DNA from: Aurantiochytrium sp. KH105 | Taxonomy: Eukaryota > Sar > Bigyra > Thraustochytrida > Thraustochytriidae | Length of the DNA stretch: 54,304 nt | Direction: 5' to 3' | Assembly: GCA_003116975.1 (NCBI GenBank) | Contig: BGKB01000255.1 | Span: 1-54,304, forward strand | In this document: positions 1 through 54,304 of the stretch, in pieces | How the letters are laid out: each line of letters begins with the position of its first letter | Position numbering within the stretch: position 1 is the stretch's first letter | Program-made: the position numbers and the translations under genes | Notes under the pieces: generated by a model | The model's database searches: none | Told to the model about the DNA's origin: nothing | What the model saw: only the letters and a program-made list of their open reading frames with translations

Positions 1-74
1 TTAAAAAGACCTATTATTGATAAGGTCTCTTTGTCACTCCCCACAGTCCCCACCTGAGCAATACGCTACCACTG

Positions 75-1643
75 CTAAGAGTTTACTATTATCAACTTTA
101 CCAGTACCAAAAAAATGAAATTAGATAAAGAGTATAAAGTATAGAGGGAACAGAGATAGAGAGAGCAATTTGCGAATGATTCTGCGCGGCAGACGCTGCA
201 CTTGCTCTGCTGCTTGAGGGTGTTTGCAACCTTGTGGCAGCCAACGCATAGCACGTGGCCGTTCGCGCAGGAGATGGAGGTGGTCTCCACAGTGAGCTTA
301 TCCAGGCAGATAGGGCAGGAATCGGAGGCAACACCAGCGACGGCACCTGCGCTCTCACGTGCTCTCTTGCGCGCTTGTTCTGACATCTTTGCCGTGTGAT
401 CGTCGACAAATTGTCCCGTCTCGTCCACAAGCTTGTCCCTGTGAGCTGCCCACTCGTCTTGGGTCAGGCCTTGAAAGCCGAAGAAGCGGTCCGTGTCCGG
501 GTTAGCTGCGATCACCGCGTGAATGGCATCATCGGGGCAGTCGGCCTGCGTTACCCCCATGGCATTCAGAACTTGTCTGATGTGCTGGAACGTGGTGCGT
601 TCGTGAAGGTGAACTTTCGTGCTGACGTGTTGGCACCTCGCCTTGGTATCTTCGCATGCACCCATTTCATACTCCCAGCGCGACCAGAACGCCGCGCACG
701 CGTCTTTCAGTAATGGCGTCACGGAGGAGTCATCGGCCCCGCGATAAGTCTTGTCCGCGAGGTGATACATGAGCGCATCACCCGAGTTTCCCTCGGTGAT
801 TGCCCTGTTAAACAAATCATGCTTGAGCAGGAGAGGAAGTTCGCGCAAGTGTTCGTTGCTTTCGAAAATGTGCAGGCCACCGAGGTTCTCTTTGCCTTTG
901 ATGAGCACCGACCGCGTCGAACCGGGGAATGACGCAAGGAGGGACCCGTCCGAGAGCTCCTCTACTTGGCCTTTGCTTTGCGCGAGCAAAACAAAAGCGG
1001 CTCGCATTTGCGCCACGCGCGGGCATGAAAGGGAAGCGCTGCTTCGCTTGTTTTTCACGTAGTGCGCGATCAGCACCATCAGGCTGGCGTCGGAAGACGG
1101 CGAGGTGCGGTCGTAGATGGATTGGAGTACCCTGGGTCCTTTCCTCTCCGCGAACATCGTGCGGATGTCGGCGAAGGTGGCGTTGATATCGCGGCAGTAG
1201 CGGCCGCCCGGTTCGAGACGAAGCTTCTTCGAGATGAAGGCGCGCTGAGCGGGTGTAAACGCCGAATGCTTCTCGTAAAGGGCCGCTGAGATCCAGGAGA
1301 TTTGCTCCTGGTACCATACCTCGATCGGAGACTCTTTCTCGCTTTCACGCGAGTAAGAGCGTTCGTCGTGAAAGAGGGCGAGAAGGTCGTCTACATCGGC
1401 GTATGCGTGGATTTCGGCCGCCCGTGTGATGGCTTTGAGAGATTCTTCGGGCTCGTCGATCCAATCAATTTTCTTCCACAATGTAGAAGTCTGAGGGACT
1501 TTCTCATCGAGAGCGAAAACCTCCTTCTCGCGGGCGATGTCTTGTCCCGGTAGAAGGCGCGGCATGCGCAAGCGCCACGCCTGCTGCTGGCGCCGAACGC
1601 GACCCCTCTTCTCGAAATGAAAGAGTATGGAGTCTGTCACCAT
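75..1643 (-). CDS. RING-finger protein, probably the C-terminal part of a frame-split gene
   Basis: The frame encodes 522 aa. A RING-HC finger lies near residues 442-485, with spacing C-x2-C-x12-C-x3-H-x2-C-x2-C-x12-C-x2-C, so E3 ubiquitin ligase activity is likely by family knowledge. The first 440 residues match nothing I recognise; they are mostly helical-looking and charged. After the RING the frame runs through AT-rich DNA (75-190) and gives a hydrophobic tail of about 25 residues. That tail is either a membrane anchor or non-coding sequence read through after a lost stop. The first ATG at 1643 is probably not the true start: the frame stays open upstream and the overlapping frame at 1504-2376 appears to supply the N-terminus (see the frameshift entry). 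There are no recognisable neighbours to hint at a pathway. The RING call is firm; the gene model is not. Confidence 0.6.
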   Translation of the reverse strand: MVTDSILFHFEKRGRVRRQQQAWRLRMPRLLPGQDIAREKEVFALDEKVPQTSTLWKKIDWIDEPEESLKAITRAAEIHAYADVDDLLALFHDERSYSRESEKESPIEVWYQEQISWISAALYEKHSAFTPAQRAFISKKLRLEPGGRYCRDINATFADIRTMFAERKGPRVLQSIYDRTSPSSDASLMVLIAHYVKNKRSSASLSCPRVAQMRAAFVLLAQSKGQVEELSDGSLLASFPGSTRSVLIKGKENLGGLHIFESNEHLRELPLLLKHDLFNRAITEGNSGDALMYHLADKTYRGADDSSVTPLLKDACAAFWSRWEYEMGACEDTKARCQHVSTKVHLHERTTFQHIRQVLNAMGVTQADCPDDAIHAVIAANPDTDRFFGFQGLTQDEWAAHRDKLVDETGQFVDDHTAKMSEQARKRARESAGAVAGVASDSCPICLDKLTVETTSISCANGHVLCVGCHKVANTLKQQSKCSVCRAESFANCSLYLCSLYTLYSLSNFIFLVLVKLIIVNS

Positions 1644-2376
1644 TTGGCAACGACTTGTGGAGAAAAAAAGCCCGCCTGTTGTAGTTAAAATACGCGGCGA
1701 TTTTGCGAAGATAGGCAGACATGGTGCGCGTGTTGAAGTTGGTAAGTTCGTGAGCCCTCATTTCGCGGAAGTCCACTGTGTCTTTGTGACTGGTCGCGCA
1801 GAATTGACTGACTCGCTGCATTTCTTCGTCCAATCCAGGGCACCGTGTGGGATCCAGATTAGAGATCTTGTTGATATAGTCTTGGTCTGACTTCAAGTTA
1901 TTGTCCTCCAAGATGAGGGCCATTGCCATAAAGCGGCGTGCGACGACGACAGCAGCCTTGCAAGCTTCCACCTGCGCCCGGAGACGATTGGCGAGTATAT
2001 CGCAAACGCCTGTGAACTCTTTCCGATTCATCACGGTCTCGACCTCCTCCACAGCGAGAACCTCAGCGACGGTTGCGAAAGTTGTCTCGCAATAATAGCG
2101 TCCTACGTTTAGTAAGCCATAGACAGCCTCAGCGCAGGCCCGCTGGGTTACACTCCAAGGCAACGAGCGGGTTCTGGACGGTACCACCTGGAAAAGCTTC
2201 TCGATGAATTCACGCGCGCTGTACCGATCATGCGAAGGATCAATGTACCTCGGATTCTCCGCCGCGGACTCCTCCGCCGCGATGAGGTCATTTTGGTGCT
2301 TGATCTCAAGAGCGATCTTCCTCAAGGCGGGCGGCCACTTGAACTTTGCCATGGGAGGTGCGGTCGTCGACGCCAT
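1504..2376 (-). CDS. Unrecognised protein, probably the N-terminal part of the RING gene
   Basis: The start was set at the ATG at 2376 (a second lies at 2352); the frame is open to 2595, but that extension encodes the short DNA repeats at 2424-2514 and looks non-coding. This gives 290 aa. The central part has coding character: an alternating helical and charged composition with no low complexity. I do not recognise the family. The last ~46 residues, downstream of about 1643, are Arg/Ala/Gly/Ser-rich and look like an out-of-frame reading of the RING gene, which supports a frameshift rather than two overlapping genes. The gene is divergent from the coiled-coil gene at 2996, with about 620 bp between the two ATGs. 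Confidence 0.45.
   Translation of the reverse strand: MASTTAPPMAKFKWPPALRKIALEIKHQNDLIAAEESAAENPRYIDPSHDRYSAREFIEKLFQVVPSRTRSLPWSVTQRACAEAVYGLLNVGRYYCETTFATVAEVLAVEEVETVMNRKEFTGVCDILANRLRAQVEACKAAVVVARRFMAMALILEDNNLKSDQDYINKISNLDPTRCPGLDEEMQRVSQFCATSHKDTVDFREMRAHELTNFNTRTMSAYLRKIAAYFNYNRRAFFLHKSLPNGDRLHTLSFREEGSRSAPAAGVALAHAAPSTGTRHRPREGGFRSR
1664..1672 (-). other. Candidate frameshift site (T7 run on the coding strand)
   Basis: On the minus strand a run of seven T lies just before the point where coding character moves from the 2376-start frame to the RING frame. Dropping one T fuses the two frames with no intervening stop, giving a single protein of roughly 760 aa. This could be a sequencing or assembly error, a real mutation or a programmed +1 shift. 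Sequence alone cannot say which. Confidence 0.45.
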
Positions 2377-2423
2377 GGCTGTCCGCGGGCTTTGTCGGAG
2401 CAGGGCAGCTCGTGTTGCTGGGT

Positions 2424-2514
2424 CTGCTCGATCGTCGAACGGCGGGCGGAGCGCTGCGTTGCAGGTCTGCTCGATCGTCGGGGCGCTGCGTTGCGGGTCT
2501 CGATCGTCGAACGG
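2424..2514. repeat. Three imperfect GCTCGATCGTCG-type repeats in the divergent spacer
   Basis: The core CTCGATCGTCG occurs at 2428, 2471 and 2499. Two of the copies also share the flank GCGCTGCGTTGC and two share GAACGG. The core contains the palindrome CGATCG. The repeats lie between the two divergent start codons, so they could be regulatory sites, although they are also translatable in the extended leftward frame. Confidence 0.4.
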
Positions 2515-2995
2515 TTTCAGGGGCGCTCCGGAAGGACTTTTTTCCGAGCGCGCGCCCCTATCAATAGTATGAGGCGCGCCTCGGAGGCAATCCAATCACC
2601 TTGTTGGCGGACGGATGTGCACTTTCCGCGCGGTGCACACCCACCAGAAAGGTCCTCGCGCACCCCTCTAGTCCGGTTCGTGTGTGGCTGCGTTCCGCGG
2701 TGGTCCCTCTGTCGTTCCGTGCTTTCCAATTCCCCGACAGAGTCCCGAGGTCGCTTGATTTGTGCACGGAGAACATTCCGGGGGCAGCAGCAGACGCAGC
2801 AAACCGCAATCAGCCGATCGTCCACCTGGCCAGCGAGCGAGTGAGGAGCACGAGCGAGCGAGCGAGCGGAGGAGGAGCGCGCGAGCGAGCGGACTGCGCG
2901 GGCTACAGGCGGCACGCGGCCGGTGCGACAGGGGCGCGGCGCGCGCAACCAGTGGCAGCTACTGCGTTGCGGTTGCGGTGGTGGTGTGGTGCTTA

Positions 2996-3937
2996 ATGGA
3001 GACAGAGAGCGCGCATAGGTCCCTTGTGAACCGCCGTCTTACATCGCACGCCAACTCCGAGGTCACCTTCGTGAAAAACGGCAACGACTACGTGGCATAC
3101 TATCACGGTGAGCGTTACAAAGTTTCATTCCGCGGAGAGCCTGGTGCACCGGAAAAAGCATTGGTAGAACCCGAGAACGACATCATAAGGGAAAGCGTGG
3201 AGAAAGCTGATATCGTCTGCGAAGAAGTCATGGGTGTCTATGAACGCCATGATATGGAGGTGGACTTTATCAAGGGCTTTGGTTCGCCTCTGCGAGAGTT
3301 GGATACCATGCAAGAGAGAGTAACAAATTTGGAGGGGGAAGTAGGCAATTTGAAGGGTGAACTCGCTGTATTAATGGAGGAAAGGCAGCTGAGGAGCTGT
3401 AAAGCGACCGTAGACGAGATGTGCGTCATTTTCAAGTTCGAGTTCTTTACGCGTTACAAAAACCATGTGCGTGCCGATGTTGTTGGCAACGACATCGTTC
3501 CTAGTCTGAACGAGCTCGCCGACCAGCTAGACGCAAAGGGTACCCTGAGTGAGCGTCAAGAGAAAGAGACTCGACTGATCCGAGACTTTATGAGTCTTTC
3601 GAACGCACCTTCCGTGGATGACGTGGAAGAGTTGATTTCTCTCTTGGATAGTGCTCCTCGCATGGAGAGGAACGCAAATGTCCACAAGTACCCTCCAGTC
3701 TTCGTTAACTACTTCACCGGGGTCGACAAGACAATTCCGCGGACGAGGGAGTTTCGTGGCAAGGAGCAGAGTATCCATCACGACTGCGTGGCACTCCGCG
3801 AGTACCTGCGGAGAAACCCAGGTAATGGGTTGGACGAAGACCTCGTGCGTTTTGGGAAACAGGCTGAAATTTTTAGGAAAGGATCGATCAAGGCTCTGAA
3901 CACGCGGGACTATACGGCGCTGCCGGCGTGGGATTAG
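2996..3937 (+). CDS. Hypothetical coiled-coil protein
   Basis: The start ATG at 2996 was chosen because the upstream extension (open to 2762) encodes Arg/Ser/Ala/Glu-rich low complexity from GAGCGAGC-type DNA, whereas composition turns normal from this ATG. The product is 313 aa, soluble and acidic, with no signal peptide or membrane segment. Residues ~98-131 form a short coiled coil with leucine and valine heptads. The remainder is predicted mostly helical. I do not recognise the family, and no catalytic motif stands out. The neighbouring leftward RING gene is equally unfamiliar; the two could form a lineage-specific pair sharing a bidirectional promoter. Confidence 0.5.
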   Translation: METESAHRSLVNRRLTSHANSEVTFVKNGNDYVAYYHGERYKVSFRGEPGAPEKALVEPENDIIRESVEKADIVCEEVMGVYERHDMEVDFIKGFGSPLRELDTMQERVTNLEGEVGNLKGELAVLMEERQLRSCKATVDEMCVIFKFEFFTRYKNHVRADVVGNDIVPSLNELADQLDAKGTLSERQEKETRLIRDFMSLSNAPSVDDVEELISLLDSAPRMERNANVHKYPPVFVNYFTGVDKTIPRTREFRGKEQSIHHDCVALREYLRRNPGNGLDEDLVRFGKQAEIFRKGSIKALNTRDYTALPAWD

Positions 3938-6510
3938 ATGGCTGGCGCCCGGCGTGCCTGCGACACCTTTTTGCGCTTAGTGTTGTGGCTGGCACTATTG
4001 ATCTTATCTTTTTCTACTGCATGTTCTCGGTAACTTTGCTTTCTCTCTCTCTTCTTACTCGCTTCCCCCATAGTCGTCACGGTATCACTGTAAGATTTTC
4101 CTATTTACTACTTTTAAAAATTAAATTTGAAGGCAATTCGCCGGTCATTCTTCGCGGACTCGCATGTCTGCGCGCGAAGCTCTACCTTTCGGCTTCTTTC
4201 CTCTTGTCTGGGTATTCAGCTGAGTTTGCTTGCATGCACATCTGCAATTGTGCCCCGCGCATTCCTGAGCAAGTTCATTTCTCTGATTTCGCGCGTATCT
4301 CGCAGCTCTTTCCCTGTTTAAAGGCATCTGCCTTCACAGTCGATCAAAGGTGGGCATCGCTTGAATCATAGTTTTGACTCGCGCAACATGACGCAAAGAT
4401 CGTTGCGGCGACAAATCGGAGGGCCATTGCTGCGCGGCAAGGTTCTCAATCGCCTCTTGTACCTTGATAGTAGACCTACGCGCAGATTGCAGGTTTCCGC
4501 GTTGTTGCACGCAGAAGAAAGTTCTCAAGGCTTGGTGCACTTTGGTCTCTGGTGTCGGGCAGGCACTCAATTACACGAACTTCGAAGAAGCGATAGTACC
4601 CGCCTCATTGTCCCTGAGACATTACCTTTGCGCGATTCCGATGGGGGATGAAAACGAGCCAAGAACCTGAGTCAGGGAGAAGATCCGCTCGGCGAGGCTA
4701 ATCACGTGCAACCCCCCTCCCCCTCCGCACCCAAGAGGAAAATCCTCAACGTCGCCGTTGACACGGGGAAGGGAATGCGTCCCAGCCCTTTCGCAAACTA
4801 CTCTGCACGACGGACCCAGTGCGGATCTTTCTCCCGCAGAGTAAAAAGCAAAGAAATGACGGCATCATGAGCAGCCCGAAAGGTGTTTTTGCAGCAATCG
4901 AGTCCTGCCCAGGTGCACTTCAACAAAGTCGTCGCAAAAGCCACACCGGCCAGCTTCTCACGCGCAAACATGCGCGTGCGCCGGGGTATCCGTCCACCAT
5001 CCATGTGTTTCATGGCAGCCCTGCCAGCCCCGGCGGGCCGATCTTTTGTCGCTCCAGGGCCACCGACCATGGCGACAGGCCAGGTCCCGTCCAGCGGCAG
5101 CAGTGGCCATGGTGGCAGCTCCACACATCAACAAGCTGATCTTCGTGCCAACGCCGCGCCGCTGCTTCCTTTTCTCCCCCGCGCTTCGAGGTACTACACG
5201 CCGTCGCGTCGCCTCAGCGCACACCCCCTGCCCGCCGTCCCTTTCGCTCGTTCTCGGCGGTTGTATGTGCTTGGCCGCCTAGATCAGACTGGCTGCAGTG
5301 TGGCAGCTGGCCGTCCGTCTGCCTGCATGCCTGCCTGCCTGCCTGCCTGTCTGCAGCCTCTCGTTGCGCACGGCGCGCCGCATCAAGCCCTCCTCGAGCT
5401 CTCCTGGCCGCCTGCCGAGCCAGCGCGGCCGTCCAGATAGGCAGGGTCGAGTCAGGCAGGCAGGCAGACAAGCAGACCAGGCAAGTTCATTCAAGGTGAA
5501 CTTGAAGTTGGCAGTGGCCATGGGGGAGAGCCGACAGAGAGGCGAAGAGATCTCTTCAAATTCTTGAGGGGGGGGGCTGGCGCGTGGAGAAGATACAGAC
5601 CGCGGCGCGGCCAGCGCTGCGCCTTCTTGTTTTTGCTGCCTGTGCTGCAGGCGCAGGGAAGGAAGGAGGAGGCGGCTCCCGCCCTGACTGCTCGCGCCAT
5701 TTTCAAACAGGCGCCCTCCGAGCCCCGTGCCCCGCGAGCGTCTGCGCGGGGCGGGCTGGTCGACTGGCTGGCTGGCTGAAGAAAGATGCGGCACGGCGGG
5801 CTGCACGGACGGTGGCCGGCCGCTGCAGCACGCACGCACGCACGTGCAGACGCAGACGCAGACGCAGACGCAGCACGCGCGGCGGAGGAAAGGAAGGAAG
5901 GAAGGAAGGAAGGAAGGAAGCAAGGAAGCAAGGGAGCAATGAAGGAAGGAAGCAAGTGAGCGAAGAAAAAGAACAAGAAGCGGCCTCCCTCTCCGTCTCT
6001 CTCCTCGCCTCTTCACCTTCGTCTTTTTCGCCTGGCTGGCCGCCGACGGTCTCCTCGTTTCCTCCATCCAGGCAGGCGCCCTCGGCATGCCCTCAGGTCC
6101 TCAGGTCCTCGTCAGGCCCTCAGGTCCTCATCAGACCCTCAGGTCTTCCAGTCCTCCGGTCCTCGGCCATTTGCCGCATGCGTGCTCAGGCTGCGACCAG
6201 CGCACCTCGCATTTCTTCCCCGCAGCAGCTGCAGCGTGTGGGCGGGCGAAAGCGGAGAGAAAGGGAAGACGCGGCGGCGGCATGCACGCGCGCTGCCTGC
6301 CAACTGGACGCGTTGGTGAACTTGAGGGAGGGAGGGACCCGCGTCCGGCGGGCGGTGAGACCGCGAGCGGCAGGCCGGGACAGACAGGCGTCAAACCAAA
6401 GCTGGAACTGGCAGGGCCGGCAGCGGAACGCGTGAAACAGGAAGCAGGTCAATCCTACGGGTAATTTTGGGAGATAGAAGACAGGAGAAGGCAAGACAAG
6501 AGAAGGCAAG
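3938..6510. other. Long gene-free spacer with GC-rich low complexity
   Basis: No convincing gene was found. The first ~650 bp is AT-richer. From about 4,650 onward it is GC-rich with simple repeats: (CTGC)n at 5319-5355, GCAG/CAGA tracts at 5452-5480, a G9 run near 5569, CAGACG units at 5843-5875, GGAA units at 5886-5950 and a degenerate TCAGGYCC repeat at 6092-6165. Frames up to 283 codons here are made by repeats and open GC-rich sequence. Confidence 0.6.
5843..5950. repeat. Microsatellites: (CAGACG)n then (GGAA)n
   Basis: About five CAGACG units are followed, after a short gap, by more than ten GGAA/GCAA units, upstream of the first cysteine-rich gene. Confidence 0.8.
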
Positions 6511-7458
6511 ATGAAGGCCGCGCAGGCGCTCCTGGCCGTGGTCGTGGCCGCCCTCGCGTGCGCGACGCAGGGCTTGTCGGCGGAGGAGCAGAGCGCTCTG
6601 GGCGTCGCCGGTAAGTGCAACTTTAAGTGCCCTGCGCACTCGAAGCAAAAGTCCAAGGTCGAGTGCTGCAACAACATCTACGACTGCAAGTGCGACAAGG
6701 GCTACAAGCGCCGTCCGCACAAGGGCACCTGCGTCCCAGATGGCAACAAGCCCACGGCTCCGCCCGTCAGGTGCCCTGGCGGCATTAAGAAGAAAGAGTG
6801 CTGCGTCGGCGATGCGTGCTACAACAAGCATGTCTCTCTCATGCAGCAGAGCGAGACCGAGCAGCGGCCCGATTACTTTGTGCAGCTTGCCGTCGGAGAC
6901 GACGATGATCTCATTGACGACTTGTGCCCCGAGGTGATCGAGGCGGGTGATGCCGAGGTCAATGATGATGATGATGACGAAGATGAGGAGGATGATGTGA
7001 TTGCCGAGAGCGAGATCTTTCCGTTTGACGAGCTCTTCCTCGAAACGGACGAAGAGGTGGACTCCGGCATGTCTCTGCGCGCGAGCGTCATGGAGTTTCT
7101 TGAAGAGGACGCCGCAGGCTGCTCTAACAACATCATTTGTGCAAAGGGCACCAAGCCGTGCGTCAAGAACTCGTGCCCCAAGGACCAGCAGAAAGACTGC
7201 TGCTGCAAGTGTAAAAACGGCGTGATGAAGAGCAACGGCAGGTGCATTTGCCCCGCAAAGCCTACGGCCGCACCCACGCCCGAGCCGAAGCAATGCAAGA
7301 ACAAGAACTGCCCCAAGGCCTACTCCAAGCCGTACTTGGTCAAGTCCAGCAACAAGTGCAAGTGCAAGTGCAAGAAGGGCTACCAGGTCATGGACGGCGA
7401 GTGCAAGCCGAAGAAGTGCTTTTACAAGACGATCTGCAAGAAGGAAGCGGTAGCTTAA
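6511..7458 (+). CDS. Secreted cysteine-rich polyampholyte protein CR1
   Basis: The product is 315 aa. Residues 1-23 are a clear signal peptide (basic start, Ala/Val/Leu core), with cleavage likely after Gly-Leu-Ser. The mature chain has an N-terminal Lys-rich module (residues 36-103) with 11 Cys, an Asp/Glu-rich linker (~129-202) carrying one extra Cys (C139), and a C-terminal Lys-rich module (204-309) with 18 Cys, making 30 mature cysteines. Proline hinges separate the sub-modules. A submodule C-x-C-x2-G-x(n)-G-x-C recurs three times and resembles the C-terminal half of an EGF repeat, but I do not recognise the whole as any named family. A hydrophobic segment, SLRASVMEFL (188-197), sits inside the acidic linker and is conserved in all paralogs. 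It is the first of five tandem copies, closest to CR3. It is secreted by inference; function is unknown (matrix, scale or adhesive protein are possibilities). Confidence 0.85.
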   Translation: MKAAQALLAVVVAALACATQGLSAEEQSALGVAGKCNFKCPAHSKQKSKVECCNNIYDCKCDKGYKRRPHKGTCVPDGNKPTAPPVRCPGGIKKKECCVGDACYNKHVSLMQQSETEQRPDYFVQLAVGDDDDLIDDLCPEVIEAGDAEVNDDDDDEDEEDDVIAESEIFPFDELFLETDEEVDSGMSLRASVMEFLEEDAAGCSNNIICAKGTKPCVKNSCPKDQQKDCCCKCKNGVMKSNGRCICPAKPTAAPTPEPKQCKNKNCPKAYSKPYLVKSSNKCKCKCKKGYQVMDGECKPKKCFYKTICKKEAVA

Positions 7459-8759
7459 GTGAAGCGCGACTCGTCACAGGACCGCGCCGAAGGACTGACT
7501 GCCCCAGAGCGTCTCCTCATTCTAACTAGCTAAACAGCAAGAATATTTCAAGTCTCAGCTCTTTCTACATCTACCGACCACAGAACGCGCCTCCATCCCG
7601 CGTGCGCGCACAGACAGACAGACAGACGCCCGCGCGTCTCCCCCTGCGACCACCACTGCCGCCGGCGACCTCACAGCCTTCCCTGCCTTGCCTTGCCTTG
7701 CCTTGCCCGGCCGGTACTGGATCTCTTCCTTCCGGCTCTCAGCTCCCGCCCGCGCGCTTGCTTGCCTGGGCGCCTGGCCGCCTCGCCGCCGCCAGCGAGT
7801 GGCCAGTGGCAGCTGGCTGGCCTGCTGCCCGGCCGGCCACTGCCCGCCGCCGCTGGCCGCCGCTGCGGGCCCCTCGGCTCCGCCCTCCGCGCGGTCGCGG
7901 CGCCTGTCGCAGCCGCCCCGTCGCCTGTCGGCCACGGCGCGGGCCCCTCCAGCGCCGCATGCCTGCCGCCGCCAGGCCGGGGCGCCAGGCCCGCGCTCCG
8001 TGCCGCCGCCTCTCCTCGCCTCGCCGCGGCACGGCGGAGGGCCGCGACCCCATCGCGAGGGCGGGCGGGCGCGGCTGGCTGGCTGGCTGGCTGGCGGGCT
8101 GGCGGGCGGGCGGGCTGGCGGGCGCAGACGCGGCGGCGGCGAGGAGAGCTGGCCGAGCGAGGAGAGCCGAGCGAGAGAGGCGAGACAGAGGCAAAGATCT
8201 TTTCGAAGTCAGGCTGGGAAGGGAGGAAGGAAGGGAGGAAGGAAGCGGGGGAAGAGGGAGGAAGCGACGGCGAGCAGGCAGGCAGGACGCGCCCCGCAAA
8301 AGACGCACGCAGCGCTGGCCGCGGCTTCGGTGAATAAGTGGTGAATGAAGAATGCATGACAGGAGTAGGCCTAAATGGATGGCGGATGAAGGGGCGACAG
8401 TGAATGTGCGGGGACTACGTGTCGGCGGCGGCGGAGACGGGCGACGAAGAGGCCGCGTCCCTAGCTCGGTCTGAGGGGACACACGCTGCGGGCACAGAGG
8501 ACGACGCGGAGCGCGCGCGAAGATCCACGCCCCGCTGGGCCGGCAGCCTCGAGTGCTGCAGCGCGGTGCGGTACTATACTACGACATGCATGCATACACA
8601 CCGTATATACAAGGCGCGGAAAAGCGAAGCAGGGCAGAGGCCAGACCAGGGCAGGCAGCAGACAGGCAAATCCCGAACAGCGCGAGCGAGCGAGCAAGCA
8701 AGCAAGCGCAAGGAGGAAGGAGAAGAAGAACTACAAGGAGAACAACAACAAGAACAAGC
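7459..8759. other. Spacer between CR1 and CR2 with low-complexity DNA
   Basis: No supported gene. The first ~70 bp resembles the CR3 3' flank. Simple repeats include (ACAG)n near 7608-7626, (CCTTG)n at 7681-7707, a GGCT/GGGC tract at 8068-8130 and GGAAG units at 8218-8255. A TATA-like CGTATATAC lies at 8602-8610, about 150 bp before the CR2 start. Overlapping long frames on both strands result from the absence of AT-rich stops. Confidence 0.6.
8602..8612 (+). promoter_or_regulatory. TATA-like element upstream of CR2
   Basis: TATATA at 8604-8609 sits in otherwise GC-rich DNA, 151 bp upstream of the CR2 ATG and just after a CATGCATGCAT stretch at 8585-8595. No comparable element was seen at the same distance from CR1, so this is tentative. 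Confidence 0.3.
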
Positions 8760-9659
8760 ATGAAGGCCGCCCAGGCACTCCTGGCGGTGGTCGTCGCCGC
8801 CCTCGCGTGCGCCACGCAGGGCTTGTCGATGGAGGAGCAGAGCGCTCTGGGTGTCGCCGGCACGTGCAACTTCAACTGCCCTGCGCACTCGAAGCAAAAG
8901 TCCAAGGTCGAGTGCTGCAACAACATCTACGACTGCAAGTGCGACAAGGGCTACAAGCGCCGCCCGCATCAGGGCACCTGCGTCAAGGACGAGACCCCAG
9001 AAAAGCCCACGGCTCCGCCCGTCAGGTGCCCTGGTGGCACGAAGAAGAAGAAGTGCTGCACGGGCGATGCGTGCTACGACAAGGTTGTCACAATGATGCA
9101 GCTGGGCTCGCGTGAGGAGGTTGATGATCTCCTCGATGACGCGAGCCCCGAGGTGGTCGAGGCGGGTGATGCCGAACTCGACGAGGACGACGAGGACGAG
9201 GACGGTGATGTCATCGGCGAGACCGAGATCTACCCGTACGACGAGCTCCTTCTCGAGATGGAACAAGAGGTGGACTCCGGCATGTCTCTTCGCGCGAGCG
9301 TCATGGACTTTCTCGAAGAGGACGCCGCAGGCTGCTCCAACAACATCATTTGTGCAAAGGGCACTAAGCCGTGCGTCAAGAACTCGTGCCCCAAGGACCA
9401 GCAGAAAGACTGCTGCTGCAAGTGCAAGGGTGGCGTGATGAAGAGCAGCGGCAGGTGCACTTGCCCCGAGAAGCCCACGGCCCCGCCCACGGCCCCGCCC
9501 AAACAATGCAAGAAGAAGAACTGCCCCAAGGCCTACTCCAAGCCGTACTTGATCAAGTCCAGCAACACATGCTCGTGCAAGTGCAAGAAGGGCTACGAGA
9601 TCAGGGATGGCGAGTGCAAGCCGAAGGAGTGCTTTGTCAAGTCGATCTGCCTCCAGTAA
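8760..9659 (+). CDS. Secreted cysteine-rich polyampholyte protein CR2
   Basis: The product is 299 aa, starting at the ATG at 8760, where homology to CR1 begins; the frame is open further upstream but that part is low complexity. It has the same plan as CR1: signal peptide (1-23), 11-Cys Lys-rich N-module, acidic linker, 18-Cys C-module. The linker is about 15 residues shorter and lacks the extra linker cysteine of CR1 and CR3, leaving 29 cysteines, an odd number that implies a free thiol or an intermolecular disulfide. The conserved SLRASVMDFLEE segment is present. The proline hinge of the C-module is changed to repeated Thr-Ala-Pro-Pro. The tail ends soon after the last Cys, without the Lys-Glu-Ala-Val-Ala end of CR1 and CR3. 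The family is unknown and secretion is inferred. Confidence 0.85.
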   Translation: MKAAQALLAVVVAALACATQGLSMEEQSALGVAGTCNFNCPAHSKQKSKVECCNNIYDCKCDKGYKRRPHQGTCVKDETPEKPTAPPVRCPGGTKKKKCCTGDACYDKVVTMMQLGSREEVDDLLDDASPEVVEAGDAELDEDDEDEDGDVIGETEIYPYDELLLEMEQEVDSGMSLRASVMDFLEEDAAGCSNNIICAKGTKPCVKNSCPKDQQKDCCCKCKGGVMKSSGRCTCPEKPTAPPTAPPKQCKKKNCPKAYSKPYLIKSSNTCSCKCKKGYEIRDGECKPKECFVKSICLQ

Positions 9660-10673
9660 AACGAGTAGGTCTGACCGTTCTCTTTTTACTATGCACTGAC
9701 CGCATCCGGCGTGAGAGCCTCTAACAAACATAAGAAAGTCACTTTACGCAAATGTTCAATTCGACTATCGTTGCCTCATAAGAAATAACTGCTGCCGCAA
9801 CTATCTACCTACTACGCCTAGGCTCAGATGAGATCGTAGCTCTCACCTCAACAACCTTTTTCAAGCGCAAACCACAAGTTTGGGTGCGACGGGTTGCTCA
9901 CGGCTCATCATAAGGGCAGCAATCACATAATTCCTTCCAAGGCCCGAGTCGAAGCAGCTCTCTGAAGTAGGCATCAATAACTCGTCGCACAAGAACAAGT
10001 CGACAACGAAGGCTTGCACGGCCGTGCCGCCAGAGATTCGCGGGCGCCAGGGATTCGCGGCAGCCAGGTGGCTGGCGCGCGTCTGCAAGGAAAGCCAAAG
10101 CAAGCCATGGCAAGCCAAAGCAAGCCAAGGCAAGCCAAAGCAAGCCAAGGCAAGCCAAAGCAAGCCAAGGCAAGCCAAAGCAAGCCAAGGCAAGCCAAAG
10201 CAAGCCAAGGCAAGCCAAGCAAGACGGCACGAAGACTCGGATGGGCGTCGCGGGCCTCGCCGTTATATGTAGGTCACGTCTAGCCCTAGCTTAGCCAGCT
10301 ATCTTCGTAGGTGTACTGACTGCGGGAATAGGAGAGAAGAGGAAAGAACTGGGAAAGGGGGAGTCTGTGGTTGACTGCGGGAAGCTTGGAGACTGGAGCC
10401 GCGGGCACGGAGGTGCCACAGTGGGGCAGGAAGATAAAGATCCGGACAGAAAGGGCGTGGCTGCGGCCCGCCCGCTTGCAGCCGTCGCCCAACGGCGGCT
10501 GCGTAGACGCGGCAGCCGGTCGGTCGCGGGACGGGCAAGGCAGGCAGACGCGAAACAGGCGCGAGCGAGCAGCGGCAGCGGCAGCGGCAGCAGCGGCGGC
10601 AGCGGCAGACGAAGCAGCAGCAGCGAGAGCAGCGAGAGCAGCACGGGCTCAGGGAAAAAAAGAGGCGAGCAAG
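9660..10673. other. Spacer between CR2 and CR3
   Basis: No supported gene. It contains the 20-bp tandem repeat at 10101-10220, an A/T-containing stretch at 9720-9850 and, just before CR3, (GCAGCG)n-like DNA (10560-10650). Leucine/alanine-rich frames on the minus strand over 9861-10230 are translations of the repeat. Confidence 0.6.
10101..10220. repeat. Tandem repeat of alternating decamers CAAGCCAAAG / CAAGCCAAGG
   Basis: Twelve consecutive decamers alternate to make a 20-bp higher-order unit, about six copies, with only a few mismatches at the edges. A related CCAAG tract occurs at 19436-19470, and its reverse-complement theme (CCTTG)n at 7681-7707. Confidence 0.9.
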
Positions 10674-11624
10674 ATGAAGTCCGTCCGGATGCTCCTGGCC
10701 GTGGCCGTGGCCGCCCTCGCGTGCATGGCGCAGGGCTTGTCGGCGGAGGAGCAGAGCGCCCTGGGCGTCGCCGGTACGTGCAACTTCAACTGCCCTGCGC
10801 ACTCGAAGCAAAAGTCCAAGGTCGAGTGCTGCAACAACATCTACGACTGCAAGTGCGACAAGGGCTACAAGCGCCGTCCGCACAAGGGCATCTGCATCAA
10901 GGATGATCCCGAAGAAAAGCCCACGGCCCCGCCCGTCAGGTGCCCTGGCGGCATCAAGAAGAAGGAGTGCTGCGTCGGCGATGCGTGCTACAACAAGGTT
11001 GTCTCTCTCATGCAGCAGAGCGAGACCGAGCAGCGGCCCGATTACTTTGTGCAGCTTGCCGTCGGTGACGACGATGATCTCATTGACGACTTGTGCCCCG
11101 AGGTGATCGAGGCGGGTGATGCCGAGGTCGACGATGATGATGACGAAGACGAGGAGGATGATGTGATTGCCGAGAGCGAGATCTTCCCGTTCGACGAGCT
11201 CTTTCTCGAAACGGACGAAACGATGGACTCGGGCGTGTCTCTTCGCGCGAGCATCATGGACTTTCTTGAAGAGGACGCCGCAGGCTGCTCTAACAACATC
11301 ATTTGTGCAAAGGGCACCAAGCCGTGCGTCAAGGACTCGTGCCCCAAGAACCAACAGACTGATTGCTGCTGCAAGTGCAAGGGCGGCGTGATGAAGAGCA
11401 GCGGCAGGTGCAATTGCCCCGCAAAGCCTACGGCCGCACCTACGCCCGAGCCGAAGCAATGCAAGAAGAAGAACTGCCCCAAGCCGTACTCCAAGCCGTA
11501 CTTGGTCAAGTCCATCAACAAGTGCAAGTGCAAGTGCAAGAAGGGCTACCAGGTCATGGACGGCGAGTGCAAGCCGAAAAAGTGCTTTTACAAGACGATC
11601 TGCAAGAAGGAAGCGGTAGCTTAA
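10674..11624 (+). CDS. Secreted cysteine-rich polyampholyte protein CR3
   Basis: The product is 316 aa, starting at the ATG at 10674 where paralog homology begins. It has a signal peptide (1-23), 11-Cys N-module, acidic linker with the extra cysteine (30 mature Cys in total, as in CR1), the conserved SLRASIMDFLEE segment and an 18-Cys C-module. Its last ~35 residues and much of its linker are identical to CR1. The first ~60 bp after the stop also align with the CR1 3' flank, so CR1 and CR3 were duplicated, or converted, recently and including flanks. It differs from CR1 by small substitutions in the signal peptide and hinge. The family is unrecognised. Confidence 0.85.
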   Translation: MKSVRMLLAVAVAALACMAQGLSAEEQSALGVAGTCNFNCPAHSKQKSKVECCNNIYDCKCDKGYKRRPHKGICIKDDPEEKPTAPPVRCPGGIKKKECCVGDACYNKVVSLMQQSETEQRPDYFVQLAVGDDDDLIDDLCPEVIEAGDAEVDDDDDEDEEDDVIAESEIFPFDELFLETDETMDSGVSLRASIMDFLEEDAAGCSNNIICAKGTKPCVKDSCPKNQQTDCCCKCKGGVMKSSGRCNCPAKPTAAPTPEPKQCKKKNCPKPYSKPYLVKSINKCKCKCKKGYQVMDGECKPKKCFYKTICKKEAVA

Positions 11625-12722
11625 ATGAAGCACGACTCGTCGCAGGACTGCGCTGCGAAGCGTCTCCTATCCTAAAAAACAAAGATTGTCTCCTTTCGCA
11701 TCCATTCATCCATCTACCTCGTCCGTTCATCTATATTTTGTTCGACTGTCGGTCATACTTTCTTTCCTACGGCTTCAACTTTCTTTTCCAAAGCTTGAGA
11801 CGTCTGCCAGTCAGCAGAGCAGCACGCAAATGGGAACAGGACGTCATTTCGACAGGTTCTACACCATCCGGATTCACTGTCAGAAAGAGGAAAAGGGAAA
11901 CTGAGCGGTGGTAATGGGTCGAGGCCCGGCTGTCTATCTGCCAGCCTGCCTGGCTGTCTATCTGCCAGCCTGCCTGGCTGTCTATCTGCCAGCCTGCCCT
12001 CCCTGCATGCATGCCTGCATGCATGCATGGCCACCGCCGGCGGCAGCCGCGTGCTGCCTGCGCAGGCCACGCAGCGTCCGCGCTATGCCGCGTCGCCCGT
12101 GCTCCTCCCCTTTTTCCAGCGCACCAGGCGGCAGCGGTCGTGCGCAAAGAGCAGCTGGCCGGAGGGTTCAAGTTGGTCTCATAAAAAGGAAGACGAGCGG
12201 GAGATGAGAGCCCGGTCGGGTCGGACGCCAGACTCGCCCCAGCGACCGCGGCACCAGGCTCGCAGGCAGGCAGGCACAGGCAGGCAGGCAGGCAAAGGTG
12301 GCCACGCGGAAAGGCCGCAAGGCGCGAGGCCTGAGCTGCCGCCACCGCCAGTGGTCGGCAGTCGGAGTTGCGCAAACGAAGAGACTGGAAAAGAATCCGC
12401 AGCCGTAAAAGATCTATCTGGACGTAAGGACACCGGCCACAGCCACTGGCACTGACGTTTGCAGAGGGGAGGAGGGGGAGAAAACCGGCACGGGTGTGAA
12501 AGGGAGGAGAGAGGGGAAAGAAAGACGCCTCCAACGCGCGCGGCGCAGGCACGGCGGCAAGGCGCGGCAGGCGGTTTGGCGGCACAGCTCGAACCGCGAA
12601 GGGACGGGCGCGTGGGTAGGCAGCGAGACAAGCTGCGCAGGCAGGCAGGGAAAGCGCCGCACGGGCAGGCGCGGGCAGACAGAAGCGAGTGGGGAAAGAG
12701 AGTGCGAGCGAGCGAAGAGACG
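11625..12722. other. Spacer between CR3 and CR4
   Basis: No supported gene. It holds a 24-bp tandem repeat (11928-11999), a CATGCATG-rich tract (12002-12030), CAGG/GCAG repeats (12256-12297) and a CATAAAAAGG TATA-like stretch at 12179-12188. Other frames in the region are repeat-derived. Confidence 0.55.
11928..11999. repeat. 24-bp tandem repeat, three copies
   Basis: The unit GGCTGTCTATCTGCCAGCCT plus GCCT is repeated three times head to tail, nearly perfectly. It lies in the CR3-CR4 spacer. Confidence 0.9.
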
Positions 12723-13729
12723 ATGCGCGGATGTAGCGGCGCCATGCTGGGACTGGCCGTGGCCGCGGTCGCGTGCCTGACGCAGGGCGCGAGCGGGACC
12801 GAGATCATGACGACGACGACGATGGCGCTCGAGGATATGTCTAGGCCTATGCCACCCCCAAAACCAAGAAGAAGTGCCGCTTCGATTGCCCGCGTCACTC
12901 CAAGGTGAAGTGGAAGGATGAGTGCTGCAACAGTATCTACGACTGCAAGTGCGACAAAGGCTACAAACGCGTTGCCCATAAGAACAAGTGCGTCAAGATC
13001 GATGACGATCAGGAAGTCCCCGAGAAGGATCCCATCAAGTGCCCCGGCGGCAGGAAAAAGAGCAAGTGCTGCGAGAACGAGAAGTGCTACAAGAAGAAGT
13101 TTGGCGTTTGGAATTTCACTGTTGATGACGATGAGGGCCTCGTCGACGATGACGAGGACCTTGTCGATGACGATACCCCCGGAGTCGATAAGGATAGCGA
13201 TGACGATGACGAGGATGACATCGAAGTGGACGGTGATGACGAGGGGGATATCATTGAGGAAGATGACGAGCTCTTTCCCATTGACGAACTGCTCGAGGAG
13301 TCCGAGGAAGAAGAAACTGGAGTTTCTCTTCGCGCCAGCATCATGGACTTTCTCGAACAAGACCAAACTGTCTCGTGCCCTCGTTCCATTGTCTGCGCTA
13401 AGGGCACCAAACCGTGCCATAAGGATGGCTGCCCTCTTAACCAGGCAAAGGACTGCTGCTGCAAGTGTAAGAGAGGCAGAATGAAGGACAATGGCAAGTG
13501 CTGGTGCCCTCCGCCGAAGCCAACACCCGCTCCTACAAAGGCACCCAAAGAGTGCGCGGGCTACACCAAGTGCAAGAAAAAGCCGAACAGCAAGCGTTAC
13601 TTCCACAAGGGTAAGGGCAAGTGCATGTGCAAGTGCAAAAAGGGATTCAAAAAGGAGAACGGGGAGTGCAAGCCCAAGCTGTGCTTTTACAAGACCAAGT
13701 GCCTCAAGACCGAAGTACTTACAAAGTAA
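12723..13729 (+). pseudogene. CR4: cysteine-rich paralog interrupted by a one-base frameshift
   Basis: The ATG at 12723 opens a signal peptide and a short Thr/Met/Pro stretch; the frame then leaves homology in the C5A4 run at 12855-12863. From about 12867 a different frame carries the rest: 11-Cys N-module, a very acidic linker, the conserved SLRASIMDFLEQ segment and the 18-Cys C-module, ending at 13729. One base is missing relative to an intact frame of about 335 codons. Everything downstream is well preserved, with all 29 expected cysteines and no stops, so either the break is very recent or it is a homopolymer sequencing error. It groups with CR5 by the Glu-Glu-Glu-Thr-Gly-Val linker end and the Val-Ala-His-Lys loop. 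A GT-AG intron here would be only ~30 bp, which seems too short. Confidence 0.75.
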
Positions 13730-14263
13730 ATACGCGAGAAAGTGATGGCTTGGCCGTCTCCAAAGCTTGGGCTGTATCTTTGCCCATTCCGAGATCACTT
13801 TCTTTTCAAAAGTTTACAATCAATTTCCTTTCACGATGATCATCGCTTGGGAATCCTCGTTGTCTGACTTCATTCATCACATTATTGTTAAAGCTTGGCC
13901 TAGTCTTGATCCATCAGCAGGTCTGGTGGAAGGCTGCTTTACTACTAATGTCAAGAACTGATGCAAGTTCTGACGTTTTCTCAAGGTGGCCAAGGCTATT
14001 CACCCCAGCTCATTCGCTCGACGACAACATGAGCAAGTGGATTCCAATTTGGTTGCCAGTCTGCCTGTCTGCCAGTCTGCCTGCCCATACCATTCTGCTC
14101 GAGACGAGGCGTAATTTATGAGCGCTTCCGGCTTCCACCCTCAAAATTTTGCGATGCAGTCTTCCGGAACCGCGATGGAAGCGCCCTCAAATCAGCAAAA
14201 GGCTCGCGATCAACCAAGCAGGACATGGCACTGTCAGTGCGGGCCGCCTTTGCGCTCTCTCAC

Positions 14264-14271
14264 TATATAAA
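14264..14271 (+). promoter_or_regulatory. TATA box without an obvious downstream gene
   Basis: TATATAAA sits in a GC-rich setting and is the best TATA match noted in the window. The following ~380 bp is GC-rich and open but has no convincing ATG-started gene, so it may drive a non-coding or very short transcript, or be chance. Confidence 0.35.
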
Positions 14272-14922
14272 TCAGCCAGGCGCAGCCCGCGCAGTCAGCT
14301 CGCCGAGCGAAGCCACGGAAAGTGATTGCAAGGGAGCCTGGGCCCGTCGAGTGGCCGCTAAAAGCTCCGTGTCCGGCCGCTCTGACGACTCCAGGCGCGA
14401 AAGTTACGGAGTCTGGACAGAGGCGAGAGCCGGCGTCTCGTCTTGAGGGGGCGAAGACATCCCGGCGATCTTTGTCTCGTTGTGGGTGGCCGCCTCGCCG
14501 CACGCAGCTGCAGCTCGCAGTCGCGCGTGTCCTGTGCGAATGGCTGCGCGAGACCTGCGTAACCAGTCGAGACAAGTGCAAGCCAACTTGAGGGGCCGCG
14601 CGCACGGCCTGTGAATACAGAACCCGGCAAATCCAAGCCGAAGTAAATTAAATTGCTATACCGCATTTGAGGGACTACGAAAGGCGATATCGTCTCGTTT
14701 GCTCCATTCTTCGTTCATTTTTTCTTGAGCGTGATGCTTTTTACTTGAGCGTGATGAATCGGTAGCACCAGCATCAACTTCTTTTTCCTGCCATGCGTGG
14801 ACTGACTTCTTTGCGCCGTGGAAGGTGCTCTTCTTCTTTCGGCTTCTCTGCAGTGCTTGGCTCGAGCTGTCCGCGTTGCCGACGGAGGGCCGGCCGTGCA
14901 TCGCTGTCATCGAGACGGCAAG

Positions 14923-14954
<32 letters not shown>

Positions 14955-15235
14955 TATGCAAGCAGACGGACAGACCGGAGCTGCGGCCATTTCAAGACAA
15001 TATGACACGAACCGAGACAAGGCGAGATGAGGATCGCAGCTGAGTCAGGTCCCAACTTGAAGAGGATAGATACTTGCTTTCTTGCAGCATGCTCCAGATT
15101 TGCTCGCCAATCAGCCACCACCAGCCAACTAGGCAACCAGGTGCCCTTCTTCCCGCCTTGCCTGGTTTGCGCGTGCGTAGCGAGGATGGCCGCGGCTCTC
15201 GCTGTGATGTCGCGCTTATTAATGTTATAGTTGAA

Positions 15236-15240
15236 GCGAA

Positions 15241-15275
<35 letters not shown>

Positions 15276-15280
15276 GAAGA
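15236..15280. repeat. (GAAA)n microsatellite
   Basis: Roughly ten GAAA units followed by degenerate GGAAG. No gene is present here. Confidence 0.9.
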
Positions 15281-16237
15281 AGGCTCGCCTCGTTTTCTTT
15301 CCAGCAGAGCCAGGTGTTGGCTAAGGAGACTTCTGGCACGTGTCCCGGTTCGAAAAGATCGAGGATCGAGGCAAGATCGTCGCTTTCCCCTTCTCCTCCG
15401 GGCAGCCCCGCTCGCTGGCTGCCTCGCAGGCGGCTTCGGCTGCGCACGCGCGAGCGCAGAGCAGAGCAGAGCATAGAAGACCAGCTCGTGGCTGGCTGCG
15501 CTGCCGCCGCCGCTCGCCCATCCCGCCGCGCGGCCAGCTCGACGAAGAGGAGGAGCCTAGGTAGCTAGCTAGCTGCCACTGCTGCTAAGACGCTCGGCCC
15601 AGTGTAGACAGACGCACGCGGTGCTAAGGCCACGGAAAGAGAAGGCCGCGGTGCTTCCTCTGGACAGCCAGTCCGCGTCCACAGGGTAACGGCGCGTGCC
15701 TTTCCTTTCCTCTCCTTATTCTGCAGCCAGCTGCAGCTGCAGCAGCTTGGCCACGGTCACTGCCGCTGCGACAAATCTTTCATTCTCTCTCTCTCTCTCC
15801 CCTTTTCCCCTTCTCCTTTTCCCGTGCCTTTCCATCCCGAAGTTGTACATGCATACTACATGCACGCGCTGCAGCTGGCAGTGGCTGCCTGCCTGCGCTG
15901 GCCGCCTGCCGAGGCCGCTCGCCCTGCGCCGCGCTGCCTCCGCCTCCCTGCCTGCCTGCTTGCCTGCCTGCCTCGCTGCCTGCCTCCCTCGCTCCCTCGC
16001 TCCGGGCGCGGGCGACCGCGGGCGACCGCCGGGGCCGCCTGCGGCGGGAGAACGGCGCGGCAGAGCGGGGCGCGCGGCGCGTTGGCGCGCTGGCGCGTTG
16101 GCCGCAGCTAGGCCGGGCGAGCGGGACTTGAGGGGGAAGAGAGCAGCCAGCTGCAGCGAGGAGTAGGGCCTGGCCTAGGCGGACGGGTAGCAGTGGGATG
16201 GGATGTACGGGCAGGGAGGGAGGGAGGGAGGGTAGAT

Positions 16238-16264
16238 ATGCATGCATGCATGCATGCATGCATG
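16238..16264. repeat. (ATGC)n microsatellite
   Basis: About seven ATGC units form a self-complementary tract 110 bp upstream of the CR5 start. CATGCATG stretches also precede CR2 and CR4. Confidence 0.85.
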
Positions 16265-16376
16265 GTATCCAGGGCGAGCGAGCTGGCAGGGACCAAGAGG
16301 ACGCGGAAGCAAATCCGAAACAGGAGAGAGGAGGAGGAGAAGAAGAAGAGGATCAGAGGAGCGAAGAGGAGGAAAG

Positions 16377-17402
16377 ATGCGCGCCCCCCAGGTGCTGCTG
16401 GCGCTGGTCGTCGCGGCTCTCGCGTGCGCGACGCAGGGCCTGGAGACGGAGCTCGCGACCTTCGAGGAGGAGTTGCAGCTCAAGCGCTATCCCCCCAAGG
16501 ACGACGACGACGACTGGGACAAACCCAAACCCCCCGGGGGCAGACCCAGACCCCCCAAGCCCGACAAGAATCTGTGCTCCTTCAAGTGCCCCAAGTACTC
16601 CAAGGTCAAGAGCAAGGTCAACTGCTGCCACAATATCTACGACTGCCAGTGCAAGAAGGGCTACAGACGCGTAGCGCACAAGGGCATTTGCGTTCCGCGC
16701 ACAGAGAGGCCGGAGCCTACGACCAAGCCCGTGCGCTGTCCCTATGGCATCAAGAAGAAGAAGTGCTGCTGTGGCGATCCCTGCTACGATAAGAAGTTTG
16801 GCGGCGGCAAGGAAACCTTTCTGGAGGAACTCGATCTCGAATTTGATGACGACGACATTGTCGACGACAACAGCCCCGACGTTGAGAAGGACGAGGACGA
16901 CGATGACGACGATGACGATGATGAGGAGACTATTGAGGAGGGCGAGCTCGTCCCTTACGACGAGATGCTCGAGGAGTCCGAGGAGGAAGAAACTGGTGTT
17001 TCCCTTCGCGCCAGCATCATGGACTTTCTTCAGCAGGAGGACCAGGGCTGGTGCGGCCCCCACAGCATTGTCTGCGCCAAGGGCACCAAGCCGTGCTACA
17101 AGAATGATTGCCCTCGCAACCAGCATAAGGATTGCTGCTGCAAGTGCAAGGGTGGTCGGATGAAGTCGAACGGCAAGTGCCATTGCCCCGCCAAGCCCAC
17201 GCCCGCGCCCACGCCCGAGCCGAAGCAATGCAGGAAGCACCACTGCGAAGACAAGCCGAACACCCGCGTGTACCTCACCAAGAGCAACAAGTGCAAGTGC
17301 AAGTGCAAGAAGGGCTTCGAGAAGAAGTACGGCGAATGCAAGCCCAAGATGTGCTTCTACAAGACTTCGTGCAAGAAGGGAGACAAGCCCGTCTGGGACT
17401 AA
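16377..17402 (+). CDS. Secreted cysteine-rich polyampholyte protein CR5
   Basis: The product is 341 aa, the longest paralog, starting at the ATG at 16377 where homology begins. After the signal peptide (1-~22) it has a unique insert of about 45 residues rich in Glu, Asp, Pro and Lys before the first Cys. Then come the N-module, with 12 Cys because the usual Cys-Cys pair is Cys-Cys-Cys, the acidic linker with runs of Asp, the conserved SLRASIMDFLQQ segment and the invariant 18-Cys C-module, giving 30 cysteines. So CR5 reaches an even cysteine count by a different extra Cys from that in CR1 and CR3. It is closest to CR4. It is secreted by inference; the family is unrecognised. Confidence 0.85.
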   Translation: MRAPQVLLALVVAALACATQGLETELATFEEELQLKRYPPKDDDDDWDKPKPPGGRPRPPKPDKNLCSFKCPKYSKVKSKVNCCHNIYDCQCKKGYRRVAHKGICVPRTERPEPTTKPVRCPYGIKKKKCCCGDPCYDKKFGGGKETFLEELDLEFDDDDIVDDNSPDVEKDEDDDDDDDDDEETIEEGELVPYDEMLEESEEEETGVSLRASIMDFLQQEDQGWCGPHSIVCAKGTKPCYKNDCPRNQHKDCCCKCKGGRMKSNGKCHCPAKPTPAPTPEPKQCRKHHCEDKPNTRVYLTKSNKCKCKCKKGFEKKYGECKPKMCFYKTSCKKGDKPVWD

Positions 17403-17762
17403 GCTCTTTGGCTCTTTGTTTCGGTCTCGCATTATTGTTGGTCCACCGCCCGATCATTTTCAAAAAAGAAATGAGTTTTTCAAATGTCCCAATGCTCGTC
17501 TTGTCTCTTTTCTTCTCGCTGCTCATCCCATGCCCAAAGTCCAGGCCGATTGGATATGCTTGTAAGAACAAAGTCAAAATAACGAGGTTTTCTCTCTGTC
17601 AAACAAGGACGCTGCTCGTTTCTACCTTCCAACCGAGCCAGTTTATTGAAAAGTCACGATGTAGTACCGGTAATGTCTGAACGTACATGGCTTGCTATTC
17701 TTGCTTACGTCTCCACAATTCACGAAGATGTTATGGTTGAGGATTCAGATAGTTCTGGTGTT

Positions 17763-17814
17763 GGGCAGTGATACTGGGCAGAGATACTGGGCAGTGATAC
17801 TGGGCAGTGATACT
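17763..17814. repeat. 13-bp tandem repeat, four copies
   Basis: The unit GGGCAGTGATACT is repeated four times with one copy differing (GAGATACT). No gene overlaps it. Confidence 0.9.
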
Positions 17815-19745
17815 GGCGCCTCAGACGGTCACCGATGCCAAAGTGATGAACGAGCTCATTCCATACAGTAAAACGTGGTCGGCATTATTGCGGAATTTCC
17901 GCACTCTGCTCGCCCACGTCACCTGGGGTGTCAGAATTTTCTCACAAACAATGTCGGCGTTGGAGGGCGGGGTTTGAGAGCGGTTGGCTATCATGGCAGT
18001 TGGTTCATAGGAGGCTCTCCATCGGAGCGAGATGAGGATGACTGCAAGACAAGAGCAAGTTTGAATGTAAAGATCGAGGATTCCCACCTTATCCATCATT
18101 GCGAGCTCAAAAACCCAAAAACCCAATTTCCGTCTCATGAATTGGTATTGCTCGTTCCTGGAAAGCTCTCTAGCTGCAGGAAGTGCAGGAAGTAGGATCC
18201 TTGTTTTCGGTGGTGTCCCGCCTTTTTCTAAAAGCATTTGGTCCACCAGTGAACCAGCCAGCTAGCCAGCCAGCCAGCCAGCCAGCCAGCTAGCTCAGCT
18301 GCCGCTCTTCATGCGATGCCCAAGAACGGAGGAGTCACGACTAAATTCTGGAGATCTCTGAATCGTTTCACTACGATTCTGTAAGTCTACAGCCTCGCAT
18401 TTGTGCTCGCGAGAGAGAAGCCCGAGAGCAATAAAGTGATACCCGCGTGTCTTGCGCTGCGCTCTTCAAGAGGCTAGGTGCCTGCTGCGTTCTCCTCTCC
18501 TACGAAATCCTTCGATCTTGCAAGCCGTACCACTGCCCACCGATGCGTCTTTCAACACGCCCAGGCTTCGCAGCCGCGGCGTCCAGGCTCTCATTTACGC
18601 GCGCGCCCGCGAACCCAGGCTCGTCATCGCACAATTTCGTAAGTTCTCCAGTGAGCACAGCCCACTCTCCCTTTTCTGGCTTACGGTCTCCATGTTGGTC
18701 GCACTGTAACCAGCCATGCCCGGCTGGGCCTGCGCGGCCGGAGAACGAGTTGGCTTTCCGCTACGCTGGCGTGCCGGTTGCGGCCACTGCTCCTGCTAAC
18801 CTGCTGCCATGGCTGGCTGTAGCTGCAGCGTACCGCAGCCCGCCGCGGCCGCTTCTATGCTCGTCCCTTTCGCGCGCGCGCGCGGCACGCGCGGCTACGG
18901 CACATTTGTTCTGAGTCGCGACGGCTCTTCCGCCTGCCACAGCTGATTAGCAGGAAACAAGGGTGATCTCAGCGCTGTCAAGTTCAAGCTTTGGCCTGCA
19001 CGCGCGTGCTCCGCGCGCGCGCAAGGAGCTGTGGCCGATGCGAGCCACGCTGGGCTCGCGGAGGCTGGACGCGGCGCGGAGTCTGCGGTATGCGACGCTT
19101 GGCAGGCGAGCAGGAGCAGGCAGTAGCAGTGCAGCGGCTGCAGGTCAAAAGACGAAAAGCCTGCGTGCAACGTAGCTTGCCATGGTTGAAGAAGGTCCAC
19201 CATGGCCAGCAAGCTGCAGCTCCTACAGGCTTCATTTTCGGGTTCTTTTGTCAGGATAATAAGAATTACCGCGGCATCGTATAGGCATCCTCGTCAGCGT
19301 GCAGGCAAACCCCGAACACCGTAGAGGTGGAGGGAGATTCTTCGGAGTCTCGGATCCGAGCTTCGGAGAAGCAGGAGGAGCACTCTCCGAAACTTTAGCA
19401 CACGCCGTGGATGCCTGGCTGCCGGGGCCCCAAGACCAAGCCAAGCCAAGCCAAGCCAAACCAAACCAAGCCCAGATCCTCAAGGCAAGCCTCCAGGAGA
19501 AGGCGAAGAGGCGCCGCCGCTGCCGACGCAGCCACGGCAGTTGCCATTCGCCTAGCTCGCCCGATCGACCCGTATCTCATCGCTCTCCGTCACTCACGGT
19601 CAGTCTCTCCAGCTTGTATACCTGCAGCTGCAGCTGCTAGCTACAAGGGGGCTACGTAGAGCCGGCGGCCGGACCGGCGCTGAGACCCGGGGGGGGTCCC
19701 CGGGGTGTCCCCGCTCCCGCCTCACCTTGCCTCGCTTGCCTTGCC

Positions 19746-19853
19746 CAGACAGACAGACAGACAGACAGACTCACATAGTCGCGACAGACAGACACAGACG
19801 CGACAGACAGACAGACAGACAGACAGTCAGACAAGCAGACCGGGACATCTGGC
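19746..19853. repeat. (ACAG)n microsatellite tracts
   Basis: Two (ACAG)n runs of about six units, plus interspersed partial units, lie upstream of the ARM/SPRY gene. Confidence 0.9.
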
Positions 19854-20427
19854 TGCGCAACCTCCCTCCCCGCGCGGCCTCGCGGCCTGGCCGCAGTCGG
19901 CAGCGGCGGCTCGATCGCGGCGGCGAGAAGCCCAGCCAGCGGAGAAGAAGCCCAGCGCGGGCCTCGGGCCTCGAAAGAGAGAAGGAAAGAAGCGGGAAAG
20001 GAGCCCGGCCGGGCCAGAGGGCGCGCGAGCCAGCGCCGCGAAGGGAGCGAGGGCTCGATTGCGCGCGCGCGGGGGAGCGAGCGAGCGTGGGCCCCTCCCT
20101 TCCCTTGCTCGCTCGCTCGCTCGCTCGCTCGCGCGAGCGGTCCCAGCGCGTTCTCTCCACCAGCCCGCGCGGCCGCTCGATCGCGCCGAGCGTTGCCCGC
20201 GCCGCTCGATCCCGCGCCGCAGTCCGCGAGCCGCCCAGTTCCGCGCGCCCTGCTCTCTTCCTCCGCCCGCTCTGCGCCCCGGCGGACGTCCGCTCCGGCG
20301 CGGCGAGGCGGCGGCGGCAGAGCGCGTTGAAGCGCGTTGAAGCGCGGCGCCGGGCGGGCGCGAGGGCGCGGGCGCGAGGGCGGGCGGGCAGGGCGGGCGG
20401 CGGGCGGCTCCGAGGCGAGGAAGCGGC

Positions 20428-23400
20428 ATGGAGCGCCTCGCCGGCAGGCCCGAGCCGGCCATGCGCGCAGGGAACGCCGGGGCGCGGCGCGAGGCGACTG
20501 CGGCGGGCGCCGCCGGGCGAGGCCGCGCCGGCGGCAGCGGAGACGGAGACGCAGACACAGCCGCAGGCGTCTTTCAAGTTGTTGTGCACGGAGATGTGAA
20601 CATCAACGGCGACATCACCAGCAACGATAAGAGCGCTGAGCTCGGTGTGCATGTGCAAAGCGCCCCAGATCTGCAGGAAGGAGATTATGGGCCGGGTGTA
20701 CGCTCGAACGCAAGTCAGAGGCCACTGCCAAGCATGCGTGGGACGCGGACGACCTGTGCAAATCCGAGACGCGGGCGCGACGAGGACGACGACGAGGACG
20801 AGGTGGAGGACGAGGAGGCCGCGGTTGCAGCAGCCGCGGAGATGACCGTCAAGCGCAAGACGCCCAGCGTGGGCCCAGCAGGCGCTGGCGCCTCCGCGCG
20901 GTCGCCCTGGAGGAGGACACCACGAGCCGAGGAGAGACTTGGGACCAAGCGCCAGAGAAAGCAACGGGCCTCCGCAGAAGACCTCGAAGCCCTCGTTCAA
21001 GACGCAGTCGAAAGAGACCGCAAGGCAAAGCTAAAGGCGCTGCGCACATGCGATGTCATCCTCAATCACACATTCGCGCACCATAGCAGCAACGATGACC
21101 GGGCCGCAGACGAAAAATTAGCCGCAGGCGAACATCGCCGCACCAACAGCGATGGCTCCGTGCCCAGCATGCTCGGGGGCTCCGACGAGCGGCACGATAA
21201 CGGTCGCGTGGAAGACTGCTGCTGCGGCGACGAAATCGAAGACCTCGACGAGGCCGAAACCATGGATTTGGGCGGCAACTCCCAGTATCGCCAACGTAAT
21301 CCCTTCTTCTTCCTCCAGACAGAGTCCGAAAACTCTCTCCATCTTGACGAACGCAAACGTGCAGGAACGAAGCGATCCCGATGGGGCATCGAGGTCCCTC
21401 TCGGACGCTTGCAAAAGCTTGCCGGAGCAGAACCGGGCATTCTGCGCAGCGTCGCAGACTTTTTGCAAGTTCAAGAGACCGTGCAGCTGACATCCGTGTG
21501 CCACGCCTTTCTTGCTGCACTTCAAGGTCAACCTCTCCGTCTCGATCAGCTTCAACGCGTCTTTGACGTCAAACAACTGGCGCAGTCAGCGCTCGCAGCA
21601 GCAGCAGCAGCAAGACCTCCGCTCCTCGCCGACAGCGGCGACAAACAGGACACGGGCGTGAAATTTTGCCACCTTCATCCCGACTGCGATGCCGAATTCG
21701 ACGACGAAGACAATGACATCGACGACGATGACGAGGAGGAACCCCATCCAGATGACGAAGAGATGATGCTCGTTGCGCCATCTGTACAGAGCAAGAACGG
21801 ATTTCATATTCAGGAATCCACCAGTCGACGCATGACGAACTGGACTATCACGGGTCTGCGTGTACGCCCGGGAGACAGAGAAGAAGAAAAAGAAGACGAA
21901 TTGAACCTCTGGGATCTCCTCGATAATTCAAAACTCGTCAGACTCATCATGACCGGCGATGTCGACGCCATCGACGCCAACCGCATGGCAAACTGCCACC
22001 GCCTCGAGTGCTTTGATGCGGGCGTCTCTTGCGGACACCTCGAAAATGCTCAGGTGCTGCGATCGCTCCCACGTCTCTCCCACTTGTACGTCCGCAACAC
22101 GCGCAATCTCGTCTCAGCAAACTTTGTTCCAGCCGGCAACAGTCTTGCAGAGCTCTCTTTGTACATGTGCAGGAACCTCGAAGACATTAGCGCACTCAGG
22201 GCATGCCCGAACCTCACTGTCCTTGATCTGGGTGGATGCCACCTCGTACGCAACGTTGACGCCCTCGCTGCATGCACCTCGCTCGAGAAGCTTTCAATTG
22301 CAGACTGTGCGCGCGTGCCCAGCATCGAACCCCTCCGTGATCATCCACGCCTCTTCCACCTCGACATTAGCGGATGTGCCCTTGCGCAGGACCTTTCTGC
22401 GTTGGACACACTACCGGCGCTCGCCAAGCTCAAACTCAAGCGCTGCGATGTGGTTGCCACCGAGCCCCTCTTAGGTAGCACCAACCCGGTCATCGCGCTC
22501 GAGGCGAAAAACAATATCCGAAACTACAAACTCGCGAGTGTCGACACCATTTTGCCGCAGCTCATTCGCAGAATCGATTCCGCGCAACCTCCCCTTTGCG
22601 CGAGAGTGCAGCGCGCGATCGAGGACACCCTCGACATTCTCTCTGCCTATGCCTTCCACGAGGGCCTGCACTCTTCCACCACACTGGCTACCAGTGGCAT
22701 TGTTCCCATCCTTTTGGGGCTCATTTCGAACCCTGATGCGACACCAATCTCCATGCGCCGCCTCGTCTTTCAAGTGGTTGCCCGTGTCTCTCAGACGCGC
22801 GAGGCGGTGCCGGATATGTCGCGCCACGGCGCAGGCGCAGCCGCCGCGCGCGAGCTTCACCGCGCGCTCTGCAAACCGCGCACGTATTCCAGTCAAGATC
22901 TCGACATTATGCAATACTGTGCCTCAATCGTTCTCTTTATCGCCGCCGTCCAGGGCGAACGCGAGCGCCTCGTCCAGGGCTCCCCCCATCTCATTGCCTG
23001 TCTTGTCCGCCTCGTTCAGATCGGACCGCCCGAAACCGTGGCCGAGGCCGCTGGCGCGTTGTGGAACCTCGCCGCGAGCCTCGAGATCGGCAGCGTCATC
23101 GCCGCCACCCCTGGCGCCATCGCTGCGCTTGCTGCCGTGCTTCAAACGGGAACCATCACCGCCAAGCTCCAAGCGTCCGGCGCCCTGCGCAATCTCGCCA
23201 TTCTCGACACCAACAAGGACATTCTCGCAAACAATGGAGTTCTCGAGCCCCTCATCAACATTGTCCGCGCCCGCGTCGTGGCCAACGCTACCGTCGCGCG
23301 AGAGCCGTCCCTAATGCACTCCCTCTCTGCGTTTTCCGAGGATGAGACAATGCTCGTCATCAAGGCCACAGCCACCCTGCGCATCCTCGCCACTCGCGAA

Positions 23401-24867
23401 TGCGTGCAACTGAGGGCGGGGGCGCTCGGCGCTGTGGCCGTCCTCGTCGGCCTTCTCTCGGACCGCGAAGCAATGCTCCGTCGTCAGACCTGCGGGGCGC
23501 TGCTCGCTCTCAGTTTCAACGCAAGCAACCGCGCGGCGCTTTTGAGCGCCAATGCTGTTCCGTACTTTATTCGCATTGTTGACGCCTCATCGAACGAGTC
23601 CATGGTCATTTCCGCTGCGGGCTGTCTATGGAATCTTGCCATGCATGCTGACATCGACAATGCAATCTTCCGCGACCCAAGCGCCATCCCAGCGCTGGTG
23701 CGTCGGCTGGATTCCACCAACCCAGAGGTTGTGTGCCGGGTTGCCGGCGCGATGCGCAGCCTTGCCTTTCTCGAGTTTCACAAGGAGCTTGTTGTCATGC
23801 ATGGCGGCGTCGATAAACTCGTGCGACACATCAATCTCCCGGCTACGAAAGCGCTCACGCAGGTCCTCTCGGCGCTTCGACTCGTTGCCAGCGGACCTGC
23901 GCAGACGCGTCTTGCCATCGTCCGCGCCGGGGCCATTCCGCGGCTTGCGCAAGTCGTCCAGCTTGGTACGGCAGAGACTGTCTACCTTGCGCTCAGCACG
24001 CTAGCCCATCTCGCGCCCGATCACGCTCAGCTCATTGTGAAACACTTGCCCGTGAGTCACCTCGTCGCGCTCTACTTTCAGGCCTCCAGCAATGCGTTGT
24101 CTCCCGCTGCAATGACCAGTCTTGGAGCCACTGCGTCAGTCATGTCTTCGGTTTCCGCGTCGCCAAGTCTCGTGCGTGAAGATGCTGGCTACATCCTGCA
24201 GCGGATAGCCATGCTCGGGCCTGCGCCCCATCAAATGCACTCCGACAGCTTAATTGTGGAGAATGCCATGACGCACGAGCACCTGAGCCGAGGTCTGCTG
24301 CCTCTTCGCAGAATTAGGGGCGTGCCAGGTGATGTGCAGACTGCGAACTCTTTTGATGGTACCATGCGCTTCTTCAGCTACGCCACTGTCGGCGCATTCG
24401 ATCGTTTCGTAAGCTCTGGCAAGGTCTTTTACGAAATTGAAATTGTCAAGGTTACCGATGCACCTTCTTTTGGGTGGGCATCGTGCCGCTTCGCCATGCA
24501 TCGAAACTATCTCTCCGACTACGGTCTTGGGTTCCCGTGCTCGAACCCAGCGCTTCAGGACAGTTGGGCTGTCGACGGTCAAAAGTGCCGAAGATGGCCA
24601 GGAGAGACACCCTTTGGTACCCAATGGACCTCAGGTGACGTCCTTACTGTTGCCGCAGACATTGACGCGGGCGAAATCTTTTTTGGCCTTAATGGTAGCT
24701 TTGCCGCTCCCATGGGCCTCGCCTTTTCCGGTGTGCGTGGGGCTTGCTCCGTTGGCATCACGCCTGCCATCTCGGCAAGTCAGGGAACTGTGGTGCGTGT
24801 CAATCTCGGTCACCAACCCATGCGATTTGGTGCGCCTGCGCCAGGCTTCGTTCCCTTTTGTACATAA
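20428..24867 (+). CDS. Large F-box-like / LRR / armadillo-repeat / SPRY protein
   Basis: The product is up to 1,479 aa. Order of parts: a low-complexity N-terminus with an acidic stretch and a basic (NLS-like) region (1-~220); an F-box-like helix pair near 325-362; Asp/Glu-rich segment (~420-450); AMN1-type leucine-rich repeats with the L-x-L-x-x-C pattern (~550-675); armadillo repeats (~737-1224), with the typical GA-I-P-x-L-V and A-A-G-A-L-W-N-L-A motifs; and a SPRY domain (~1294-1470). The F-box-like/LRR part suggests a substrate adaptor of an SCF-type ubiquitin ligase; ARM and SPRY are protein-binding modules. Other start codons (20461, 20841) are possible, since the first 220 residues are weakly conserved-looking. 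The domain combination is unusual; the function is inferred from modules only. Confidence 0.8.
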   Translation: MERLAGRPEPAMRAGNAGARREATAAGAAGRGRAGGSGDGDADTAAGVFQVVVHGDVNINGDITSNDKSAELGVHVQSAPDLQEGDYGPGVRSNASQRPLPSMRGTRTTCANPRRGRDEDDDEDEVEDEEAAVAAAAEMTVKRKTPSVGPAGAGASARSPWRRTPRAEERLGTKRQRKQRASAEDLEALVQDAVERDRKAKLKALRTCDVILNHTFAHHSSNDDRAADEKLAAGEHRRTNSDGSVPSMLGGSDERHDNGRVEDCCCGDEIEDLDEAETMDLGGNSQYRQRNPFFFLQTESENSLHLDERKRAGTKRSRWGIEVPLGRLQKLAGAEPGILRSVADFLQVQETVQLTSVCHAFLAALQGQPLRLDQLQRVFDVKQLAQSALAAAAAARPPLLADSGDKQDTGVKFCHLHPDCDAEFDDEDNDIDDDDEEEPHPDDEEMMLVAPSVQSKNGFHIQESTSRRMTNWTITGLRVRPGDREEEKEDELNLWDLLDNSKLVRLIMTGDVDAIDANRMANCHRLECFDAGVSCGHLENAQVLRSLPRLSHLYVRNTRNLVSANFVPAGNSLAELSLYMCRNLEDISALRACPNLTVLDLGGCHLVRNVDALAACTSLEKLSIADCARVPSIEPLRDHPRLFHLDISGCALAQDLSALDTLPALAKLKLKRCDVVATEPLLGSTNPVIALEAKNNIRNYKLASVDTILPQLIRRIDSAQPPLCARVQRAIEDTLDILSAYAFHEGLHSSTTLATSGIVPILLGLISNPDATPISMRRLVFQVVARVSQTREAVPDMSRHGAGAAAARELHRALCKPRTYSSQDLDIMQYCASIVLFIAAVQGERERLVQGSPHLIACLVRLVQIGPPETVAEAAGALWNLAASLEIGSVIAATPGAIAALAAVLQTGTITAKLQASGALRNLAILDTNKDILANNGVLEPLINIVRARVVANATVAREPSLMHSLSAFSEDETMLVIKATATLRILATRECVQLRAGALGAVAVLVGLLSDREAMLRRQTCGALLALSFNASNRAALLSANAVPYFIRIVDASSNESMVISAAGCLWNLAMHADIDNAIFRDPSAIPALVRRLDSTNPEVVCRVAGAMRSLAFLEFHKELVVMHGGVDKLVRHINLPATKALTQVLSALRLVASGPAQTRLAIVRAGAIPRLAQVVQLGTAETVYLALSTLAHLAPDHAQLIVKHLPVSHLVALYFQASSNALSPAAMTSLGATASVMSSVSASPSLVREDAGYILQRIAMLGPAPHQMHSDSLIVENAMTHEHLSRGLLPLRRIRGVPGDVQTANSFDGTMRFFSYATVGAFDRFVSSGKVFYEIEIVKVTDAPSFGWASCRFAMHRNYLSDYGLGFPCSNPALQDSWAVDGQKCRRWPGETPFGTQWTSGDVLTVAADIDAGEIFFGLNGSFAAPMGLAFSGVRGACSVGITPAISASQGTVVRVNLGHQPMRFGAPAPGFVPFCT

Positions 24868-25113
24868 ATTGTTCTCGCTTGCAAATCTTATCAAGCCAAA
24901 TCGCAAGGGCCAATCACTTTTCGTTTTCTTCATTTCATATCTTCTTTTTTACCTTCGAAAAATTCTGTTAGTTTTCTTCTTCTTCTGTTTTGCTTTCTTT
25001 CTTTTTGCATATTTTACTCTAGCTATACCACGATTCGCGTCCGTGCTTTTCCCTCTCTATCTTTCCCTCTCTTCCGAAAGCACTTTTGTGCATTGCAATC
25101 AAACGTTGAAGAA

Positions 25114-25941
25114 TCAGAGCAAACTCTTCTTTGGGTGCCTGCCATCGACGTAGCCAATGAATGGCGACGCAACAGAGTAGCCGAGCAGCTCCTGAAGACG
25201 ATCCGGGAGAGTTTTCACCGTTTCGCGAGGTACCGCAAGAAAGTGGTTTTCTTGGGGCCTTACCCAGCCCGAGCAGTACTCCAGAATGACACCCAAGCGG
25301 GCCTTGTCAGACCGGTTTGCGCCCCCGCCATGCAAGAGACTGCCTCGGTAGAACATGACCGAACCTTTCGGCATGGTTGCCGATATCTTCTTCAATTTGC
25401 ACGGCGACTCGGCCAGCATCTGTTTCTGCGTCTTCTTATCCAGTTTGTGTGTCCCAGGAAACAAAACTGTGCTGCCATTTTCCTCTGTGAAATCGTCAAG
25501 AGCCCACATGGAGTTCATGATGACGTCTTGCACCGCCAACTTGTCAATGGGGTACTTGCCGTCATCCCTATGCACCATCTGCTCCACTTCGCCAGGGTGG
25601 ATCTCGATGCCTGTTGGGCTCGACAACAGGAACTCGTCCGATTCAAGTCCGCGCTCCACCACGTCCAGAACGAGAGGATGCGTCGCGAGATCGTCGAATG
25701 ACCTCGTCTTGCCAAACACCGCGTACATGCGACGTGTCTTGAAACCCTCAAAGTCGTTCCTGCCTTCGGGTACGCTGTTCAGGATCCCCGTGATTTCGGC
25801 CTTCATTGCGGCAACGCGTGCCTCGTCCAAGAACCCTTCTACAATGGCGTACCCGTGCGTGTCAAGGCTCGCCTCGATGCGGGCTGCGAGCCCGGCGGGG
25901 TCCGCCTTCTCCGCTGCCCATTGATACCTCGTTGCGGCCAT
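25114..25941 (-). CDS. Phytanoyl-CoA dioxygenase (PhyH) family protein
   Basis: The product is 275 aa, a normal length for the family. Fe(II)/2-oxoglutarate oxygenase signature: H124-R-D126 as the first two iron ligands, H204 as the distal iron ligand, and R215 as the likely 2-oxoglutarate anchor. The Asn-Gly-Ser-x5-Pro-Gly-Thr-His segment (155-165) is typical of PhyH proteins. There is no N-terminal targeting sequence; the C-terminal Ser-Leu-Leu resembles a weak peroxisomal PTS1 signal but is not canonical. The substrate cannot be told: family members hydroxylate phytanoyl-CoA, other lipids or small natural products. It is convergent with the ARM/SPRY gene (246 bp between the stops) and divergent from AP-2 alpha. 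The family call is firm; the substrate is open. Confidence 0.9.
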   Translation of the reverse strand: MAATRYQWAAEKADPAGLAARIEASLDTHGYAIVEGFLDEARVAAMKAEITGILNSVPEGRNDFEGFKTRRMYAVFGKTRSFDDLATHPLVLDVVERGLESDEFLLSSPTGIEIHPGEVEQMVHRDDGKYPIDKLAVQDVIMNSMWALDDFTEENGSTVLFPGTHKLDKKTQKQMLAESPCKLKKISATMPKGSVMFYRGSLLHGGGANRSDKARLGVILEYCSGWVRPQENHFLAVPRETVKTLPDRLQELLGYSVASPFIGYVDGRHPKKSLL

Positions 25942-26663
25942 CGTCTCCTCGTCCTACTTCCCTTCTTCAAGTTCGCAGTCTCTCGCCGCGTTTTGGTTCT
26001 GGCTGGCTGGCCCAGCTGCAGCTGCTGCTGCGCAGGATTGACTTTTCCTCCTCGTCCCCAATTGGGCTTTGCTTCCTCCGGTCTCGACTTTCCGCGTTGC
26101 AGTCGCAATTGCAGGCGTAGCCGAGGCGGGACGGACCGGACTGCAGTGCAAAACTCGATGCTTGCGACTCGGGACGCTTTCGCCTTGCTTGGAGCCTCCC
26201 ACTCCCCAAAGGTCCCGATGCTACTCCGAGTCAATCAAGGCAGGCTTTGCAGTCGCTCACCTCGGAGTATGTGAACCTACACCTCCGTCCCTGGCGTGGC
26301 TGCCAGCTGATGATATGCCAAGACAGTGCTCGAAGCCAAGCTTTTCTTGCCATTGATGGTAGGGTGACCTGATAAAAATCGTCACAAGTTGTCGCTTTTG
26401 CGGGGAATACTTGGTAAAAGTAGGCCTCATTTGGCACGGACAACGAGCAAATTAAATTTTAAAGAGTGAAGGATCCTTTTCGCCCACGCCAAGATCCCGT
26501 ATCGTGCCGTGCGAAGAGGCCCGCCGCTCACCTTCGGCTGGTCGAGGGCGAGCGAGCGCGCCTTCCGTTACGCGCTCCTTTCCTTCTCGCGCGGTCGATC
26601 GGCCCGACCGCCGCTCGGACGTTCACGCTCGCTCACGCAGCGACAGCAACGACAGCAGTGAAG
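25942..26663. other. Divergent promoter region between the PhyH gene and AP-2 alpha
   Basis: No gene is supported in 722 bp. Frame 26466-26663 is open and in phase with AP-2 alpha but encodes Arg/Ala-rich sequence unlike adaptins, so it is taken as 5' UTR. Confidence 0.6.
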
Positions 26664-29489
26664 ATGCAGACCATGACGACGAAGCGCGGCCTGCGCAAGT
26701 TCGTTAACGACGTTCGACAGTGCACGAGCCAGGAAGCAGAGAGGTCTCGCGTCCGCAAGGAACTCGCAAATGTGCGGTCCAAGTTCTCCGGCAGCAAGCA
26801 GCTGAAAAGCTATGACAGAAAGAAATATGTCTGGAAATTGGTCTATATACACATGCTCGGCTACGAAGTCGAATTCGGCCATGTCGAGGCCGTCAACCTG
26901 GCGAGTTCCTCGAATGCCGCCGAAAAGCAAGTTGGCTACCTCGCCCTGAGCACGCTCATTGGCAGTGACGCAGAGCTGGCGCGTCTCGCAATCAATACCG
27001 TCCGAAACGACCTCCAAAGTGACAAGACCTTTGATCAAATTCTGGCGCTCCACTTTTGCGGCAACATTGGCGGACCCGAGCTTGCCAGTGCGCTCGGTCC
27101 CGACGTCCTGCGTCTCGTCTCCAACGACGGCACGCCTGCGCCCGTGCGCAAGAAAGCTGCGCTCTGCGCGGCCAGCCTCGCACGCTTCGAGCCGGACCTG
27201 CTTGATGCCGAGTCCGTCGTCAGCTTTGCACTGCCCTGCCTAGAGCAGAGCTTCGAGCTAGGTCTCACGCTTGCTATGCTGGTCATACTTTCCAGCACCC
27301 CGGACCCGGATGGCGCGCTCCAGGACTCGGTCCCGGTGGTCATCAAACTGCTCGAGCGTCTTGTTCTCATCGCTGATGTTCCCTCGGGCTATCTCTACCA
27401 TGGCGTACCCTGTCCAATTCTTCAGGTGCAAGCATTGCAGTATCTGCAACGTTTCGATTTCCCATCGCACGCCGAACATGGCCCCACGCTCGTGCGCATT
27501 CTCCAGGTGCTTGTCAAATTCAGCGACGCGGGGACTACTGTCGTCAAGGCGAGTGCCCTGCACTCTGTGCGAACCGAGGCCGTCAACCTCGTGCTGCACT
27601 ATGGCGCCCGCGCACACCCGGATTTGCTTCAGAGCACCATCAGCCTCCTTGCTCGCCTCATTGTTCTCAAGGACCCGAACGTGCGGTACCTTGGTCTCGC
27701 AGGCATGGCGCGCCTTGCGCAAATGGCCAATCGCGAGGGCATGGCACGCGCCCTCATCAACGTTCGCGAACATCAAGAGGTGATTCTCGCCTCACTCGAG
27801 GTCAAAGACGATTCCATTCGTAAGCGCTGCCTGGATCTCGTGTTCGCCATGTGCGACGCGTCGAACGCGCAAACAATCGTTGAACGCTTGCTCAAGTACC
27901 TTGGAACCGCAAGTTACGCCATCAAGCCGGAGATGGTTCTCAAGATTGCCATTCTCGCGGAGCGCTTTGCCGAGGATAAAATTTGGTACATTGACACGGT
28001 CATGCATCTTATCGAGACAGCAGGCGATTTTGTCTCGGACGATATTTGGCACCGCGCGGTACAGGTTGTCACCAACACGCGTGAAGTGCAGCAGGCCGCT
28101 GCGGAAGCAGCGCTGCGTACGCTGCAAGCGCCGCACGTGCATGAATGCGGCATCAAGTTCTGCGCCTACTTGCTGGGCGAGTTTGGCAACATTCTGGTCG
28201 AGCGCAGTGGCGTTAGCGTTCCCTTGATTTTTGAAGAGATCAACCAGCACTTTGGCACTGCTTCCAACTCAACGCGCTGCATTCTTTTGCATGCGTACGC
28301 CAAGCTCGCACTCATGTACCCTAGCGACCTTGGCGAAGAGGTGAACCTGCTCATGGACGCTTATCGCGACTCGAGCGACCTCGAGTTGCAGCAGCGGGCA
28401 TGCGAATACTTTGCGCTGGCAAGCCTCGACGTCGTCAGTCAGGGGAGAGTGCTCGAACCCATGCCAGAGTTCTCACAGGAGCAGCTCGCCGCAGAGATTC
28501 GTGGCGTGCGCACCGGCGCCAACCGTTCTGCAGCGAGCCCTGGCGTGGCCGTTTCTCTGAAACAATCCTCTGCCACTGCAACGGATGCTTCTTCGGCCGT
28601 TCCCTCGCCTGCGTCTTCGGCCCCTCCATTGCCCCAAGCGCAAGGCGCTGAAAGTGCAGCGGATGCGGAGGATGCAATCGGCGACCTGCTCAATCTTGGA
28701 GATGACGACTACACGGTCACAGCTCCGTCCGTTCGTCTTGCCAAAGACGTCAGTCTCGAGCTCTACCGCAAGGCCCTGGTCCAACCGCGAGGGTTGCTGC
28801 ACGAGGACGCCATTGTGCAAGTGGGTGTGCAACATCAGTATCAGGGGTCTTCAGGAAAGGTAATGCTGTTCTTAGGCAATAAGACTTCGCTTCCGTGCCA
28901 AGAGGTCATTTGCACTGTACTTGGCAACGCAAACCTCAATGTGCAGGCGTCTATTGTGGACCCTGTCATTCCACCGCATGCGCAAACCCGCCAACAGCTT
29001 CTGGTCACCTGCATGGTGCCATTTGAGCGACCGCTCGACATCAAGCTGTCCTACTCTTTCAATGGTCTGCTGTATTTTGTGGATTTGCGCCTGCCTACGG
29101 CGATTACCTCGTTTGCGCAGCCAGTCAAGTTTTCTGATCAAGATTTCTCGGCAAAGTGGACCTCTCTCGGTGATGGGGCGCAGGACACCACCTCGCTCAC
29201 AACGCTCGGTCTGAATGATATTGATCACGCCGTTTCCGTGCTCGAGTCGCTTCACCTTGCGGCTTGGAAGCCTTCTGAAGGTCAGTCTATCTCTGCAGCC
29301 TGCACGATTGAGACCGCTACAATGAACCCGAAGACGCAAAAGCCTGCGGCTGTGGGTTGCCTCGTTCGTTTGGCGCTTGTCTCTGGGTCCTGCAGCGTCT
29401 CCGTCCGCGCGGCGAACCGTGCTGCTCGCTTGGGCCTCTTGCAAGTGCTCTCCACCACCCTCGTTGGACCTTCGTCATCATCGTCTTGA
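26664..29489 (+). CDS. AP2A: AP-2 complex subunit alpha (alpha-adaptin)
   Basis: The product is 941 aa, matching the 930-980 aa of other alpha-adaptins. The start is ATG 26664, giving the expected beginning with R-G-L-x-x-F-V-x-D-V-R and the N-terminal K-E-L-A-N-V-R-S-K-F motif; the in-frame extension to 26466 looks like UTR. Residues ~1-600 are the helical HEAT trunk, including E-A-V-N-L and Y-D-R-K-K-Y-V-W-K, which match AP-2 alpha rather than AP-1 gamma. A Ser/Ala/Pro hinge follows (~600-680), then the two-part appendage (~690-941) that binds accessory proteins. The protein is part of the plasma-membrane clathrin adaptor that binds PI(4,5)P2 and cargo in endocytosis. It is uninterrupted by introns, has no neighbours of related function and is probably constitutive. 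Confidence 0.95.
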   Translation: MQTMTTKRGLRKFVNDVRQCTSQEAERSRVRKELANVRSKFSGSKQLKSYDRKKYVWKLVYIHMLGYEVEFGHVEAVNLASSSNAAEKQVGYLALSTLIGSDAELARLAINTVRNDLQSDKTFDQILALHFCGNIGGPELASALGPDVLRLVSNDGTPAPVRKKAALCAASLARFEPDLLDAESVVSFALPCLEQSFELGLTLAMLVILSSTPDPDGALQDSVPVVIKLLERLVLIADVPSGYLYHGVPCPILQVQALQYLQRFDFPSHAEHGPTLVRILQVLVKFSDAGTTVVKASALHSVRTEAVNLVLHYGARAHPDLLQSTISLLARLIVLKDPNVRYLGLAGMARLAQMANREGMARALINVREHQEVILASLEVKDDSIRKRCLDLVFAMCDASNAQTIVERLLKYLGTASYAIKPEMVLKIAILAERFAEDKIWYIDTVMHLIETAGDFVSDDIWHRAVQVVTNTREVQQAAAEAALRTLQAPHVHECGIKFCAYLLGEFGNILVERSGVSVPLIFEEINQHFGTASNSTRCILLHAYAKLALMYPSDLGEEVNLLMDAYRDSSDLELQQRACEYFALASLDVVSQGRVLEPMPEFSQEQLAAEIRGVRTGANRSAASPGVAVSLKQSSATATDASSAVPSPASSAPPLPQAQGAESAADAEDAIGDLLNLGDDDYTVTAPSVRLAKDVSLELYRKALVQPRGLLHEDAIVQVGVQHQYQGSSGKVMLFLGNKTSLPCQEVICTVLGNANLNVQASIVDPVIPPHAQTRQQLLVTCMVPFERPLDIKLSYSFNGLLYFVDLRLPTAITSFAQPVKFSDQDFSAKWTSLGDGAQDTTSLTTLGLNDIDHAVSVLESLHLAAWKPSEGQSISAACTIETATMNPKTQKPAAVGCLVRLALVSGSCSVSVRAANRAARLGLLQVLSTTLVGPSSSSS

Positions 29490-30188
29490 GGGCTCTGTTT
29501 TCTATCTCATCGTCATTCATCATTGTTTGGGACTGTATTCGATCGTTCGACTTTCCCATTTTTTTCTTTCCAGGAAAACAAAGCAAAACACTAGTATAAA
29601 ATGAACCACCAAAAGGTAACAATTCCAGTTTAGCTCACTTTGCAGTGCAAATGTTGCACTTGCCTCGGAGGCACGCGCGTGCCGAGTCTACCTTGTCCTT
29701 GGGCGAGGGTGTGCGCGTGTGCATGGACAGAGTTTGATCAAAACTCACTCGCTCGCTCGGGTGCGCGCGCTCACTCGTCGGGAGTCGCGGCGCAGACGCC
29801 GAGCGCAGTCGCCAAGCGCTGCGAAAGGATTCCCGTGTGGCGGTGACGCACGGGCAGAGCGGCGAGCGAGCCGAGCGAGGTTTCTAAGGTGTAGTTTCGT
29901 TCTGTGGCAAGACCGCGCCGCGCCGGCATTACGCGGCGGCGCGCATAAACAATTGCATCGAACGACAAGCGCGCAGTCCCGGCCGGCAGCCGTGTTTACA
30001 GCCCTTGGTCTTGACAGGGAAGGAAGGTATCGATTGCCTTTGCGCTTCGGCCGACGGCGACGGCAAGTAGACGTCTAGTTCCTCGAGAACAAGGTCACGC
30101 GTGCGAGCAAGCAAGCAAGCGCAACAGCAACTAACTTGAACGAGAGCCCAGCCGTCGCGCGGCATTTTCACTGCTGGTCTCGCCAACA
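29490..30188. other. Spacer between AP-2 alpha and the NADPH oxidase
   Basis: No gene supported. A TATAAAA at 29595-29601 lies about 590 bp upstream of the oxidase start; the 29,700-30,180 stretch is GC-rich and is probably promoter and 5' UTR. Confidence 0.5.
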
Positions 30189-33086
30189 ATGGGCGGCCAG
30201 GATGAACAAGAAGACGAGGGCAATGGGTTCCAGGAAGAGTGGTACATGGCTATCGACAAGGCCACGAACAAGCCGTACTACTATAATTCATCAGGAGATA
30301 TGTCGCAAACGCCGCCCCCAGGTTTTCGAAGACCCTCCGAACAAGAGCAACGACGTGTGGCTGCGCGCAAAACCAGCTGGTTCGGTCAAAGACCAAGCCT
30401 TAAGCTCGAACCCGATGAAGAAGAAGGCGGGTTTGCAGCCCAAATCTCTGACGTACGCGCTCGGGGCATGAGCATGGTCCAGCGACTTAATCCGTTCGCC
30501 CCCGAGCTGGGCATCGGTGAAAAACGCGGCACTGTCCTTCGCGCCCTGTACGGCCACGTGGCTCGATTCGAGGACGAGCTCACAGTTCGACCAGGGCAAA
30601 CACTCGTAGGCATCGAGGTCGTCGAAGGCGGCGCCTGGTGGCTTGCAGAGCTAAATGGAAAGCGTGGTCACATTCCAGCAAATTATGTCGAGGTCGTGGA
30701 GCGCGACAATCAGGGACGCGTCCAAAAGGATAGGGACTATGGTGCCTCGCCTTCGGGATGGTTTCAGGCGCAGGCGCAGGCTGCTCCCGATCGCCCGCCC
30801 AAGCCAGCCCGACTCGCCGCCAAGCAGGTTCCACGGGGTCTCAACGCTCAGCTCAAAGACGAGAAACGTGCTAGTAACAGCAACCCGATCAAATGGCTGT
30901 ACCTGTGCCATACGTGGGGCTATGCCTTTGCTATCTTTGCCATCGTCACGGGCGCTTTGGCATTTTTGTGGTATTCCGAGGCTTCAAAGGAGATTGGAAG
31001 CACGCGAAAGAAGCAGCTTCTTGGCACCGATCGTTCGTGGACGGCGCCTGCCGTCGTTGGCATTGGCGCTGCCTCGCTCGCCTTTGAATATGTCTTTGGC
31101 CTTCGACGTCACAACGGCGACGGGCTGCCAGAGGTTCCGTTACGGACAATCATGTATCTCGGCATGAGTGTGCCGTGCTTCACCAGCTACGCCACGATGA
31201 TTACTGGCTTGATTGGTTGCGTGACGGCTGCGCTCAACTTTGTTGCCTTTTACAACAACGAGGAAGGTTCTGGCAAGACGCAGCGATTCGTCCCCAAGGT
31301 TTCTTGGAACAAGATGCTCACCTGGACGTACACGGAGGGGCTCATTATGTTCGCCTTCGTCGCCATCAACGCGGGTCTCTTTGTTGCTCGCTACTATCTG
31401 GAGGAATCTTCGCGCCAGGAGTGCGAGCGCTCTACGCTCAACACAGAGTGCATTTCCGCCTTTGCGCCCTTTGCCAAGGCGTTTGGAACCTCGCTCGACT
31501 TTACATGCGCGCTTGTTTTCTTTCCTGTGCTCCGTGCCGCACTCAACCGCATCTCCAAGATCGAGGTTGCGCCTAACAAGACGCTGGCTGTCGTCATTCC
31601 CATCAAGAAGAGCATCGCCTTTCACAAAGTGATTGCGTACTCGATTATTATCGGGTCCTTGGGCCACGTAGGCTTTCATTTTTTCAACTTTGCCATCGCT
31701 CCGGGACCGTCCATCGATCGTTTTGGCGCCATTGCACTTTGGACAGGCGGCGCGGTCACCTTTGGCATGGTCATTGTTTTTTGCGCAGCTCACAGTTCGG
31801 TGCGTCGTTCCAACTTTGAGGCGTTCTGGTGGAGTCACCACGTTTTTCTTCTCGTGATTCCTCTTTTGCTGGCCCATGGACCCAAGGTGTGGTACCTTGG
31901 TGTCGTTGCTTTCCCTGCATACGCGCTTGACCGCATCATCCGCACGCGTCGCGTCTCGCACAAGTTTTACGTCGACGCCGTCAGCTACGTCCACCCGGTG
32001 CTCAAACTGCAATTCTTTCCTGAACGACTGGATCTCTTTAAATTCCAAGCGGGCCAGTTCTTGCACCTCATTGTGCCGTATGTCAGTGAGAATGAGAGCC
32101 ATCCATTCACCATTTCATCCTCGTGGGGCGATCTCGAGCGGGAAGGCTTTGTCAGCGTTCACATTCGTATCCAGGCTAAGGGTTCGTGGACATACAATGT
32201 CATGAAGTACTTTCGCCTTCTCGCGGGCGCTGGTGAACTAACTAGTGATGGCCGGCCAACCTCGTTTGAAAAGTTCTTTACTCATTTTGACAGCTCGGGC
32301 GTCGTGCAGCGCGGCCTGCACGTTGGTCCCGATGGCAAGCCGCTCATCCGCGTTGACGGTCCGCACTCGGCGCCTGCACAAGTGTACTCGGTGTACCAGG
32401 ATGTGATGGTGGTGGGCTCGGGTATCGGTCTCACGCCTGCTGCTGCGATCCTCTCGGCTGTCACAAAGTACAAGTGGCGCAAAGGATTCTCGCCCGAGAC
32501 GCTCCGTCTGTACTGGATTGTGCGTCACAACGAGGTTGAGAGTTTTGATTGGTTCGTCGAGACTTTGGTGACGGTGAGTCAACGCGTTCTCGCGGACCGT
32601 CGCGCCGGCGCGATCACCCAAAATCATCGACTGCAAATCAACATTTATGTCACCAGCGTTCCCTCAACCACGCAGGTGCGTCGTGTTACTGACCCTGGGG
32701 TCAGTCGTGGGCCTCCTCGTCCCTCGCGCCCTCCCAAAGGAGGCAGTTTTGACAACGTCGTCGACGAATACCTTGGCTTCGATGTCGCCTCTCTCAAGGC
32801 CTTGCTCAGCAAACCGACAGTCGCTGCGCGAGAGCAGGCAGACTTGCAGTTCTCTCACTACGGCGAGGTCCATGTTCCGAATCGTCAAGGTGATATTTGG
32901 GTCTGGAATGGTCGTCCAGATTGGGATAACATCTTCCAGGTCAACCGTGATTCGCGAGCAGAAGGTGTGCCTGAGATCGGCGTCACCTTTTGCGGTGCGC
33001 CTGGCGTCGCACGTGCGCTCAAGGACAGCTGCGGCCGCTACACGGGTCCGGAGTGCAGGTTCACGTTGAATCAGGAGGTCTTTTAA
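30189..33086 (+). CDS. NADPH oxidase with N-terminal WW-like and SH3 domains
   Basis: The product is 965 aa. A WW-like module (~16-46) keeps the first Trp and the Tyr-Tyr-Tyr-Asn block but has Thr where the second Trp is expected. An SH3 domain (~114-172) has the ALY, WW and P-x-N-Y-V signatures. Three extra hydrophobic segments (235-264, 283-305, 320-355) precede a six-helix NOX core (378-585). Haem ligands fit NOX spacing exactly: H479 and H493 (14 apart), H550 and H563 (13 apart). The FAD motif HPFT is at 638-641, NADPH glycines GSGIGLTP at 743-750, and the chain ends in Phe as in other NOX proteins. Role: one-electron transfer from NADPH across the membrane to oxygen, giving superoxide. 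No EF-hands, so it is not a DUOX or RBOH type. A ferric reductase is a less likely alternative. Confidence 0.9.
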   Translation: MGGQDEQEDEGNGFQEEWYMAIDKATNKPYYYNSSGDMSQTPPPGFRRPSEQEQRRVAARKTSWFGQRPSLKLEPDEEEGGFAAQISDVRARGMSMVQRLNPFAPELGIGEKRGTVLRALYGHVARFEDELTVRPGQTLVGIEVVEGGAWWLAELNGKRGHIPANYVEVVERDNQGRVQKDRDYGASPSGWFQAQAQAAPDRPPKPARLAAKQVPRGLNAQLKDEKRASNSNPIKWLYLCHTWGYAFAIFAIVTGALAFLWYSEASKEIGSTRKKQLLGTDRSWTAPAVVGIGAASLAFEYVFGLRRHNGDGLPEVPLRTIMYLGMSVPCFTSYATMITGLIGCVTAALNFVAFYNNEEGSGKTQRFVPKVSWNKMLTWTYTEGLIMFAFVAINAGLFVARYYLEESSRQECERSTLNTECISAFAPFAKAFGTSLDFTCALVFFPVLRAALNRISKIEVAPNKTLAVVIPIKKSIAFHKVIAYSIIIGSLGHVGFHFFNFAIAPGPSIDRFGAIALWTGGAVTFGMVIVFCAAHSSVRRSNFEAFWWSHHVFLLVIPLLLAHGPKVWYLGVVAFPAYALDRIIRTRRVSHKFYVDAVSYVHPVLKLQFFPERLDLFKFQAGQFLHLIVPYVSENESHPFTISSSWGDLEREGFVSVHIRIQAKGSWTYNVMKYFRLLAGAGELTSDGRPTSFEKFFTHFDSSGVVQRGLHVGPDGKPLIRVDGPHSAPAQVYSVYQDVMVVGSGIGLTPAAAILSAVTKYKWRKGFSPETLRLYWIVRHNEVESFDWFVETLVTVSQRVLADRRAGAITQNHRLQINIYVTSVPSTTQVRRVTDPGVSRGPPRPSRPPKGGSFDNVVDEYLGFDVASLKALLSKPTVAAREQADLQFSHYGEVHVPNRQGDIWVWNGRPDWDNIFQVNRDSRAEGVPEIGVTFCGAPGVARALKDSCGRYTGPECRFTLNQEVF

Positions 33087-33686
33087 AAAAAAAAAGAGAG
33101 CAGCGGCCTCGCGATCACTTTGTCTTGACTCCGTTTGTCGCGTCGAGAGCCGTACTCTTCGGGCGAGCCCGCCGTCTTTTGCTCGATCGACAAGAGAAAG
33201 GGCAAAGTATTTTTCGCGGGTCAAGGTCGTGCTGGTTTGCTGGCTGACTAAGTTTGACTATGACCAACCACGTTGTGCAGTACTAACAGAGCAAAGCTAC
33301 TTCTGATGTGTTTCGTTTGGTTTTATTTTTGTCCATTGCCGTGGGCCGAGGGTTCCCTGTCGGATTCAGGCGATGCGAAACTACAATTCCTCGTGCAAGG
33401 CTTGGTCTTGCGGACTTGTCGCTCTGACGCACCATGTCAAAGAGGCGAGGGCATAGGCGCTCTCTCTGCTGGTTTCGCTTTTCTCTCTCTCTCTCTGCGC
33501 CTCTCTTTGCAGGTCTCCTCGGCAGCCTGCGGAGCAGTGAGTGGTGTTGCTTCACGTCCTCGCGGCGCGTGGTTCCGTGGTAGTTAGGGTAGAACAGGAC
33601 CATTTGGGATCCCTCTCCTCCGCGCGGCGCGGCGTCGACAGCGGAGGCAGAACCGGAAGGCGAGGCAGGCGAGGCGAGGCGAGGCG
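33087..33686. other. Spacer between the NADPH oxidase and XRCC2
   Basis: No gene seen in 600 bp. An A-run directly follows the oxidase stop codon. The last 200 bp is GC-rich and probably holds the XRCC2 promoter. Confidence 0.5.
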
Positions 33687-34667
33687 ATGCGGGCGGGCGT
33701 TGCGGGCGGCGTGGCCGAGGAGACCGCGTTCGAGCTGCTGCGGCGCACGCGGGGCGGCGCAGGGCCCGGATCCGGCGCACGCGGATGCGGCCTGTTCGCG
33801 AGAACGGGGCTCCCGGCGCTCGACGCGCTGCGCGAGACGCAGCGCGTCAAGCGCAGGGCGGCGGCGGCGGCGGAGGCAGCCGCGAAGAAAACCCCAGCGG
33901 CGGCCGCGGATGTTCTTCGCGATGTCGTGGAGATCTCAGGAGCGACGCAGACGGGCAAGACGGAGCTCGTGCTGCGCGCTGTGGCGACCTGCGTCTTGCC
34001 GGCGGAACTCGAGCTCGAGCTTGACGCCCACGATGGCGATGGCGAATCGAAAGCAGCGCCAAGGACGCTGCACCTGGGCGGCGAGGGCGCAAGTGTAGTC
34101 TTTTTCGACTCGGATCTTCGCCTGAACGTTGTCAGGCTTGCGGCCATCATTGCGGCCCCGCTAGAAAAAGCGTGTCTCGAAGGCCTCCTCTCCCAAAGCA
34201 AGGCAAGCGAGGTGGCGCGCGATTGCCTCGAGCGTGTGTTTCTGTACAGGTGCCCTGGGAGTCTGCAGGTTTTGTCGACTTTGCACTCTCTCACGACAGA
34301 TTTCCTCAAGATGCAAAACGTCAGACTTGTCGTGTTCGACTCCATTGCGGCGCATTATTGGCAAGACACGGAAACGGATTCGGTCTCTGCTGGCTTTCAC
34401 GTATCGATCCCACTTGCGATCCAGCAACTGGCCAGACGCCACATGGTCGCAATTCTGTGCGTGAAGCCGATGCTCTTCCAGCCACGCGGGGCTGACCGCG
34501 CTCCAGAGTACCTTTCGCAGACTTGGCAAAAGCTCGTTACATTGCGTCTCTTCGCCGAGTGTCTCGATGGACACTCACGCTTTCGCCTTTCGCATCTCGG
34601 TCAAGGCGAGGAACGCGTCTTTGATTTTTCCATTGATCACGCAGGCGTTAAAGTTGCCTCTTCCTAA
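33687..34667 (+). CDS. XRCC2: DNA repair protein XRCC2 (RAD51 paralog)
   Basis: The product is 326 aa (animal XRCC2 is about 280). The RecA-like ATPase core has Walker A GATQTGKT at 85-92 and Walker B at ~211-218 (LVVFDS followed by A-A-H-Y-W, the XRCC2-specific Tyr-Trp). The ~30 residues around 50-80 are an Ala/Lys/Arg insert not found in human XRCC2. Role by family: with RAD51D, RAD51B and RAD51C in the BCDX2 complex, it promotes RAD51 loading in homologous recombination in the nucleus. XRCC2 is favoured over RAD51D because of length and the Walker B context. No introns are apparent. Confidence 0.85.
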   Translation: MRAGVAGGVAEETAFELLRRTRGGAGPGSGARGCGLFARTGLPALDALRETQRVKRRAAAAAEAAAKKTPAAAADVLRDVVEISGATQTGKTELVLRAVATCVLPAELELELDAHDGDGESKAAPRTLHLGGEGASVVFFDSDLRLNVVRLAAIIAAPLEKACLEGLLSQSKASEVARDCLERVFLYRCPGSLQVLSTLHSLTTDFLKMQNVRLVVFDSIAAHYWQDTETDSVSAGFHVSIPLAIQQLARRHMVAILCVKPMLFQPRGADRAPEYLSQTWQKLVTLRLFAECLDGHSRFRLSHLGQGEERVFDFSIDHAGVKVASS

Positions 34668-35187
34668 TCTTTCTCTCTCTCTTTCTCCTTTCACACGCAA
34701 CGTCAGTAGAGCGTAGATTGTCTCTGGCCTGCAGCTGTTTTGTCTAAAGCATAATGGGCAAACCTGGCATTGTTTACTATCTTTGAAGCGAGAGAGAGGC
34801 CATTTTTGCATGATGTCGAGAGAAGCGTATACTTTAACGTTGCGCAGGAAGTAGATGATGATCAACTTGATAATTCCGAACATTGATTTCTTTTGTAAAG
34901 CGCTACGCTCTTGCGCTCTCGGTTGAGCAAAGTCGCTACTCCCGTGATCATTTTGGAGCACAGGACAAATGCTTTCCGTGATTCGTGATTGAGAACGAAC
35001 TGTGATGAAATGGTCTGCTTATGTCTATTGAGTATCGACTCCATTCGTAGTGGAGAGTACACAAGCCTGTTAGGTGAAATGTGCGATCAGAACTTTTCTT
35101 ATTCATTCAAAGGTATAACGTCCCTCTAATTGCAGGCGAAAACTGCCCCCTTTTAAGTTGAGAAACTGACGAGCGCCAACTCTGTGT
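34668..35187. other. Convergent spacer between XRCC2 and TSR1
   Basis: No gene in 520 bp. It is AT-richer than its flanks, as expected for two abutting 3' ends. Confidence 0.55.
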
Positions 35188-37758
35188 CTATGCCTCCATG
35201 GATGCAAGCGACTCGTCTGCAGCCGCTGCATCACGACGCTGCTGCTCTTGAAGATCCTTGAACTCCTCGACAGGTTTAGGGAAAACGCGCTTGTACAGCG
35301 ACATCATGACGGTATCGTGATTCTTGATGGGCTTGCTAAATGAGCACTTGAAGAGGCCGTGCGTACCGAGCGGCATTGTAATGCGGCCCGACATGCCGTA
35401 CTTTGTCCAAAGATCCACAGGCTTGAACCAGCGTACATCCTCGGGCGTGAAGAACATGTAGCGCACCACGGCCCAGGACTTCTTCACGCGGATTGGATGG
35501 CCCGATAAGCAGATCTTCTTCAAAATGATGCGGTCCGGGTTCATGTCGAGCACGCTACCGCTTGCAACCATCTCATTCGCTTGGCTGTCCAGCAGAACCA
35601 CGGGCACGTTCGATCCAAATGTCAGGGGCGCGTAAACAGTGGCCACGGACCAGCGACCCGCGTGCAGAAAACGCTCAAACTTGTGTTTGTCACAGTTCAC
35701 CGTGTTCTCGGAAAAAGCAGGACGCACCTTGCGGCGCCAAAGACCGCAGCTCATGACCAGCTCGCTTCGAGCCTTGACGGGCTCCTCGTACTCTGGGTTC
35801 TTTTGAATGTTGCAGTTCATGACACTCAATTTTTGCTCGTTCTTCAGCAGGGCGCCAACAACCAATGGAAGGCCTTCCTCACGAGCCGCCGTCGCCAAAT
35901 CACTGTCAACGCCCTTGATGCAGAGCGTCACAAAGGTGCCGGGAAAGATGAGTCCCTTGAGAGGGCCATCCTTGCCAACGCGCCCAGCGTTGTGCGAAAG
36001 AGATGCCACGAGCCACGCCTGCTCAAGATCCTCGCCGTCGCGCAGCACTTGATTCTCGAGTGCCTTGGAGTTTTCAATTTGAAAGATGCGCGCGTACTCC
36101 TGGGGCAGCGACTCCTTCGGGTGCCATGGGCTCGTGCGAAACGACTTGAGCCCTCGATACTTGGCAAAGCGTTCCTTGGCAGAAATATCCTCTGGAGTGT
36201 CGACCTCGTCGGGAAAGTCGAGCTCCTCTTGCTCCTTGTCCTTGAGATGCTTGCGCTTCCACTCTGCGAGAGTGAGGCCCTTTTCCGCCTCGTCAAGATC
36301 TTCGTCAAGACCGTCTTCCTCGTCCTCATCAGCGTCATCGCCCTCCTCATCCTCGTCGTCGCTCATGCCGAGAAGCCAGGCGGCCTGGTAGTCCGACGCG
36401 CCCTTGTTTTTGAGCGCGCGACGTTGCTTCTCCAGTTTGCGAGCCTCCAGGTCCTGGGCGTCTGGCTCTGCATCCTCCATTTCCTCATTTGTGGGCCAGG
36501 TCTGTTCACCGGCCAAGAGGTCGGGCGTCGCCTCTTCCTGCAGACTGGGTGTCAGCGCGGGGTCCGCGACAGCGAGGGCCGCACTGCCGTCCTCGGCCAT
36601 CGCGGCGTCCGACTCGAGGGCCTCGGCGCGGTGGGCACGCTCCGGAAAAGGATCCCGGGCTGCCTCGATCTGTGCGAGCTGGTATGTGCCGTGGCCAACG
36701 ACGTGCACAAGCTGGTGCACGTCAAGAGGGCGGCCCCTAAGGTAGCCAGAAACCTTGAGCGTCTGCGAGGCTGCCTCGTACGAGGACTTGTAGCCGAGCA
36801 TGTAAGAGCGCTCGGAGCGCCACGCGATGCGCTTCAGCTTGGACTCCATGAGCGCGCGGACAAAGTGCGTTCGGGCCGTCGCGATGGGACCGCTCTTTGG
36901 CAACGTTGAAATGACGGAAGCCGTCTCGTCCATGGCCATGGGGGCATCCTCGCCTTCCAAAGCGTCGGGGGGTGCGTCGACAACCATCTTAGTCGAGGAA
37001 CCGAACTCCTCCTGAAAGAAGTTGGCCGCTTGCTTTTTGATGGCCGACCTGTGTTTTGCGGGCACGTGCTCCAGGTTCTGCAAAATGCCAACAACGGTGG
37101 GAAGGCCCTGAGCCTTGGCGAGCGAGACAAACTTGCGCCCTTCCTCGTCGATGGAGTCCCCCAGGTAAAGCTCCAGAGTGCCGCCGCGCTTGGAGCTCGC
37201 CGCGCTCACTTGGCTGTGTTGGGCCTCGGGGACAGAGAGAGGCAGCACAAAGCAGAGGATGTCGCTGACCTTGGCCACGTCGAGGACGCTCAGGGTCGAT
37301 CGCGCCGCAAGTACAAAGGTGGACCGGAACTTTTCGTTGGGGAAGATCTCGGTGAACATATCGCCTCCACTCTTAAGCGCGCCGACGCCGTTCTCGCCGA
37401 GGACGATGGGCACCGTGCCCCGCGGCGAGAGGTGCACAATGCCCACGGTCCGCGGGGCACCTCCGGCGCGGTGACCCGTGCTGGAGCCGCCCTGGCGCTT
37501 CGCGAGAAGAGTGGCTTGTCGCTTGTTCTTGCGCAGCATGGCCGCGCGGTTTGCGCGGGCCACGCGACCCCCTAGCGTCGAGGCGCTCGACGTCGAGAAG
37601 ACGCTGCCGGCCGCGCCGCCGCCGCCGCCGGTGCCGACGCCCATGGCGCCGTCCATGACCCTGCCGCCATTGAGCCTGTCCAAGCTGCGCTTGCTGCGCT
37701 TGGTGGTCTTGTGCGTCTTGTTGGCCTGCTTCTGCCAGCCCGCGCGGTGCTGCGACAT
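35188..37758 (-). CDS. TSR1: 40S ribosome biogenesis factor TSR1
   Basis: The product is 856 aa (human 804). The start is ATG 37758, giving the typical basic beginning with H-R-x-G-x-x-K-Q-x-N-K-x-H-K; the frame extends 29 codons upstream. It has the BMS1/TSR1 plan: a GTPase-like domain without intact nucleotide-binding motifs, an AARP2CN domain (~270-335), a long acidic segment (~440-490), and the conserved C-terminal domain beginning Y-R-G-L-K-S-F-R-T-S-P-W and including V-V-R-Y-M-F-F and P-L-G-T-H-G. Role: it holds pre-40S particles in an immature state in the nucleus and cytoplasm and blocks premature subunit joining. Long overlapping frames near its start on both strands are shadows. Confidence 0.95.
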   Translation of the reverse strand: MSQHRAGWQKQANKTHKTTKRSKRSLDRLNGGRVMDGAMGVGTGGGGGAAGSVFSTSSASTLGGRVARANRAAMLRKNKRQATLLAKRQGGSSTGHRAGGAPRTVGIVHLSPRGTVPIVLGENGVGALKSGGDMFTEIFPNEKFRSTFVLAARSTLSVLDVAKVSDILCFVLPLSVPEAQHSQVSAASSKRGGTLELYLGDSIDEEGRKFVSLAKAQGLPTVVGILQNLEHVPAKHRSAIKKQAANFFQEEFGSSTKMVVDAPPDALEGEDAPMAMDETASVISTLPKSGPIATARTHFVRALMESKLKRIAWRSERSYMLGYKSSYEAASQTLKVSGYLRGRPLDVHQLVHVVGHGTYQLAQIEAARDPFPERAHRAEALESDAAMAEDGSAALAVADPALTPSLQEEATPDLLAGEQTWPTNEEMEDAEPDAQDLEARKLEKQRRALKNKGASDYQAAWLLGMSDDEDEEGDDADEDEEDGLDEDLDEAEKGLTLAEWKRKHLKDKEQEELDFPDEVDTPEDISAKERFAKYRGLKSFRTSPWHPKESLPQEYARIFQIENSKALENQVLRDGEDLEQAWLVASLSHNAGRVGKDGPLKGLIFPGTFVTLCIKGVDSDLATAAREEGLPLVVGALLKNEQKLSVMNCNIQKNPEYEEPVKARSELVMSCGLWRRKVRPAFSENTVNCDKHKFERFLHAGRWSVATVYAPLTFGSNVPVVLLDSQANEMVASGSVLDMNPDRIILKKICLSGHPIRVKKSWAVVRYMFFTPEDVRWFKPVDLWTKYGMSGRITMPLGTHGLFKCSFSKPIKNHDTVMMSLYKRVFPKPVEEFKDLQEQQRRDAAAADESLASMEA

Positions 37759-38609
37759 CCCTCCTTCCCGGCTCTCCTGCGCCGCTCCCGCCGCAGCGCG
37801 CCGGGTCGCCGCCACCCACCGGTCCCGCCCCGCCCGGGCAGGCAAGCAGGCCCCGGCGCTGCCTCGCCCCTCTGAATCTCCCCTCCCTCGCGCGACGAGC
37901 GCTCGCGGCCGCCGCTCTGCGCTGCAGCCGCGCGCCGCCGGACCCGGCTGCCTTCTCCGCGCCCGCGCGCCGTGCGTGCCGGGTCTCTGCTGCTCCGCTG
38001 CTCCGCGCTCTGCCGGGTCTGCGCAGCTCTGCTTTGCTTTGCTTTGCTCTGCGCTGCTCTGCCGGGGCTGCTCTCGCCTCGGGCCGCGGCGCGGTTGGCT
38101 GGCTGCCAGGCGCGGCGGGACCCCTGGCGGCTGTCCCGCCGGCCCGAGGATGGACGAGGAGCCGGGGCTGGCTGACAGCCTTGACTTGTGTTGACTTGTG
38201 TCGAGGGGCGCTGGGTGGGCGGGGCCTCGCCGGGGTCGCGGCTGCGGCTGCGCTTTGGGCTGCCGCGCCAGGGGTTGCGATGGATGGCGGAGGAAATGAA
38301 AAGGAAGGGAAAGAGAAGAAGAGTCGTTGCGACTCTATCTTGGTCGACCGACGCCCAAGCAGCAGGAGGGGAGAAGGAGAGGGGGAGGCCGGCCCGCTCG
38401 AAACGCACCGACCCGATCTCTCTTGTGGTCGTTCCTCGTTATACAAAGAAACAAAGAAACAAAGAAACAAACGAAGAATCACTCAAACAGTAAAAAAAAG
38501 CGCTGACTAGGCCTTGTGCAAGAAGACTTGGTTTGGGAAAATGTGTTTATCTCGCGAGCCATGAAGACTCATCATTTCCAATCAAAGAAAGGTGCGATGA
38601 ATTCAGAGA
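37759..38609. other. Spacer upstream of TSR1
   Basis: No supported gene in 850 bp. Very GC-rich near the TSR1 start, with GCTTTGCTTT repeats at 38025-38060 and an ACAAAGAA repeat at 38445-38475. Confidence 0.5.
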
Positions 38610-39428
38610 TTAAGCCTCGTTGCGCTTGGTCCAGTCCCGATCAAAGCAAGCAAGAGAACGCTGCGCGGTCGGGACGACATCGAGAGCCTTAATGCAAACG
38701 CGCTCCTCTTGACTGAGCATGAAGACAGCAGAGGCGGCAACATCGTCGGCGACGAGCGGTTCGTAACCCTCGATAAACGCATTATACGCTTCTGCATCGT
38801 AGCCAACGCGCTGCTGATGAAAGTGAGTAGCCACGACTCCGGGTCGTAGTGCAAGCACCTTGATGCTAGTATCAACGAGCTCGACGCGCAGTGCATTCGT
38901 GAAACCCTCCTGAGCAGCTTTGGCAGTATGGTAAATGGCCTCGCCTGGAAACGGCGGAACTTCGAGACCGGTCACCGAGGTCACATTGAGAATTGTTCCA
39001 TGCTTGCGTTTCTTCATACCACCCTGATTCAGCACAGCATACGTCGTCGAAAGCATACCGCTAATGTTGGTTCCAATCATGGTGGAAATCTGTGACGAAG
39101 TCAGATCCGGAAAGATTGCGGGTGCACCGACCGCGAGCCCCGCATTGTTTACAAGAACGTCCAGATGCTTGCCGTCTTTTTCGAGATCTGCTGCAATGCT
39201 TTCGACAGCCTTTTCCACCTCCCCGTGCTCCTGGATGTCTACCGCCACAATGCTCACCTTGGTGTTGCTCGCGGCTTCGATGTCTTCCTTTACTTTGCGC
39301 AGCTTGTCTTCGGATCTTGAGACAAGAAAGAGCTGAGCAGCCCCTTCCTGCGCAAAGCGGGTGGCCATAGCCTGCCCGATACCCATTGAGGCGCCAGTGA
39401 TGAGTACATTCTGTCCTTCGAGCGCCAT
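38610..39428 (-). CDS. Short-chain dehydrogenase/reductase (classical SDR)
   Basis: The product is 272 aa, the standard classical SDR length. The Rossmann motif TGASMGIG is at 11-18, NNAG at 94-97, N121, and the catalytic S151, Y166 and K170 (Y-x3-K), followed by R-P-G-V at ~196. Arg at 39 after the second beta strand suggests NADP(H) rather than NAD(H). It resembles cytosolic YdfG/YMR226C-type enzymes that oxidise hydroxy acids such as serine or 3-hydroxyisobutyrate, but the substrate cannot be assigned from sequence alone. No signal peptide. Confidence 0.9.
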   Translation of the reverse strand: MALEGQNVLITGASMGIGQAMATRFAQEGAAQLFLVSRSEDKLRKVKEDIEAASNTKVSIVAVDIQEHGEVEKAVESIAADLEKDGKHLDVLVNNAGLAVGAPAIFPDLTSSQISTMIGTNISGMLSTTYAVLNQGGMKKRKHGTILNVTSVTGLEVPPFPGEAIYHTAKAAQEGFTNALRVELVDTSIKVLALRPGVVATHFHQQRVGYDAEAYNAFIEGYEPLVADDVAASAVFMLSQEERVCIKALDVVPTAQRSLACFDRDWTKRNEA

Positions 39429-40035
39429 CTTTTCCGAAAAAGAGCTCTCTCTGTTTCAGCCGTCGCTGCTTGGTCGATGTCTCCTTTCTATGGCAGACAA
39501 CTTAGAATAAGTTTTGGGTTTGCCTCCATCCTGGAGCGTCTCTGGCGACTGCTAGCTTTGCCCGTCACAGTGTCGATGTGGAGTCACGCGCCCCAGCCGT
39601 CTCTGACAGGCGTCCTGTCGATCACGGTCAATCTCGCCTCATTCGCCGATACGTAACGCAAGGCGATTGTCTTCGGAACGTTTTCAGAATGATCGCAATT
39701 TTGCGACTTGGCTATGCGGGCTCGGACCACAATTGTGGCAAGCGTCGCCCATGAATGGCAGGGGCAGTGGCTGTGGTGTGGCACGCAAGGCAAGAAAAGA
39801 AATGATCTTCATGATTCGGGGCAACTAATTTTTTGGGCTGCCTTCCAGATAAAACTTGCGGTGCAGGGGCGAGCAACTGCAACCCCAAAACTGTGGTTGA
39901 ATGAATCTCGTTCGTCGCATCGCCGACTGCGACCTCCGCCAGTGCGTCGAAGAAGGAAGAAGCTCACCTTGGGTCAAGTGCCGTCTTCGGTCGCTGTCGG
40001 TCAGTCTCCCTGCAGTCACTGACAGTCCTAGTTAG
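39429..40035. other. Spacer between the SDR gene and the calcium channel
   Basis: No gene supported in 607 bp and nothing distinctive noticed. Confidence 0.5.
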
Positions 40036-43000
40036 TCAGGCCACAGTGAGGGCGTCCGGGCGCATGGCCGAGACGATCTGCGCGGCGAGCTCGCGACGGT
40101 GGCTCGGCGTCACGCCGAGCTCGCGCGCCTTGCGCAGCCGCCACCGGAGGACGTAGCGCCGGATGCGAAGAGAAATGTGCGCTCGCGCAACAACGTGCGT
40201 CAACGTGGGGTCCTGGCCCACCTCCTCGCCCGCCTCGCCCGCCTCGCCGGCCTCGTCGTGAGGCAGACCTGCACTTGCGCCGTTGTCGGCAGGAGGGAAT
40301 AACTGACGAATGGAGCCCGAGTAGGCGAGATGGCTCGCACCGACGCGGTGTTGCAGGAATGCCCGTACCGTCTCGGGCACGTCCTCGACGAGCATGTTGA
40401 TGTCGATGAGAGCAGACAGCGTCGCGTAGAACTCAATCTGACCATTACTGTCGATTGGAACGTGCCGACCTTGCATCATGCGCAAAACGTGGCCCGGCGT
40501 AAAGCCCAGGTCCTCGTGTGCGCTCAGCTTGCTCAGACCCAAGGGCGCCTCCAGGCGTACTACGAGCTTCGTGAATGCCTCTGCAGGCAGGTGCATCGGA
40601 GACCGTAATGCGTGCTGCAGGTTCTCACAGTGAACCTGACCATCGATGGTCTCGTTCGCAGCGGCCTTGCGCAACGCTTGCACGCGCTCTTCAAATAGCT
40701 CATTCCAAGCGCGATTGTACTCTCTGAAAGAGTGGTCATCGAGGTGATCCTTGATGCCATCAATCTGGTGGATGTGCGCGCGCTCGAACTGTGTCGTGTA
40801 GTTGGCAAGAATGACCGCTACAAAGAGGTTCATGAGGATCATCTGCGTGAGCAGCACAAAGGAAATTACGAACCAGCCCGCGTGCGCCGGGACAGCTTTC
40901 TGTAGCTCGCGCATGTAACCATTCCAGTCTTCGCCTGTTGAAAGAACCACAAGTGTGTAAAAAGCGTTGCCAAAGGTGTCAAAGTTGGCGAGCTCGGAAA
41001 AGTATTCGCCAGTAGCATCGTCTACACTAAGATTACCTCCAAAAAGAGACATGCCCAGCACCGAGTAAATGAAAAAGACGAGACCAATGAGACCTGAGAC
41101 GTTGAGGACGGGAAAGAGCGTCGTCAATAGGGTCATGACCAAAACCTTGAGCGGACGAAAGAATTTCAGCAAACGAACCACACGCAAGACGCGCAGCGCC
41201 TCGATGGCCCGCAAGACGGCCACATCGACGGGGGCAGAGCTCCACACAAGACTCCAGTCTACCAGGACAAAGAGAACAATCGAAAAGTCGAAGCAATTCG
41301 ACTTTTGCTTAAAGTACCGACGCGGCCCCAGGCCGAGCAACTTGAGCGCCGCCTCCAGCACGTAAACGGCGCCAAAGGCCCCATCGATAGCCCAAAATAC
41401 CTTTTCAAAGGCGCTCGAGGCGCTCATGTGCTCTGCCATCATCCATACCGTGTTTGCAACAATGACGGCGTTCACAAAGATGTCAAAGGAGTAACTTGTC
41501 ACAACGTCGTAGACTCGGCTGCGAAGATGTGCAACGGGGCGAAAGGCCTCCTTTGATGGCTTGAACGGGCGCTTCATGCCTCGCTGGTGGAATTCGAGCC
41601 AGGCTCGCTGCGTGGTTGTCATAAATGCGTTGCCGGTGACTTGGTCCGAGGAGTCCAAATAGGTGTTGACGAGAACAGCGACAAAGATTTGCAAAACAAA
41701 GCATTGCATGGTAAAGAGGAAGACGACATAAAAGATGGATGCCCCATCGTTGGATCCGCGAATCGGCCCGGACCCAATGCTAGTAATGTCTGCGATGGCA
41801 TACATTGGCTCCATCCATAGCTCGAGCGAGGACGTCTCAAAAAGGACCAGCAGCGAAGAGCCAAAGTTGTCAAAGCTGTAGGGCGTCGCCAGCGCATTGG
41901 TGCTGTGAATATTGCCGTACGTTGGCAAGGACCACACGTACTCCACGCCTGCTTCCTCGTTCACCCCGGCGCACAATCGATCATCCGGACACACCGTCGC
42001 ATCGACGCCGTAGTCAGGATATCGAAAGCAATCGCGCCCAGATGGCGCGTAATTGCGAACACAACTTGCTGCTGCGGCTGCTGTTGCTGTTACAGAGTCG
42101 GCACTGCTTGTATTGCTATTTGTCATAGATTCTGCTGAGAGTGGGCACTCGTAGCAGGCATTGAGGCGGCCTTGAAAGGCAGATGATGCGGAGATGGAAA
42201 AGATGGCGAAAAAGTATAGACAGAGGACCATGACTTGGCCGCAGGGGATGATCGCTTTACCAAAGGAGTTGGCAACGATGCGCAAGCCTTCAAAGCGTTG
42301 AATTATGCGTAGCGGGCGCAGCACGCGCGCGATGCGAATCACCTTGACTGCCTCGGTGAATTCGTCTTGAGGCAGGCAGACGTCGAGGATGGAGATCACG
42401 AGAATAGCAAAGTCTAGCACATTCCAGGGGTTTCGAAGATAGGATCCCTTGTGACGCACAAACCCCATTGCCAAAATGCGTAGAATGGCTTCCAAAGCAA
42501 AGATGACGGTGATGGCAATGTTCATGGCAAGCATGCTCTCGGCCGTCGCGACTGCATGCACAGGGCTATCCAGCGCCAGCAAAACGCAGCTCCAAATAAT
42601 GGTCAGCATGATGAGGGCGTCAAACCACGCTTGATGGACCAAAACGCCGACGGCGATCCGCAGAGGGTTATCGTAAGGGAGCTGCCCACACAGCGAGGCA
42701 TAGCGAAAGCCGGGCAGCTTGATGAGCTCCCTTGGACTCAGATTGTACTTTTTCCGCTGCTGTCGATTCAAAATGTCTTGCAGCGAGGTTTCATGCGGTG
42801 GTTTTGCAACCACATCGGGCTCGTCGTCACTCGTCTGCGCCCCACTTGAGTTCGAATCAGCACTTGCGCTGCCGCTGGTATTGCTGCTGGCGCTGCTGCT
42901 GGCACTTCGGCTGTTCCAAGACGCGAAAGACGTCATCATCTGTTTTCGGCGAGCCGAGAGATCGTGTGGATTTATTCCAGAGGCTGACTCAAGGTCAGGA

Positions 43001-46000
43001 GGACTCGACATGCCGTCGGTCGCAAGTCTTCGTGACTGCGCAGGGCTTGCGTCCCTGACTTTGACGTTGGCTTTTGTTCGAGTGGCGATGGAACGAGGGG
43101 ATGCCGTTCTGGAGTTATGTGCCTCGCTGAGTTCCTTGTGATTTTGCACAAAGGTGTCAATCAAAATAGCGAGGAAGAAGTTGAGCACGACAAAGGAGCC
43201 AATGGCGACGGAAAGGACAAAGTAAATGGTCGGTAAATAGCTTCCTGTGCGCTCCACGACCTCAAACATGGCTCCATTCCAGTCTTCGCTCGTGATGACC
43301 TGAAAGGTTGTGACAAAGGCCCAAAGAAAATTGTCAAAGTTGACACGCGGGGGGCAGTGCCAAACAAAGGTTCCGTTGGCGAGTTCACGGTAAAAGTCGC
43401 CCGCCAACTTGGTGCAATCAAAGGCCTCGTTCGGGACCCAGATTGTGTTTGATGCCGGCTCGCTCACAGCGTCGGGGTAGATAAATGTGCGCACAGGGGT
43501 CATTTCTTCAACGATCATATGACCACCAAACAAATGAAGGCCTGCGACCGCGAATATGTACAGAATGAGTGCAAGAAAGACCAGAAAGGGCGCCACATGC
43601 ACCACGGTGCAGTTGAGCGAGGTAAGAATCTCGTGATAGCCCGGAACGTAGGTATTCGGGCCAAGAATTCGCAAAAACCGTAAGACGCGCAAGGCTGACA
43701 GCGAGAGGGACGAAGGGAAAGCGAGCTCAATGTAGCCGATGAGAACGACAATGCAGTCAAAGAGGTTGAAGACGCTCTCAAAGTACCTTTGTGCGCCATC
43801 GCCTGCGATACGTAGAAGAATCTCCAGCGAAAAGAAAGCTAGAAAGACAATATTGCTCACCGTCTGAGCGTGCGTGAGCTGCTCAGATTGGCCAAAGTGA
43901 AATGTAGCAAGACAAACAGCGTTGGCGCCAATGAGAAGAAGGGCCAGGTGTCCGAACCATGCGCGCTCCGTGATGTTGTGCGAAATCCAGAGGCGCGTTT
44001 GCGCAAGTCTTCCCCCGCCTTCGACCTTGCGCATTGAAGAGGAGCTTGCAATATATGAGGCATGGCGAGAATTCGGCTGGCGCTGGACATCACGCGAGCG
44101 CCAATGGCGAGAGGAGGCGTTCATTTGCGCTTGAACAAGACCGTCGCTGGCATTTTGTTGACAGTCGCGGTCTTCGTGTTCGAGTCTATCTTCTCTTTTG
44201 TCTGTATCTTTGCTTTGCAGAGCCGATGCTGAGGTCAAGCCATCTGCCGATGCAGGCCCTCGAGCCGCCTCGATATCATCGTTCGCTCGTTCCTGCGTCT
44301 CGCTGCTCGAAGGGAATGGAGATGGCAACTCGCTCGCAAACGTACGCTGACCGTCTGTGGACGCATCCTGCAGGTCTCTTAAGGTCGCAAGCTCACTCCT
44401 GACGTATTCTTGTTCTGACTCCATGGTTTGATAGACGGAGGCCAGAGAGCTGTGCGCATCGAGGAATCGCAAACGGGGCTGATTCAAGCGATCGAGAGCA
44501 CGTGCATGCCGAATCATTTTCGCTTTGTGAAGACACATCTCACTTTCGATGCGCTGAAAGTGCGGGCGCCAGAAAGTAGTGTAGTCGAGGGCATGGCGCG
44601 CGCGAAGCTCGAGATAGTCCTTTTCAGAAACAATGTCGTAGTCCGGATCATCTACGTGTTGTTCGTACGAGAAGATGAGGCGCATCTGGGTAATGGCGAG
44701 CTGTTCAGAAAAGGGCCGGGTCGCAAAGGAACGCACGGCGGCGCCGCGGCGCTCGAGGTCTGCCACCATGGTCTTGATTTCCGTGTTGGCGCGGTGCATT
44801 ACGAGCTGCCTCTCTTCGTCTCGTTTGCGCACACGCTTGTAGTGGACGCTGAGAACGGCGACCAGGAGATTGACCATAAAGTAGGCGCCAAAGAGAATGA
44901 GCAAGAGAAAGTAGATGCCAAGAGCGCGAGGCCCCGTCTCGAAGAGGCCGAACATGATGTCCGACCAGCCTTCGAGTGTGATGATTTGGAAGACCGTGAA
45001 AAGCGAAATGCCAATATTGTCAAACCCTTGCAGGCCAGCGTGCGGGTTGAAGTCTGTGACGACGCAGACAAGCCCTGCCGGGCACGCTCTGCCGTATCGA
45101 TCTGGGCGCAGACTACAGTATCTCTCTGTCTCTTGCGCTGGGACGAGATAGGCGTTGGCGGTCTCGTCAAAGACAGCACAGTGCTGGCGCAGCTTTCCCT
45201 TGAAGAGGGTGACCCCGACCAAGGCAAAAATGAGCAGAATGGCCGTGCTGAAGAGCAGCACTTCGCCAAGCTGGCGTCCTGCATTGAGCATGCTTTCCAC
45301 GAGACTCTGCAGCGCAGGGAATCTGTTCAAAGCACGCAATGGCCTTAGTACGCGTGCCAGTCGAAGAAGCATGAACAGCGAGGAGGCGCTGCCTTGGACA
45401 AACAAGGGGACCCAAGCTGCGAGTAAAATACAGAGATCGAGGAGATTCCATGCGTCTCGAAAGTACCCTGAGGGTTGCGGGGTGGCGCCCAGTGCGACGA
45501 GCTTGACAAAGAACTCGAGCGTAAATGCCGCCTGGAAGAACCATTCGGCGCGCAAAATGAAGACGTTGATGCTTGAGGGGATCCCGAGGACGCTGTCCAC
45601 GGGCTGCCAGCATCCGAGCAGAATGGCGCTCGCCAAGATGAGGGCCAAGACGCCGAGCTCGAAGGCCTTGCTTTGTACGGCTCGAATGCAGGCTTGCCGG
45701 ACGGAGTTCTCCCGCGTCAGACACCCGAGGGCGACGGGCGCGAAGGCGAGGGGTCTCCGACTAAAGCCAAAGTTCCCCTCGTACGCGAGGCCGCTGGTGT
45801 CCTCGGGCCGCGGGGCGCGCACGTCTGCCCTGGCGCTGCGCCCGTTCTCGTCCTCGCCCTCCTCTTGGCCGTGCCACGCGGGCCCGTCTGGCCGGACGCG
45901 GGCTCGGGTCGCGGCGGCGGCCTGCGCCGGGTCCTCCGCCCCGCGCGCCGCCGCCGAGGGCCGCGGCCTCTTGCGCGACGCCGCGGGGGCCGCGTCCGCC

Positions 46001-46005
46001 AGCAT
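40036..46005 (-). CDS. Four-domain voltage-gated calcium channel alpha-1 subunit (CaV-like)
   Basis: The product is 1,989 aa from ATG 46005; the frame is open to 46662 but that part is repeat-derived low complexity. Four repeats of six helices are seen, each S4 with Arg/Lys every third residue. The four pore glutamates form an EEEE ring, the hallmark of calcium selectivity: repeat I T-L-E-G-W (Glu codon 44971-44973), II S-E-D-W (43285-43287), III S-L-E-L-W (41821-41823), IV T-G-E-D-W (40930-40932). After the last helix come a P-L-G-L-S-K-L segment and an N-G-x-I-x-F-Y-A-T-L-x-A-L-I block matching the CaV EF-hand/pre-IQ region, and a degenerate IQ-like stretch near the end that may bind calmodulin. 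Role: voltage-driven calcium entry at the surface or flagellar membrane. Confidence 0.92.
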   Translation of the reverse strand: MLADAAPAASRKRPRPSAAARGAEDPAQAAAATRARVRPDGPAWHGQEEGEDENGRSARADVRAPRPEDTSGLAYEGNFGFSRRPLAFAPVALGCLTRENSVRQACIRAVQSKAFELGVLALILASAILLGCWQPVDSVLGIPSSINVFILRAEWFFQAAFTLEFFVKLVALGATPQPSGYFRDAWNLLDLCILLAAWVPLFVQGSASSLFMLLRLARVLRPLRALNRFPALQSLVESMLNAGRQLGEVLLFSTAILLIFALVGVTLFKGKLRQHCAVFDETANAYLVPAQETERYCSLRPDRYGRACPAGLVCVVTDFNPHAGLQGFDNIGISLFTVFQIITLEGWSDIMFGLFETGPRALGIYFLLLILFGAYFMVNLLVAVLSVHYKRVRKRDEERQLVMHRANTEIKTMVADLERRGAAVRSFATRPFSEQLAITQMRLIFSYEQHVDDPDYDIVSEKDYLELRARHALDYTTFWRPHFQRIESEMCLHKAKMIRHARALDRLNQPRLRFLDAHSSLASVYQTMESEQEYVRSELATLRDLQDASTDGQRTFASELPSPFPSSSETQERANDDIEAARGPASADGLTSASALQSKDTDKREDRLEHEDRDCQQNASDGLVQAQMNASSRHWRSRDVQRQPNSRHASYIASSSSMRKVEGGGRLAQTRLWISHNITERAWFGHLALLLIGANAVCLATFHFGQSEQLTHAQTVSNIVFLAFFSLEILLRIAGDGAQRYFESVFNLFDCIVVLIGYIELAFPSSLSLSALRVLRFLRILGPNTYVPGYHEILTSLNCTVVHVAPFLVFLALILYIFAVAGLHLFGGHMIVEEMTPVRTFIYPDAVSEPASNTIWVPNEAFDCTKLAGDFYRELANGTFVWHCPPRVNFDNFLWAFVTTFQVITSEDWNGAMFEVVERTGSYLPTIYFVLSVAIGSFVVLNFFLAILIDTFVQNHKELSEAHNSRTASPRSIATRTKANVKVRDASPAQSRRLATDGMSSPPDLESASGINPHDLSARRKQMMTSFASWNSRSASSSASSNTSGSASADSNSSGAQTSDDEPDVVAKPPHETSLQDILNRQQRKKYNLSPRELIKLPGFRYASLCGQLPYDNPLRIAVGVLVHQAWFDALIMLTIIWSCVLLALDSPVHAVATAESMLAMNIAITVIFALEAILRILAMGFVRHKGSYLRNPWNVLDFAILVISILDVCLPQDEFTEAVKVIRIARVLRPLRIIQRFEGLRIVANSFGKAIIPCGQVMVLCLYFFAIFSISASSAFQGRLNACYECPLSAESMTNSNTSSADSVTATAAAAASCVRNYAPSGRDCFRYPDYGVDATVCPDDRLCAGVNEEAGVEYVWSLPTYGNIHSTNALATPYSFDNFGSSLLVLFETSSLELWMEPMYAIADITSIGSGPIRGSNDGASIFYVVFLFTMQCFVLQIFVAVLVNTYLDSSDQVTGNAFMTTTQRAWLEFHQRGMKRPFKPSKEAFRPVAHLRSRVYDVVTSYSFDIFVNAVIVANTVWMMAEHMSASSAFEKVFWAIDGAFGAVYVLEAALKLLGLGPRRYFKQKSNCFDFSIVLFVLVDWSLVWSSAPVDVAVLRAIEALRVLRVVRLLKFFRPLKVLVMTLLTTLFPVLNVSGLIGLVFFIYSVLGMSLFGGNLSVDDATGEYFSELANFDTFGNAFYTLVVLSTGEDWNGYMRELQKAVPAHAGWFVISFVLLTQMILMNLFVAVILANYTTQFERAHIHQIDGIKDHLDDHSFREYNRAWNELFEERVQALRKAAANETIDGQVHCENLQHALRSPMHLPAEAFTKLVVRLEAPLGLSKLSAHEDLGFTPGHVLRMMQGRHVPIDSNGQIEFYATLSALIDINMLVEDVPETVRAFLQHRVGASHLAYSGSIRQLFPPADNGASAGLPHDEAGEAGEAGEEVGQDPTLTHVVARAHISLRIRRYVLRWRLRKARELGVTPSHRRELAAQIVSAMRPDALTVA

Positions 46006-47250
46006 CGACGGGTCGATCCGGTCGCCCGGGCGAGGGGGCGAGCGCTCTCTCCTCCGTGCCTCCGCCGCCCCGCGCGGCCTGGCTGGCTGGGGCTTTGCCG
46101 TCGCCCGGCCGCCGCGCGACAGCGGCCTCTGCGCCTGCGCCTGCGAGCGACGGGCGCGAACGAAGGGATGAATGAACGAACGAACGAACGAACTTGATGA
46201 ACGAACGAACTTGGTTGAAGAAAGGAAGGAACTGGAGGGAGGGAGGCAAGGGACTCGTCGAGGCCCCCTCCCTGTCTGTCTGTCTGACTGTCTGTCTGTC
46301 TGTCTGTCTCTGTCTCTGCCTCTGCCTCTGTCTGTCTGCGTGGAAGGCGACGGGCGATCGATCGACAGCGACGAGGACGCGCACTCGGACCCCGGGCTGC
46401 CGTAGCCGCAGCGCTGCGTGGGGAGCGGCGGCGAGGACGAGGGGCGGAGCGGCGACAGACGCGTCGTGTCGCGCCTGCCCCCGTCGCGCGGAGGGGCTCG
46501 CCCCGTCGTAGAGTCAAGTTCAAGCGCACGTGCAGTCCAAGTGCGCGAGTCTGCCACAACAGCCGGGTGCACGCGCCGCAAGCTTTTATTCCTGTTACTA
46601 TAGTGACGAAAGAAAGGGAGAAAGGCATGAAAGCAAAGCAAAGCAAGGAGGGAAGGAGGCAAGGAGGCACGTGCACGTGCCCAGCCCTCCCTAGGGCTCA
46701 GCTAGGCGGCAGCTACTGCTACTCCAGAGTCGTGGTAGGCAGCGCGGCAGGGCAGGGCGCCTCCCTTGTCAGGTCGGGACGAGTTGGAACCTGCTGCTGC
46801 TGCTGCACGCAGGCAGAAAGTTGAGGCGACACCTGGATCCAATCAAGACTGGTGGGGGCAGCAGCACAGCAGCCAGCCAGACGCCCTGTGGACGCAGACG
46901 CAGACGCGAGTAGTAGCGGCAGCGGCAGCGGCAGCGTGCGGCAAGCAGCAGCAGCCAGGTATAAAATCTTTCATGGAATTTGGTACGCGGAAAGTGCACG
47001 ACACTCACAGCCGGGAAAAGGGGCGGGGACCGCTAAAGGTAACTTCGGGCGCGCGCGCGCTTGGTACATCCGAGCGCGTCGCCGCGTCGCGACAGCATGC
47101 GCGTGCGAATACGGGAGGACAAAACCTAGGCCAGTCTTTCCGTTCGGTAGTCCTCTCCTAGACTAGGTCGGCTCGAGTCAACAGGTGAAAGTAAGAAAGA
47201 AGGAAAGAGAGAAATAAGAAAGGTGAACTTGCTTGGTCCTTCCATCCTTT
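46006..47250. other. Spacer upstream of the calcium channel
   Basis: No supported gene. It contains an (AACG)n tract at 46175-46215, (TCTG)n at 46270-46340, and a TATAAAA at 46960-46966 on the plus strand with no convincing gene behind it. Confidence 0.5.
46270..46340. repeat. (TCTG)n / (TCTGCC)n microsatellite
   Basis: More than ten TCTG units followed by TCTGCC variants lie upstream of the channel start and are translated as Arg/Gln/Thr/Asp repeats in the long open frame, which argues against the far-upstream start. Confidence 0.85.
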
Positions 47251-48747
47251 CTATGCACGGGAAGAAACGTCGACAACCTCGTTGGTGACGGGGTCGAGCT
47301 CGCAGACGGGGAGCGGGGGCGTCATTTCGAGCCGACTTGCCGTGGCCCGCCAAAACTTGCCAATAGGAGCGCAATACTTGCCGCAGCACGGCGTGTCGCA
47401 GCCACCATTGTTCTTGATGCGACGTTGCAAGAGCGCCTCGAGAGTCCCCGACGAAATCGTCTTGCCACTTGGGAGCTCGAGGTCCAGACCGAGATCGGGT
47501 CCAAGCTCGACGCTGATCCCAAGTGCGGCGGCCTGGCCTCGAAACACTTGCCGGGCGAAATTATACAAAGCAATGTCGAGCTGGTTCGTGGCCTGGAACC
47601 ATACGAGAAACTCGAGCGTCAGCGGCTCTGCTGCAGCGCGGAGCATGGCGTCCTTGATAAAGGTTGAACCTTCGTGGTGAGTTCCCAAGTGAACGGGGTC
47701 GACCTCGTGCGCAGTCCAATTGAGATCATGAGAAAACATTGCCATCGTCTCGTTGAAATGTTCGAGGATGCCGACGATGGAAAAAGTACTTGCAAGATTG
47801 CGCTTGGCAATCTCAAGGTGGTCAGCGGTGAGTGCACCCCAAGGGACTTTTGCACAAACGGCGCCGCACAAGGCTCGCGTTTGCCAGTTGTCCGGCGAAT
47901 TTTTCGCGTAGTATATGCGATGTCGCCCAACAACCTCCGGTTTCAGAGAGACAAACGCCTTGCGCGAGGGCAGCAGCGGGCCGTATAAACAAGTTGCGAG
48001 CGTTTGATTCTTCTTTTGCAATTTCGCGATTTGTGACACAGACATTGCAAAGTTGGACTCCGTGCGGGCAACGGGATTGCGAAGAATCGTCATGTAAAAG
48101 AGGTCCTCTCGATGAAGGATCTCACGCGGCAACATCCACTCGTTGGCCACAAAGCTCTTATTTTGGACGTACAGCTGGTCCACCAGCGCTTCTTGCTTTT
48201 CAAGACTTCCGCTTGCAAGCTCGACCCTCTCTGTAACATTTCGCAAATTAGAGTTTCCGCGAAATGCGCGCTCGCCATGTAATTTCATGAGACCTACCAA
48301 GGATGTGCCTCCGGCTTTGTGGATGTGCAAAAAGTAGGCAATACGCTGCGCGCCACTGCGCAAGCTCGCTGCAGCAGTCCGCGCGGCTGAACTTGACGCG
48401 CGAATGAGTTCCAGATCTTGAGCCTGCACCTCTTGCTGAAGCTCTGGCTGTTGAACTGGTAATACAGGTGCCACCCTTTGGGTTGTTTCTTTCTCCTTTT
48501 CTTCATCAATGATCAAGTCTTCGGTAGGATCAATGTCTGCAACATCCTCGGCATAGTCACTCTCCAAGAAAACATCGTGAGAGCTCTGAGCCTCTCCGTG
48601 TGGATGCTGCACGAAAATATCACTGCGAGAGGGTATCGATTGCACGACAATAGTAAAGACTTGTGTGCGCGTATTGAAGAGCGCTTCGTGCGCAATAAGG
48701 CAAGCGATGGTGAAGCCGAAAAAGACGGTCCACTGAGCAAGTTTCAT
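47251..48747 (-). CDS. Golgi-type carbohydrate sulfotransferase, type II membrane protein
   Basis: The product is 498 aa. Residues ~5-22 form a single signal anchor, then an acidic/Gln-rich stem (~50-115) and a catalytic domain. The PAPS 5'-phosphosulfate loop is L-H-I-H-K-A-G-G-T-S (140-149; the usual form is H-I-P-K-T-G-G-T-S) and the 3'-phosphate motif is I-L-R-N-P-V-A-R (221-228). Eight or more Cys in the C-terminal half and several N-x-S/T sites fit a lumenal enzyme. It belongs to the HS2ST/uronyl-type (Sulfotransfer_2) group. Role: transfer of sulfate from PAPS to an extracellular polysaccharide or glycan in the Golgi. The acceptor is unknown. The Pro-to-His change in the first motif is unusual. 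Confidence 0.85.
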   Translation of the reverse strand: MKLAQWTVFFGFTIACLIAHEALFNTRTQVFTIVVQSIPSRSDIFVQHPHGEAQSSHDVFLESDYAEDVADIDPTEDLIIDEEKEKETTQRVAPVLPVQQPELQQEVQAQDLELIRASSSAARTAAASLRSGAQRIAYFLHIHKAGGTSLVGLMKLHGERAFRGNSNLRNVTERVELASGSLEKQEALVDQLYVQNKSFVANEWMLPREILHREDLFYMTILRNPVARTESNFAMSVSQIAKLQKKNQTLATCLYGPLLPSRKAFVSLKPEVVGRHRIYYAKNSPDNWQTRALCGAVCAKVPWGALTADHLEIAKRNLASTFSIVGILEHFNETMAMFSHDLNWTAHEVDPVHLGTHHEGSTFIKDAMLRAAAEPLTLEFLVWFQATNQLDIALYNFARQVFRGQAAALGISVELGPDLGLDLELPSGKTISSGTLEALLQRRIKNNGGCDTPCCGKYCAPIGKFWRATASRLEMTPPLPVCELDPVTNEVVDVSSRA

Positions 48748-49144
48748 TGCGACACCGGCCGACTGCGCGTCTTCTTTGAGGCACGGAGCTACTCGCTACC
48801 TTGGCCTCGACGGGCTCACAGCATACAGCTCAGCCCTGAAGAAATCGTTTTTGTTTGTCGTGTCCCGGGAGCGCGTCCGGGGTGGTGCTTCAAAAAGCCT
48901 CTGTGTCGGGTGGACAGAGCAATGTATGGACGAGTGAAAGAAGGGTGTTCTAGCACACGCACACTCTGCCCCTCCTCGTCTCGCCCTCACTTTGGAGAAG
49001 GCGGCAGTTGTGGCCAAGGACCCTCCCTCCGTCTTGGGACCCCTTCCCCCTCGCTCGCTCCGTCGGCCCGCCCGCCTCGGCCGGCCTCTCTGTCTCAAGG
49101 TTCTGCTCTCTCGCTCACCGTGACGGTCGCACGCGCCTTGTAGC
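48748..49144. other. Spacer upstream of the sulfotransferase
   Basis: No gene supported in ~400 bp; it probably contains the sulfotransferase promoter. Confidence 0.45.
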
Positions 49145-49599
49145 CTACTTGTGACGGGCCGACGGTCTCTGCGTGATAGGGAGGAGTGTTGCTTGGGCGG
49201 CGCGTACTTGCGTCCGCGGTTGGTGCACTTGCAGCACGTAAATTCCGACTTCCATCCAGAAAGTCCACTTGGCCGCCACAGTGTCCATTTCGAGCGTCCG
49301 TCCATTCTTCGCCAGCCTCGTCACGGAGGGAACGCGGGATCGGAGCACCCCAGCTGCAGCTGACGGTCTCGGACTTGCTCACAGTCAGAGGAGCGATGTA
49401 CTTGGCGCGCAGGGCGACGACCTTTTCGAAGGAACCCAGACGAAGCAAAAGCGCGATGACGCCGAGGCTGCGTACCGTGCTTCGAAAGGCTCGTTTCGGC
49501 CTGAGATTGGACGGACTCGTACGAAAAGACGTTGCTTCGAACGGTCTCAACGAGCTCGCGGCCAATGGCATCTCTAGCCGCCCGGTCCATGGGGGACAT
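49145..49599 (-). pseudogene. Possible small gene spread over three minus frames
   Basis: Coding-looking segments follow each other in the same direction but in three frames. An ATG-started stretch at 49599 to about 49460 is followed by an aliphatic, helix-like stretch at ~49470-49340 in a second frame, then a Trp/Val-containing stretch from ~49325 to a stop at 49145 in a third. This could be a small gene with short introns or a decayed gene; the family is not recognised. A TATATAG lies at 49613-49619, too close to the first ATG for a normal leader, so a downstream ATG (49590) would be needed. Low confidence. Confidence 0.25.
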
Positions 49600-49661
49600 C
49601 GCCAAGAGATGACTATATAGGCTCCTGGTAGGACTTGGCTACTCAGACTGTCACTGTGCAC

Positions 49662-50122
49662 TTGCGTGCGCCCTTCGTACGCTTTTTGCCGCAGTCTCGG
49701 AGCTTGGGTCTAACGGCTTTTTTGTTTGTTTGTGGTGCACGATGACACCAACAACTCCATTCCGGGCCATGATTACTGCATATGCGCAGGCAATGTCACA
49801 GCTTGTACCACTGATTCAGCCCGCCCAATAGGCCGAAAGGTAGGAGATGAAGTTGGTGACAAGGAAAAGAAGTGAGGTACCGGTCAATGAGAACGCGGTT
49901 GCTTCATTAGCTTGCATGACGGCCAGTGGGTGTGTTGGCTTGCTTGTGATTGGATAGTGCATGATGCTGGTGATAGTTTACAGCAAGTTAGCAGATAAGC
50001 TTGGTGGACGTCCGAAAAAGTTAGGTGAAACCACCAGATTTCGATCGTCCGTCGGCCGTTTGTAACAAGTGCAGAACAAACGTCACAATGTCCTGCTTGG
50101 CTATGGCCTACTTACAACCTAC
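49662..50122. other. AT-rich spacer
   Basis: Nothing recognisable was seen in this stretch. Confidence 0.4.
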
Positions 50123-50348
50123 AAGACCACTTGCTCATGCGGTAAGCTTGACCGAGTGCATCTTGTCAGGGACAATGTCTCAACAACAATTTGAAAATCC
50201 ATCAATCGAAAACCTAATCTCACTAGCGATCTCAGAAGACCGCTTGTTCATGCGGTAAACCTGACCAAGTGCACCTTGTCAGTGGCAATGCCTCAACAAC
50301 AGTTCAAAAATCCGTGAATCGAAAACCTAATCTCGCTACCGATCTAGA
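50123..50348. repeat. Direct tandem duplication, 113-bp unit, two copies
   Basis: Copy one (50123-50235) and copy two (50236-50348) align throughout with scattered substitutions, including the shared stretch ATCGAAAACCTAATCTC. The pair sits just downstream of the stop codon of the AT-hook gene, possibly in its 3' UTR. Confidence 0.85.
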
Positions 50349-50373
50349 TAGAGAGCCAACGTCTAATGCATTT

Positions 50374-51420
50374 TTAGCGCTTTTGCTTTTTAACAGGCCG
50401 CGCAGAAGGACTCGAAGTTGGTATGCCCGTGCTTGCTGGAAGCAACTTGAGCAGCTCCCGAGGAAGCTTGTCGAAGGACGTGAGCTTGGACTCAAAGTGG
50501 AACTCTGCGCATTGATCTGCGTGCGAGTACGAGATGTAGACAGGGAGCGCCACAACAATATAAGTCGTTGTTGTAATTTTGATGCGACAGGAATTGAGGC
50601 CGAGTGACTTTTTCAAATCCTTGTAGCTTGTGATGCGCAACGCAAGATTGTGGCGACGATCCTCGTTGCGGATTTGTTCGGCCCAAGCGCGCTGTTCGGC
50701 AGTGGGAAGGAGGTCGCGAAACATCCAATAGAAGTCCTGCACAGGCATGACGTGCTTGTAAGCAATGGTAGCTGGCACGAGTCGGCGCATCACCTCCGAA
50801 AGCGAGTTGAATTTGAAGCCAGTTGGCGCCAGGAATTTCTTTTTCGATTTGGCAGACGTCTGGTGTTTGATCCAACCCACGGGCAAGATCTGAAGATCCT
50901 CATCTGTGCCAGGATCCTCGTCAGGAACCTTGGCATGGCCAGCTTCCATGCCCTTTTGGAAGCCTTTGCCGATGACACGCTTGTACACCATGCCCAGCCC
51001 ACTCACGTCACGACGCTTGGCGTCAATGTCGGGGACACCTTGGCCAACACCAAACGTGGCGCTTCCTTCGAGGTCGGCAATGCGGATGGGCGGAGGTGCG
51101 TCGGGGCTCGCGTCATCGGACCGCGGGGCGTCGGTGTTTGCATCGGCTGTTGTTGTTGCTGTATGTTCGGCCTGTCCAGTCTCCAGGTCGACCTTGATAC
51201 TTTTCTCATGCGCGGCCTTGGCATCGGTCCCGGACCGGGGCCGTTTGAAGGGTGATTGATTGCGCGGCTTGGCCATGAGCTCGGAAAAGCCCATCGTAAG
51301 AGCTCGACCTTGTGTGGTAAAGTCTTTTGTCTTGCGAGTTAGCTTATCGCGTGATGCCAATGGTGCAAAATACGACATGGGCTCTGCTGTGCTCGTCTCG
51401 TCGTCCTTTTTGCGTTTCTT

Positions 51421-51463
<43 letters not shown>

Positions 51464-53406
51464 AACGAAGTTGATGAAGATGATGAAGATGAAAAAGAGG
51501 TCGACGATGGCGCCTCTTGCGCTGAAGAGACAGGCCCAGGTCCTGTCGCCGCTGCCACTTTCGCTGTCTCCATCGTCGAAGAGTCTGGTGGCGCAGGGGA
51601 GGAGGAAGCGGTGGAAGTGTTGGAAGCAACCAAAGGGGCGGTTGTTGGCGGTTCGGTTGTCGCTCTTGATTTCTCCCATTCGCGCCGTTCAAAACATTGA
51701 CGAAGCGCGTCTTGACCAAGGTGCTCAAAACACCTCATCCCAATGCGTGCAAGCTTGGTGCATTTCTCCTCCTCGCAGCGGTCTCCACCGCCATGCAGAG
51801 TACAAAGACCCGTACCTCGGTCAATACGGTCGCAACCAGGCTTGGAGCACCGAGGACGCCGCCACGAGTCTTTGGCAACAGACATGCGTTTTTTTGGAAC
51901 GCGTGCAGGCTTCGGCGGTTTGGCTTCTTTGGGTGGGCGCCCAGCCTTAGGTTTGGGTTTGGGTTTGGTTCCGGCAGCAGCGGTCGAGATTTTCGGCGGA
52001 CGACCGGGACCCCGTTTTATGGCCTTCTTCGCAGTTGATGTCTTGGCAGTAGCACCAGCGAGACTAGTTTTGCTATCAACGCTATTGCTGCGGGCAGTGG
52101 GGCGCGGGAGGGCGGTGCTGGCAGTACTGGCCGTGACAAAGCCATTGAGCTGCTGAGAGACCACGGCTCGTTGCGCAAAGCTTGGATTGAAGCCAAGTGG
52201 GACCCGTTGCGCCAAAGCGTCGAGGTCCGCGGCAGTTGGGCCTGAGAAAATCTTCCCAGAAACACCGTTTGCACCTTGTTTGGATGCTAGTTCATAAAGG
52301 TCTTTGAAGCTCTGCATCGACGCTTCTGCCTGGGCTTTAAGCTGCATGACCATCTCAATATCTTTCTGAGCCGCGGTCAAGTTCTTGGGCATCACTTGCA
52401 CCAAGTCTGCAGCCGAAGGTGCCGACGAGTCTGCAGGGGCGCCGGTTTTTCCTTTGAGTCCTCGCAAGTATGAAGCCAGTTCAAGATTTCCGGCAGATGA
52501 AGTAAGTTTTCGCGATGGCGCGCCTGGACCCGATGGCTGCTGGTTCTGCGAGGGCGTTGGCTGTCGCGCGAGCATTTTCAGGGTTTGTGCCATGTCTTGC
52601 ATTTGTTTTCCTCCTACGTCAGGGCGCGCATTTGTCGAGGAGGAGGAGGAGGTGGAGGAGGAGGAGGAGGATGAAGAAGAAGGGCCTGTCGTTGCCATGC
52701 TGCACACATCGCCAAGAAGACCAAGCGTCTCATTTGAAGATGAGGCGCCTGGTCCAGACGGGTGAAGATGCATGCCGTGTCGAGGCCCAGGGGGGAGATC
52801 GGCGGCGGTAGGTCTCGTCAGCGGTTTTCCATTGGCATGCAAAAGTGTACTTGAACCCCGAGAAGGTCCAGCGGAGGAAGTGGTGCTTGCGGTTGTGAAT
52901 GCATTGTGCTGGTTCATTTGTTTGAGTTTCGTGATGAGCTCTTGCGCCTGACTCGATGATGTAGCGGCTGAAGCCGCGCTCAGTGCAGGGGACCCTCCCT
53001 TTGGGGCTGACTGAGAAGTCGCAGCAGGGGCGGGAAGAGCAGTGGACGGGGGTGCAAACGACGATGACGAAGGAGCGGGAGCGACAAGATTTGCTTGTGG
53101 CCCCGGCACTGATGGTTCGGATCTCTGTGCGGCTGCTGCAGCGGTGGGATCCTCTTTGCGACGTAAGGGCGGCACGCTCTCAGGCATTGTCAAAGGAGGA
53201 TGAGAATACTGAGTTGTTGGTCCTGAGCTCGTGACTTGCGTGGGCGCGTGGTGAGTTTGCGGCGGGCACAGGGGCCTGTGCGGGTGAAGGAGATGATGAT
53301 GGTGGTTGGGACCCGGTTCGCCCGCTCCAGCTGCGGCGACCTCTTGCGGAGGGGGCGGCATCGACGGTGCAGCGCCTGCGCCAGGTTCAGGCCCGCCTTG
53401 CGCCAT
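50374..53406 (-). CDS. Nuclear protein with AT-hooks, WRKY19-like zinc knuckles and an MBD-like domain
   Basis: The product is 1,010 aa. The first ~440 residues are low complexity (Pro, His, Ser, Ala, Gln). AT-hooks: R-G-P-G-R-P-P-K near 464 and a second G-R-P-P-K about 25 residues on. Then two C-x4-C-x(n)-C-x2-H knuckles joined by H-G-G-G (~510-560), as in the WRKY19-like zinc finger proteins common in stramenopiles. A poly-Ser run encoded by (GTC)n at 51422-51466 precedes a basic K-K-R-K-K nuclear localisation signal. Residues ~836-873 (P-V-G-W ... A-P-T-G-x-x-F-x-S-L-S-E-V) resemble a methyl-CpG-binding domain; this is tentative. Likely a chromatin or transcription factor. The start is the first ATG; the N-terminus is uncertain. 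Confidence 0.75.
51421..51466. repeat. (GAC)n trinucleotide repeat coding for poly-Ser
   Basis: About 14 GAC units on the plus strand, read as serine codons (TCG) on the minus strand within the AT-hook gene. In-frame length variation between strains would be expected. Confidence 0.9.
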
Positions 53407-54304
53407 GCCCTGCAGCTCTATCGGCTTCGCCTCCTTGGCAGCAGCGCTCGAGGGCGGCGGTCGCGCGGGGCTGCGGCAACGACCGCTCGCTCAAGAGCCT
53501 CTTGCGCGGCGCCCGTGCGACTCTTGCGCGCCGAGACCGCACAGTCCGTCGCGCCTGATTCTTCCCGCGCCGCGGCCCGCGGGTCGCCAGTCTTTCTGCG
53601 CGCAGCGGGCCCTGCGCGCGCCGTTGCCGCCGTCTCCGCGCGCGCCAGCTCGAGCTTGCTAGTTTTGCTCGCCCTGCTTATTCGCCCGGGGGGGTTGGCG
53701 GCAACCACTTTTGGGCGGATGCCACATGTCGTCCTCATAATCCACAGAATGCACGGCGCCATCGCGACGTAATATACCCCTTCGTTCGAACCTGTTCTAT
53801 GACAAGGATCAATGTAAGTAAGCCTCTTCGTCGATAATCAGGGCGAGGACCGCGACCGCGACAACTTGAACGACGCTGGCGAGCGATTGGCATGCGCTGC
53901 CGGTCACCGCGCAGGCGACGCGGCGGCCACCGGGGAGGGAGAGGCCGGTCGCCCGACCTACGCGTGAACGTGTTGCTTGGAACGAAGTTGAACCAAGGAA
54001 GGAGCGCGCCAACTCGGAAGGCAACAGCCGTAATAAATAAACTCTTCGTGTCGCCGACAGCAGCGGCGAGAGGCGGCGCCAGGTGAGACCAGGCAGATGA
54101 GCGCGCGACAGCGAGCCGCAGGGGGCGGGCACACGGAGCGCGCGGCAGTTCGCCCTCTGCTCTGCGCCCAGCGGCAGGGCCGCCTCGCCTCGCGATCGTC
54201 GAGACTCTTGCCGGCTTGGTTGGGCTGGGCGAGTGCACACGAGGCGAGGCTGCCGTTAGCTAGCCACCATGGTAGGCCTAGAATAGTACTCTTAAAGCTC
54301 TCGT
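53407..54304. other. Region upstream of the AT-hook gene to the window end
   Basis: No supported gene. A TATA-like GGTATATT on the minus strand (53771-53778) lies about 370 bp upstream of the AT-hook gene start and could be its promoter. Minus frames up to 167 codons near 53,735-54,240 lack any recognisable feature. Confidence 0.45.

Follow-up and report, generated by a model that had tools for sequence, protein, structure and literature searches.

A tandem array of putatively secreted, charge-patterned cysteine-rich proteins in Aurantiochytrium sp. KH105 as candidate components of the thraustochytrid cell surface

What could a row of five lysine-rich, cysteine-rich proteins, each with a long acidic middle part, do for a thraustochytrid cell? 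To our knowledge, the proteins that build the walls, scales and ectoplasmic nets of these organisms are mostly unknown. A 2025 proteome of Aurantiochytrium limacinum brought forward 18 net or bothrosome candidates, none of them tested (PMC12221091). A charge-patterned, probably well-expressed and putatively secreted family in a culturable species would represent a concrete candidate for wall, scale or net, and could serve as a model of assembly in salt water.

The array occupies the plus strand at 6511-17402 of the window, i.e., the whole stretch of 54,304 nt of contig BGKB01000255.1 that was analysed; coordinates given without a contig are positions in this window, and the suffixes a and b denote the window copy and the other-haplotype copy. 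ORF listing and translation revealed five homologous coding stretches: P1 (6511..7458, 315 aa), P2 (8760..9659, 299 aa), P3 (10674..11624, 316 aa), P4 (12723..13729; its signal-peptide segment opens at ATG 12723 and its body is read in another frame at 12854-13729, 291 aa) and P5 (16377..17402, 341 aa). P2, P3, P4 and P5 are 81, 91, 54 and 60% identical to P1, respectively, and P5 carries an extra D/P-rich stretch ahead of its first module. The N part of P1-P5 contains 11, 11, 11, 11 and 12 Cys, and one additional Cys lies within the acidic linker of P1 and of P3. Translation and residue counts bear out the initial annotation in its description of five same-strand paralogs with a Lys-rich part of 11-12 Cys, an Asp/Glu-rich linker and a Lys-rich part of 18 Cys. 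This C-terminal part had been described as one module; it does hold 18 Cys in all five copies, but M2 aligns to M3 better than any of 100 shuffles and each has a hairpin of its own, so that it consists of two mutually alignable modules.

The plan is best followed in P1. Its signal-peptide-like segment (6511..6576, residues 1-22, the end set by eye; P2, P3 and P5 are alike) is followed by module M1 with an EGF-like framework (6616..6732, residues 36-74), a short Cys tail of the N part (6772..6819, residues 88-103), the acidic linker (6832..7119, residues 108-203; charge counts extend to residue 206), module M2, again with an EGF-like framework (7120..7251, residues 204-247), and module M3 with a predicted EGF-like fold (7294..7437, residues 262-309), all on the plus strand. 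The linker ends in the motif GMSLRASVMEFL (7066..7101, plus strand, residues 186-197), in which G186, S188, L189, R190, A191, S192, M194, F196 and L197 (P1 numbering) are invariant in the five copies. Upstream of P3, an array of 10-base units CAAGCCAAAG/CAAGCCAAGG is present at 10086-10225.

The 76-Mb genome (367 contigs) carries the array once more, on contig C78 and with the gene order unchanged, with counterparts of P1 (G000:C78:100134-101090), P2 (C78:102300-103199), P3 (C78:104103-105053) and P5 (C78:109568-110596). Since the DNA identity between window and C78 amounts to 86-93% (aligned pieces over 1.1 kb, same order) and the tubulin and EF-Tu-type genes of the genome are mostly paired too, the two copies are taken as two haplotypes. 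The allelic dN/dS of P1-P5 (own Nei-Gojobori script; P4 body only) was 0.14, 0.05, 0.19, 0.17 and 0.27, values across the seven paralogue pairs computed ranged from 0.19 to 0.46, and 28 Cys columns were invariant in all ten sequences; judged by these substitution ratios, the array is under purifying selection. Identity among P1, P2 and P3 forms a patchwork in both haplotypes. In one 90-base block, P1b and P3b show 0 differences and P1b and P2b 4, as compared with 13 between P1a and P1b and 8 between P3a and P3b, a pattern that suggests gene conversion among P1-P3.

Codon usage was assessed with a small reference set, three frames for beta-tubulin and one for EF1A (assigned by sequence), with which P1-P5 reached a CAI of 0.43, 0.47, 0.44, 0.38 and 0.46, and seven other ORFs of the window 0.14-0.23. 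Tubulin and EF1A, own kind left out, scored 0.74-0.76, and three further genes 0.63 (EF-Tu type), 0.36 and 0.21. Good expression of the array genes is suggested by this codon usage rather than by measurement.

A Kyte-Doolittle profile (19-window) peaks at the N end with 1.8-2.0 in P1, P2, P3 and P5 and 1.6 for the P4 segment, and revealed no other hydrophobic stretch; beyond residue 30, values did not exceed 0.54 in any of the ten sequences of both haplotypes. Because a signal-peptide-like segment is combined with no other hydrophobic stretch, the array proteins are probably secreted and soluble. The signal peptide, at first ascribed to all five proteins, is borne out as a signal-peptide-like segment in frame with the body for P1, P2, P3 and P5 (4/5 copies), and not for P4, whose segment with ATG 12723 lies in a different frame from the body. 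Relative to each other, the window copy of P4 lacks one base in a C run and the C78 copy lacks one within its signal-peptide segment (12723-12875 and C78 around 106095-106200), and read-through from signal peptide to body is absent in both haplotypes. In the public gene model FCC1311_041062, the stretch 12723-12875 appears to be missing. The P4 body is constrained (allelic dN/dS 0.17). The frame change may reflect an assembly error in each haplotype, a recent independent loss or a small intron.

Charge is distributed in blocks along the chain. Basic and acidic residues number 16-28 and 8-17 in the N part of P1-P5, 2-4 and 31-43 in the linker, and 24-33 and 6-9 in the C part, and the mature chains of 277-319 residues, with a charged-residue fraction of 0.32-0.43, carry a net charge of -1 to -8. 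Charge blockiness exceeded that of composition shuffles with z 14-21 in all ten sequences of both haplotypes (P4 without signal peptide); the polycation-polyanion-polycation layout noted earlier is thereby upheld, and it is kept under purifying selection. In four P1/P2-P4/P5 pairs the linkers are 39-46% and the modules 57-69% identical, and despite this divergence the linkers of these pairs hold 31-43 acidic and 2-3 basic residues; the sequence of the linker drifts and its acidity is retained. Basic and acidic totals go up together, from 42-46 and 48-53 in P1-P3 to 62 and 63-66 in P4 and P5, which in five related copies is a pattern and not a test.

The Cys parts appear to be three divergent EGF-like modules, as indicated by a repeated CxCxxG...C hairpin and by the predicted fold of M3, with no EGF match being statistically significant. 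Three such hairpins occur per protein in 10/10 sequences, as compared with 0.06-0.09 in shuffles. The CxCxxG-aromatic...C form, which corresponds to the PROSITE-type pattern of EGF-like domains, is found twice per protein (M1 and M3) in all ten, against an expectation of 0.006 for a shuffled protein; in M2 the aromatic position is occupied by V or R. A relaxed, self-made pattern placed six-Cys EGF-type frames over M1 and M2 and none over M3 in all ten sequences, and by hand M3 fits the EGF-type spacing only when the Cys that closes M2 is taken as its first; the modules also contain extra Cys beyond the EGF-type six. Pfam scans returned no EGF family, either for the five complete proteins (matches to E 1) or for five fragments with modules (matches to E 10), and no family reached the cut-off in either. 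A genome search with PF07974 (EGF_2) gave 53 matches, both haplotypes counted, of which 0 lay at the array, and the LDL receptor EGF pair, compared as an example of calcium-binding EGF, matched with E 0.8 over 19 profile positions. Structure prediction, proposed in the initial annotation as a check, gives an EGF-like fold for M3 of P5, the only module for which this fold is predicted (pLDDT 69-80 in the ten-residue blocks 61-100, four strands), and no significant hit: Foldseek ranked MSP1-19 first with a probability of 0.97 but an E of 0.41.

Protein searches of limited sensitivity returned only hypothetical proteins of H. fermentalgiana and the P2 of the window itself, an entry listed without source. 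The former are FCC1311_041052, which is very like P3 by eye, FCC1311_041062, like P4, and FCC1311_041072, like P5; compared by eye, the window versions differ from these public proteins in a few residues, which places the DNA in this species or very close to it. Hondaea is a thraustochytrid of the Labyrinthulomycetes. Strong hits to a characterised family, named at the outset as evidence against a novel plan, appeared neither in Pfam nor in the protein searches. The proposal that no known family has this plan accordingly holds for the whole proteins, and is narrowed by the probable EGF-like nature of their Cys parts. Across six genomes, predicted secreted proteins number 252 to 330, of which 62 to 250 belong to no orthologous group (PMC6050695); as such proteins are common in thraustochytrids, the lineage restriction is unremarkable in itself.

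A genome search with the modules revealed one further locus, present in both haplotypes (E 0.02), which encodes a secreted-looking Cys protein of 165 aa (L035, C134:167865-168359; L038, its other copy, C128:193954-194448, 165 aa). L035/L038 has a hydrophobic N-terminus, combines an M1-type module with another Cys stretch, contains two CxCxxG hairpins and lacks an acidic linker. Aligned with the M1 profile (hhalign), it scored a probability of 92% over 60 columns with 32% identity, and 0/100 column shuffles were as good. Its second module gave no significant match to M2 or M3 (16/60 and 2/60 shuffles as good), and a genome search with L035/L038 found only its two copies and a weak P4 match (E 0.82). 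A shorter, untethered protein of this kind may have come first, the array proteins having later gained the acidic tether and one module. What is new to the description of the locus is the three putative divergent EGF-like modules, the likely two-module untethered relative, and a linker that appears to drift with its acidity kept.

As a tentative answer to the opening question, and one that we hold with less than even confidence, the array could encode disulfide-locked surface or matrix proteins, the cationic modules of which bind anionic wall polymers. Each protein would comprise three small, disulfide-locked, Lys-rich EGF-like modules, one ahead of a disordered acidic tether and two behind it, joined by a Pro/Thr linker. 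The modules would fold in the secretory pathway with their positive charge balanced by the tether; outside the cell they would grip sulfated polysaccharides of the wall, the scales or the ectoplasmic-net surface, and the tether would bind calcium, or space and cross-link the modules, resulting in a cross-linked surface or adhesive layer. Tandem duplication probably built up the array, perhaps from an untethered secreted protein like L035/L038. This surface reading builds on the shared sequence plan of the paralogues, on their charge balance and codon bias, on the selection acting on them and on the untethered M1 relative; from these we infer secretion, disulfides, the EGF-like fold, evolutionary order, ligand, location and function. 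According to one description, the thraustochytrid wall consists of sulfated polysaccharide and scales are part of it (PMC11642839), which would make this polymer a natural partner of the Lys-rich modules. A fuller version, which we regard as doubtful in all its detail, is a lineage-restricted structural family with EGF-like modules as cationic beads strung on an anionic thread. Its charge balance would be maintained by selection, and it would cross-link calcium and sulfated polysaccharide in the wall, the scales or an ectoplasmic-net adhesive of a labyrinthulomycete.

The same features can be read in other ways. The EGF-like hairpins, the predicted M3 fold and the 53 EGF_2 matches of canonical type at other loci of the genome (over both haplotypes) would also suit a ligand or adhesin, the modules of which specifically recognise a protein or sugar partner with the linker merely as spacer; the blocky Lys enrichment and the charge balance would presumably not be needed for a specific ligand, and we consider this fairly unlikely. 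In defensin precursors, an anionic pro-piece neutralises the cationic peptide. That the acidic linker is such a pro-piece, cut out to release cationic Cys-rich antimicrobial or signalling peptides, would agree with the near balance of basic and acidic residues (net -1 to -8), an invariant single Arg in SLRAS just ahead of the C-terminal modules, KKK or KK directly after the last N-part Cys in P4 and P5, and a tandem array with signs of gene conversion. However, a scan for KR and RR found neither at the module-linker junctions in any of the five copies, P1-P3 are without KK after the N part, and the low allelic dN/dS indicates no diversifying selection; a precursor appears unlikely.

An extracellular metal binder, akin to a secreted metallothionein, in which Lys-flanked CxC, CC and CCC runs bind soft metals through thiolates, is very unlikely in our judgement: M2 of P1 does match Metallothio_6 weakly (E 0.0097, 16.8 bits, cut-off 23), but the CxCxxG[Y/F]...C hairpins and the predicted strands of M3 better suit disulfides, and a signal peptide directs a protein to an oxidising compartment. 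Blockiness (z 14-21) and a near-neutral total would also be expected of a charge-driven coacervate, as suggested in the initial annotation, in which like molecules condense through their opposite blocks; seawater salt, however, strongly screens charge, which makes coacervation by charge alone doubtful and this explanation highly improbable.

Other genes of the window include a 1479-aa frame combining LRR, ARM and SPRY matches (20428-24867, plus strand), an SH3 domain fused to a ferric-reductase/NADPH-oxidase-like protein (30189-33086, plus strand) and a 2208-aa frame that matches Ion_trans in four stretches as well as a PKD channel family and looks like a four-repeat cation channel (40036-46662, minus strand). 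A weak match to galactose-3-O-sulfotransferase (47251-48747, minus strand; 21.1 bits, cut-off 27) could bear on sulfated wall polysaccharide.

The surface reading can finally be set beside known systems. Plasmodium MSP1-19, Pfs25 and Pfs28 are the top fold matches of M3 and share with the array small serial Cys modules behind a signal peptide. Pfs28, which is GPI-anchored, contains four EGF-like domains and ten disulfides (PMC9664031). In contrast to this anchored protein, the array proteins have no C-terminal hydrophobic stretch. They also differ from the Plasmodium EGF-like proteins, compared here in features other than charge layout, by extra cysteines and the long acidic tether, with no significant sequence match. 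SPARC/osteonectin, a secreted matrix protein, combines an acidic calcium-binding part with a follistatin Cys module; its likeness to the array in acidic stretch and Cys modules is a lead only, with a SPARC chain at Foldseek rank 37 (E 5.0) and no sequence match. The Cys-rich repeats of R-spondin were the sole PDB sequence match of P1, which was not significant (E 0.41; E 6.6 with the five-sequence profile). Metallothioneins resemble the array in Lys-flanked CxC and CC runs and in the weak Metallothio_6 match of M2, which lies under the cut-off, whereas the array adds a signal-peptide-like N-terminus and the hairpin pattern. L035/L038, with 165 aa, two modules and no acidic linker, differs from the array proteins in length and plan, and is like them in its hydrophobic N-terminus and M1-type module.
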